Assembly: GCA_020152595.1 (NCBI GenBank)
Contig: JAIGNY010000491.1
Location: 62,001-126,000 of the forward strand
Source of the DNA: Chiridota heheva
Taxonomy: Eukaryota > Echinodermata > Holothuroidea > Apodida > Chiridotidae
Length of the DNA stretch: 64,000 nucleotides
Direction of reading: 5' to 3'
Notes under the pieces: generated by a model
Database searches by the model: none
Told to the model about the DNA's origin: nothing
What the model saw: the letters and a program-made list of their open reading frames with translations, nothing else
Program-made: the position numbers and the translations under genes
Shown: positions 1-64,000 of the stretch, in pieces
Layout: each line of letters starts with the position of its first letter
Numbering within the stretch: the stretch's first letter is position 1

Positions 1-745
1 GGATGCCGTTGGGGCCTTGGAGGATGCCGTCTGGGCCTTGGAGGATGCCGCCTGGGCCTTGGAGGATGCGTCTGGGCCTTGGAGGATGTCGTTGGGGCCT
101 TGAAGGATGCTGTCTGGGCCTTGGAGGATGCTTGGAGGGTGTCGGGGCCTTGGAGGATGCCGTCTGGGCCTTGGAGGATGCCGTCTGGGCCTTGGAGGGT
201 GCTGTCTGGGCCTTGGAGGATGCCGTCTGGGCCTTGGAGGATGCCGTCTGGGCCTTGGAGGGTGCTGTCTGGGCCTTGGAGGATGTCGTCGGGGCCTTGG
301 AGGATGCCGTCTGGGCCTTGGAGGATGCCCCTGGGCCTTGGAGGATGCCCGTCTGGGCCTTGGAGGATGCCGTCTGGGCCTTGGAGGATGCCGTCTGGGC
401 CCTCTGGGCCTTGGAGGGTGCCTGTCTGGGCCTTGGAGGATGCCGTCTGGGCTTTGGAGGATGCCGTCTGGGCCTTGGAGGGTGCTGTCTGGGCCTTGGA
501 GGATGTCGTTGGGGCCTTGGAGGATGTCGTTGGGGCCTTGGAGGATGTCGTTGGGGCCTTGGAGGATGCCGTCTGGGCCTTGGAGGATGCCGTCTGGGCC
601 TTGGAGGGTGCTGTCTGGGCCTTGGAGGATGTCGTTGGGGCCTTGAAGGATGCTGTCGGGGCCTTGGAGGGTGCCGTCTGGGCCTTGGAGGGATGCCGCC
701 TGGGCTTTGGAGGGTGCCTGTCTGGGCCGTCTGGGCCTTGGTCTT
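1..745. repeat. 21-bp GC-rich minisatellite, ~35 copies, runs off the left edge
   Basis: The period is 21 bp with core GATGCCGTCTGGGCCTTGGA. Variants include GTCGTTGGGG and an AGGGTGCTG form. Because 21 is a multiple of 3 and the unit has no stop, all three forward frames stay open and give heptad proteins such as (ALEDAVW)n. Point variants fall evenly across frames and there is no codon-position bias, so I do not call a protein. The array begins before the window. Confidence 0.95.
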
Positions 746-782
746 CCTGGCTTTGGCTCTAGCTGAGAATGCAGAAGTTATC

Positions 783-862
783 CAGGTTTTGGGGAGAAGG
801 ATGGATTTTTGAAGAGAAGTTACAGGTTTTGGGGAGAAGGATGGATTTTGAAGAGACGGAGG
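783..862. repeat. ~41-bp direct repeat, 2 copies
   Basis: CAGGTTTTGGGGAGAAGGAT is followed by GGATTTT and GAAGAGA in both copies. The second copy lacks one T. Too short to say more. Confidence 0.7.
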
Positions 863-1040
863 GCTTCGTTTTTAAGAGAGATTGTTTTCTTGCAATCAAT
901 GAAGAACAGAGGCTTAAAGTTCTTCAGGGTGGAGGAGGAGGTGGGAATAGAGAAAATGGCAATTTCCAGAACCTTGGAAGTGAAATGAGAGATGGGAGAT
1001 TAGATTATGTTAGAAATCGAAAGAGAATGGAGAAGTTGGG

Positions 1041-1097
1041 TAGAGTGCAGTAGGTAGGTAGAGTGCAGTAGGTAGGTAGAGTGCAGTAGGTAGGTAT
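1041..1097. repeat. 18-bp repeat, ~3 copies
   Basis: TAGAGTGCAGTAGGTAGG is repeated three times, directly after the purine-rich stretch at 780-1040. Confidence 0.85.
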
Positions 1098-1524
1098 AAG
1101 TCTGGAATAATGCAATATGTCCCTAAGCAGTAACAACACCACACACCAAATTTAATCAGAATGCAATCATAACTTCCTGAAATATTTAGATGACAGACAA
1201 TCCATTCTAAAACATCCTCACACTCCATCTCTGTCATACAACTACAAATTTGAACCACTTCTTCCTTAATTAAGTAGCAACAAAACCACATGACAAATTG
1301 AATCCAAATCCAATCATCAGTTCTTGAGATACTTGAGAATCAAATTTACCCTCATCAACACATCTGTACCAGATTGAAAACAGGTCCCTAAAACATTTAA
1401 AAACCTCTCAAATGGTTTTCTGGTTGATCAAAAAATACTATCCACTGAGAAGATCACAATATAAGGAAAGGGTCAGATTTGTGCCCAATGTGGAACCACC
1501 TTTTATTTTTGAAACATATTCGGT
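1098..1524. other. AT-rich non-coding spacer
   Basis: No convincing exon, RNA gene or repeat family was recognised. The short minus-strand reading frame at 1010-1291 has no domain and overlaps the 18-bp repeat. Confidence 0.5.
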
Positions 1525-2750
1525 ACCATCAAACCTTTTAACCCCAACATGAATGACATGTATGGCCTGTAAACTTACCATCAAACCTTTTAACCCCAAC
1601 ATAAATGACATGTATGGCCTGTAAACTTACCATCAAACCTTTTAACCCCAACATGAATGACATGTATGGCCTGTAAACTTACCATTAAACCTTTTAACCC
1701 CAACATGAATGACATGTATGGCCTGTAAACTTACCATTAAACCTTTTAACCCCAACATGAATGACATGTATGGCCTGTAAACTTACCATTAAACCTTTTA
1801 ACCCCAACATGAATGACATGTATGGCCTGTAAACTTACCATCAAACCTTTTAACCCCAACATGAATGACATGTATGGCCTGTAAACTTACCATCAAACCT
1901 TTTAACCCCAACATGAATGACATGTATGGCCTGTAAACTTACCATCAAACCTTTTAACCCCAACATGAATGACATGTATGGCCTGTAAACTTACCATTAA
2001 ACCTTTTAACCCCAACATGAATGACATGTATGGCCTGTAAACTTACCATTAAACCTTTAACCCCAACATGACATGTTGGCCTGTAAACTTACCATCAAAC
2101 CTTTTAACCCCAACATGAATGACATGTATGGCCTGTAAACTTACCATCAAACCTTTTAACCCCAACATGAATGACTTGTATGGCCTGTAAACTTACCATT
2201 AAACCTTTTAACCCCAACATGAATGACATGTATGGCCTGTAAACTTACCATTAAACCTTTTAACCCCAACATGAATGACATGTATGGCCTGTAAACTTAC
2301 CATTAAACCTTTTAACCCCAACATGAATGACATGTATGGCCTGTAAACTTACCATCAAACCTTTTAACCCCAACATGAATGACATGTATGGCCTGTAAAC
2401 TTACCATTAAACCTTTTAACCCCAACATGACATGTTGGCCTGTAAACTTACCATCAAACCTTTTAACCCCAACATGAATGACATGTATGGCCTGTAAACT
2501 TACCATCAAACCTTTTAACCCCAACATGAATGACATGTATGGCCTGTAAACTTACCATCAAACCTTTTAACCCCAACATGACATGTTGGCCTGTAAACTT
2601 ACCATCAAACCTTTTAACCCCAACATGAATGACATGTATGGCCTGTAAACTTACCATCAAACCTTTTAACCCCAACATGAATGACTTGTATGGCCTGTAA
2701 ACTTACCATTAAACCTTTTAACCCCAACATGAATGACATGTATGGCCTGT
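1525..2750. repeat. 52-bp satellite, left block, ~24 copies
   Basis: The unit starts ACCATCAAACCTTTTAACCC, continues through CAACATGAATGACATGTATG and ends GCCTGTAAACTT. Shortened units (around 2070, 2430 and 2580) lose several bases and form the perfect palindrome CCAACATGACATGTTGG. On the minus strand each unit carries ATG|GTAAGTTTACAG|GCC, a consensus 5' splice hexamer directly followed by an acceptor-like TTTACAG. The array is interrupted at 2751 by a LINE and resumes at 4009. Confidence 0.95.
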
Positions 2751-4008
2751 TTGTTTGTTTGTTTGTTTGATGAGGTCTTAACGGCACCACGACAACGAAG
2801 GTCAAATTGTGCCTGAGAGGTCAGATCATTTTAGAGGTAGTAAGGAAAGAGACCAGGGGGAGAATGAGAGTAATTCAAGAACAAAAGCCAGAAAGCTGTG
2901 ATCGAGAGAGGTGCATGGGTAAAACAAAAACAAAGTAGAGAGGGGGTGGAAGAGGAGAATTAAATATGGTTGTAGAGGGTGGCATGCTGAAGGAAGGAGA
3001 TTATTTTATCTGGAGGATTTTTCTGGAAGAACTCAGCAATTGAGTTGTGGGGAGCGAGGGAAGCTCTGGGAAGGTTGTACAGGGGGCAAGCAAGGAGAAC
3101 GTGTTGGATTGTGAGGATGCAGTGGCAATTGTTACAGAGGGGTTGGGGGGAACCAACAAGGAGGTGGGAGTGAGTGAGGTGGGTGTGACCAATTCCAAGA
3201 CAGGTAATATGAACGTTGTCGATACGAGAAAGGTTGTTGATGGTGGATTTGATCGGGATTGTGGGCTGGATGACATGGAGTTTGTTATCAATTTGGAAGT
3301 TCCATAAGGTTTGCCAGCGGTCACGAACAAGAGAAGCGATAAGCGGTTTGATGTCAGAGAGGGTTTTGGGAAAAGGGGAAGGGAGGAGGTTAGGGGCAAG
3401 CTTAGCGGCTGTATCAGCCCTGTCATTGCCAGGGATGCCAACATGGCTGGGTATCCAGAAGAAAAGAACACTTTTCCTGCAGAGGGTGGGAGAAAAGAGT
3501 TTCGGAGGAGGAGGTGGCAGGTGAGGTTATCCCATTTAAGATTGAGTAATGAAGTAAGAACAGCCTTTGAGTCAGAGAAAATGGCAAAGTGACTAAGAGG
3601 AGAGTACTCAATAAAGTTGAGGGCGAGGAGAATGGCCTTAGCCTCGGCTGAAAAGATGGATGAGTAGTCAGGAAGTCTGCTACTGAGGGTGATGTCTTGG
3701 ATGATGGCAGCAGCAGCTGTCTTGTTGCCTTCCTTGGAGCCATCAGTATAGATGGAGGTGTAATTTGAGAGTTGGTCTTTGATTTGCTTGTGGAGATTGA
3801 TGAAGAGGTGAGGGTGAGTTTGAGTTTTGTTATAAGTGGAGAGGTCTAGGTGGACAGAAGGGAGGGGGGTGGCCCAAGGAGGAAAAGTGGGCCAGGAGTA
3901 GGTGCCGAGAGTGGCGGGGTTGATGCCAAGTTAAAAGAGGTCTGATTTAATGCGTAAGCTGAAGGGAGGCGATAGGGTTTTAGTCCTATCAAAGAGGGAG
4001 GAGAAATT
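2751..4008 (-). mobile_element. 5'-truncated I-like LINE fragment (RNase H plus C-terminal region), inserted in the 52-bp satellite
   Basis: Read on the minus strand from 4008 downward: the segment FSTLFDRTKTLSPPFSLRIKSD, then an RNase H domain with IYTDGSK (~3750), SAEAKAI (~3640) and FSDSKAV (~3570), the Asp/Glu/Asp catalytic positions. Next comes a degraded PSHVGIPGND block (~3440) and a C-terminal Cys/His region. The 3' end is a (CAAA)n tail, seen as (GTTT)n at 2751-2768. The six bases GCCTGT flank both sides (2745-2750 and 4009-4014), consistent with a target-site duplication. RT and endonuclease are missing. Frameshifts break the reading frame, so the copy is dead. An RNase H downstream of RT is known in the I group of LINEs (I, Nimb and relatives). 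Confidence 0.88.
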
Positions 4009-4415
4009 GCCTGTAAACTTACCATCAAACCTTTTAACCCCAACATGAATGACATGTATGGCCTGTAAACTTACCATTAAACCTTTTAACCCCAACATGA
4101 ATGACATGTATGGCCTGTAAACTTACCATTAAACCTTTTAACCCCAACATGACATGTTGGCCTGTAAACTTACCATCAAACCTTTTAACCCCAACATGAA
4201 TGACATGTATGGCCTGTAAACTTACCATTAAACCTTTTAACCCCAACATGACATGTTGGCCTGTAAACTTACCATCAAACCTTTTAACCCCAACATGAAT
4301 GACATGTATGGCCTGTAAACTTACCATTAAACCTTTTAACCCCAACATGACATGTTGGCCTGTAAACTTACCATCAAACCTTTTAACCCCAACATGACAT
4401 GTTGGCCTGTAAACT
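4009..4415. repeat. 52-bp satellite, right block, ~8 copies
   Basis: Same unit as 1525-2750, resuming after the LINE at the point in the unit where the left block stopped. The shortened palindromic form CCAACATGACATGTTGG is more frequent here (around 4145, 4247, 4347 and 4395). Confidence 0.95.
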
Positions 4416-5515
4416 CCATGTTACCAGATTCTACCAGTGATTGAAAAAGTTAACAAAGCTTTTAATCATAATACAAATGATAACATATCCAAAACACATG
4501 TTTATTTATAAATCAAAGCAAACAAAAAATAAATACAAACCACACTAAGGGAAATAAAGAAACCCTGGTTAGTAACTAAATAAATCACTGTATTGAGAAC
4601 AAAATTGGATATTATATAACATTCTAGATTAAAATGTCACTAAAATCTGGCAAACTTTAAGAATGAGTTGCTTGTATTTAATATCAATCAAATTTAAATG
4701 AACATTGTTCACACATTTAAAGGAATATTCCATGGTTTGTTGTAATATTCCCATGGTTTGTTGTAATATTCCCATGTTTTGTTGTAATATTCCCAGGGTT
4801 TGTTGTAATATTCCCAGGGTTTTTTGTAAATTTTATTTAAAAGAACAAAATTTTAGAGCCAATTTATTACAAAACTCAGGTTGATATCATATTCTGTTCA
4901 GGAGATAAAGATTTTTAAGGATTTCCCAATTGCATTTTAAAGTTTTTGTACAGTATGATGAATTCGTGTTTGATGATGTCATAGAGGCAATTTCATTGCA
5001 AATGTTTAAGTATTTCTTTGAACGTTAATTGGTTGTTTCTGTATGATTAGAAACAATTTTCCGAAAGTTATTGAAGTAGGGTATACTTGGCAATGTATAT
5101 AAATACTTAACTTTCATCAATTTATTTTTCTAGCAAGTTTTAGTAATAAAAAAGAATGACAGATTTCAATGAAATACATCAACTTTGTGGGAGAATGTGT
5201 TGCTGTGATGTCATACTGAGCCTTTACCTAATCGTTTGTTGGCATTTTTTGTGAACTTTAAAATTTGAATATCTCATGGCAGAAATAAGATAACATGATT
5301 TTTGTACTATTTTTTTTCTCTAAAATTGTTCTCTTTCTTATGAAAGGTTACAAAAAAACATAGGAATATTCCTTTAAATAGGTAATTTAATTTCCCTACT
5401 GACTGACTGGGTGGATCTTAATGTGCTATATAAAGTTCTGCAGGAAACAGTGGCGTAGCTAGGATTTCCATATTGGTAGGGAAAGTAACAGATAAACAGA
5501 CAGGATACAAAATAT
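4416..5515. other. AT-rich non-coding spacer with one small array
   Basis: No exon was recognised. It contains the 21-bp repeat at 4724-4822. The rest is AT-rich with long A and T runs. GGAATATTCC-type motifs occur at ~4722 and ~5362. Confidence 0.5.
4724..4822. repeat. 21-bp repeat, ~5 copies
   Basis: The core is GGTTTGTTGTAATATTCCCA plus one base. Copies differ at one or two positions. Confidence 0.85.
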
Positions 5516-5811
5516 GGCCCCTGTCGAAGGACAGTACTAATTGGCCCCTGTCGAAGGACGGTACTAATTGGCCCCTGTCCAAGGACGGTACTAATTGGCC
5601 CTGTCGAAGGATGGTACTAATTGGCCCTGTCAAAGGACGGTACTAATTGGCCCCTGACGAGGGACAGTACTAATTGGCCCCTGTCGAAGGACGGTACTAA
5701 TTGGCCCCTGTCGAAGGACGGTACTAATTGGCCCCTGTCGAAGGACGGTACTAATTGGCCCCTGTCGAAGGACGGTACTAATTGGCCCCTGTCGGAGGAC
5801 GGTACTAATTA
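5516..5811. repeat. 27-bp minisatellite, ~11 copies
   Basis: The unit reads CTAATTGGCCCCTGTCGAAG followed by GACGGTA. The period is a multiple of three, so forward frames stay open as a repeated SKDGTNWPL nonapeptide. This is treated as an artefact of the period. Confidence 0.93.
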
Positions 5812-8206
5812 GGAACCGATAACAATTAAATATTGAGGATTATTTGGCTACGTCACTAGCAGGAAATGTTTAAAACACCAAAGTTGGTCCGGAAATTAGT
5901 TTATTCTCGTTTTGTGAGGATAAGATGAACTGTTTTCCTGTAGTTATAATAAAATAAGTTATGGGTAATCAATAAAAGATCAATCTTGGACAAAACTCGT
6001 TGAAACTTCATGAAGCTACTCTTCTATTGTAAATCATTCCACATTTAAAAATCAGAAATGCTGGAAATTTTTCTGTTGCTTCTTCAATCTCTACTCTTTC
6101 AATTGTAATTAATATTCTAGAATTTTAAGAGCATTTTCATAATTTCATTGATGCCGCCAATGTCCCCATCTTCTACCTCACTATATTAATCGTCCTCCCC
6201 ACCCCCTCCCCCACCCATCCCCCTCCCCATTCAATGTTGGCCATTGTTACTGTTTTTCCTGGAAATGATGTTAAGAAAGATATGAATTCAACATTGAAAG
6301 GGGGGAGGGGGTGGGGATTACAATTCTCAAAAAGCTTTAGTGTTCCAACAGCTTGCATTATTTCTCGATAGCAAATGTGTTTTGAGTGTCTAGAGAAAAA
6401 TTTGCGATATAAATTTAAGAGACAATAAGTTATATGATGAATAAGAATAGACCTGGGGATTGGAATAATTAATAGGTCAATGGAAACTATTTTATGTGTT
6501 TTGGAAGGTTGCAAATACCTGAGAATTTGTGCGCTTTTCGGGGATTGAATGAAGAAAAATGAATGACGATAAAAGACTGGTTAATCTATGTATACGTATA
6601 AAAGCTATTAAATAGATAAACATCGAGGAAATAAAAGGGAATGTCATTGACCCTCATATAATCGACAAGATTCGAACCCTTGACAGGATTCAAACCCATG
6701 ACAGAATTCGAACCCATGACAGGATTCGAACCTATGACAGGATTCGAACCCATGACAGGATTCGAACCCATGTTCTAATGATTTCAAATCCATCCTATTT
6801 CCCTAGGCCCACCACGACGCTCGCAACATGGGATTGAAAAAATGCCATCCATTCTTGAAATGGAATAGGAGAAAGAATGGTAGAGCTGCGAATTATGTCA
6901 AATCTTTATGCAAATCAACACAAGTAAAGTCGTTTTATCAATTTATTTCTTAGTTTCTACAATAAAAAGAAGCGTGCTGAAATGGTCTACCATTGTTTTT
7001 CTTAGTTTAAATCTTCAATACAATTTTCCCTGACTTTTAGGGTAGACCGTGGAGGTCTTTCATATTAAAATAATGTACAAAAATGATCCCCTATCTTACT
7101 TCAACGTTTTTACCAATACCCCCACCCCTCCCCTTCCCTCTTAATATTGTCTGACCAATTTGATGTGAAATTGACCAGTTTGAAGCAGAAATAACAGATT
7201 TTGGACATAAAATGCAATGCTTTTCATGAACCTACTTTTCTATTGTATATTATTCCAGATAAGAAATCACAAACGCTGGAAATCCCACCACGGGCTACCC
7301 CCCTGACCCCTACCGACCCATGGTCTCCAACGCATGGGTTAGGTTTAGGTTTAGGCTGAATGCTTCGCTCGCAAGGGCCCCCACCAAACTTACATCATTG
7401 ATTGAACATTTGTAAATCATCAACACTGTCTTCTTTGTAGGTCTTTTCAAACCTCTTTTAACAACTTTAGTAGCTTGATGTAATTTTTCGGACATTATCA
7501 TATTTTTCAAGATGCTTCCTGTTCCCCTATCCTACTTCAATGTATTTTCCAATACCACCCCCTCCCTCTCCCCTTCCTTTCCCCACCAGGTCCATTTTTG
7601 ATTAACACTGCATGACAAATTTGATGGGAAATGGACCAAACAGATTTTGAGCATAACTTTCCTATTTGTATTTTACTTTTTACAAAATAAGCACAAATTT
7701 TCTTCAAGAATATTATGGGATTTTCTCAGACAATCTTGAAAAAAACTAGTTGAAACACTCAGTAAAAATATGTGATGTTTTTCATTGAAGTTACTTTTCT
7801 ATTGTAAATTATTCCACATTTAGAAATTACGAATGCTGGATATTTTTTCTGTTGCTTCATCAATCTCTCCTCTTTCAATTGTAATTAATATTTTAGAAAT
7901 TTAAAGGCATTTTTATAATTTCATTGACGCCACCCCTGCCCTACTTCACTATAATTGTCCTCCCCTCCCCTTCCCCCTTCTCAATTTATGTTGGCTTTTG
8001 TTACTGTTTTTCCTGGAAATGACGTTAAGAAAGATATAAATTTAACATTGAAAAGGGGGGAGGGGGTGGGGATTACAATTCTTGGAAAAAATATGGAAGA
8101 AACATTAACACTATAACATATGTAGTTCTCAAAAAGCTGAAGTGTTCCAACAGTTTTGTCCAACATTGTAGGTTTTGAGGTGCAAATTCTCCCGTATCAT
8201 TTTTGA
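5812..8206. other. Non-coding stretch containing duplicated dispersed-repeat segments
   Basis: Segments at ~6000-6350 and ~7780-8165 are diverged direct copies. Both contain TTCTATTGTAAAT, a C-rich tract, TTTTTCCTGGAAATGA and a GGGGGGAGGGGGTGGGGATT run. A partial third copy lies at ~7225-7285. Segments ~7060-7200 and ~7510-7650 are also related to each other. Indels between copies, C/G-rich low complexity and lack of a shared long frame argue against coding. The 18-bp array at 6664-6773 lies in the middle. Confidence 0.7.
6664..6773. repeat. 18-bp minisatellite, ~6 copies
   Basis: The unit is CCCATGACAGGATTCGAA, with the left copies more diverged. Confidence 0.9.
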
Positions 8207-8775
8207 GCTTTGTGGCACCTTAATAACTTTGGAGTTTTGTGGCACCTCTATAACTATGAGTTCTGTGGCACCTCTATATCTTTGAGTTTTGTGGCACCTC
8301 TATAACTTTAAGTTTTGTGGCACCTCTATAACTTTGAGTTTTGTGGCAGCTCTAACTATGAGTTTTGTGGCACCTCTATAACTTTGAGTTTTGTGGCACC
8401 TCTATAATTATGAGTTTTGTGGCACCACTATATCTTTGAGTTTTGTGGCACCTCTATAACTTTAAGTTTTGTGGCACCTCTATAACTTTGGAGTTTTGTG
8501 GCACCTCTATAACTATGAGTTCTGTGGCACCTCTATATCTTTGAGTTTTGTGGCACCTCTATAACTTTAAGTTTTGTGGCACCTCTATAACTTTGAGTTT
8601 TGTGGCAGCTCTAACTATGAGTTTTGTGGCACCTCTATAACTTTGAGTTTTGTGGCACCTCTATAATTATGAGTTTTGTGGCACCACTATAACTTTGAGT
8701 TGTGGCACCTCTATAATTATGAGTTTTGTGGCACCTCTATAACTTTTGAGTTTTGTGCACCTCTACAACTTTGCC
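8207..8775. repeat. 26-bp minisatellite, ~22 copies, with a 259-bp higher-order repeat
   Basis: The unit core is GAGTTTTGTGGCACCTCTAT plus AACTTT. Positions ~8231-8440 and ~8490-8700 carry the same ordered series of variants (GAGTTCTG, ATATCTTT, TTTAAG, GCAGCTCTAACT, CACCACTAT). This shows a recent duplication of about ten units at once. Confidence 0.95.
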
Positions 8776-9284
8776 ATAATATGAATTGCAACAATTACCA
8801 ACAGCTCAGTCTTCTGTCAATGTATTTTTACTTAATCTATGTTTTGATTCATTTTAGTTATTTTTAAAAAATCAGGGGATCCATCCCATATACAAGCTGG
8901 GTCCCCCAACCATCCCCTATTTTGTATTAACCACTGTAAGTATACTTGTAATTTAAATAATGGTTGCACAACAAAAGAATTCCTATTATCTATTTCTACA
9001 CTTAACAGTTTTTAAGATGTCAGATAAATCTTCTTGGACAGAAGAAAGTTTGAATGACTTAACTTTATCATAAGGCACTTCCATCATCGATAGAATATGC
9101 ATAGAACTCACAGGAGGGTTGCATCATACCATCACAAATCATCTAAAGCTTTTTACAAATGGAAGGTTACTAAGGAAAACACATTTCTAATATCTCAAAA
9201 TCTGATGGAAGTTATTTTCACTTTCAATGAATCACAATGGGTTAGCAAATCTAACCTGGATATTAGACTGCCAGGATTTCCTGT
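8776..9284. other. Non-coding spacer between arrays
   Basis: A reading frame at 9097-9300 on the plus strand runs into the following array and has no recognisable domain. It contains no convincing splice structure. Nothing else was seen. Confidence 0.4.
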
Positions 9285-12249
9285 AAAACAAATCAAATGA
9301 TGTAGTTTTGCCACACTGATCCTAAAAGCAAGGTAAACAAATTAAATTATGTAGTTTTGCCACACTGACCTTAGCCTAAAAGCAAGGTAAACAAATCAAA
9401 TGATGTAGTTTTGCCACACTGACCCCAAACACAAGGTAAACAAATCAAATTATGTAGATTTGCCACACTGACCCCAAACACAAGGTAAATAAATCAAATT
9501 ATGTACTTTTGCCACATTTACCCTAAGAGCAAGGTTAACTAATCAAATTATGTACTTTTGCCACATTGACCCTAAAAGCAAGGTAAACAAATCAAATTAT
9601 GTAGTTTTGCCACACTGACCCCAAACACAAGGTAAACAAATCAAATTATGTAGTTTTGCCACACTGACCCCAAAAGCAAGGTAAACAAATCAAATTATGT
9701 AGTTTTGCCACATTGACCCCAAAAGCTAGGTAAACTAATCAAATTATGTAGTTTTGCCACACTGAACCCAAAAGCAAGGTAAACAAATCACATGATGTAG
9801 TTTTGTCACACTGAACCCAAAAGCAAGATAAACATTTCAAATTATGTAGTTTTGCCACATTTACCCCAAAAGCAAGGTAAACAAATCAAATTATGTAGTT
9901 TTGCCACATTGACCCCAAAAGCATGGTAAACAAATCAAATTATGTAGTTTTGCCACATTGACCCAAAAAGCAAGGTAAACAAATTAAATTATGTAGTTTT
10001 GCCACATTGATCCCAAAAGCAAGGTAAACAAATCAAATTATGTAGTTTTGCCACACTGACCCCAAAAGCAAAGTAAACAAATCAAATTATGTAGTTTTGC
10101 CACACTGACCCCAAACACAAGGTAAATAAATCAAATTATGTAGTTTTGCCACACTGACCCCAAACACAAGGTAAATAAATCAAATTATGTAGATTTGCCA
10201 CACTGACCCCAAACACAAGGTAAATAAATCAAATTATGTACTTTTGCCACATTGACCCTAAGAGCAAGGTAAACTAATCAAATTATGTAGTTTTGCCACA
10301 CTGACCCCAAAAGCAAGGTAATTAAACAAATCAAATTATGTAGTTTTGCCACATTGACCCCAAAAGCTAGGTAAACAAATCAAATTATGTAGTTTTGCCA
10401 CACTGATCCCAAAAGCAAGGTAAACAAATCACATGATGTAGTTTTGTCACACTGAACCCAAAAGCAAGATAAACAAAACAAACTATGTAGTTTTGCCACA
10501 CTGACCCCAAACACAAGGTAAATAAATCAAATTATGTAGATTTGCCACACTGACCCCAAACACAAGGTAAATAAATCAAATTATGTACTTTTGCCACATT
10601 GACCCTAAGAGCAAGGTAAACTAATCAAATTATGTAGTTTTGCCACACTGACCCCAAAAGCAAGGTAATTAAACAAATCAAATTATGTAGTTTTGCCACA
10701 TTGACCCCAAAAGCTAGGTAAACAAATCAAATTATGTAGTTTTGCCACACTGATCCCAAAAGCAAAGTAAACAAATCACATGATGTAGTTTTGTCACACT
10801 GAACCCAAAAGCAAGATAAACAAAACAAACTATGTAGTTTTGCCACATTTACCCCAAAAGCAAGGTAAACAAATCAAATTATGTAGTTTTGCCACATTGA
10901 CCCCAAAAGCAAGGTAAACAAATCAAATTATGTAGTTTTGCCACATTGATTCCAAAAGCAAGGTAAACAAATCAAATGATGTAGTTTTGCCACACTGATC
11001 CCAAAAGCAAGGTAAACAAATCAAATTATGTAGTTTTGCCACACTGATCCCAAAAGCAAGGTAAACAAATCACATGATGTAGTTTTGTCACACTGAACCC
11101 AAAAGCAAGATAAACAAAACAAACTATGTAGTTTTGCCACATTTACCCCAAAAGCAAGGTAAACAAATCAAATTATGTAGTTTTGCCACATTGACCCCAA
11201 AAGCAAGGTAAACAAATCAAATTATGTAGTTTTGCCACATTGACCCCAAAAGCAAGGTAAACAAATCAAATTATGTAGTTTTGCCACATTGATTCCAAAA
11301 GCAAGGTAAACAAATCAAATTATGTAGTTTTGCCACACTGATCCCAAAAGCAAGGTAAACAAATCATATGAAGTAGTCTTGCCACACCGAACCCAAAAGC
11401 AAGATAAACATTTCAAATTATGTAGTTTTGTCACACTGACCCCCAAAAAGCAAGATAAACATTTCAAATCCTGTAGTTTTGCCACACTGACCCTAAAAGC
11501 AAAGTAAACAAATTAAATTATGTAGTTTTACCCCACTCATCCCAAAAGCAAGGTAAACAAATCACATGATGTAGTTTTGTCACACTGACCCCAAAAGCAA
11601 GATAAACATTTTAAATTGGGTAGTTTTGTCACACTGACCCCAAAAAGCAAGATAAACATTTCAAATTGTGTAGTTTTGCCACACTGACCCCAAAAGCAAG
11701 GTAAACATTTCAAATTACGTAGTTTTGCCACACTGCCCTCAAAGCAAGGTAAACAAATCAAATTATGTAGTTTTGCCACACTGACCCCAAAAGCAAAGTA
11801 AACAAATCAAATTATGTAGCTTTGCCACACTGACCCCAAAAGCAAAGTAAACAAATCAAATTATGTAGCTTTGCCATATTGACCCCAAAAGCATGGTAAA
11901 CAAATCAAATTATGTAGTTTTGCCACACTGACCTCAAAAAGCAAGATACGCATTTCAAATTATGTAGTTTTGCCACACTGCCCTGAAAGCAAGGTAAACA
12001 AATCAAATAATGTAGTTTTGCCACATTGACCCCAAAAGCAAAGTAAACAAATCAAATTATGTAGTTTTGCCACACTGAACCCAAAAGCAAGATAAACAAA
12101 TCAAATGATGTAGTTTTGCCACACTGACCCCAAAAGCAAGGTAAACAAATCAAATGATGTAGTTTTGCCACACTGACCCCAAAGGCAAGGTAAACAAATC
12201 GAATTATGTACTTTTGCCACACTGACCCCAAAAGCAAGGTAAACAAATC
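9285..12249. repeat. 49-bp satellite, ~60 copies, with a 347-bp higher-order repeat
   Basis: The unit includes GTAGTTTTGCCACACTGACC, CCAAAAGCAAGGTAAACAAA and TCAAATTAT. A seven-unit series (CAAACACAAGG, GTAGATTTG, GTACTTTTG, CTAAGAGCAAGG, GGTAATTAAAC, AGCTAGG, TCACATGATG) at ~10158-10500 recurs 347 bp later. The left half is more homogeneous than the right, where TTTCAAATT variants appear. The plus strand contains AAGGTAAAC in most units, which resembles a weak splice donor. Confidence 0.95.
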
Positions 12250-12564
12250 TATTCCTCAGGTGACCTCCATCAATTTTACAAAAATAAAACATACTTTTTA
12301 TAGCATCTTTTAATTGACAGATAAGTGTTTTTATATGACATATTATATGGAACATAAACAGGGCTACAATATTATTGGAAATAGGTGAATATAATTTGTA
12401 GGATCTGTAGCTTTCCTCAGTGACTTCAATTGTGGTCATGAGTAGGTTAGACATCTCTAAAATATGATATTAAATATAATATTTTATTAGCCAAATAAAA
12501 TCTCAGGTGAATGTTTATAACTTTTCTTGGAAATGACACTGAACTGATATGTCTTGAAAAGATA
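12250..12564. other. AT-rich non-coding spacer
   Basis: The minus-strand reading frame continuing from the array into this spacer (12101-12454) has no domain. Nothing else was seen. Confidence 0.45.
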
Positions 12565-12816
12565 AACACTTCTGATCCTTAAACACTTCTGGTCCTTAAC
12601 CACTTCTGGTCCTTAACCACTTCTGGTCCTTAACCACTTCTGGTCCTTAAACACTTCTGGTCCTTAAACACTTCTGGTCCTTAAACACTTCTGGTCCGTA
12701 AACACTTCTGGTCCTTAAACACTTCTGGCCCGTAAACACTTCTGGTCCTTAAACACTTCTGGTCCTTAAACACTTCTGGTCCTTAAACACTTCTGGTCCT
12801 TAAACACTTTTGGTCC
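12565..12816. repeat. 17-bp minisatellite, ~15 copies
   Basis: The unit is CACTTCTGGTCCTTAAA with CCGTAAA and CCTTAACC variants. Confidence 0.95.
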
Positions 12817-13330
12817 GATCTTTAATTCTTATTTTATGATTTAGTCTATATTATTGCTGAAATAATGCCATGTACATGTACACAGTACATGGTCATGTTA
12901 ACCCTTTTCTTTAAATGCATCTGCCTACTAAATGATATGCAAATTTCACCCCCTTCATTTGTTACCCTGGGGCCCCACATATGTTACCCCTCATTTATTT
13001 GACCCCAATATGTTGTGAATATTGTTATTCAAACAATGTCCACAACACTTATGTTCAACCTTTGATAAAACAAGGGAGGTACTGTTTTCCTATTCTGGTT
13101 TGGTTTGGTTTGTTGATGTTTTACGGCACCGCGACAGTCAGAGTCAAATGTGCCAAGAGGGTGTAAATTAATAATGGTGTAAGAGTAAGGATAGTGAGGA
13201 GATGGAATGTTTGTAAGGGAGATAAAAGGGAAAAGCTGAATGTGGGAGAAAAAGTTAGGTGAAAAGAAAGGGGTGTGTAAGGTTAGGTGTCACTCCCTGA
13301 CAATTTATTTTTACTTTCAAAGGATGCACA
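12817..13330. other. Non-coding spacer containing the LINE-3'-like fragment
   Basis: Outside the fragment at 13097-13215 it is AT-rich, with TGTACATGTACA near 12870. No exon was recognised. Confidence 0.4.
13097..13215 (-). mobile_element. Diverged 3' end related to the I-like LINE family
   Basis: Runs of GGTTT are followed by GATGTTTTACGGCACCGCGAC and AGTCAAATGTGCC. This parallels the 3' end seen at 2751, 26683 and 36961 (tail, then GATGAGG, CTTAACGGCACCACGAC and GTCAAATTGTGCC). The order of blocks is the same but identity is much lower, so this is a related family or a derived SINE. The upstream limit is unclear. Confidence 0.55.
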
Positions 13331-13457
13331 GAACCATGAGGGGTAAACTGGGCACCTAACTCCCCTATATTAGAACCATGAGGGGTAAACTGGGCACCTA
13401 ACTCCCCTACATTAAAACCATGAGGGGTAAAATGGGCACCTAACTCCTCTACATTAG
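13331..13457. repeat. ~44-bp repeat, 3 copies
   Basis: ACCATGAGGGGTAAACTGGG followed by CACCTAACTCCCCTA and ATTA occurs three times with few changes. Confidence 0.88.
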
Positions 13458-14257
13458 GACAATTTCCAAGGCAGTTTTAGGAGCCTATCCTAAATTATTA
13501 AAGGTCTATAGATGTCTGACTCAAGAGATCGCCAGAGCACCACAACTGCTTATCAAAGGCCGTGGACATTGACTTGGTTGTCGATGTTATGTCTGTCCAT
13601 ACGTCATACCTGTGTACTAGTACGGGTCATATTAAGCGTTTCGTGATAGCATTGTGACTATCATAACCGAATACGCTGGCGATGACCCCGTCATAGTAAT
13701 TGTGTGTTCACTCCTCGTCGTCGTGACTCAAGAGTTGAATAGCCTATTGAAAAGAGTTTTAAAAATGTCATAAGAACAGTATTAAAAAAATATATCAAAA
13801 ATTAGATGCTTAGTTTTCAAGCTATGGCTGATTGATTCTTGACTAACTTTTTCTTTGCTGATGAATCACTTTCTTGGAAACCATCAACCAGGACAATAAA
13901 AAGATTATTATCTCAACAATTAATCAAGTCACCTTTGATTGGTTTACAAGGACCCTAGAGCCTTGGTCAGAGCTCAGCAGGTACACAATCATTCATAAAG
14001 AAAGAGGTATACACATAATCAATCAATGCCACACACAAAGACACACACACACACACACACGTCTGCAACTTTACTCTAGGGCAGTATTTCAAATTATGTA
14101 CCATATAAGGCTGTTGCAGACAGTGTAGATTAGTTCTGTGGTCAAGCAAAAGAACAATAACAGAACAGACTGGTGAAGAAAGTGTTCTGAAATCTCTATC
14201 ACTCAAAAGACATTTTAAGTTCTATCAGATTTGTGTAGAAATGTCTGAAATTAGACT
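13458..14257. other. Non-coding spacer with a short (CA)n tract
   Basis: A (CA)n microsatellite of about 20 bases lies at 14041-14060. The last 30 bases (~14228-14257, TTTGTGTAGAAATGTCTGAA and on to ACTAGA) closely resemble ~59509-59540, so a dispersed repeat fragment borders the next array. No exon was recognised. Confidence 0.5.
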
Positions 14258-17200
14258 AGAGAAAAATGGCAGAGGGGTCAAAAAACAATGGATATACATA
14301 AGAAAATAGAGAATAAATGGCAGAGGGGTAAAAAAAACAATGGATATACATATGAAAATAGAGAAAAAATGGCAGAGGGGTAAAAAAACAATGGATATAC
14401 ATAAGAAAATAGAGAATAAATGGCAGAGGGGTAAAAAAACAATGGATATACATATGAAAATAGAGAAAAAATGGCAGAGGGTAAAAAACAATGGATATAC
14501 ATAAGAAAATAGAGAATAAATGGCAGAGGGTAAAAACAATGGATATACATATGAAAATAGAGAAAAAATGGCAGAGGGGTAAAAAAACAATGGATATACA
14601 CATGAAAATAGAGAAAAATGGCAGAGGGTAAAAACAATGGATATACATATGAAAATAGAAAAAAAATGGCAGAGGGGTAAAAAACAATGGATATACATGA
14701 GAAAATAGAGAAAAAATGGCAGAGGGGTAAAAAAACAATGGATATACATATAAAAATAGAGAAAAAATGGCAGAGGGGTAAAAAAACAATGGATATACAT
14801 ATGAAAATAGAGAAAAAATGGCAGAGGGGTAAAAAAACAATGGATATACACATGAAAATAGAGAAAAAATGGCAGAGGGGTAAAAAAACAATGGATATAC
14901 ATATGAAAATAGAGAAAAAATGGCAGAGGGGTAAAAAAACAATGGATATACATATGAAAATAGAGAAAAAATGGCAGAGGGGTAAAAAAACAATAGACAT
15001 GAAAATAGAGAACAAATGGCAGAGGGATAAAAAACAATGGATATACATAAGAAAATAGAGAAAAAATGGCAGAGGGGTAAAAAACAATGGATATACACAT
15101 GAAAATAGAGAATAAATGGCAGAGGATTGAAAAACAATGGATATACATATAAAAATAGAGAATAAATGGCAGAGGGTAAAAACAATGGATATACATATGA
15201 AAATAGAGAAAAAAAATGGCAGAGGGTAAAAACAATGGATATACATAAGAAAATGGAGAATAAATGGCAGAGGATTAAAAACAATAGATATACATATAAA
15301 AATAGAGAATAAATGGCAGAGGATTAAAAACAATGGATATACATATAAAAATAGAGAATAAATGGCAGAGGATTGAAAAACAATGGATATACATATAAAA
15401 ATAGAGAATAAATGGCAGAGGATTGAAAAACAATGGATATACATATGAAAATGGAGAATAAATGGTAGAGGATTAAAAACAATGGATATACATATAAAAA
15501 TAGAGAATAAATGGCAGAGGATTAAAAAACAATGGATATACATATAAAAATAGAGAATAAATGGCAGAGGATTAAAAAACAATGGATATACATATGAAAA
15601 TAGAGAAAAAATGGCAGAGGGTAAAAAACAATGGATATACATAAGAAAATGGAGAAAAATGGCAGAGGATTAAAAAACAATAGATATACATATAAAAATA
15701 GAGAATAAATGGCAGAGGATTAAAAACAATGGATATACATATAAAAATAGAGAATAAATGGCAGAGGATTGAAAAACAATGGATATACATATGAAAATGG
15801 AGAATAAATGGTAGAGGATTAAAAAACAATGGATATACATATAAAAATAGAGAATAAATGGCAGAGGATTGAAAAACAATGGATATACATATGAAAATAG
15901 AGAATAAATGGCAGAGGATTGAAAAACAATGGATATACATATGAAAATAGAGAATAAATGGCAGAGGATTAAAAAACAATGGATATACATATAAAAATAG
16001 AGAATAAATGGCAGAGGATTGAAAAACAATGGATATACATATGAAAATGGAGAATAAATGGTAGAGGATTAAAAAACAATGGATATACATATGAAAATAG
16101 AGAATAAATGGCAGAGGATTAAAAACAATGGATATACATATGAAAATAGAGAAAAAATGGCAGAGGATTAAAAACAATGGATATACATATGAAAATAGAG
16201 AATAAATGGCAGAGGATTAAAAACAATGGATATACATATAAAAATAGAGAATAAATGGCAGAGGATTAAAAACAATGGATATACATATGAAAATAGAGAA
16301 AAATGGCAGAGGGGTAAAAACAATGGATATACATATGAAAAATAGAGAAAAATGGCAGAGGGGTAAAAACAATGGATATACATAAGAAAATAGAGAATAA
16401 ATGGCAGAGGGGTAAAAACAATGGATATACATATGAAAATAGAGAAAAAATGGCAGAGGGGTAAAAACAATGGATATACATATGAAAATAGAGAAAAAAT
16501 GGCAGAGGATTAAAAACAATGGATATACATATGAAAATAGAGAAAAAATGGCAGAGGGTAAAAACAATGGATATACATAAGAAAATGGAGAAAAAATGGC
16601 AGAGGATTAAAAACAATAGATATACATATAAAAATAGAGAATAAATGGCAGAGGATTAAAAACAATGGATATACATATGAAAATGGAGAATAAATGGTAG
16701 AGGACTAAAAACAATGGATATACATATAAAAATAGAGAATAAATGGCAGAGGATTAAAAAACAATGGATATACATATAAAAATAGAGAATAAATGGCAGA
16801 GGATTAAAAACAATGGATATACATATGAAAATAGAGAATAAATGGCAGAGGATTAAAAAACAATGGATATACATATGAAAATAGAGAATAAATGGCAGAG
16901 GATTAAAAACAATGGATATACATATGAAAATAGAGAATAAATGGCAGAGGATTAAAAACAATAGTTATACATATGAAAATAGAGAATAAATAACAGAGGG
17001 ATAAAAAACAATAGATATACATATGAAAATAGAGAATAAATGGCAGAGGGTTAAAAACAATGGATATACATAAGAAAATAGAGAATAAATGGCAGAGGGT
17101 TAAAAAACAATGGATATACATATGAAAATAGAGAACAAATGGCAGAGGGATAAAAACAATGAATATACATAAGAAAATAGAGAATAAATGGCAGAGGGAT

Positions 17201-17834
17201 AAAAACAATGGATATACATAAGAAAATAGAGAATAAATGGCAGAGGGATAAAAAACAATGGATATACATAAGAAAATAGAGAAAAAATGGCAGAGGGATA
17301 AAAAACAATGGATATACATATGAAAATAGAGAATAAATGGCAGAGGGTTAAAAACAATGGATATTCATAAGAAAATAGAGAAAAAATGGCAGAGGGGTAA
17401 AAAAACAATGAATATACATAAGAAAATAGAGAATAAATGGCAGAGGGATAAAAAACAATGGATATACATATGAAAATAGAGAATAAATGGCAGAGGGTTA
17501 AAAAACAATGGATATACATATGAAAATAGAGAAAAAATGGCAGAGGATTAAAAAACAATGGATATACATAAGAAAATAGAGAATAAATGGCAGAGGGTTA
17601 AAAACAATGGATATACATATAAAAATAGAGAATAAATGGCAGAGGGTTAAAAAACAATGGATATACATAAGAAAATAGAGAATAAATGGCAGAGGGTTAA
17701 AAAACAATGGATATACACATGAAAATAGAGAATAAATGGCAGAGGATTAATAAACAATGGATATACATATGAAAATAGAGAATAAATGGCAGAGGATTAA
17801 TAAACAATGGATATACATAAGAAAATGGAGAATA
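14258..17834. repeat. ~49-51-bp satellite, ~72 copies
   Basis: The unit contains AATGGCAGAGG, a variable GGTAAAA or ATTAAAA linker, CAATGGATATACATATGAAA and ATAGAGAATA. Most length variation is in the A-run after the linker, so the frame drifts among all three minus frames. All three stay open for hundreds of codons as (MYIHCF..PSAIFSLFSYVYPLF)-type peptides; the plus strand also has an open 123-codon stretch. Sub-blocks are visible: GGGG-linker units at 14258-15120, ATT-linker units at 15120-16300 and 16500-16980, and GGGATA or GGGTTA units at 16980-17720. Confidence 0.95.
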
Positions 17835-18892
17835 TGTTCTGTTCACACATTACAAGGGTAACACAAAAATTTGCATATTTGCCCATATTTGCACAAAAAT
17901 TTCAGTCAAATTTTCAGTCTTTTCACCTGCAGAAACCTCCATTTTGGCGGTATAACTTTTAGACTCTGCTAGAAGCAATTAAGAAACTCACCGCATAGTT
18001 AAGTGATTTTATGCATCAGTAATTACACTCCTAATTATCTATAATGGAACTTGTTGTGAAGAACCAGGTGTTGTGGATTTGGTACTGCAGGGCCAAGTCA
18101 TGCATGTAATATGAGGCTGAGGATTCATTTACACTTTTAAAAGGGTGTTTTTATCAGTAAGTTATAAACACTGGTGAGTTTGGATGCATTGGACTGAAAA
18201 TTAATAGCCAGAGTTATTCATCATGAAAGCTGTAAAATTGCCAATTTTTTAATGATTTTGATGACATTTTTTTAATATTTCTTCATGTTTTGTTTTTTTG
18301 TGGATTTTCAATACGTTTAGCTAACGTTGCCTCTACCTGTCCATATACCTTCAAAAAAGCAGAACAGAAATGTAACATGATTTGTTTTCTTCATAACAAA
18401 AGAGTTTCACAGACAATCCCATTTTTTGTGCCTGAAAATATTTGTGTGAAAATCTATTAAAAATCATCAGAACAGAAATAAAACCACAATTAGTTGCAAA
18501 TTGCTCACTTTATTAAAGTTCATTTTTCAGGTTTACTAGTAATTTTTGGAGAAAATGTGCAATATGAAGAGCTCTTCATTATCATTTATCAATTGTTTCT
18601 ATTTGCCACAATAATTTAAAGGACACCAGCTGTATCCAATTAAAAATTTGCAAAAACTTTATCATAATTCCATAGATGCAGTCACTACAATACTTAAAAA
18701 CAAACATGATAGATTACACCTTCCCTGCCTACAGGTAAATGCTTTTTCATTGTTTCCATTATTGCATTATTATCTTCTTTCATTATTTTCACAAAAAACT
18801 ACCTTTCCCATTTTCATACATTAATACCAATAATTCATATTCAAAAAAAGAATGATTTTTATAAGGAAAATGGATGGCATATACCATACCGT
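17835..18892. other. Non-coding spacer, about 1 kb, not repetitive
   Basis: No exon, RNA gene or repeat was recognised; it is AT-rich throughout. It was checked on the minus strand for further LRR exons and none was seen. Confidence 0.45.
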
Positions 18893-20009
18893 ACCCAATA
18901 CCATACCCGCCAATTATAAACTAGTACTCATGCCATACCATACCCGCCAATCATAAACTAGTACTCATGCCACACCATACCCGCCAATTATAAACTAGTA
19001 CACAATACTGTACCCGCCAATCATAAACTAGTACTCATGCAACACCATACCTGCCAATTATAAACTAGTACTCATGCCACACCATACCCGCAAATCATAA
19101 ACTAGTACTCATGCAACACCATACCTGCCAATTATAAACTAGTACTCATGTCACACTATACCCGCCAATCATAAACTAGTACTCATGCAACACCATACCT
19201 GCCAATCATAAACTAGTACTCATGCCACACACACCATACCCGCCAATTATAAACTAGTACCCATGCAACACCATACCCGCTAATCATTAACTAGTACTAA
19301 TGCAACACCACACTCGCCAATCATAAACTAGAACTCATGCAACACCATATCCACCAATCATAAACTAGTACTCATGCAACACCATACCTGCCAATCATAA
19401 ACTAGTACTCATGGCACACCATACCGCCAATCATAAACTAGTACTCATGCAACACCATATCCACCAATCATAAACTAGTACTCATGCAACACCATACCCG
19501 CCAATCATGAAATAGTACTCATGCAACACCATACCCGCCAATCATAAACTAGTACTCATGCAATACCATACCCACCAATTATAAACTAGTACCATGCAAA
19601 TAAATTTCTTTAATACCGTACTCGCCAATCATAAACTAGTACCCATGCAATACCATACCCTCCAATCATGAACTAGTACCCATGCAATACCATACCCACC
19701 AATCATAAACTAGTACCCATGATATACAATACCCGCCAATCACGAACTAGTACTCATGCAATACCATACCTACCAATCATAAACTAATACTCATGCAACA
19801 CCATACCCGCCAATCATAAACTAGTACCATGCAAATAAATTTCTCCAATAACGTACTCGCCATGCTACTACCCATGCAATACCATACCTGCCAATCATTA
19901 ATGCAATACATACCAGCCAATTACAAACTAGTACCCAAGTCAATAAATTTCTCCAGTACCATACCTGCCAATCATAAACTAGTACCCATGCAATACCATA
20001 CCCTCCAAT
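18893..20009. repeat. 37-bp satellite, ~30 copies
   Basis: The unit is CCATACCCGCCAATCATAAA followed by CTAGTACTCATGCAACA. Indel variants carry an inserted CAAATAAATTTCT (~19597, ~19833 and ~19943). It is unrelated to the 37-bp unit at 50.5 kb. Confidence 0.94.
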
Positions 20010-20200
20010 ACCTTTGCAAATCAACTTGCATGGAACATATTTTCGTATGCATCATGCCTTCCTTAGATCTCCCTGCACTCAACAGGATACAAGAGACACA
20101 CATACAAACTGATCCAAGTAGCCAGAGGGGAGAAAACTGTCCATTAGAATAAACAGCAGCTCCTGATCCTCAATATAGGTGGTAGTCTGATTAAGCATGT

Positions 20201-22489
20201 ACAGAAACAATCTATACCAAGAACAGAAACAATCTATACCACAAACAGAGAATAATCTATACCACAAACAGAGAACAATCTATACCACAAACAGAGAACA
20301 ATCTATACCACAAACAGAGAACAATCTATACCACAAACAGAGAACAATCTATACCACAAACAGAGAACAATCTATACCACAAACAGAAAACAATCTATAC
20401 CACAAACAGAAAACAATCTATACCACAAACAGAGAACAATCTATACCACAAACAGAGAACAATCTATACCACAAACAGAGAACAATCTATACCACAAACA
20501 GAGAACAATCTATACCACAAACAGAGAACAATCTATACCACAAACAGAGAACAATCTATACCACAAACAGAGAACAATATATACCACAAACAGAGAACAA
20601 TCTATACCACAAACAGAGAACAATCTATACCACAAACAGAGAACAATCTATACCACAAACAGAGAACAATCTATACCACAAACAGAAAACAATCTATACC
20701 ACAAACAGAGAACAATCTATACCACAAACAGAGAACAATCTATACCACAAACAGAGAACAATCTATACCACAAACAGAGAATAATCTATACCACAAACAG
20801 AGAACAATCTATACCACAAACAGAGAATAATCTATACCACAAACAGAGAATAATCTATACCACAAACAGAGAACAATCTATACCACAAACAGAGAACAAT
20901 CTATACCAAGAACAGAAACAATCTATACCACAAACAGAGAACAATCTATACTAAGAACAGAAACAATATATACCACAAACAGAGAACAATCTATACCACA
21001 AACAGAGAACAATCTATACCACAAACAGAAAACAATCTATACCACAAACAGAGAATAATCTATACCACAAACAGAGAACAATATATACCACAAACAGAGA
21101 ACAATCTATACCACAAACAGAGAACAATCTATACCACAAACAGAGAACAATCTATACCACAAACAGAGAACAATCTATACCACAAACAGAGAACAATCTA
21201 TACCACAAACAGAGAACAATCTATACCACAAACAGAGAACAATCTATACCACAAACAGAGAACAATCTATACCACAAACAGAGAACAATCTATACCACAA
21301 ACAGAGAACAATCTATACCACAAACAGAGAACAATCTATACCACAAACAGAGAACAATCTATACCACAAACAGAGAACAATCTATACCACAAACAGAGAA
21401 CAATCTATACCACAAACAGAGAACAATCTATACAAACAGAGAACAATCTATATACAAACAGAGAACAATCTATACCACAAACAGAGAACAATCTATACCA
21501 CAAACAGAGAACAATCTATACCACAAACAGAGAACAACAATCTATACCACAAACAGAGAACAATCTATACCACAAACAGAGAACAATCTATACCACAAAC
21601 AGAGAACAATCTATATACAAACAGAGAACAATCTATACCACAAACAGAGAACAATCTATACCACAAACAGAGAACAATCTATACCACAAACAGAGAACAA
21701 TCTATACCACAAACAGAGAACAATCTATACACAAACAAGAACAATCTATACCACAAACAGAGAACAATCTATACCACAAACAGAGAACAATCTATACCAC
21801 AAACAGAGAACAATCTATACCACAAACAGAGAACAATCTATACCACAAACAGAGAACAATCTATACCACAAACAGAGAACAATCTATACCACAAACAGAG
21901 AACAATCTATACCACAAACAGAGAACAATCTATACAAACTATACAATCACAAACAGAGAACAATCTATACCACAAACAGAGAACAATCTATACAAACAGA
22001 GAAACAAACAAACAAACAGAGAACAATCTATACCACAAACAGAGAACAATCTATACCACAAACAGAGAACAATCTATACCACAAACAGAGAGAACAATCT
22101 ATACCTACAAACAGAGAACAATCTATACCACAAACAGAGAACAATCTATACCACAAACAGAGAACAATCTATAGAACAACTATACACAAACAGAGAACAA
22201 TCTATACCACAAACAGAGAACAATCTATACCACAAACAGAGAACAATCTATACCACAAACAGAGAACAATCTATACAAACAGAGAAAACTATACCACAAA
22301 CAGAGAACAATCTATACCACAAACAGAGGATAATCTATACCACAAACAGAGAACAATCTATACCACAAACAGAGAACAATCTATACCACAAACAGAGAAC
22401 AATCTATACCACAAACAGAGAATAATCTATATCACAAACAGAGAACAATCTATACCACAAACAGAGAACAATCTATACCACAAACAGAG
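20201..22489. repeat. 23-bp satellite, ~99 copies
   Basis: The unit is ACAATCTATACCACAAACAG plus AGA. From 20240 to about 21430 units are almost identical. From about 21430 to 22290 there are many irregular indels (CTATACAAACAG, CTATATACAAAC, AGAGAGAACA, GAAACAAACAAACAAAC), then regular units return. On the plus strand the period gives a 23-residue peptide repeat over 195 codons, which I do not call a gene. Confidence 0.95.
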
Positions 22490-23141
22490 CAAGACAACAC
22501 TGACCAAATAATGAAATGAAATTCTGATCCAAAATGAAATAGGAATCATATATTCATAAGGACGCATTCACCGTAAACTCAACATTCATACTCAATCCTA
22601 AACTGTGAGGAGTACATTGCTGAACTTCCTAAAGAAATTGAAAATCAATGACTTCATGCAGGTGCAAAAACTAGATCAGTGGCAAAGCTAGACTTTTTGG
22701 GAGGGCAAAGGAAGTGAAATTTCCATAAATGTGTGAGTACCCCCTTCCTCTTCCCTCTAAAAGAAAATGAAAAATCTATGCAAACCTATAAGAAGTTGTC
22801 TTTACAATTGTTCTGGCAAATATTTCAATTATTTTCTCCATATTATTTTCTTTTATAGCTATGCAATATTTTCTCTTCGTATTCCTCAAAGCTTCCCGAA
22901 AATAAAACGAAGTTATACAAAAATTTAAGAAAATTTCATAACAAAGAAACAACTTTCACAAACATAAAGGAGATTTAAAAAAAAATTGAAACAAATTTTT
23001 TGGAAAATTATTAGAAACTTCTCGAAAATTGAAGAAAATTTCCAGAAAATGAAAGCATGAAAATTGAAGAAAATTTATGCATGAAAATTGAAGCACCTTT
23101 GCCGAAATGAAGGAAATTGCACAAAAAATGAAAAAAAAATT
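22490..23141. other. AT-rich spacer with imperfect GAAAATT repeats
   Basis: From about 22900 to 23130 the sequence is A-rich with repeated GAAAATTGAAGAAAATT motifs. No exon was recognised. Confidence 0.5.
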
Positions 23142-23888
23142 ACTCTACTACACTTGACATACAGTACCTTAAAGCGCTCTACTACGCTTGACATACAGTA
23201 CCTTAAAGCACTCTACTGCACTTGATAAACAGTACCTTAAAACGCTCTACTACACTTGATATACAGTACCTTGAAGCGCTCTACTGCACTTGATATACAG
23301 TACCTTAAAGCGCTCTACTACACTGGATATACAGTACCCTAAAGCGCTCTACTGCACTTGATATACAGTACCTTAAAGCGCTCTACTACACTGGATATAC
23401 AGTACCTTAAAGCGCTCTACTACACTTGATATACAGTACCTTGAAGCGCTCTACTGCACTTGATTTACAGTACCTTAAAGCGCTCTACTACACTGGATTT
23501 ACAGTACCTTAAAGCGCTCTACTACACTTAATATTCTGCACCTTAAAGCGCTCTACTGCACTTGATATTCTGCACCTTAAAGCGCTCTACTACACTTGAT
23601 ATACAGAACCTTAAAGCGCTCTACTACACTGGATATACAGTACCCTAAAGCGCTCTACTACACTTGATATTCAGCACCTTAAAGCGCTCTACTACACTTG
23701 ATATAAAGTACCTAGAGCGCTCTACTGCACTTGATATACAGCACCTTAAAGCGTTCTACTACACTTGATATTCAGCACCTTAAAGCGCTCTACTACACTT
23801 GATATACAGTACCTTAAAGTGCTCTACTACACTTGATATACAGTACCTTGAAGCGCTCTACTACACTTGATATACAGTACCTTGAAGC
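23142..23888. repeat. 34-bp satellite, ~22 copies
   Basis: The unit is CTCTACTACACTTGATATAC followed by AGTACCTTAAAGCG. Common variants are CTGCACTTG, ACTGGATAT and ATTCTGCACC. Confidence 0.95.
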
Positions 23889-23975
23889 ACACCACACAAG
23901 GAAGCAGCATGTCCCATTTTTTTGGTAGGACCCAAAATTAACCTGCAGTATGTATGTGGGTGTATGTATGCATAC

Positions 23976-24138
<163 letters not shown>

Positions 24139-24147
24139 CGATTGATA

Positions 24148-24572
24148 TAGTTTGTTTGGTGAGGGCTTAATGGCACCACAACAATGAGGGTCAAATTGTA
24201 CCTGAGAGGTGAGATCATTCCAAAGGTAGGAAGAAAAGAAAATAGGGGGAAATTGAAAGAAACACAGGAAATAAAAGCCAGAAAGCTGGGATCGAGAGAG
24301 GAAGTGCATGGGTGAAAAAAAGGGCAAAAGTAGAGGGAGTGGATGGGAGAGGAGGACTTAATATGGTTGTAGAGGGAAGCATGATGAAGGAAGAAGATAA
24401 TTTTATCTGGAGGGTTTTTCTGGAAGAACTCGGCAATTGAGTCGTGGGGAGCGAGGGAAGCTCTGGGAAAGTTGTACAGGGGGCAAGCAAGGAGAACGTG
24501 ACGGACTGTGAGGGTGCAATAGCAATTGTTGCAGAGGGATTGGGGGGAGCCAATAAGGAGGTGAGAGTGATC
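24148..24572 (-). mobile_element. Short 3' fragment of the I-like LINE
   Basis: The plus strand starts TTTGTTTGGTGAGGGCTTAA and contains GGCACCACAACAATGAGGGT, the family's 3' end in reverse. On the minus strand the C-terminal Cys/His region is visible (C-x2-C, then H-x4-C, CPLYNF, ~24440-24545). Everything 5' of it, including RNase H, is missing. The fragment ends against a SINE at 24573. Confidence 0.85.
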
Positions 24573-24990
24573 CAATAAGCCACCGAATAAATTCCGGCTA
24601 CTGCACTAGTCAGCGCAAATGAACTTCGGCTTAACTGGGTTAGGATTGACCAGGACGGGAAGTGAATGTTCACTGCATTAGGGTTTTCACACTTCTCTTC
24701 TGGAATAGGGTTCAGATAACCAGGCAGGGTGTGACTGTCCTACCATTGGGACCGATGGCTTTACGTTCCCTTTGAAGGACAGTGAATGCCATTCAACCAT
24801 TGCTACTTCTCTCAACAGCTGAATGGGGGGAGCAGGAGCTGCAAACAACATACTTCTGCTTTGATGATCGGCGTATCTGTCTGCATAGCTGTAAAAAAAA
24901 CGGGTCAGACCTGACCGGGGCTTGAACCTGGTACCTCCAGCATCTCAGTCGTGCTCTCTATCAACTGCACTACCCACTCATACAAACATA
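24573..24990 (-). mobile_element. tRNA-derived SINE
   Basis: On the minus strand the head contains an A-box-like TAGTGCAGTTGATAGAG (24972-24956) and a B-box-like GGTTCAAGCCC (24928-24918) at tRNA-like spacing. A T-run follows, then a body of about 300 bp holding GGGAACGTAAAGCCATCGGT and CCCAATGGTAGGAC, which can pair GGGA with TCCC as in central domains of several metazoan SINEs. It ends near GGCTTATTGGA at 24573. No intact cloverleaf can be drawn, so it is not a functional tRNA gene. Family assignment is uncertain. Confidence 0.68.
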
Positions 24991-25026
24991 CCTTTCAGTT
25001 TACCAGCTAAAGGTGAAAGATCTGAC

Positions 25027-25108
25027 AGAGCCAACCAGTTGGTACTATTACCATGGGAGCCTTTCTAGAGCCAACCAGTTGGTACTATTACCATGGGAGC
25101 CTTTCTAG
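25027..25108. repeat. 40-bp direct repeat, 2 copies
   Basis: AGAGCCAACCAGTTGGTACT followed by ATTACCATGGGAGCCTTTCT occurs twice back to back. Each copy contains the inverted repeat CCAACCAGTTGG. Confidence 0.92.
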
Positions 25109-25313
25109 TCTCAACACGCATGTCTATGTCAAACTATATGAGGAACACTGCAGAAAAGTACATAACAGGTACTTCATCAAGATAGCCATGAACTTACACA
25201 CTGAGATTTGGAAAAGAATCTGCCTAAGGAAATGAACCAAAACTTGTGGGGGTTCAGTCAACTTACACTGTGAAATTAATATCGTATTGAAAGCGGATGA
25301 AAAATTAACTTAC

Positions 25314-25582
25314 CCTGTTCAAATTCAGATTAAGCTCCATGGCATGCAAACTTTCCACACCATCGGGAATTTGATGAATTTGATTATCACACAGGTCCAC
25401 AACATCCAAGTGCTTGAGATGAAACAATTCCACTGGAAATTTGGTTAATTTATTTGTGGATAAAACTAATGTCTTTAGAGCTCCCAACTGACTTAAAGAC
25501 CGAGGGAGTTTAGTTATTCTGTTGTGAGACAAGGAAAGAGTTTCTAATTTCTTCAGTGATCCGATGGATTCTGGTAGCAAAC
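25314..25582 (-). CDS. LRRC57: LRRC57-like leucine-rich repeat protein, internal coding exon
   Basis: Seen: the minus strand carries two bases completing a split Gly codon, then 89 codons with about four leucine-rich repeats (segments include LKKLETLSLSHNRI, LGALKTLVLSTNKL, LKHLDVVDLCDNQI and MELNLNLNR). The acceptor is TTTTTCACATAG (AG at 25584-25583). The donor is AACAGG|GTAAGT (GT at 25313-25312), phase 0. Joined to the 50297-50432 exon, the split codon is G|GT and the repeat register continues with no gap, which is the strongest evidence that both belong to one gene. Known: the order of repeats and the LKKLETLSL, LDVVDL and ELNLN blocks fit LRRC57; other short LRR proteins fit less well. 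Inferred: one or more C-terminal exons lie below position 1, since none was recognised here. No frameshift or stop is present, so the exon looks functional. Confidence 0.88.
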
Positions 25583-25867
25583 CTATGTGAAAAACAGGAA
25601 AAATAAATATAACATTTCTTAACTTTGCTTCTTAAGTTCCATTGTGCCTTTGCTGCCATAAAGCCTTCTGTTGAAATGCCATACAAAGAAAGTAGAAATT
25701 TCATCTGATGTTATCAAATTCTACACTTTAAAACAATTTCACTTTTTGACAAATATGTTTTTTCTTTCTTTATTACAGCTATGGAAAAAACACAGAGCAG
25801 TAGGCTAAGTGAAAAGAACATTTTCATATCACCATCTTAGATTCTGCAATCTACAGAACTATCAACA

Positions 25868-26682
25868 TCATCTTTTGCTTAAAAAGTGTGTTGACCAGTG
25901 GCAACTTGTCAACTATGGACCTCATCTTTTGGTTGAGGTGCATGTTGACCAGTGGCAACTTGTCAACTATGGACCTCATCTTTTGGTTGAGGTGCATGTT
26001 GACCAGTGGCAACTTGTCAACTATGGACCTCATCTTTTGGTTGAGGTGCATGTTGACCAGTGGAAACTTCTCAACTATGGACATAATCTTTTGGTTGAGA
26101 TGCATGTTGACCAGTGAAAACTTGTAAACTATGACCTCATCATTTGGTTGAGGTGCATGTTGACCAGTGGCAACTTGTCAACTATGGACCTCATCTTTTG
26201 GTTGAGATGCATGTTGACCAGTGGAAACTTGTAAACTATGACCTCATCTTTTAGTTGAGGTGCATGTTGACCAGTGGCAACTTGTCAACTATGGGCCTCA
26301 TCTTTGAGTTAAGATGCATGTTGACCAGTGGCAACTTGTCAACTATGGACCTCATCTTTTGGTTGAGGTGCATGTTGACCAGTGGCAACTTGTCAACTAT
26401 GGACCTCATCTTTTGGTTGAGGTGCATGTTGACCAGTGGCAACTTGTCAACTATGGGCCTCATCTTTGAGTTAAGATGCATGTTGACCAGTGGCAACTTG
26501 TCAACTATGGACCTCATCTTTTGGTTGAGGTGCATGTTGACCAGTGGCAACTTGTCAACTATGGACATCATCTTTTGGTTGAGGTGCATGTTGACCAGTG
26601 GCACCTTGTCAACTATGGACCTCATCTTTTGGTTGAGGTGCATGTTGACCAGTGGCAACTTGTCAATTATGGACCTCATCTT
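25868..26682. repeat. 54-bp satellite, ~15 copies, 285 bp from an LRRC57 exon
   Basis: The unit is GTTGACCAGTGGCAACTTGT, CAACTATGGACCTCATCTTT and TGGTTGAGGTGCAT. GTTGAC and GTCAAC form a 6-bp inverted pair in each unit. The period is a multiple of three, so an 18-residue peptide repeat is open on both strands. One six-unit series with GGGCCTCATCTTTGAGTTAA recurs, showing block duplication. The array ends abruptly at the LINE tail at 26683. Confidence 0.95.
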
Positions 26683-27357
26683 TTTGTTTGTTTGTTTGTT
26701 TGTTTGATGAGGGCTTAGCGGCACCACGGCAGCGAGGGTCAAATTGTGCCCGAGAGGTTAGATCATCCAGAGGTAAGAAGAAAAGACAATAGGGGGAAAT
26801 TGAGAGAAACACAGGGACTATAAGTCAGGAAGCTGGGATCGAGAGAGGAAGTGCATGGGTCCAAAAAAGGGGGGAAAAGTAGAGAGAGGGGCGAGAGAGG
26901 ACTAAATATGGTTATAGAGGGAAGCATGATGAAGGAAGGAGATAATTTTATCCAGAGGGATTTCCTGGAAGAGCTTGGGCTTCATTTTGGATGGTGTTGA
27001 TGTGGTTGAGGTAAGACTTGTATGCGGCACAGTAGACAATATTGCCGTAATCGAGTTTGGCACATATGGTGAGCCTGAAGATTTTGAGGAGAGCATGGGG
27101 GTTCGCATCCCAAGTGGTATTGGAGAGGAGGCGGAGAAAGTTGAGGGAGCTGTTGCAATTCTGTTGGAGATTGGTGATGTGTTGCTTGTAGGAGAGCTTG
27201 GGGTCTAGGATTAAACCCAGGAACTTAGTGTGGTCAACTTTAGGGATGCCATTGCCATTGAGCACAAGGTTTGGGTTGGAGTGGAGGTTGTTGAAATGAC
27301 AGAAGTGCATGCAGGCTGTCTTGTCTTTGGAGAATTTAAAACCGTTATTGTTGCACC
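26683..27357 (-). mobile_element. I-like LINE copy, 3' part (interrupted by an RTE-like insertion)
   Basis: It starts with (GTTT)n then GATGAGGGCTTAGCGGCACC on the plus strand, the reverse of the family's 3' end. About 250 bp later (~26970) it jumps from the C-terminal tail to a segment encoding FLGLILDPKLSYKQHI, LLSNTTW and KLDYGNIVYCAA. The RNase H region is therefore deleted relative to the copy at 36961. It stops at 27357 in the TSD ATTGTTGCACC and resumes at 29392. Confidence 0.85.
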
Positions 27358-29391
27358 CTGATGGATTAAAATCAAACCAAATCGATCACACATTAGTCAA
27401 CAGAAGGTTCAGAAGCTCGGTAAGAGATACAAGAGTCCTGGAAACATAGCAATTGACCACCATTTAGTCAGAATTAAGTGCAATACAAATGAAGTCCAAG
27501 AAAGCTCCACTTCATGAAGTGAACAGAAGGAGAAGGTGTAATACAAACAAACTGAAGTATGTAGAAGTTAAGAACCAATTCAGCATAAAATTAAGAAACA
27601 GATATCAGACACTGCAAGATGAATACACCCCTAAATGTGAAGAAACAGATGATGAAATTGATGCGGCTGAAGAAATAATGGAAAAAAGCATTTACAGAGA
27701 CAGCAGTAGAAGTATTAGGGTACAAGAAAAAGACAAGCAAACCATGGATAGGACCAGAAGCATGGACACTGGTTGAACAAAGAAAAGATATAAAGCAGAT
27801 AATAGAAGGCTTCAGGTTGGAAAGGGTGAAAGACAAATTGAAGAATGACTACAAACAGAGGGATAGAGAAATTAAAAAAGAAATGAGAGCTGATAAAAGA
27901 AATGAGAGCTGATAAAAGAAGATGGATAGATGAGATAGCTAAGCAGGCAGAAGATGCAGCAAGATTGCATCAAATGAAGACACTATACACACTAGTAAAA
28001 ACCCTGAGCAACGAAAAACCTTAAGGGGAGTATGCAGTGAAAGACAAAGATGGAAACGTAATAAGTGGAAGAGAGGAAACCCTAAAGAGATAGAGCGTGC
28101 ACTTTGAAGAGGTGCCCAATAGGGAGAAACCAGACAACATTGTCATGGAACAAAAGGAAGCAGACATTACAGACATGGACACAAACCCACCAAGTCTGAC
28201 AGAAATAAATGATGCCATCAAGTGACTCAAGAATGGCAAAGCACCAGGAATCGATTGTAGTATAGTAGAGTTTATACTCAAAGCAGGCACTGATTTCACA
28301 ACCATAAAACTGAAAGAGTTACTAAACAAAGTATGGTTACACGAAAAAATCTCCCAAGTAAATGGAAAAGAGGACTAATTATCAAGCTCCCAAAGGGGAT
28401 CTAAAGGAATGCAAAAATTGGAGAGGCGGAACTCTATTACCTATCGCTAGTATAGATAGTAGAATAAGATTTTAGAAAGAATCATCATCAACCGGATTAG
28501 TGAAGGAACACATAACAAACTGAGAAAGGAACAAGCAGGGTTCAGAAAAGGTATTAAAGGAAGTAATGAACAAATCTTCATGCTGAGAAACATCGTTGAA
28601 CAGGTCAACGAATGGCAAGCCCACTGTACGTACACTTCGTAGACTTTGAAAAGGCATTTGACTCACTTCATAGAGAATCCATATGGTTAATAATAAAGCA
28701 CTATGAAATACCCAACAAATTGGTCAGCATCATGACAGCAATGTACGACAGTTTCAACTGTGCTGTAATTGATCAAAATGACACAACTAACTGGTTCCCA
28801 GTTACCAAAACAAGGCTGCCCAATGTCAGGTTTCCTGTACCTACTTGTCATAGACTGGGTGATGAGAAGAGCAATGTAGAATGGTAAGACAGGAATCCGA
28901 TGGAAGTTCACATCCAAACTTGATGACCTTAGACTTTGCAGATGACATTGCTCTCCTATCCTCTACCAAACGGCATATGCAAACAAAGACCAATAGGCTA
29001 ACAGAAGAGGCTAAAAGAACCGGATTAAAATTTAACACACAGAAGTGCAAGACCATAAAATTGATAGAAAATTTCAATTAAGGAAGTACTACAAAGAGCT
29101 GATATCCAATTCCTCAGCGATGTCAGACAAAGGAAATGGAAATTCATTGGTGACATATTAAGGCATGAACAAAACGACGACTGTGTTACAGCTCTAACAT
29201 GGACACCTGATGAAAAACGTAAAAGGGGGAGACCTAAATGACTTGGAGGAGAACCGTTCAAAAGGAAAGAAACAAGGCACGGTGGAAAACATGAAATAAA
29301 ACCAAAATAGCTGCAGCCTGAAAGACTGAGTGGAAATTATTGTGTGGAGGCCTTATGTGCCACTTGGCACGAAATAGCTAGGTAAGAAGGC
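27358..29391 (+). pseudogene. RTE-like LINE (endonuclease end plus reverse transcriptase), degenerate, nested in the I-like LINE
   Basis: The plus strand begins inside an APE-type endonuclease end (NQIDHTLVNRRF, 27377). A linker follows, then RT: LKNGKAPGID (28228), EQAGFRKG (28527), VHFVDFEKAFDSLHRESIW (28630), a frameshifted RLPNVRFPVPTC in place of the usual QGCPMS block, and LDFADDIALLSS (28929) with the catalytic ADD intact. The C-terminal part includes [14 protein letters not shown] and EALCATWHE near 29345. Several stops and frameshifts break the frame. Both ends are flanked by ATTGTTGCACC (27347-27357 and 29392-29402), an 11-bp target-site duplication. Assignment to the RTE-like group rests on the general look of the RT and endonuclease; the clade is less certain than the element class. 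Confidence 0.85.
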
Positions 29392-30700
29392 ATTGTTGCA
29401 CCAATCTTGCAGCCAGTTGAGGCTGAGTTGGAGCCTATTTTTGACAAGAGGAAAGCTAAGGGAGGAGTAGAAAATGGTAAAGTCGTCCACTTAGAGGGTA
29501 CGTTTGATATTGGGGCCAAGGTTGTCCACGATGTTGTTAATGCTCAGGTTGAAGAGAGTGGGGGAGAGGATGCTGCTTGGGGGATGCCCTCTTCTTGGGG
29601 GTGGGGGTTGGAGAAGGTGTGGCCAATACAAACTTGGAACTGCCTAGGTGAGAGGAAGTTTTAAATGAAGATGGGGAGATGGCCTCTGAGGCCGATGGTG
29701 TGAAGCTTGCAGGTAATGCCATATTTCCAAGTAGTGTTAAAAACTTTCTCAAGGTCTAAAAAAGATGGCAATGAGGCGTTCCTTTTAAGCAAAGGATTCC
29801 TGGATAGCGATGTCGAGCATAACTGGTCCAGGGAACTGCAACATTTCCGGAAGCTGCTTTGAGGAGGGGAGAGGATTCTGTTGGTCTCAAGGAACCAGTT
29901 TAGTTTTTGGTCAATGATCCTTTCCATAATTCTACAGAGACAGCAGGTAAGGGTGATAGCTGGAGGGGTCGGTACTGTCCTTCCCAGGTTGGGCATGGGG
30001 TGATAATAGCTGTCCTCCAGATAGGTGGAAAGGATTGTGAGGACCAGATGTGGTTAAGGATGGTGAGTAGGTAGAGTAGTGGTGGCCTTGTTGGAGAGGT
30101 GTTTCAGAAACTGGTAGGGATGTTACCTGGGCCCTTGGAGGTGCAGCCAGCATCGTGGATGGCTTGGTTTAATTCAGAAAGGGTGAGAGGGGTGTTGTAG
30201 CTCTCGGTGTTGTCAGAGGGAAAGGTAATACTCCAGGTTTCGTCGCGAGCTGTTTTGGCTTTAAAAGCATTGGGGTAGTTTGCCGAGAACAAGATGTTGC
30301 TGAAAGAGGCGGCGAGGTGGTTAACGATACTTTATTCGCGGTGAGAATGTTACCATTCCAGGAGAGATGGGAGACTTGCCCATCCTGCCATGGAAGCTGT
30401 TAACCATATCCCAAACCTTTTTAGTGGGAGTGTTGGTGGTGAAAGAAGATGAAGTTGTTTCAAGGCTTGGTTTTACTGCCCTTGAAAGTGCGCCTGGCTT
30501 TGGCACAGCTGATGCAATAGAAGTTGAAGTTGTGGGTGGTCGGGTTTGTTTTGAAGTTCCTGAGGGCCCTTTTCCTATTCTTGATGGCAATTTTACAATC
30601 ATCGGTGACTAAGGGGTTTGGGGGGGGGGGAGGGGGTTGTTAGGGAGTTTTGAGGTTTTAAGAATGGAGCAGGTAGCGATGTTACTGAGCTTAAAACTGC
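29392..30700 (-). mobile_element. I-like LINE copy, 5' part (reverse transcriptase), continues 26683-27357
   Basis: On the minus strand RT blocks are visible: ITLTCCLCRIMERIIDQKL (~29950), FFDLEK-like FLDLEKVFNTTW (~29755), and the catalytic region at ~29490. There the YVDDF of the related copy is changed to a stop followed by VDDF. The upstream end codes a K/R-rich linker (CKIAIKNRKRALRNFK, ~30580) and fades near 30700. No endonuclease was found, so it is 5'-truncated or diverged. Frameshifts and stops make it non-functional. Confidence 0.82.
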
Positions 30701-31119
30701 AAGGAGTACATGGCTAAACACAGATCTAAAAAGAAGAAGTCAAACAACATTTTTGAGGAACATCTGAATAAACTGGTTTGCAAGACTTTCAAAGACAGCA
30801 TCACAGTGCTTTTTTTAGGAAACCATTAACAAAGCTCGAAATAAAGTCTTGTTGCGGTGTTTTGATTTTTATACTATATTTTTTATAGGGCATAGTAGTT
30901 TAGGGATAAATTTCTATTTAAAGGATTATTCCACTGAATTTCATATGATAGAGGAATTTTGAACAAATTGTATAAAAATCATATTAATTTCTGATTCTGT
31001 TTTTGTGTCCTTTTAAAAGAAAGAAAGAACAGACAGAAAGCAGATATCAAGGAATTCGATCTGCATGTGATAACAAAATACTTTTGTTAAATTTCGTTCA
31101 TATATAAAAGGACCAAACT
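30701..31119. other. AT-rich non-coding spacer
   Basis: No exon or repeat was recognised between the LINE and the 19-bp array. Confidence 0.4.
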
Positions 31120-32878
31120 GGGGAGAATGCTCGGCTGGGGTGAAAAGCTGGGAGAATGCTCGGCTGGGAGAGGAATGCTTGGCTAGGAGGGGAATGCTCG
31201 GCTGGGAAGGCAATGCTCGGCTGGGAGGAATGCTAGGCTGGAAGGGGAAAGCTAGGCTGGGAGGGGAATGCTAGGCTGGGAGGGGAATGCTCGGCTGGGA
31301 GGGGAATGCTCAGCTGGGAGGGGCATGCTCGGCTGGGAAAGGCATGCTCGGCTGGGAGAGAAATGCTCGGCTGGGAGGAAAATGCTCTGCTGGAAGGGGC
31401 ATGCTCGGCTGGGAGGGGCATGCTCGGCTGGAAGGGGCATGCTCGGCTGGAAGGGGCATGCTCAGCTGGGAGGAATGCTCGGCTGGGAGGGCAATGCTCG
31501 GCTGGGAGGAATGCTAGGCTGGGAGGGGAATGCTCGGCTGGTAGAGGCATGCTCGGCTGGGAGAGAAATGCTCGGCTGGTAGGGGAATGCTCGGCTGGGA
31601 GAGAAATGCTCGGCTGATAGGGAATGCTCGGCTGAGAAGGGCATGCTCGGCGGGGGCATGCTCGGCTGGAAGGTGCATGCTAGGCTGGGAGGGGCATGCT
31701 CGGCTGGGAGGAATGCTCGGCTGGAAGGGGAATGCTCGGCTAGGAGAAGCATGCTCGGCTGGGAGGGGAATGCTCGGCTGGGAGGGGCATGCTCGGCTGG
31801 GAGAGGCATGCTCCGCTGGTAAGCTGCTCGGCTGGGAGAGGAATGTTCGGCTGGGAGGGGAATGCTCGGCTGGGAGGGGCATGCTAGGCTGGGAGGGGCA
31901 TGCTCGGCTGGGAGGGGCATGTCGGCTGGGAGGGGCATGCTAGGCTGGGAGAAATGCTCGGCTGGGAGGGAATGCTCAGCTGGGAGGGGAATGCTCGGCT
32001 GGAAAGGCAATGCTATGCTGGAAGGGGAATGCTCGGCCGGGAGGGGCATGCTAGGCTGGGAGGGGAATGCTCAGCTGGGAGGGCATGCTCGGCTAGGAGG
32101 GAAATGCTCGGCTGGGAGGGGAACATCGGCTGGCAGGGGAATGCTAGGCTGGGAGGGGAATGCTCAGCTGGGAGGAGAATGCTCGGCTGGGAGGAGAATG
32201 CTCGGCTGAGAGGGGAATGCTCGGCTGGGAGGGGAATGCTCGGCTGGGAGGGGAATGCTCAACTGGGAGGGGAGCATCGGCTCGCAGGGGAATGCTCGGC
32301 TGGGAGGGGAATGCTCGGCTGGGAGGGGAATGCTCAACTGGCAGGGGAGCATCGGCTCGCAGGGGAATGCTCGGCTGGAAGGGAATGCTAGGCTGGGGGG
32401 GAATGCTAGGCTGGGAGGGGAATGCTCGGCTGGGAGGGGCATGCTCGGCTGGGAGGGGAATGCTCGGCTGGGAGGGGCATGCTCGGCTGGGAGAGGCATG
32501 CTCCGGCTGGTTAGCTCTTTCGGCTGGGAGAGGAATGCTCGGCTGGGAGGGGAATGCTCGGCTGGGAGGGGCATGCTGGGCTGGGAGGGCATGCTCGGCT
32601 GGGAGGGGCATGTCGGCTGGGAGGGGCATGCTTGGCTGGAAGGGGCATGCTCGGCTGGGAGGGGCATGCTCAGCTGGGAGGGGCATGCTCGGCTGGAAGG
32701 GGAATGCTTCGCTGGGAGGGGAATGCTCGGCTGGGAGGGGAATGCACGGCTGGGAGGGGTATGCTCGGCTGGGAGGGGAATGCACGGCTGGGTGGGGAAT
32801 GCTCGGCTGGGAGGGGCATGCTCGGCTGGGAGGGGAATGCTCGGCTGGGAGGGAAATGCTCGGCTGGGGGGCACTTTG
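31120..32878. repeat. 19-bp GC-rich satellite, ~92 copies
   Basis: The unit is GGGAGGGGAATGCTCGGCT, with GGGGCATG and GAGAGGAATG variants. A marker series (GAGAGGCATGCTCC, then a GGTAAGCTG or GGTTAGCTC unit) at ~31800 and ~32490 shows a block duplication about 690 bp apart. A 76-bp sub-block with GGGGAGCATCGGCTCGCAGG repeats at ~32270 and ~32345. The unit has no stop in most phases, so plus frames read (GMLGWEGNARLGGECSAGR)n and minus frames read Pro/Ser-rich peptides over 200 codons. Both strands are equally open, so neither is called as a gene. Confidence 0.95.
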
Positions 32879-35805
32879 CTGAGTGGGGACCACGACCCCC
32901 ACCTCCAGTTAGTGTGTTAAAAAAGGCCATGCAACGTACATCGAAAGCTATTTTCATGGACAAATATATATTAGGCTTATACTATCTTCTCTTAGAAACC
33001 AGGGAAAATTCACCCCAGGTAAACAAAATTTGCCTAATATTTTGAGGGGCAAATTGAATGGCCTCTGAATTTTGAAAATGTTTTACAGCTTCAATCAATG
33101 ACATTTACATCTATGCCCAAAATCAAAAGCACATTTGATCAATTATAATGAAATTTAAAGGACGTTTAGTGTATTAAATACAATCATTATTTCATATGAT
33201 AAAGGATGAAAATCTAAATCAACTATCAAAAATAGCAAGTCAAAATCCTATTCCTATCTCAAGTCATTCATGTACTGAAATCAACACATGGATGGAGGCT
33301 GCCATGTTGTTCATGTACTGAAATCTTGTGTATGAATGTCATTATTTCCCCAACAAGGACAAGGATTATAATGTATTTCTTTGTCAATTTTATTGTTTTT
33401 ATTAGGTTTTTATTCTAAAAATCAACAAAAAAGTTTTAAAAACATGTATTGATAATATGTGTACAAAAATGTCCTCGACCCTTACAAAAAAGACAAAAAA
33501 ATTCAATACACTAGAAAACTTAGATAAATAGAAATACAAGGCATTCCAATATGATGGGTTGATGACATTACTTTCTGCATGTTTTACATACAAAATGGCA
33601 GCTCCCATACTACTGTTAAGTAGTAGAATTGAAGTTTTTAATACGTACAAAAAATATGTTAGATTGCTTTAGGGGGTATATAAAATGAGGATTATGTCGG
33701 ATTTTATGTCCCCTTTAAATTGGATTTGTTGGTGATTTCTACATTGAGACCACTGTGAATTTTCATTTCTTTAATAAATTGTCATATTGAGTTATGTCAA
33801 ATGCTTGCTAGATGTGAGCAGCATGAGCAGATATCTACTGTATACTAAACAACTTTCACTTGTGATGGAATTTTCCTCAGTTCTTCCCCTGGAGCATTTC
33901 AACCCTTTGCAAAAATAGAAAAATACCTGAAATTTTAACTACAGTTAATGTCCCATAAAAGATATTTACATGACCTGAGCTGTACTTAGTTAAGACAATA
34001 TCTCCAAGCTATCTGCATAGCAACCGTGCCTTGAAAATGTTTTGAAACTTTTGCCTGTGGGTTACAAGCCCTACCTACATCATACATGTACATCATACAT
34101 GTACATCAGTCTTGAGGCAATCTCTTGTAATATTCGCTTTGATATCTCTGACAGTGTGGTTTCTTGTCAGGTTGTGCTCTCACATGTCTTAAAGATATGT
34201 TTATCATTTGCAAGAAAATTTTGTTCATTGCTCCATTCCTTGGTTTGTAATGATTGGAAAAGAAAATGAGATCTTTCGGTCAAACTTAAGTTTCAAATTG
34301 GATGATGAAAACAGGTCAAATACCAGATTATTCTATCAAAATTCTGCTCATATAACCAGTCTGAGGATGATTACAGCTCACTGGGATGAATAATAAGGAA
34401 TATTAGGTAAGAATAGTCAATTCATGGTGCACACAGATTGTATTTGCTGCGAAATTCTACATTTTCAGTTCCAAACAAATCTGGTATGTATCTACTAAAT
34501 TGAAAGCTTACTCAGTAACTAAGATTGCAGAAAAACTGAAAGGATAAATCAAATTTTAAGAAAGATACCTTTGAAAAAGCCAAACAAAGGTAACAAAATT
34601 TAGTAAAGAGAGCATTTTACTTTAACCAATTTCAAACTAAAGAACTGCAAAAATCAGTTCAAAATTTTGTTTAACAGACTAATATTCAGGTTTCACTGCA
34701 AATTCTTATACAAAAGTGCAATGTGAATGAATATGTAGATAACCTAATGTATGAGAGTTTTCTTAATAAGTGGAATTCAGGAAAGAAAGAGTTACATCAA
34801 ACATTTGAGCTGTCATCAAACATCACAAACTGTGTGTACATTCAAAACTCAGCCAGATCTCAAAAACCAAAAAAGCTAATAATAGGTAGGCAGTAAAAGA
34901 CTTTTTAAAGAATGCACATATAATAAAGTAAGACGAGTCTTTAAGCTTCTATGCTGAAATAAAACCGGGTTAATAGATATTATTTCTCACAATTGATCTT
35001 GCAGACAACTGTCTGGTCCTTAATCATTTCTGTCTCATCATGATTACGCCGCTTACACCCTTTGACACAGATGCACATCTGTCTGTCTGTCCATGGATAG
35101 AAAACTCTTGGGCAGAACCAAAGAATCATCCTCAAATCTTCCATATCTCGGAGATATCATTCTTGGAGATATCATTCTCGTAGGTCTGTTTCCCATCAAA
35201 GTAATTTGCCTTCTGGCAGGGTGATAAGTGGTACTATTATGGCAATACCAGGAATAACAAAACTCATCTTAATAACTTCAAATTGCCTTTTGTGTTCAAA
35301 ATTGAACTTTGGTGAAAATTGATTCTCACATCAGGTGCATCACAAATTGCTGTAACCTTACAATTTATTGAAGTAAAGTAAAACATCTGATATGCCGATT
35401 GTAATTCAATCAAGGATTCACAATACCAAGAGAAATACCTGTAGATCATTAAAAATGAACAGAATCGTTAAATCATATTCACATCAAACAAAATCTTATT
35501 ACTCTTTCATTCCCTCACAGATTACTTCAATTTGGGGCCCATCCAAAACTTCTCAATCAAGGTAGAGGTAAGTCCTATGAGATTTAAAGGGATATGGAAA
35601 TCACTCAACGAAGAAGGTGCATGAATTTATGGTACTAAAGTTATGTTCATTTTCAAAATTATTAAAAAAGACACAAATGAATATATTCAAGGAATAATCA
35701 AAATTTCAAAAATTACCATTAATCAAACTTAAGGCCAGATATCGTGTTACCATGGAAATAAAAATGCAATACAACCCAACATTTCTGATTGGTCAAAATA
35801 TTTAC
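32879..35805. other. Longest non-repetitive stretch of the large intron
   Basis: AT-rich with no recognisable coding domain. Short frames at 34042-34269 and 33402-33650 have no family resemblance. A 13-bp duplication, CATCATACATGTA, lies near 34080. Nothing else was seen. Confidence 0.45.
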
Positions 35806-36960
35806 ACAATCACCAGTGGCGCCTACTGTCACAGATGTGGCGTTACTAGTATGTATGAATTATATTTACACAATCACCAGTGCGCCTACTGTCACAGATG
35901 TGGCGTTACTAGTATGTATGAATTATATTTACACAATCACCAGTGCGCCTACTGTCACAGATGTGGTGTTACTAGTATGTATGAATTATATTTACACAAT
36001 CACCAGGGCGCCTACTGTCACAGATGTAGCATTACTAGTATGCAATGAATTATATTTACACAATCACCAGGGCGCCTACTGTCACAGATGTGGCATTACT
36101 AGTATGCAATGAATTATATTTACACAATCACCAGTGCGCCTACTGTCACAGATGTGGCGTTGAATTATATTTACACAATCACCAGTGCGCCTACTGTCAC
36201 AGATGTGGCGTTACTAGTGGGCAATGAATTATATTTACACAATCACCAGTGCACCTACTGTCACAGATGTGACGTTACTAGTGGGCAATGAATTATATTG
36301 ACACAATCACCAGTGCGCCTACTGTCACAGATGTGGCGTTACTAGTGGGCAATGAATTATATTTACACAATCACCAGTGCGCCTACTGTCACAGATGTGA
36401 CGTTACTAGTAGACAATAAATTATATTTACACAATCACCAGGGCACCTACTGTCACAGATGTGGCATTACTAGTATGCAATGAATTATATTTACACAATC
36501 ACCAGTGCGCCTACTGTCACAGATGTGACGTTACTAGTATGCAATGAATTATATTTACACAATCACCAGGGCGCCTACTGTCACAGATGTGGCATTACTA
36601 GTACATGTATGCAATGAATTATATTTACACAATCACCAGGGCGCCTACTGTCACAGATGTGGCATTACTAGTATGCAATGAATTATATTTACACAATCAC
36701 CAGTGCGCCTACTGTCACAGATGTGGCATTACTAGTGGGCAATGAATTATATTTACACAATCACCAGTGCGCCTACTGTCACAGATGTGACGTTACTAGT
36801 GGGCAATGAATTATATTGACACAATCACCAGTGCGCCTACTGTCACAGATGTGGCGTTACTAGTGGGCAATGAATTATATTTACACAATCACCAGTGCGC
36901 CTACTGTCACAGATGTGACGTTACTAGTAGACAATGAATTATATTTACACAATCACCAGT
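35806..36960. repeat. 63/64-bp satellite, ~18 copies
   Basis: The unit is ATTTACACAATCACCAGTGC, GCCTACTGTCACAGATGTGG and CGTTACTAGTATGCAATGAA plus TTAT. The first three units are 63 bp with TATGTATG; later ones are 64 bp. One 46-bp unit lies at ~36160. A Cys/His-rich peptide appears only while the 63-bp period holds the frame. The array stops at the LINE tail at 36961. Confidence 0.95.
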
Positions 36961-39317
36961 TTGTTTGTTTGTTTGATGAAAGTTTAACAGCACCACAACA
37001 GCAGGGTCAAATTGTGCCTGTGAGGTTAGATCATTCCAGAGGTAGGAAGGAGAGTAAACAGGGGAAGATTGAGGAAACGCGAGAAATAAAAGCCAGAAAG
37101 CTGGGATGAAGAGAGGACGTATATGGGTGAAAAAAATAATGTAGAGAGAGAGAGGAGGTGGGGAAGGAGGACTAAATATGATTGTAGAGGGAAGCATAAT
37201 GAAGGAAGGAGATCATTTTATCCGGAGATTTTTTTTGGAAGAGCTTGGCTACTGAGTTGTGGGCAGTGAGGGAAGCTCTGAGAAGGTTGTACAGGGGACA
37301 AGCAAGGAGAATGTGATGGACTGTGAGGATGCAATGGCAATTGTTGCAGGGGTGGGGAGGGAGCCAGTAAGGAGGTGGGAGTGAGTGAGGTGGGTGTGAC
37401 CTATTTGCTAAGGCGGGTAATGTGGACGTTGTTGACACGGAATAGGTTGTGAGTAGTGGGTTTGATCGGAATGGTGGGTTGGATGACGTGGAGTTTGTTA
37501 TCAATTTGGGAGTCCCATGAGGTTTGCCAGCGGCCACGAACAAGGCAAGTGATAAGCGGTTTGATGTCAGAAAGTGTTTTGGGAAAAGGGCTTGGGGGAA
37601 GGGTGAGGGCAAGCTTAGCAGCTGCATAAGCCCTGTCATTGCCAGGGATGCCAACATGGCTGGGTATCCAGAAGAAAAGAATATGTTTTCTACGGAGGGG
37701 GGAGGGGGAAGGACTTTACGGAGGATGAGGTGAGATGTAGGGTTATTCTATTTAACATTGAGTAATGAAGTAAGGACAGCCTTAGAGTCAGAGAAGATGG
37801 CAAAGTGGCTGAGTGGAGAGTATTCAGTAAAGTTGAGGGCGAGGAGGATGGCCTTGGCCTCAGCCGAGAAGATGGATGAGTAGTCGGGAAGCTTGCTACT
37901 GAGGGTGATGTCTTGGATGATGGCAGCAGCAGCTGTCCTGTCCCCTTCCTTGGAGCCATCAGTATAGATGGAAGTATACTTTGAGAGTTGGTCTTTGATT
38001 TGGTTGTGGAGGTTGATGAAGAGGTTAGGGTGGGTTTGGGTTTTGTGATGAGTAAAGAGGTCCAGGAGGATAGTAGGGAGGAGCGTGGCCCATGGAGCAA
38101 AAGTGGGCCAGGAGAAAGTGCTGCGAGTGGTGGGATTGATGCCGAGATGGAGAAGGTCTGATTTGATGCGTAAGCTGAAGGGAGGGGATAGGGTTTTAGT
38201 CCTATCAAAGAGGGTGGAGAAATTGGGGTATCTAATGAGGTTGTAAACAGGGTTCTGGGTGTTAGTGAGGGCTCTAAAAGCATAGGAGAGGCTAAGCTTT
38301 CTACAACTTAGCAAAAAGGGGGGTTCGTTGGCTTTAACATGAAGGTTGGTGATTGGGGAGGTCCTGTAGGCACCCAGGCAAAGCCTGAGGGATTCATTTT
38401 GGATGGTGTTGATATGATTGAGGTACGAATTGTGAGCGGCACAGTAGACAATATTGCCTTAGTCAAGCTTGATACGAATGGTGAGCCTGAAGATTTTGAG
38501 GAGCATGCTGGTTCCACCCCAAGTGGTAATGAAGAGGAGGCGGAAAATGTTGAGGGAGCTGTTGCAATTCTGTTTCAGGTTGGTGATGTGTTGTTTGTAG
38601 GAGAGCTTGTGGTTTAGAGTTAAACCCAGGAACTTAGTGTGGTCAACTTTAGGGATGAGATTGCTATTAAGCACGAGCTTCGGGTTGGAGTGGAGGTTGT
38701 TGGAATGACAGAAGTGCATGCACTGTCTTGTCTTTGGAGAGTTTAAAACCGTTGTGGTTGCACCAGGCTTGCAGCCGATTGAGGTTGAGTTGAAGCCTAT
38801 TTTCGACAAGAGGAAAGCTTGGGGAGGAGTAGAAGAAGGTAAAGTCGTCCACGTAGAGTGCATGTTCGATGTTGGGGCCAAAATTGTCCGCTATGTCGTT
38901 AATGCTCAGGTTGAAGAGAGTGGGAGAGAGGATGCTGCCTTGGGGGACACCCTCTTCTTGGGGATAGGGGTTGGAGATGGTGTGGCCAAAATGAACTTGG
39001 AACTGCCTGGGTGAGAGGAAGTTTTGAATAAAGGTGGGGAGGTGGCCTCTGAGGCCGATAGTGTGAAGTTTGCAGATAATGTCTTATTTCCAAGTAGTGT
39101 CGAACGCTTTCTCAAGGTCAAAAATATGGCAATGAGGTTTCCTTTTTTGCAAAGGATTCCCGGATAGCGGTGTCAAGCGTAATTAACTAGTCTAGGGTAC
39201 TGCAACGTTTTCCAAAGCCGCTATGGTGAGGGGAGAGGATTCTGTTGGTCTCAAGGAACAAGTTTAGTCTCTGATTCATGATCCTTTCTATGATTTTACA
39301 GAGACAGCAGGTGAGGG
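36961..39317 (-). mobile_element. I-like LINE copy, best preserved (RT to 3' end), interrupted by a MITE
   Basis: The 3' end is at 36961 with a (CAAA)n tail on the minus strand. From 5' to 3' on the minus strand: RT blocks near 39300-39000, an intact YVDDF catalytic motif at ~38846, FLGLTLNHKLSYKQHI (~38630), RALTNTQNPVYNLIRYPNF (~38270), and an RNase H domain with YTDGSK (~37965), SAEAKAI (~37860) and FSDSKAV (~37780). A degraded PSHVGIPGND (~37650) and CNNCHCILTVHHILLACPLY (~37340), a C-x2-C-x7-H-x4-C motif, follow. Frameshifts split these domains, so no full-length product is possible. It resumes after the MITE at 39752. Confidence 0.9.
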
Positions 39318-39751
39318 CAGGCCGCCCAGTAACTCTTTTTTTAAATAAAGGTTTTTTTAAAGGTTGGAAAAGTTGAAATAAAGGTTTTTAAAGGTTTTGG
39401 ATTTAAATAAAAAGGTTTATAAAGGTTAACTCATAGAATAAATTTTCATACAATGAGCATATTCTGGGGCAAAAGGCAGTTGGTGGCGCCAAAAGTCCAT
39501 CACTTAATACGTAAAGTTGGAAATTTTATTTTGGTCCTGCTACTTTTTAAATGTGTGTTGAGAACAGATATGCTATTAAATGGATGTGTATACTTACCAA
39601 TGAAGCTAAAACCTTGGCACTAGAATCATTTACCTTACTTAACTTTAAAAATAAAGGTTTTTAAAGGTTTAAAAGGTTATTTTGAAAGGAATAAAGCTTC
39701 AATTTGTCAATAAAGGTTTTAAAGGTTTTTAAAAGTTTACCGGGAGCCCTG
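39318..39751. mobile_element. hAT-like MITE inserted in the LINE
   Basis: The ends are CAGGCCGCCCAGTAACT and, reversed, CAGGGCTCCCGGTAAACT, an imperfect terminal inverted repeat with the CAG-G start typical of hAT elements. The flanking LINE sequence TGAGGG (possibly GTGAGGG plus one changed base) is duplicated, close to the 8 bp expected for hAT. The interior is AT-rich with many AAAGGTTTTTAAAGG motifs in both orientations and no coding capacity. The uninterrupted relative at 29941 (CAGGTAAGGGTGATAG) confirms the empty site. Confidence 0.78.
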
Positions 39752-40016
39752 TGAGGGTGATGGGGCGGTAGCTGGAGGGGTCGGTACCGCCCTTCCCTGG
39801 TTTAAGGACGGGGATGACAATAGCTGTCCTCCAGATAGGGGCAAAGGAGTGTGAGGACCAAATGTTGTTGAAGATGGTGAGTAGGAGGGTAGTGGTGGCC
39901 TTGATGGGGAGGTGTTTCAGGAACTGGTAGGGGATCTTATCTGGGCCCTTGGCGGTGCAGCCAGCGTCGTGGATGGCTTGGTTTAATTCAGAAAGGTTGA
40001 GAGGGGTGTTGTAGCT
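39752..40016 (-). mobile_element. I-like LINE copy, 5' remainder after the MITE
   Basis: Continues the RT-upstream region of the copy at 36961; it aligns with 29950-30205 of the other copy (GTCCTCCAGATAGG, GTGTTTCAGGAACTGGTAGG, GATGGCTTGGTTTAATTCAG). It ends where the 53-bp repeat begins. Confidence 0.85.
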
Positions 40017-40195
40017 ATTACATCTATAGCTATAAACCTTGTTTGAATGTTTTAGGTATTGTATACAGGATTACATCTATAGCTATAAACCTTGTTTTAA
40101 TGTTTTAGGTATTGTATACAGGATTACATCTATAGCTATAAGACCTTGTTTTAAATGTTTTAGTATTGTATACAGGATTACATCTATAGTATGTT
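40017..40195. repeat. 53-bp repeat, ~3.3 copies
   Basis: ATTACATCTATAGCTATAAA, CCTTGTTT and GTATTGTATACAGG recur at a 53-bp period, directly after the 5' end of the LINE. Confidence 0.9.
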
Positions 40196-40696
40196 TTACA
40201 GAATTTGATTAAATAATAGTTTTTTCATTGAATTGAGACCAGATATTCATAAAATCACTATGAAGATACACCCAGTTCTCAGATAAAACTTACATCTTTA
40301 TTTAATATTAGCGGATTAGTTACAAATATCCCAGCAAATTCAGTTCAAAGTTGCATCAGTTTAAAGCTTCTGGAATTTTCAGGTCTTATTATTTTAAAAA
40401 AATGCAATAATGTTGGATGCAATTACCTTTTTTTCTTATAATTCAATTACTTAAACAATGCATTCATAAGTCTGCAGTGTCTGAATTTGGATAATATGCT
40501 TTTTCTTTCAGCATTCACTACCACGACAGTCAAACAATACTGTAGAATAAGTCTGCAATGTCAGAATTTGGAAAATGATTTGTAGCTTTTGTCTACTGTA
40601 TATTAAGAAATCTTGAACTTTGAACAGCCCCTTTACAGAAATTTTACCTTACAGCCTAAGCACACTTGCGACAAGCTAACAATTTATAGCTTGCCC
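40196..40696. other. AT-rich non-coding spacer
   Basis: Two diverged copies of AATAAGTCTGCAATGTC...GAATTTGG are visible at ~40466 and ~40546. No exon was recognised. Confidence 0.45.
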
Positions 40697-41163
40697 AAGC
40701 ATGCTGCAAGCTTGTAGCAAGAATACTGCAAACTTGCAGCAAGCGTACTGCAAGCTTGCAGCAAGAATACTGCAAGCTTGCAGCAAGCGCACTGCAAGCT
40801 TGCAGCAAGCGCACTGCAAGCTTGCAGCAAGCGTACTGCAAGCTTGCAGCAAGCGTACTGCAAGCTTGCAGCAAGCATACTGTAAGCTTGCAGCAAGCGT
40901 ACTGCAAGCTTGCAGCAAGCGTACTGCAAGCTTGCAGCAAACATACTGCAAGCTTGCAGCAAGTGTACCGCAAGCTTGTAGCAAGCGTACCGCAAGCTTG
41001 CAGCAAGCGTACCGCAAGCTTGCAGCAAGCGTACCGCAAGCTTGCAGCAAGCGTACTGCAAGCTTGTAGCAAGCGTACTGCAAGCTTGCGCAAGCTTAAA
41101 TTGTTAGCTTGTTGCAAGCGTGTTGCAAGCTTGTCGCAAGCGTGTCTCAAGCATGCTGCAAGC
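40697..41163. repeat. 22-bp satellite with a palindromic core, ~21 copies
   Basis: The unit is AAGCTTGCAGCAAGCGTACT plus GC. GCAAGCTTGC is a perfect 10-bp palindrome in nearly every unit. No stop falls in the common unit, so open frames exist on both strands. The right end degenerates into TGTTGCAAGC and TGTCGCAAGC forms. Confidence 0.95.
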
Positions 41164-41312
41164 TAATATTTCTATAAGGGCCATACTGTTAGCCAGAAAC
41201 TACATACATTTTTTTACAGAATTCCCTGCTCTTCAAATAAAACTCTTAAGGTGATTTGACCTAGAGCTAATGAAAGTATGACAACCCGTACAGAAAGCGG
41301 AAGTTGCCATGC

Positions 41313-41495
41313 CTTGCCGGCTGACGGGTGAGCTTGCTGGCTGGCCATGAGCTTGCCGGCTCCCCGTGAGCTTGCCAGGTGGCTGTGAGCTTGCCAGCTT
41401 GCCGGCTGGCTGTGAGCATTACGGCTGGCCATGAGCTTGCTGGCTCACTGTGATCTTGATGGCTGTCCGTGAGCTTGCTGGTTGACCATGAGTTT
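41313..41495. repeat. ~19-bp degenerate repeat, ~9 copies
   Basis: Units resemble GTGAGCTTGCCGGCTGGC with ATGAGCTTGCTGGCTCAC variants. The AGCTTGC core is shared with the neighbouring 22-bp array, suggesting a common origin. Confidence 0.8.
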
Positions 41496-41779
41496 GACAC
41501 AAGCTTACAATTGGAATTTTAACCAACTCATAAAACCAAACCAATTTGCATGAGGCTACGACATGCTCACTGCATCACAAGTACAACTTGCTCGAAGTAA
41601 CAGCCAGCTCTGACATGCTAAGTGCTATAATGCTTTAGGGCAAGCTCAAATTTTATATGGAAACGTTAGCTAAAATTGTCTTCATTAAAGTTTATTTTCC
41701 AACCACACCAAATAAACTGAAAAAAAGAGAGAGAAAAGAAGAGGTATGAATATAAAGTCCCAATTTAAATGCATTCCAC

Positions 41780-44700
41780 GAATATTCTAGCTGCTGTAAT
41801 GACTGCTAGACCCTTTCTCCTTTTGCCAATATTCTAGCTGCTGTAAAGACTGATACACCCTTTCTCCTTTTGCCAATATTCTACCTGCTGTAATGACTGA
41901 TATACCCTTTCTCCTTTTGCCAATATTCTAGCTGCTGTAATGACTGATATACCCTTTATCCTTTTGCCAATATTGATATACACTTTCTCCTTATTCTCTA
42001 ATGACTGATATACACTTTCTCCTTTTGCCAATATTCTAGCTGCTGTAATGACTGATATACCCTTTCTCCTTTTGCCAATATTCTACCTGCTGTAATGACT
42101 TTTGCCAATATACACTTTCTCCTTTTTGCCAATATTCTTGCTGCTTTTGTAATGACTGATACACCCTTTCTCCTTTTGCCAATATTCTACCTGCTGTAAT
42201 GACTGATATACACTTTCTCCTTTTGCCAATATTCTGTAATGACTGATATACACCTTTCTCCTGCTGTAAGCTGCTGTAATGACTGCCAATATACCCTTTC
42301 TCCTTTTGCCAATATTCTAGCTTTTGCCAATATTCTAGCTGCTGTAATGACTGATATACCCTTTCTCCTTTTGCCAATATTCTACCTGCTCTAATGACTG
42401 ATATACCCTTTCTCCTTTTGCCAATATTCTACCTGCTGTAATGACTGATATGACTTTCTCCTTTTATACCCTTTCTCCTTTTTTGCCAATATTCTACCTG
42501 CTGTAATGACTGATACACCCTTTCTCCTTTTGCCAATATTCTACCTGCTGTAATGACTGATATACACTTTCTCCTTTTGCCAATATTCTACCTGCTGTAA
42601 TGACTGATACACCCTTTCTCCTTTTGCCAATATTCTACCTGCTGTAATGACTGATACACCCTTTCTCCTTTTGCCAATATTCTACCTGCTGTAATGACTG
42701 ATACACCCTTTCTCCTTTTGCCAATATTCTAGCTGCTCCTTTAATGACTGTAATGATACACCCTTTCTCCTTTTGCCAATATTCTACCTGCTGTAATGAC
42801 TGATACACCCTTCCTCCTTTTGCCAATATTCTAGCTGCTGTAATCTCCTTTTGCCAATATTCACTGTAATGACTGATTTCTCCTTTTGCCAATATTCTAC
42901 CTGCTGTAATGACTGATACACCTGCTGTAATGACTGATACACCCTTCCTCCTTTTGCCAATATTCTACCTGCTGTAATGACTGATACACCCTATCTCCAT
43001 TTGCCAATATTCTAGCTGCTGTAATGACAAATATACACTTTCTCCTTTTGCCAATATTCTACCTGCTGTAACGACTGATACACCCTTTCTCCATTTGCCA
43101 ATATTCTAGCTGCTGTAATGACAAATATACACTTTCTCCTTTTGCCAATATTTTACCTGCTGTAATGACTGATATACACTTTCTCCTTTTGCCAATATTC
43201 TACCTGCTGTAATGACTGATATACACTTTCTCCTTTTGCCAATATTCTACTTCCTCCTATTGCTAATATTCTACCTGCTGTAATGACTGATACACCATTT
43301 CTCCTTTTGCTAATATTCTACCTGCTGTAATGACTGATATACCCTTTCTCCTTTTGCCAATATTCTACCTGCTGTAATGACTGATATACCCTTTCTCCTT
43401 TTGCCAATATTCTACTTCCTCCTATTGCTAATATTCTACCTGTTGTAATGACTGATACACCATTTCTCCTTTTGCCAATATTCTACCTGCTGTAATGACT
43501 GATATACACTTTCTCCTTTTGCCAATATTCTACCTGCTGTAATGACTGATATACCCTTTCTCTTTTTGCCAATATTCTACCTGCTGTAATGACTGATACA
43601 CCCTTTATCCTTTTGCCAATATTCTACCTGCTGTAATGACTGATATACCCTTTCTCCTTTTGCCAATATTCTAGCTGCTGTAATGACTGATATACCCTTT
43701 CTCCTTTTGCCAATATTCTACCTGCTGTAATGACTGATACACCCCATCTCCATTTGCCAATATTCTAGCTGCTGTAATGACTGATATACCCTTTCTCTTT
43801 TTGCCAATATTCTACCTGCTGTAATGACTGATATACCCTTTCTTTTTTTGCCAATATTCTACCTGCTGTAATGACTGATATACCCTTTCTCCTTTTGCCA
43901 ATATTCTACCTGCTGTAATGACTGATACACCCTATCTCCATTTGCCAATATTCTAGCTGCTGTAATGACTGATATACCCTTTCTCCTTTTGCCAATATTC
44001 TACCTACTGTCATCATGACTTTTGCCAATATTTTACCCTGTAATTTCTCCTTTTGCCAATATTCTACTTGCTCTAATGACTGATATACCGTTTCTCCTTT
44101 TGCCAATATTCTAGCTGCTGTAATGACTGATACACCCTTTCTCCTTTTGCCAATATTCTTTTGCTCTAATGACTGATATACACTTTCTCCTTTTGCCAAT
44201 ATTCTAGCTGCTGTAAAGACTGATACACCCTTTCTCCTTTTGCCAATATTCTACCTGCTGTAATGACTGATATACCCTTTCTCCTTTTGCCAATATTCTA
44301 CCTGCTGTAATGACTGATATACCCTTTCTCCTTTTGCCAATATTCTACCTGCTGTAATGACTGATACACCCTATCTCCATTTGCCAATATTCTAGCTGCT
44401 GTAATGACTGATATACCCTTTCTCCTTTTGCCAATATTCTAGCTGCTGTAATGACTGATATACCCTTTCTCCTTTTGCCAATATTCTAGCTGCTGTAATG
44501 ACTGATATACCCTTTCTCTTTTTGCCAATATTCTACCTGCTGTAATGACTGATATACCCTTTCTCCTTTTGCCAATATTCTAGCTGCTGTAATGACTGAT
44601 ATACCCTTTCTCCTTTTGCCAATATTCTACCTGCTGTAATGACTGATATACCCTTTCTCCTTTTGCCAATATTCTAGCTGCTGTAATGACTGATATACCC

Positions 44701-45748
44701 TTTCTCCTTTTGCCAATATTCTAGCTGCTGTAATGACTGATATACCCTTTCTCCTTTTGCCAATATTCTACCTGCTGTAATGACTGATATACCCTTTCTC
44801 CTTTTGCCAATATTCTACCTGCTGTAATGACTGATATACCCTTTCTTTTTTTGCCAATATTCTACCTGCTGTAATGACTGATATACCCTTTCTCCTTTTG
44901 CCAATATTCTAGCTGCTGTAATGACTGATATACCCTTTCTCCTTTTGCCAATATTCTAGCTGCTGTAATGACTGATATACCCTTTCTCCTTTTGCCAATA
45001 TTCTAGCTGCTGTAATGACTGATATACCCTTTCTCTTTTTGCCAATATTCTACCTGCTGTAATGACTGATATACCCTTTCTCTTTTTGCCAATATTCTAC
45101 TGCTGTAATGACTGATATACCCTTTCTCCTTTTGCCAATATTCTAGCTGCTGTAATGACTGGTATATCCTTTCTCCTTTTGCCAATATTCTACCTGTTGT
45201 AATGACTGATATACCCTTTCTCCTTTAGCCAATATTCTACCTGCTGTAATGACTGATATACCCTTTCTCCTTTTGCCAATATTCTACCTGCTGTAATGAC
45301 TGATACACCCTTTATCTTTTGCCAATATTCTACCTGCTGTAATGACTGATATACCCTTTCTCCTTTAGCCAATATTCTACCTGCTGTAATGACTGATACA
45401 CCCTTTCTCCTTTTGCCAATATTCTACCTACTGTCATGACTGATATACCCTTTCTCCTTTTGCCAATATTTTACCTGCTGTAATGACTGATATACCCTTT
45501 CTCCTTTTGCCAATATTCTACTTGCTCTAATGACTGATATACACTTTCTCCTTTTGCCAATATTCTAGCTGCTGTAATGACTGATACACCCTTTCTCCTT
45601 TTACCAATATTCTCTCTGCTCTAATGACTGATATACCCTTTCTCCTTTTGCCAATATTCTAGCTGCTGTAATGACTGATACACCCTCTCCTCCTTTTTGC
45701 CAATATTCAAACTGCTGTAACGATTGACATACCTGTTCTCCTTGTGCC
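41780..45748. repeat. 47-bp satellite, main block, ~84 copies
   Basis: The unit is GCCAATATTCTACCTGCTGT, AATGACTGATATACCCTTTC and TCCTTTT. Truncated and rearranged units are common at 42060-42480, 42720-42960, 43240-43440 and ~44010; the 44200-45400 part is highly regular. On the minus strand each unit has CATTACAGCAG|GTAGAA, an acceptor-like then donor-like sequence. Confidence 0.95.
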
Positions 45749-46345
45749 AAGGCTTGAAAGTTCGGTGTAGATTTTGAACTTATTTTTGTGAAAAACTCTG
45801 AGATGATGTACAGAAGGTTACAGTATAAATAATTCTTTGCATCGCCTGCCCATATTTATTTAGGAAGGGCAAAAGAAATGTTTCACAAAAAAAAAAAAAA
45901 AAAAATGTTATGAGATGCCAGTATCACATCTCTGAAAATAGGAAACAAAATCCCATGTTTCCAAAATATCCTGCTGTATCGTATTTGTTGAAAATAAGTT
46001 TGATCAATACAAAGGATGCATCAAACTGTACTTTTTGTTTTTGCATAAGAAATAAATTTTTGTAAGAACTGAATTTTCATAAGAAATGAATTCACCTTTT
46101 ATGCACCCTCCCATTTTGTTATGTAATTACTTGGAACTAGGTGTAGGTTTTACGTTTAGTAGTTTTGATCACTATGGGGGCATCTATGTTTTGATACAGA
46201 TGAAAACACAGATACAAAACACTTGCCTAGATTGTTTCTTACAGAACTTATTTGAGCTACATTTTTACCAGGTAGCCAGGCGGTAAATCAAATCAAGGAT
46301 ATGCATATATATCTTAGCTGAAATCTGTTGTAGACTATAATTCTG
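45749..46345. other. AT-rich non-coding spacer with a poly(A) tract
   Basis: A run of about 19 A lies at 45887-45905. The short reading frame at 46086-46286 has no domain. Confidence 0.45.
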
Positions 46346-46899
46346 TATGAACACATATCCATTGGACCATCACCCCATTGGACCCTCACCCTATTGGAAC
46401 CTCACTCCATTGGAACCTCACCCCATTGGAATCTCACCTCACCCCATTGAACCCTCACCCCATTGGACCATCACCGCATTGGACCCTCACTCCATTGGAC
46501 CCACACCCAAATGGACCCTCACCCCATTGGACCTTCAAGCCATTGGACCCTCACCCCATTGGACCTTCACCCCATTGAACCTCACCCCCATTGGACTCTC
46601 ACCCCAATGGACCTCACTTCACTGGACCCTCACCCCATTGGACCTCACCACATTGGACCCTCATCCCATTGGACCTTCATCCCATCAGACCTTCACTCCA
46701 TCGAATCCTCATCCCATTATACCTTCATCCCATTGGACCCTCAACCCATGGGACCCTCACCCCATTGGATTGGACTCTCACCCCATTGGATTAAACCCTC
46801 ACCCCATTGGACCCTCACCCCATTGGACCCCCCGTTGGACCCTCACCCCATTGGACCATTACCCCATTGGACCTTCACCTCATTAGACCCTCACCTCCC
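46346..46899. repeat. 16-bp minisatellite, ~34 copies
   Basis: The unit is ATTGGACCCTCACCCC with frequent single-base and indel changes. Pro/His/Trp-rich reading frames in all three plus frames follow from the repeat. Confidence 0.93.
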
Positions 46900-47084
46900 C
46901 ACTTTGAGGAGAAGGCCAGGTTACAGCACGGTAGTCTTGATTGATATTTTCCCTTACAAATCAAAGAGTGATCTGCCAAATTGCCTGAAGGATGTTTCTT
47001 ATATTCAAACTAACAATTATTGTTTAAATTGTTTTCCATGTGGGAACTCTTGCTTTCCAGTTCATTTAAGGTAAACATAACCAC

Positions 47085-47360
47085 AGTTTATTTGAGAAGC
47101 AGCTTCAGTTCATTTGAGGCGAGTGCAGCCTCAGTTCATTTGCAGCGAGTGCAGCCTCAATTCATTTAAGGCGAGTGCAGCTCAGTTCATTTCAGGCGAA
47201 TGCAGCCTCAGTTCATTTGCAACTAGTGCAGCCTCAGTTCATTTCAGGCGAGTGCAGCTCAGTTCATTTCAGGCGAACGCAGCCTCAGATCATTTGAGGC
47301 GAGTGCAGCCTGAGTTCATTTGAGGTGAGTGCAGCCTCAGTTCATTTGAGGCAAGTGCAT
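47085..47360. repeat. 26-bp minisatellite, ~10 copies
   Basis: The unit is CAGTTCATTTGAGGCGAGTG plus CAGCCT, with AGGCGAATG and TGCAACTAG variants. Confidence 0.92.
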
Positions 47361-47457
47361 TCATTTGTGGTGTGTTTACAATTAGATTTTTGTTGTTGTT
47401 ACTAGTTTTATTTTTCATTACCAAAAATGATCTGACTGCCTCCAACTATGTCAATAA

Positions 47458-47531
47458 GCATAGTTCATGCACAGTGGGCTAAGCATACTTCATGCACAGT
47501 GGGCTAAGCAAAGTTCATGCACAGTGGGCAA
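47458..47531. repeat. 26-bp repeat, ~3 copies
   Basis: GTTCATGCACAGTGGGCTAA recurs with a short GCATA or GCAAA linker. Confidence 0.85.
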
Positions 47532-47603
47532 TAAAACTTACTTCTGGACCCACTTTCCACCTGGCTAAAGTGCATGTGACATCACTGGCACATACTCAAT
47601 ACT

Positions 47604-47884
47604 TGGCTACTCTACCTGGCCATGCACACACTCTACTTGGCCATGCACACACTCTACCTGGCCATGAACACACTCCACCTGGCCATGCACACACTCTACC
47701 TGGCCATGCACACACTCTACCTGGCCATGCACACACTCTACCTGGCCATGCACACACTCTACCTGGCCATGCACACACTCTACCTGGCCATGCACACACT
47801 CTACCTGGCCATGCACACACTCTACCTGGCCATGCACACACTCTACCTGGCCATGCGCACACTCTACCTGGCCATGCACACTCC
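47604..47884. repeat. 21-bp minisatellite, ~13 copies
   Basis: The unit is CATGCACACACTCTACCTGG plus C. Units are very homogeneous; only AACACACTCCACC and GCGCAC variants are seen. Both strands stay open because the period is a multiple of three. Confidence 0.95.
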
Positions 47885-48873
47885 AAATTCCATGGCCAAG
47901 CTTCATCACTATATGTTGCTCTGAATCCTAGGTCATTCCATGATGTTATGCAGTTTCTTCCTCAAACTTCATTTATAAGAGCAGGTATATGTATGAGCAT
48001 ACAACAATAAGAGCAGGTACATGTATGAGCATACAAAAATAAAACAAATAGGATCAATTATTTCCATGGACCTCAACCCTTAAATGCTGGATCAACAACA
48101 TTATTGTCGATTTGGAAATGCTATTTTTAAACAACAAAATCTGGACCTTACCATAGGCCTACAGCACTGATCGTAATATGATTTAAAAAAGCTACTCTAC
48201 AGTAGTTCTATAAATAAACTTACATTTTTGACGAGAGTTATACTGAGAATTTTTGAGTAAACTCATTTTGAAAATGATTAAAAACGAAAATTTTGAAAGA
48301 AATTATCAAAAATTATTTTTTATTTTGAAACACTTACAAATTATACATCAGACCTTCCATTTGCCCCAAAACATGTTTACCAGTAGTGAACACTTCAACA
48401 AGTGCAAATCCAGTCAAATTTTGACAGTACCTATCATCAATCTCTATTTGGGAAAAAAATATGCAAAATTACATGATTTTCAGCCTTTTTTAGAAAAAAA
48501 ATTTCGCTCAAAGAATCGTAGCTCTTAAACAGAATACAACTGCCCTTTGCTAAAAACATCCTCAGAATGGTAGCTCCGCTACCTTTCAAATGATACGTAT
48601 TATGCTATTATCCTATCCGAGCTTAATGTTGCAATCATGCTCAAAATCATACACACTATGATTTCAGTCTGTTACACAGAGTGGTAATGAGTGGAGCTAA
48701 AAAAAGTACTTGTGCATCTTAAAGAGTCCTCCATTTTCATTATTCACAATGAAAAAAAAACAAGCTAAAAAAGGTTGATTAAAATGCCGTATTTTTGCCA
48801 AAAAATTGCGACATTTCATGTTTACAGTATGTCGATATTTTTGTCATTTTGACTTTTTTATTGTAAAGTTCAT
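47885..48873. other. AT-rich non-coding spacer with a 34-bp duplication
   Basis: AATAAGAGCAGGTAcATGTATGAGCATACAA-type sequence occurs twice at ~47976-48043. The 91-codon frame at 48253-48528 is A/T-rich, Lys/Phe/Ile-heavy and has no recognisable domain. Confidence 0.45.
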
Positions 48874-49203
48874 TGCCAATATTCTACCTGCTCTAATGAC
48901 TGATATACACTTTCTCCTTTTGCCAATATTCTACCTGCTGTAATGACTGATATACACTTTCTCCTTTTGCCAATATTCTACCTGCTCTAATGACTGATAT
49001 ACCCTTTCTCCTTTTGCCAATATTCTACCTGCTGTAATGACTGATATACACTTTCTCCTTTTGCCAATATTCTACCTGCTGTAATGACTGATACACCCTT
49101 TCTCCTTTTGCCAATATTCTACCTGCTCTAATGACTGATATACCCTTTCTCCTTTTGCCAATATTCTACCTGCTGTAATGACTGATATACACTTTCTCCT
49201 TCT
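48874..49203. repeat. 47-bp satellite, second block, ~7 copies
   Basis: Same unit as 41780-45748 (GCCAATATTCTACCTGCTGT, then AATGACTGATATACACTTTC). It is 3.1 kb away and separated by four unrelated arrays. Several units carry the CTGCTCTAATG and ATACAC variants, also found near 44160 and 45520 in the main block. Confidence 0.95.
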
Positions 49204-49383
49204 CTAGCATTCATATAAAAGAAACTTGTAATACAGAAAACAAAAGGAAATATTTGTAAATTAAGCATGATTAAAAAGTTTCGAAAAATTGCAGTCAGGT
49301 TTTGAACTCATCAGGCGTTTAAGGGTTAATTGTCCTTTATAATTTCATTCCATTTTATTCATTCATTAATAATTAAAGACCTA

Positions 49384-50047
49384 CCTGTTCAGTCTCTGAC
49401 CTATCCTGTTCGGTCACTGACCTATCCTGTTCGGTCTCTGACCTATCCTGTTCGGTCTCTGACCTATCCTGTTCGGTCTCTGACCTATCCTGTTCGGTCT
49501 CTGACCTATCCTGTTCGGTCTCTGACCTATCCTGTTCGGTCTCTGACCTATCCTGTTCGGTCTCTGACCTATCCTGTTCGGTCTCTGACCTATCCTGTTC
49601 GGTCTCTGACCTATCCTGTTCGGTCTCTGACCTATCCTGTTCGGCTCTGACCTATCCTGTTCGGTCTCTGACCTATCCTGTTCGGTCTCTGACCTATCCT
49701 GTTCGGTCTCTGACCTATCCTGTTCGGTCTCTGACCTATCCTGTTCGGTCTCTGACCTATCCTGTTCGGTCTCTGACCTATCCTCTTCGGTCTCTGACCT
49801 ATCCTCTTCGGTCTCTGACCTATCCTGTTCGGTCTCTGACCTATCCTGTTCGGTCTCTGACCTATCCTGTTCGGTCTCTGACCTATCCTGTTCGGTCTCT
49901 GACCAATCCTGTTCGGTCTCTGACCTATCTGGTTCGGTCTCTGACCTATCCTGTTCAGTCTCTGACTTATCCTGTTCGGCTCTGACCTATCCTGTTCGGC
50001 TCTGACCCGCCTGTTCCGCTCTGACCCGCCTGTTCCGCTCTGACCCA
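49384..50047. repeat. 21-bp minisatellite, ~31 copies
   Basis: The unit is CTGACCTATCCTGTTCGGTC plus T. It grades on the right into 19-bp forms (CTGACCCGCCTGTTCCGCT) and then into the 50048-50303 array. Long Arg/Asn/Gln-rich frames on the minus strand are repeat products. Confidence 0.95.
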
Positions 50048-50303
50048 CCTGTTCGGCTCTTGACCCGACTGTTCAGTTTTCACCTACCTATTCGGTTTTC
50101 ACCTACCTATTCGGTTTTGACCACCCTATTAGGTTTTGACCTACCTATTCGCTTTTGACCTACCTATTCGGTTATGACCAACCTATTCGGTTATGACCTA
50201 CCTATTCGCTTATGACCTACCTATTCGGTTATGACCTACCTATTCGGTTATGACCTACCTATTCGGTTATGACCTACCTATTCGGTTATGACCTACCTAT
50301 TCG
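50048..50303. repeat. 19-bp minisatellite, ~13 copies, whose last unit is the LRRC57 splice donor
   Basis: The unit on the plus strand is TATGACCTACCTATTCGGT; on the minus strand it reads CGAATAGGTAGGTCATAAC. The final unit overlaps exon bases 50297-50303. The donor ATAG|GTAGGT is present in almost every unit. Left units carry TTTTGACC or TTTTCACC instead of TTATGACC. Confidence 0.93.
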
Positions 50304-50432
50304 GTTTTGATTTGCAGATAAGTTTCGCAACTGGTCAAACTTTCCAATGGTATCCAGAATTGCTGGCAATTTGTTGTTTGACAGGTCAAGAGTTCGCAAA
50401 TTTTTCACTAGTCTCAGTAGTTGAGGTGGAAA
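50297..50432 (-). CDS. LRRC57: LRRC57-like leucine-rich repeat protein, internal coding exon (upstream of the 25.3 kb exon)
   Basis: Seen: the minus strand reads 45 codons plus one base without a stop, starting FPPQLLRLVKNLRTLDLSNN and ending in the LRR segment LRNLSANQNRI. This is two leucine-rich repeats of the LxxLxLxxNxL type. The acceptor is a pyrimidine-rich tract ending TTTCATTCCAG (AG at 50434-50433), giving phase 0. The donor is ATAG|GTAGGT (GT at 50296-50295), giving phase 1. Reading through the donor meets a TAA after GGT AGG TCA, so splicing here is required. Known: LRRC57 is a small (about 240 residue) cytoplasmic LRR protein of uncertain function; the order and spacing here match its N-terminal repeats as I recall them. 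Inferred: this exon precedes 25314-25582. Odd: the last dozen bases of the exon and the donor are the first unit of a 19-bp tandem array. No upstream exon was recognised at higher coordinates. Confidence 0.82.
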
Positions 50433-50533
50433 CTGGAATGAAATCAGAAAAATAAGGAGGTTGAAAGGAAAGTTTAGTGTATGCCGATTAGAAGGATGGA
50501 ATGGAGGTCAAGTCCCGAGTAAAACTTACCATA

Positions 50534-53500
50534 CAGTAAGGTCATGTATCTTGCACATGTGGGCTTTATATAGTAAGATCATGTATCTTGCACATGTGGG
50601 CTTTATATAGTAAGGTCATGTATCTGATAGAGCAAGGTCATGTATCTTATATAGTAAGGTCATGTACCTTGTACATGTGGGCTTTATATAGTAAGGTCAT
50701 GTATATATTATAGTAAGGTCAAGTATCTTATATAGAAAGGTCATATATCTTGTACATGTGGGCTTTATATAGTAAGGTCATGTATCTTGTACATGTGGGC
50801 TTTATATAATAAGGTCATGTATCTGATATAGTAAGGTCATGTATCTTGTACATGTGGGCTTTATATAGTAAGGTCATGTATCTTGCACATGTGGGCTTTA
50901 TATAGTAAGGTCATGTACCATGTATATGTAAGCTTTATATAATAAGGTCATGTATCTGATATAGTAAGGTCATGTATCTTATATAGTAAGGTCATGTATC
51001 TTGTACATGTGGGCTTCATATAGTAAGGTCATGTATCTTGCACATGTGGGCTTTATATAATAAGGTCATGTACCTTGTACATGTGGGCTTTATATAATAA
51101 GGTCATGTATCTGATATAGTAAGGTCACGTATCTATTATAGTAAGGTCAAGTATCTTATATAGAAAGGTCATATATCTTGTACATGTGGGCTTTATATAG
51201 TAAGGTCATGTATCTTGTACATGTGGGCTTTATATAATAAGGTCATGTATCTGATATAGTAAGGTCATGTATCTTGCACATGTGGGCTTTATATAGTAAG
51301 GTCATGTACCTTGTACATGTGGGCTTTATATAATAAGGTCATGTATCTGATATAGTATGGTCATGTATCTTATATAGTAAGGTCATGTATCTTGTACATG
51401 TGGGCTTCATATAGTAAGGTCATGTATCTTGCACATGTGGGCTTTATATAGTAAGGTCAGGTATCTTGCACATGTGGGCTTTATATAGTAAGGTCATGTA
51501 TCTTGCACATGTAGGCTTCATATAGTACGGTCATGTATCTTGCACATGTGGGCTTTATATAGTAAGGTTATGTATCTTGCACATGTGGGCTTTATATAGT
51601 AAGGTCATGTATCTTGCACATGTGGGCTTTATATAGTAAGGTCATGTATCTTGTACATGTGGGTTTCATATAGTTAGGTCATGTATCTGATATAGTAAGG
51701 TAATGTGTCTTATATAGTAATGTCATGTGTCTTGCACATGTGGGCTTTATATAGTAAGGTCATGTATCTTGCACATGTGGGCTTTATATAGTAAGGTCAT
51801 GTATCTTGAACATGTGGGTTTTATATAGTGAGGTCATGTATCTGATATAATAAGGTCATGTATCTTGCACATGTAGGCTTTATATAGTAAGGTCATGTAT
51901 CTTACATAGAAAGGTCATGTATCTTGTACATGTGGGCTTTATATAATAAGGTCATGTATCTGATATAGTAAGGTCATGTATCTTGTACATGTGGGCTTTA
52001 TATAGTAAGGTCATGTATCTTGCACATGTGGGCTTAATATAGTAAGGTCATGTATCTTACATAGAAAGGTCATGTATCTTGCACATGTGGGCTTTGTATA
52101 GTAAGGTCATGTATATTGTACATGTGGGTTTTATATAGTAAGGTTATATATCTGATATAGTAAGGTCATGTATCTTGTACATGTGGGCTTTATATAGTAA
52201 GGTCATGTATCTTGTACATGTGGGCTTCATATAGTAAGGTCATGTATCTTATATAGTAAGGTAATGTATCTTGTACATGTGGGCTTTATATAGCAAGGTC
52301 ATGTATCTTGCACATGTGGGCTTTATATAGTAAGGTCATGTATCTTATACATGTGGGCTTCATATAGTAAGGTCATGTATCTTGTACATGTGGCTTTATA
52401 TAGTAAGGTCACGTAGGCTTTATATAGTAAGGTCATGTATCTTGTACATGTGGGCTTCATATAGTAAGGTCATGTATCTTGCACATGTGGGCTTTATATA
52501 ATAAGGTCATGTACCTTGTACATGTGGGCTTTATATAATAAGGTCATGTATCTGATATAGTAAGGTCACGTATCTATTATAGTAAGGTCAAGTATCTTAT
52601 ATAGAAAGGTCATATATCTTGTACATGTGGGCTTTATATAGTAAGGTCATGTATCTTGTACATGTGGGCTTTATATAATAAGGTCATGTATCTGATATAG
52701 TAAGGTCATGTATCTTGCACATGTGGGCTTTATATAGTAAGGTCATGTACCTTGTACATGTGGGCTTTATATAATAAGGTCATGTATCTGATATAGTATG
52801 GTCATGTATCTTATATAGTAAGGTCATGTATCTTGTACATGTGGGCTTCATATAGTAAGGTCATGTATCTTGCACATGTGGGCTTTATATAGTAAGGTCA
52901 GGTATCTTGCACATGTGGGCTTTATATAGTAAGGTCATGTATCTTGCACATGTAGGCTTCATATAGTACGGTCATGTATCTTGCACATGTGGGCTTTATA
53001 TAGTAAGGTTATGTATCTTGCACATGTGGGCTTTATATAGTAAGGTCATGTATCTTGCACATGTGGGCTTTATATAGTAAGGTCATGTATCTTGTACATG
53101 TGGGTTTCATATAGTTAGGTCATGTATCTGATATAGTAAGGTAATGTGTCTTATATAGTAATGTCATGTGTCTTGCACATGTGGGCTTTATATAGTAAGG
53201 TCATGTATCTTGCACATGTGGGCTTTATATAGTAAGGTCATGTATCTTGAACATGTGGGTTTTATATAGTGAGGTCATGTATCTGATATAATAAGGTCAT
53301 GTATCTTGCACATGTAGGCTTTATATAGTAAGGTCATGTATCTTACATAGAAAGGTCATGTATCTTGTACATGTGGGCTTTATATAATAAGGTCATGTAT
53401 CTGATATAGTAAGGTCATGTATCTTGTACATGTGGGCTTTATATAGTAAGGTCATGTATCTTGCACATGTGGGCTTAATATAGTAAGGTCATGTATCTTA

Positions 53501-56500
53501 CATAGAAAGGTCATGTATCTTGCACATGTGGGCTTTGTATAGTAAGGTCATGTATATTGTACATGTGGGTTTTATATAGTAAGGTTATATATCTGATATA
53601 GTAAGGTCATGTATCTTGTACATGTGGGCTTTATATAGTAAGGTCATGTATCTTGTACATGTGGGCTTCATATAGTAAGGTCATGTATCTTATATAGTAA
53701 GGTAATGTATCTTGTACATGTGGGCTTTATATAGCAAGGTCATGTATCTTGCACATGTGGGCTTTATATAGTAAGGTCATGTATCTTATACATGTGGGCT
53801 TCATATAGTAAGGTCATGTATCTTGTACATGTGGCTTTATATAGTAAGGTCACGTAGGCTTTATATAGTAAGGTCATGTATCTTTTACATGGAGGCTTTA
53901 TATAGTAAGGTCATGTATCTTTTACATGGAGGCTTTATATAGTAAGGTCATGTATCTTGCACATGTGGGCTTTATATAGTAAGGTCATGTATATTGTACA
54001 TGTGGGTTTCATATAGTAAGGTCATGTATCTTGCACATGTGGGCTTTATATAGTAAGGTCATGTATCTTGTACATGTGGGCTTCATATAGTAAGGTCATG
54101 TATCTTATATAGTAGGGTAATGTATCTTGTACATGTGGGCTTTATATAGTAAAGTCATGTATCTTGCACATGTGGGCTTTATATAGTAAGGTCATGTATC
54201 TCATACATGTGGGCTTTATATAGTAAGGTCATGTATCTTGTACATGTGGGCTTTATATATTAAGGTCATGTATCTTGTACATGTGGGCTTTATATAGTAA
54301 GGTCATGTATCTTATATAGTACGGTAATGTATCTTGTACATGTGGGCTTTATATAGTAAAGTCATGTATCTTGCACATGTGGGCTTTATATAGTAAGGTC
54401 ATGTATCTCATACATATGGGCTTTATATAGTAAGGTCATGTATCTTGTACATGTGGGCTTTATATAGTAAGGTCATGTATCTTGTACATGTGGGCTTTAT
54501 ATAGTAAGGTCATGTATCTTGCACATGTGGGCTTTATATAGTAAGGTCATGTACCTTGTACAAGTGGGCTTTATATAATAAGGTCATGTATCTGATAGAG
54601 TATGGTCATGTATCTTATATAGTAAGGTCATGTATCTTGTACATGTGGGCTTCATATAGTAAGGTCATGTATCTTGCACATGTGGGCTTTAAATAGTAAG
54701 GTCAGGTATCTTGCACATGTGGGCTTTATATAGTAAGGTCATGTATCTTGCACATGTGGGCTTCATATAGTACGGTCATGTATCTTGCACTTGTGGGCTT
54801 TATATAGTAAGGTCATGTATCTTGCACATGTGGGCTTTATATAGTAAGGTCATGTATCTTGCACATGTGGGCTTTATATAGTAAGGTCATGTATCTTGTA
54901 CATGTGGGTTTCATATAGTTAGGTCATGTATCTGATATAGTAAGGTAATGTGTCTTATATAGTAATGTCATGTGTCTTGCACATGTGGGCTTTATATAGT
55001 AAGGTCATGTATCTTGCACATGTGAGCTTTATATAGTAAGGTCATGTATCTTGAACATGTGGGTTTTATATAGTGAGGTCATGTATCTGATATAATAAGG
55101 TCATGTATCTTGCACATGTGGGCTTTATATAGTAAGGTCATGTATCTTACATAGAAAGGTCATGTATCTTGTACATGTGGGCTTTATATAATAAGGCCAT
55201 GTATCTGATATAGTAAGGTAATGTATCTTGAACATGTGGGCTTTATATAGTAAGGTCATGTATCTTGCACATGTGGGTTTTATATAGTAAGGTCATGTGC
55301 CTTGTACATGTGGGCTTTATATAATAAAGTCATGTATCTGATATAGTAAGGTCATGTATCTTATATAGTAAGGTCATGTATCTTGCACATGTGGGCTTTA
55401 TATAGTAAGGTCATGTATATTGTACATGTGGGTTTTATATAGAAAGGTCATGTATCTTGTACATGTGGGCTTCATATAGTACGGTCATGTATCTTGCACA
55501 TGTGGGCTTAATATAGTAAGGTCATGTATCTTACATAGAAAGGTCATGTATCTTGCACATGTGGGCTTTGTATAGTAAGGTCATGTATATTGTACATGTG
55601 GGTTTTATATAGTAAGGTTATATATCTGATATAGTAAGGTCATGTATCTTGTACATGTGGGCTTTATATAGTAAGGTCATGTATCTTGTACATGTGGGCT
55701 TCATATAGTAAGGTCATGTATCTTATATAGTAAGGTAATGTATCTTGTACATGTGGGCTTTATATAGTAAGGTCATGTATCTTGCACATGTGGGCTTTAT
55801 ATAGTAAGGTCATGTATCTTATACATGTGGGCTTCATATAGTAAGGTGATGTATCTTGTACATGTGGCTTTATATAGTAAGGTCACGTAGGCTTTATATA
55901 GTAAGGTCATGTATCTTTTACATGGAGGCTTTATATAGTAAGGTCATGTATCTTTTACATGGAGGCTTTATATAGTAAGGTCATGTATCTTGCACATGTG
56001 GGCTTTATATAGTAAGGTCATGTATATTGTACATGTGGGTTTTATATAGTAAGGTTATATATCTGATATAGTAAGGTCATGTATCTTGTACATGTGGGCT
56101 TTATATAGTAAGGTCATGTATCTTGTACATGTGGGCTTCATATAGTAAGGTCATGTATCTTATATAGTAAGGTAATGTATCTTGTACATGTGGGCTTTAT
56201 ATAGCAAGGTCATGTATCTTGCACATGTGGGCTTTATATAGTAAGGTCATGTATCTTATACATGTGGGCTTCATATAGTAAGGTCATGTATCTTGTACAT
56301 GTGGCTTTATATAGTAAGGTCACGAGGCTTTATATAGTAAGGTCATGTATCTTTTACATGGAGGCTTTATATAGTAAGGTCATGTATCTTTTACATGGAG
56401 GCTTTATATAGTAAGGTCATGTATCTTGCACATGTGGGCTTTATATAGTAAGGTCATGTATATTGTACATGTGGGTTTCATATAGTAAGGTCATGTATCT

Positions 56501-59104
56501 TGCACATGTGGGCTTTATATAGTAAGGTCATGTATCTTGTACATGTGGGCTTCATATAGTAAGGTCATGTATCTTATATAGTAGGGTAATGTATCTTGTA
56601 CATGTGGGCTTTATATAGTAAAGTCATGTATCTTGCACATGTGGGCTTTATATAGTAAGGTCATGTATCTCATACATGTGGGCTTTATATAGTAAGGTCA
56701 TGTATCTTGTACATGTGGGCTTTATATATTAAGGTCATGTATCTTGTACATGTGGGCTTTATATAGTAAGGTCATGTATCTTATATAGTACGGTAATGTA
56801 TCTTGTACATGTGGGCTTTATATAGTAAAGTCATGTATCTTGCACATGTGGGCTTTATATAGTAAGGTCATGTATCTCATACATATGGGCTTTATATAGT
56901 AAGGTCATGTATCTTGTACATGTGGGCTTTATATAGTAAGGTCATGTATCTTGTACATGTGGGCTTTATATAGTAAGGTCATGTATCTTGCACATGTGGG
57001 CTTTATATAGTAAGGTCATGTACCTTGTACAAGTGGGCTTTATATAATAAGGTCATGTATCTGATAGAGTATGGTCATGTATCTTATATAGTAAGGTCAT
57101 GTATCTTGTACATGTGGGCTTCATATAGTAAGGTCATGTATCTTGCACATGTGGGCTTTAAATAGTAAGGTCAGGTATCTTGCACATGTGGGCTTTATAT
57201 AGTAAGGTCATGTATCTTGCACATGTGGGCTTCATATAGTACGGTCATGTATCTTGCACTTGTGGGCTTTATATAGTAAGGTCATGTATCTTGCACATGT
57301 GGGCTTTATATAGTAAGGTCATGTATCTTGCACATGTGGGCTTTATATAGTAAGGTCATGTATCTTGTACATGTGGGTTTCATATAGTTAGGTCATGTAT
57401 CTGATATAGTAAGGTAATGTGTCTTATATAGTAATGTCATGTGTCTTGCACATGTGGGCTTTATATAGTAAGGTCATGTATCTTGCACATGTGAGCTTTA
57501 TATAGTAAGGTCATGTATCTTGAACATGTGGGTTTTATATAGTGAGGTCATGTATCTGATATAATAAGGTCATGTATCTTGCACATGTGGGCTTTATATA
57601 GTAAGGTCATGTATCTTACATAGAAAGGTCATGTATCTTGTACATGTGGGCTTTATATAATAAGGCCATGTATCTGATATAGTAAGGTAATGTATCTTGA
57701 ACATGTGGGCTTTATATAGTAAGGTCATGTATCTTGCACATGTGGGTTTTATATAGTAAGGTCATGTGCCTTGTACATGTGGGCTTTATATAATAAAGTC
57801 ATGTATCTGATATAGTAAGGTCATGTATCTTATATAGTAAGGTCATGTATCTTGCACATGTGGGCTTTATATAGTAAGGTCATGTATATTGTACATGTGG
57901 GTTTTATATAGAAAGGTCATGTATCTTGTACATGTGGGCTTCATATAGTACGGTCATGTATCTTGCACATGTGGGCTTAATATAGTAAGGTCATGTATCT
58001 TACATAGAAAGGTCATGTATCTTGCACATGTGGGCTTTGTATAGTAAGGTCATGTATATTGTACATGTGGGTTTTATATAGTAAGGTTATATATCTGATA
58101 TAGTAAGGTCATGTATCTTGTACATGTGGGCTTTATATAGTAAGGTCATGTATCTTGTACATGTGGGCTTCATATAGTAAGGTCATGTATCTTATATAGT
58201 AAGGTAATGTATCTTGTACATGTGGGCTTTATATAGTAAGGTCATGTATCTTGCACATGTGGGCTTTATATAGTAAGGTCATGTATCTTATACATGTGGG
58301 CTTCATATAGTAAGGTGATGTATCTTGTACATGTGGCTTTATATAGTAAGGTCACGTAGGCTTTATATAGTAAGGTCATGTATCTTTTACATGGAGGCTT
58401 TATATAGTAAGGTCATGTATCTTTTACATGGAGGCTTTATATAGTAAGGTCATGTATCTTGCACATGTGGGCTTTATATAGTAAGGTCATGTATATTGTA
58501 CATGTGGGTTTTATATAGTAAGGTCATATATCTGATTTAGTAAGGTCATGTATCTTGTACATGTGGGCTTTATATAGTAAGGTCATGTATCTTGTACATG
58601 TGGGCTTCATATAGTAAGGTCATGTATCTTATATAGTACGGTAATGTATCTTGTACATGTGGGCTTTATATAGTAAAGTCATGTATCTTGCACATGTGGG
58701 CTTTATATAGTAAGGTCATGTATCTCATACATGTGGGCTTTATATGGTAAGGTCATATATCTTGTACATGTGGGCTTTATATAGTAAGGTCATGTACTGT
58801 ATCTTGTACATGTGGGCTTTATATAGTAAGGTCAGGTATCTTGTACATGTGAGCTTCATATACAGTAGTAAGGTCGTGTATCTTGCACAAGTGGGCTTTA
58901 TATAGTAAGGTCATGTATCTTGTACATGTGGGCTTTATATAGTAAGGTCATGTATCTTGTACATGTGGGCTTCATCTAGTAAGGTCATGTATCTTATATA
59001 GTAAGGTCATGTATCTTGCATATGTGGGCTTTATATAGTAAGGTCATGTACCTTGCACATGTGGGCTTTATATAGTAAGGTCATGTATCTTGTACATGTG
59101 GGCA
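50534..59104. repeat. 37-bp satellite, ~8.6 kb, over 200 units, with 1.44-kb and 2.47-kb higher-order duplications
   Basis: The full unit is AGTAAGGTCATGTATCTTGC followed by ACATGTGGGCTTTATAT. Short units of about 22 bp (AAGGTCATGTATCTTATATAGT) and ~21-22 bp CTGATATAGT units are mixed in. The order of variants from ~51.0 to 52.4 kb recurs about 1441 bp later, and that from ~53.5 to 56.0 kb recurs 2469 bp later with very few differences (for example a GGTCACGAGG versus GGTCACGTAGG indel at ~56323). Each unit has AAGGTCA on the plus strand and TATATAAAG on the minus strand. No reading frame longer than about 60 codons survives. Confidence 0.96.
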
Positions 59105-62100
59105 TCTGTTTTGAAAAACCTGGATTTGTTTACTGGAAAGAAAAAAATAATTACTAAAAAAATCACTATAAAGGCGATCCCAGCTGGTACACATCCCTTC
59201 ACTTTTATTTTTGTTGGTGGGTTGAGGAGAAGAATAAGGTTATGTCCCCTAAAATTTCATCAAAAAAATTATGCTTATACCACTTCTCCATGTGAACTCA
59301 AGCCATGGAAGAAAAAAATAATTATATGAAGCAAATCATTAGCAGTAGTTTGTCCCAGGTCACAAGCAAGAAATTTAGATTTGACAAAAGCATTCACCAA
59401 ACTGATCTCTGTGTCCTCCAATCTTGTCAACACATGTCAACAAACACAATTTAAAGGATTGGTTCAGGGTTCAAACAATATTCAAGTTTAAAGTTTGGTA
59501 GCATTTGTGTAGAAATGACTGAAATCAGACTAGTTGTGATGGCATAGCCTCAGCTAGTCTTTATGCATTCTATCATATTTCGTCCTGCACTTTTGTGGCT
59601 TAAAAATCACTGGCTATGTCAGGAAAGTAGTAAAAAAGAATATAGTAAGGTTGATTATAATTTAACACATGAGAAAATTTTAGGAAAATTAATTCAAAGA
59701 ATGTTTTTTTTTTTTTTTTTTTTAACAATTAACAATTGTTAAGAATGTGGGGATGAAGGCACCATAGCAGTCCTAGTACACCAATTATTTCTAACAGATA
59801 AGACAGCTTTAATGCAGCAGTCAATATGAGTGAAAGAAATTGTTGAAAAACATATCTTTCCAAGGTTTTTAATAGCTATCAATAAATCATGTTTTGTATC
59901 TTCTTTTCCTAATCTTTCATGTAAAAACAACTTATTCTAACAAAAGTCAAATCAATTTAGACATTCCCCCAAGTCAGTCACCACTTGATCATAAACAATT
60001 TTTATTTAAAGGCCATTTATTGTGATTAGAATATAGCAGCGTACAATCACTATGAACAGAGTCACCGATTTTTGTTGCAAAATTAGTATTTTCACCCCTG
60101 TAATAAAAATCACCTTCAAAAATTTTAACTCTGAAAAAGTCACGGCCGTTATTGCAACATTTACAAAATCACCTCTGTAACTTGCATTGTGCTCCAGTAT
60201 ATCACCTCCTGGAGTAACCATGGTGCAAATAGATCCCATAAATATATGAGTGTTTTCCTATACTGGAGACTGAAGGCTATATAAACACCTTGCCCAAGAA
60301 AGTTAATTGGGATTGAAAGGAATTTTACATGGGATTTTATTAAATAAAAAAATGTTTTTATGTTGTCTAGAATTAAACCTAAAGTTTTTACACACTGAAG
60401 TTTAATATATCATTGTAGAGTAATGTCTGTCTTTTAGTTTGTTTGAAGGATGAAGGGGAATTTGGGAAGAACCTATTAAATACATTGGATCATGATTGGA
60501 AATGTTAGTTTTCCAAGTTTTTCACAATTACATGTACTTCATACGATTCTATTTTAACTATCTCCGAACAAAGCCAATGATTGTATTTAAGTAAATGGAT
60601 ATTTCTATCAAATAACACAAGAATATTTACCCCGCTAAGCATAGCGGGAATAGTTACGAGAGTTATACTTACCTTCTATGCTATAAATAGTGTTAGAATC
60701 ACATCATGTGACCAGATTGCATATTTACAGCATGGAAGGTAAGGTATAACTAGAAGTAAATTGGAATATATATGCCACCCTTGAAATGGCAACCATATGG
60801 GTAATTAATATGTGTGCCTTAATGTGAAAATACTTTTAAAAACTTGTAAACATTGCACACATATAACATGTTGTACACAGATGGATTATGGTCCTCCTAC
60901 AACCTATTGATTTGTTTTGGTATAGATGTCATGGGACTGACTAGGTGCAGCCATGTGCATGTTTTGCATCATACTTGTCATATTGTCAACAGCTTTTATT
61001 TTATTGATATGCATGGTGGGCATGGCTTATAAATATTTAGCAGATTTCATGATATTTAATGCCAGGTACTTAAAAACTTGAAAATCGACCAACATTAAAA
61101 GTATGCACGGGAACCACTAAACATTATGGTTTTCCGGTTTGATTATTCAAATATTACATAAAGTAAATAAAGGCTCTATATTCACATGAAGAAATTTCCA
61201 ACATTAATATCCTGGCCATTCATAAGGAGCACATTGTCCATATAGTTTCAAATACCTTTGCATTTGATAGCACTTCAGTTGTTTTTCTGTTTCATATCCT
61301 TATTAAAAGCCTTTAATAAATAGAGTGCCCTTACTGTATTTTCTGCCCCCCACCCCTTGCCATGAGTTCTGCCACTGCTGCATGTGACCAGGAAATTTGC
61401 TATAAATTATAATCACAACATATTTGTAGTGTTTCTATCATCAGGATTGACTGTCAATGAATTATCTAAATCTACTGAAAGACAAAGCAAAATAGCATAT
61501 AAACAAACCATTAGAGTATATGAACAGGGAAAGTTAACTCTAAATGTAATCATCAAAAAATGATTATCATGTTCTTGTTCTCTTACAACTTGACTGCTCA
61601 ATAGTTCAGCAGAAAGAAAAAAAACTAAGTATACTGCCTGTACTTTACATATCAGTGGTGAGACAAATATGTACTTCCTTTACAAAACTGTTTGTTGATG
61701 AGCAAATCATAAACACATCAGTCAGTTATGAAATTATACCCAGTGGGATACATGTTACACGCTCCATAATGCTTACACAGTAATAGGGTAATGGTCATTT
61801 TAAGGACACTTTATAAGGTCACTTACATGTTTTGCTAAAGTTTTTCAGTGGTGATTTTCATGGGAATTGGCATAGTACAGCACAAAAAAAAAGTAACGGG
61901 TGATTTTTGCAAAAGATTTTCACTGATTTTTTACCCCTGTAACAAAAAAGTCACTGCAGTTAGTCTGTTCATAGTGAATTTATTGCGGAACGATACTGAT
62001 TGGTCTATCAATGTGAAAGTGCACACTGTACCATTGTCTTACAACCAATCAAAACACAAGATTTCAATTTCATTTACCTCATACGTTAAGAGACGACAAC

Positions 62101-63370
62101 TGGCCTTTAACATATCCTGCAATGTAAACAAGACCCAAAGTTTTGTGGAGTTTTAAGCTACCAGATAAAAGAAATATTGTGTATCTACACAAATTGTCAT
62201 GTAAAGATTTGACCACACATTCTTTTTAGTCGTTCAATACTCAAAACCCTGAAATAAAAGTAAAATCTCGCTGTTGTTTTTTTGATTTCCAAGCAAGTTC
62301 ACACATAAGCATCAACACACTGAGACAATGAGAGTTCTGATTTCTAACAGTAACACTTTTAGGCCCAAGTCAAGAATTCATGAAATACCTCTCAAAATGT
62401 TTCAAAATGACCTCAGGTCAATCAAAATTGGGAACATTGGAGTTCCACCTTTATTTCTTTGCAATACAATTGCCTTTAAAATAACCAAAAGTGCTGTCTG
62501 AAATCGCAATTAAAGTATTAAACGTTACGCCATTGATTGTAAGATGGCGAAGATTGTAAGATGGAGAAATTTGCAAGCTGTAACATACAGCCAACTTAAC
62601 TAGTTAGTAATCATTGTATGTTCGTAGTACAAAACCTACCACACAAACATACTATACAGTATGTAGAGGTCCCTGATTAGCTTCCAGTGGAACGATATTT
62701 ATGCAAAGCACTAGCAAAAATGAAGTGTCCTTCATACCAAAAATAGTAAGAAATTATTATTTTTGAGTTTGACCCTGATTCGACGTTAATGATTTTAATT
62801 GGAGGCATTTCCATCGTTTAGATTGAACAATTTCGACAAAGATTCATTGCATCTGCAATAGTTTTTAAACAACGATTCACCTAACTTTAAAAATATAAAA
62901 AAAGTTCAAGATTCACACCATTAAAAACATTTGTATGTCAAGATTCACCCAAGCTTTACATTTTTGACCAGAAGATTCGACATCGTAACGACGCCAAATC
63001 TTGAACATGCCTTGAGGGGGGTGTGTGAAAATGCCATTTGACCGCTGGATAAACTTTAATAACTCCTAAACAGAATAAGATTTTGAATGCTTTCTTCATC
63101 ATTTTGTGTCTTTTAAAGTCTTCTTTCATATAAGTTTGCTTGCTCACTGAATTAATCCTTTAAGCCTGCAACACTCACTTTAACTGACCATTGATATTAC
63201 AAATATGAATATGTTCCTGTAGTCATGTGAAGGCAATAAAAGATGCATAATGGTAAAAAATAATATTGTGGAAGATATTAAAAGATTCCACAGCAAAGTT
63301 GCCACAAGAATGTTGAGAAGCAATTAGCTTTATTCAAAAGTGTAGCGCCATATCTAGCTTTGCTGTCTGA
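59105..63370. other. Non-repetitive AT-rich region, no recognised gene
   Basis: This lies upstream of the visible LRRC57 exons and could be intron or 5' flank. I looked on the minus strand for a first LRRC57 exon and did not find one. Minor features are a ~23-base T-run at 59705-59727, the inverted repeats at 60631-60751, and inverted-related segments at ~60045 and ~61960. The reading frames at 61848-62156 and 60006-60239 show no domain. Confidence 0.45.
60631..60751. repeat. Hairpin plus larger inverted repeat
   Basis: CCCGCTAAGCATAGCGGG at 60631-60648 is a perfect 7-bp stem with a 4-base loop. Just after it, AGTTATACTTACCTTCTATG (from 60661) pairs with the reverse of CATGGAAGGTAAGGTATAAC (to 60751), with one mismatch and one indel. 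Together they look like the end structure of a small foldback element. Confidence 0.6.
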
Positions 63371-63469
63371 GGTATGATTATAGCTCAAATCCCAGGGCTT
63401 CACCAGGGACTTAAGTGGAGGGGAAAAGGCACAGCACTCCGTGGCGCTGCCAGGGGTTTGGTATTGAGG

Positions 63470-63905
63470 GGGCACAAACCTTTTCGGCATGGGGTCAACC
63501 CTTGTGGATTCCAGAGGAAAAGCCCTGGTGGGAATCCTAGGGGCGAATCCAGGGCTTTAGGAAACCTTGCATTTTCCAAGTTTTAGATGCCCCAAAAAGA
63601 CTCAGAATGTGTGCAGTACACGGCTCTTTTTATCTAAATTAGGATGATTACAAACGATCTAATATACTAGCAAATAATTTTACAATAATACAAACTACCC
63701 CTCCTCGCCCCCTCATTAAAAATGTTAAAAATAGGGGTTCGATATTGTAGGGCAGAAGCCTTTTCGGCATGGGGTCAAGGCCCACCTTAGAGCCCCTTGT
63801 GGGTTCCAGGCACAAAGCCCCAGTGGGGGTCCTGGGGGGCGAATCTCCCATGAAACCTTGCATTTTCCAAGTTTTAAATACCCCCGAAAGACTGAATATG
63901 TGCAA
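63470..63905. repeat. Two direct copies of a ~150-bp dispersed repeat
   Basis: Copy one (~63478-63610) and copy two (~63760-63905) share CTTTTCGGCATGGGGTCAA, AAACCTTGCATTTTCCAAGT and a GGGGCGAAT block. Indels break any shared frame. Confidence 0.75.
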
Positions 63906-64000
63906 TTCCTGAATTTTAAAACTAAAGGGGGCAGTGGTTCTTCATACTAAAAGGGGTGTGCAGCCCACCAACCGAAAAACACAGTATGACATTTGATTTT

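Follow-up and report, generated by a model that had tools for sequence, protein, structure and literature searches.

The minus-strand coding exon that ends at position 50297 of the 64-kb window, by which we mean the whole stretch of DNA analysed here, runs directly into a long tandem array whose first unit contains the exon's own 5' splice site. The locus therefore raises the question of how a donor is selected among many near copies of itself, and of whether such an array is an accident, a regulatory element or a repeat older than the exon end. We think it highly probable that this is a donor-side "mirage", a chance product of a heavy minisatellite load, in which the first donor would be used and rare retention of repeat units would be removed by NMD.

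The LRRC57 gene and the array at its exon A donor

The exon had been attributed to LRRC57, with its end at 50297, in the original prediction, and both points hold. In tblastn searches of the 64-kb window with human LRRC57 as the query, two exons matched: exon A at residues 28-74 (E 5.9e-9), and exon B at residues 76-166 (match at 25580..25308, E 9e-26). Joined, the two exons give an unbroken LRR frame that reads NRI-G-LLPESIG across the junction. Pfam assigns the joined product to LRR families (LRR_4, E 8.5e-19), and in the PDB it matches many LRR proteins, with LRRC57 itself absent among the best 60 matches listed. A search of the whole genome (1.1 Gb, 3744 contigs) returned 192 LRR matches, among which exon B ranked best and an exon 4 third. 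By itself exon A is a weak match in that search (E 3e-4), and it is assigned to LRRC57 because of gene order, reading frame, and exons B and 4. Exons 1, A, B, and 4 lie in gene order on the minus strand of one contig (C486), and exon A thus belongs to an LRRC57 gene more than 130 kb long. The 18 tandem arrays of the host intron were listed by hand from tandem-repeat output. The parts of the gene are as follows.

LRRC57 exon 1: approximately C486:151175-151095, minus strand; MGNSIKPHIERAEKTGVCQLCNYGLTE, E 2.7e-6
LRRC57 exon A: 50297..50432, minus strand; 136 nt, starts in phase 0, with the first base of a split codon at its end, FPPQLLRLVKNLRTLDLSNNKLPAILDTIGKFDQLRNLSANQNRI-G
LRRC57 host intron A-B: 25583..50296, minus strand; 24,714 nt, of which 18 tandem arrays occupy 45%
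LRRC57 exon B: 25314..25582, minus strand; 269 nt, acceptor TTTTTCACATAG|GTTTGC, donor AACAGG|GTAAGT
LRRC57 exon 4: approximately C486:19609-19418, minus strand; E 2.7e-20

The array at the exon A donor was resolved by unit decomposition into 45 complete units of two related lengths.

Whole array: 50304 (within exon A) to about 49378, minus strand; from the sequence and its unit decomposition
Exon A tail within the repeat: 50297..50310, minus strand; TCAAAACCGAATAG
Authentic donor: 50291..50299, minus strand; TAG|GTAGGT, the sole array donor to leave the frame open into exon B
19-bp part: 50077..50304, minus strand; 12 units, ten with TAG|GTAGGT, the authentic donor counted
Transitional part: 50000..50076, minus strand; four units of 19-20 bp, including CAG|GTGGGT at 50049
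20-21 bp part: 49378..49999, minus strand; 29 units, mostly CCGAACAGGATAGGTCAGAGA, with CAG|GTAGGT (49385) in a closing partial unit that is of the 19-bp type

The final partial unit reads CTGAACAG|GTAGGTC. Eight later copies repeat 10 or more of the terminal nt of exon A before their AG|GT, and the copy that ends at 50107 matches all of the last 14 (TCAAAACCGAATAG). The repeat unit crosses the exon-intron boundary, combining 10-14 exonic nt with the donor, and the claim that the donor sits inside the repeat is borne out by the recurrence of these exonic nucleotides together with TAG|GTAGGT. The copy numbers first given were slightly off: there are 12 clean 19-mers rather than about 13, and they are followed by about 620 bp of 20-21-mers rather than 660 bp.

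Among the seven LRRC57 splice sites inspected (the exon 1 donor by eye), an array occurs at the exon A donor only. A separate array of about 8.5 kb with 37-bp and 22-bp units (window 50531-59103) stops about 100 nt before the exon A acceptor, and exon A is therefore flanked by arrays on both sides. Elsewhere in the window, one 47-bp unit makes up two arrays about 3 kb apart (41781-45750 and 48873-49201).

Competing donors and their likely use

From the exon end through the array there are 51 AG|GT sites, and only the first yields an open product. All 50 others produce a premature stop, in agreement with the earlier claim that any later donor brings in a stop: the 49 that add at least 19 nt stop at one common TAA codon, and for the site at +4 (50293) the stop falls later, within exon B. 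The reading frame thus acts as a read-out of which LRRC57 donor must be used.

Many copies retain AG/GT, and nine of the 50 downstream sites carry the identical 9-mer TAG|GTAGGT. Scored with a weight matrix, the authentic donor reaches 8.5 and is equalled or exceeded by 11 array sites, namely the nine identical copies and two higher-scoring ones whose sequences are CAG|GTGGGT (50049) and CAG|GTAGGT (49385); 300 dinucleotide shuffles gave a mean of 2.0 such sites and a maximum of 6. In most of the distal, 20-21 bp units the only donor-like site is TAG|GTCAGA, which looks weaker. Contrary to the original picture of many equal sites, the copies are not all equal to the first donor, since two score higher and most of the distal ones look weaker. 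A second donor-like array of the same intron adds further sites.

Second donor-like array of the host intron: 46359..46895, minus strand; 16-bp unit, 17 sense-strand sites scoring at or above the authentic donor

Outside its arrays, the intron has few donor-like sites in sense orientation (2 sense, 24 antisense), an apparent depletion that was set aside as mostly an effect of composition. Shuffled sequence gave 3.7 sense and 15.1 antisense sites, with a sense count as low in 28% of 300 shuffles and an antisense count as high in 4%.

The original prediction had regarded a splice site amplified as a minisatellite as unusual, a judgement that comparison with published cases does not support. Minisatellites spanning an exon-intron boundary are a named class in lancelets, the mirages, described for Adh3 and for the globins BflGb6 and BflGb9 (PMC3087553, PMC3902484), with TnC and PGBD5 added as further cases (PMC3902484). 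As these sources present them, the repeats of the lancelet mirages, like those of LRRC57, include the boundary and many AG/GT copies; splicing is reported to be undisturbed, and the LRRC57 unit length lies inside the 10-72 bp range of Adh3 (PMC3087553, PMC3902484). The LRRC57 array differs in affecting another gene and in having 45 complete units in two related lengths; for PGBD5 the authors term the repeats imperfect (PMC3902484). Mirages are also marked by length instability between alleles; of the LRRC57 locus, the array-probe and joined A+B searches found one copy. The kind is already known, and the LRRC57 array is best read as a further mirage, on the donor side.

Human genes provide additional parallels. 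The ABCA7 intron 18 VNTR, a donor repeat studied with cDNA, has a 25-bp unit present in 12 to about 427 copies, flanks exon 18 and includes its donor, the GT of the first repeat being the canonical site (PMC5954066). Use of the next ABCA7 donor retains one unit and gives an out-of-frame isoform that does exist, and skipping of exon 19 is reported to grow with array length, whereas one-unit retention does not change (PMC5954066). In LRRC57, too, the array includes the exon's donor, and frame and homology place the canonical donor in the first repeat and show that the next donor breaks the frame. The ABCA7 repeat, as described in that report, starts at the intronic GT, whereas the LRRC57 unit has 10-14 exonic nt. 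A 31-bp VNTR of human CBS, c.1444_1467+7(16_21) (PMC2630376), comprises, as read from its name, 24 exonic and 7 intronic nt in 16-21 copies; it spans the boundary like the LRRC57 repeat but differs from it in unit length. In human IFI6 (6-16), a minisatellite is reported to give multiple splice donors (PMC4526556, citing Turri et al. 1995): two downstream repeat units act as donors, and three mRNAs encode isoforms (PMC4526556). Later donors thus yield isoforms in IFI6, whereas all 50 later donors of LRRC57 give a stop.

Reading frame and precedents together suggest that the exon-proximal donor of LRRC57 is the one spliced, and the array would be tolerated because of this. A later copy would occasionally be used; at least one unit would then be retained and a TAA gained, and the transcript would be cleared by NMD. 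The two array donors that outscore the authentic site on the weight matrix are a point against this reading. Being first is also no guarantee of use: at a 68-bp duplication of an intron 7/exon 8 junction of human CBS, the more distal of two sites is strongly favoured (PMC2630376), a precedent that slightly lowers our confidence. The array would belong to the mirage class and would have no dedicated function. Set beside the lancelet and human examples, it is a clean case on the donor side, in which the authentic donor faces nine identical competitors and two that score higher.

It is improbable, in our estimation, that the array is instead functional, its copies binding U1 and tuning LRRC57 output through competition and NMD, or guarding the 24.7-kb intron from premature polyadenylation. 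The excess of strong donor-like sites over the shuffle mean (11 vs 2.0), the 17 more contributed by the second array, and the stop that follows each of the 50 alternative donors would suit such a role, as would ABCA7, where expression is reported to be lower, and skipping of exon 19 commoner, when the array is longer (PMC5954066). However, the lancelet mirages are reported without interference in splicing (PMC3087553, PMC3902484), one-unit retention in ABCA7 is described as constant across array lengths (PMC5954066), and most 20-21 bp units offer TAG|GTCAGA as their only donor-like site.

Origin of the array

The repeat includes the codons AAC and ATA, which align to N and L of human LRRC57 and correspond to the Asn and the Leu/Ile that the LRR consensus conserves; distal units would read Thr at the second of these two places. 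The exon is therefore the likely founder, as had been suggested from the start, and coding sequence is likely the ancestor of the array. The edit distance to unit 1 increases along units 1 to 12 (Spearman 0.92, p 6e-5) and, less strongly, along all 45 (Spearman 0.39, p 0.009); among units 1 to 16, adjacent copies are closer to each other than in any of 2000 shuffles. This polarity would fit two rounds of expansion, the earlier giving copies that drifted to the distal form and the later taking place beside the exon.

We propose that a 19-bp segment, comprising the terminal 10-14 nt of exon A together with the initial 5-9 nt of the intron, was tandemly duplicated and then expanded to a minisatellite in a genome rich in such arrays. 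Its role in encoding LRR residues and the donor would have held the exon copy fixed, and the distal copies would have drifted toward the 21-bp form.

Slightly less credible than a functional array is the reverse course of events, in which an older minisatellite invaded or homogenised the end of exon A. Units 1-5 are identical, with the exon's own copy first, as expected from recent homogenisation. Against this, the shared codons give LRR-consensus residues in the correct frame, and the array sequence was found at no other genomic locus: a genome search with a 76-nt array probe, in which very common words were skipped and one candidate was scored, gave four matches, all at the LRRC57 locus. Gain of the intron itself by AGGT tandem duplication is very unlikely. 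The repeat unit does contain AG|GT, and the duplication model is established, including, as reported, a fission-yeast case with a 24-bp exonic repeat (PMC4974935). An intron of this kind would take both splice sites from the duplicated segment. Here the acceptor is 24.7 kb distant and not part of the array, which led us to reject this origin; the acceptor also has a pyrimidine-rich stretch of its own and shares only ATAG|GT. An assembly artefact is hardly believable, given the ordered variants, the polarity gradient, the gradual 19-to-21 bp transition, and a host contig of 1.59 Mb, even though the array-probe search and the joined A+B search found only one copy of the locus and no second haplotype. 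A retrocopy or second haplotype had also been sought as cDNA or allele evidence, and the joined search returned just the two exons.

Splice-site arrays elsewhere in the genome

Tandem arrays, 39 in all, make up 54% of the 64-kb window. Their unit lengths total 1.8% of it (1.3% for the 25 arrays of at least 150 bp), so that with random founders about 1-2% of splice sites should lie within an array. Two samples bear on this expectation. The first comprised 28 short kinase-domain exons, obtained from 40 hand-picked among 134 scored matches (985 candidates); their 56 ends are ends of profile matches rather than mapped splice sites. An array crosses an end in one of the 28 exons (1/56 ends), at the acceptor of L071. 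At this locus (L071:1-367; G000:C2424:33070-34000) the exon encodes part of a protein kinase (RDLKLDNLLL...), and a 96-bp array extends across its 3' splice site, ACACAG|GGATC. The acceptor region has three upstream copies, two of them retaining ACAG|GG, and only about 4 exonic nt are shared. This acceptor-side array is the mirror image of the donor-side array of LRRC57.

The second sample consisted of arrays with three AGGTAAGT words, of which there were 18 among the matches listed; one (C189, a GTAG-like simple repeat) was dropped and 17 were read. For each array, the preceding 260 nt and the open frames up to the first AGGTAAGT were read by hand, with no gene prediction, and five frames from four arrays were searched against Pfam and one against the PDB. 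Among these 17, drawn from the matches listed, none had a proven exon at its start and one had a possible exon: on the minus strand of L051 (L051:1873-2288; G000:C91), an array with AG|GTATGT and AG|GTAAGT copies adjoins a possible first coding exon, MAADCKNKKWSRLEDLAG...LRRSYVPLGTKRI, for which Pfam and PDB searches gave no match. One frame of L062 has a Pfam match to DUF6451 below the cut-off. Donor-founded arrays may thus be rarer than a neutral model predicts, a possible exon standing at only 1/17 array starts. A reversed-pattern control (4552 vs 705 matches) would at face value imply that donor-word arrays are scarce; it was set aside, as the reversed word resembles a common simple repeat. 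The two samples are small and opposed in direction.

Taking about 100,000 splice sites in the 1.1-Gb genome, it is conceivable, though we rather doubt it, that splice sites are amplified so often (about 1-2%; 1/56 ends) that donor or acceptor arrays exist in hundreds to thousands of genes, with array length as a heritable dial on output. Frequent amplification, if true, would offer a natural experiment on spliceosome choice among near-identical competing sites, and such arrays, if common in the genome, could show how a 5' splice site is chosen by its position rather than by its sequence.

Two further arrays may be mentioned. An 18-bp array at window 6664-6772 (GACAGGATTCGAACCCAT) may resemble a tRNA T-arm. 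A 29-bp minisatellite (approximately AATTGGGTAGGTAGGTAAGTAGGGAAAAC) occurs on four contigs (L053, L061, L063, and L066) with DNA just upstream that is similar by eye, as if it were borne by a mobile element.
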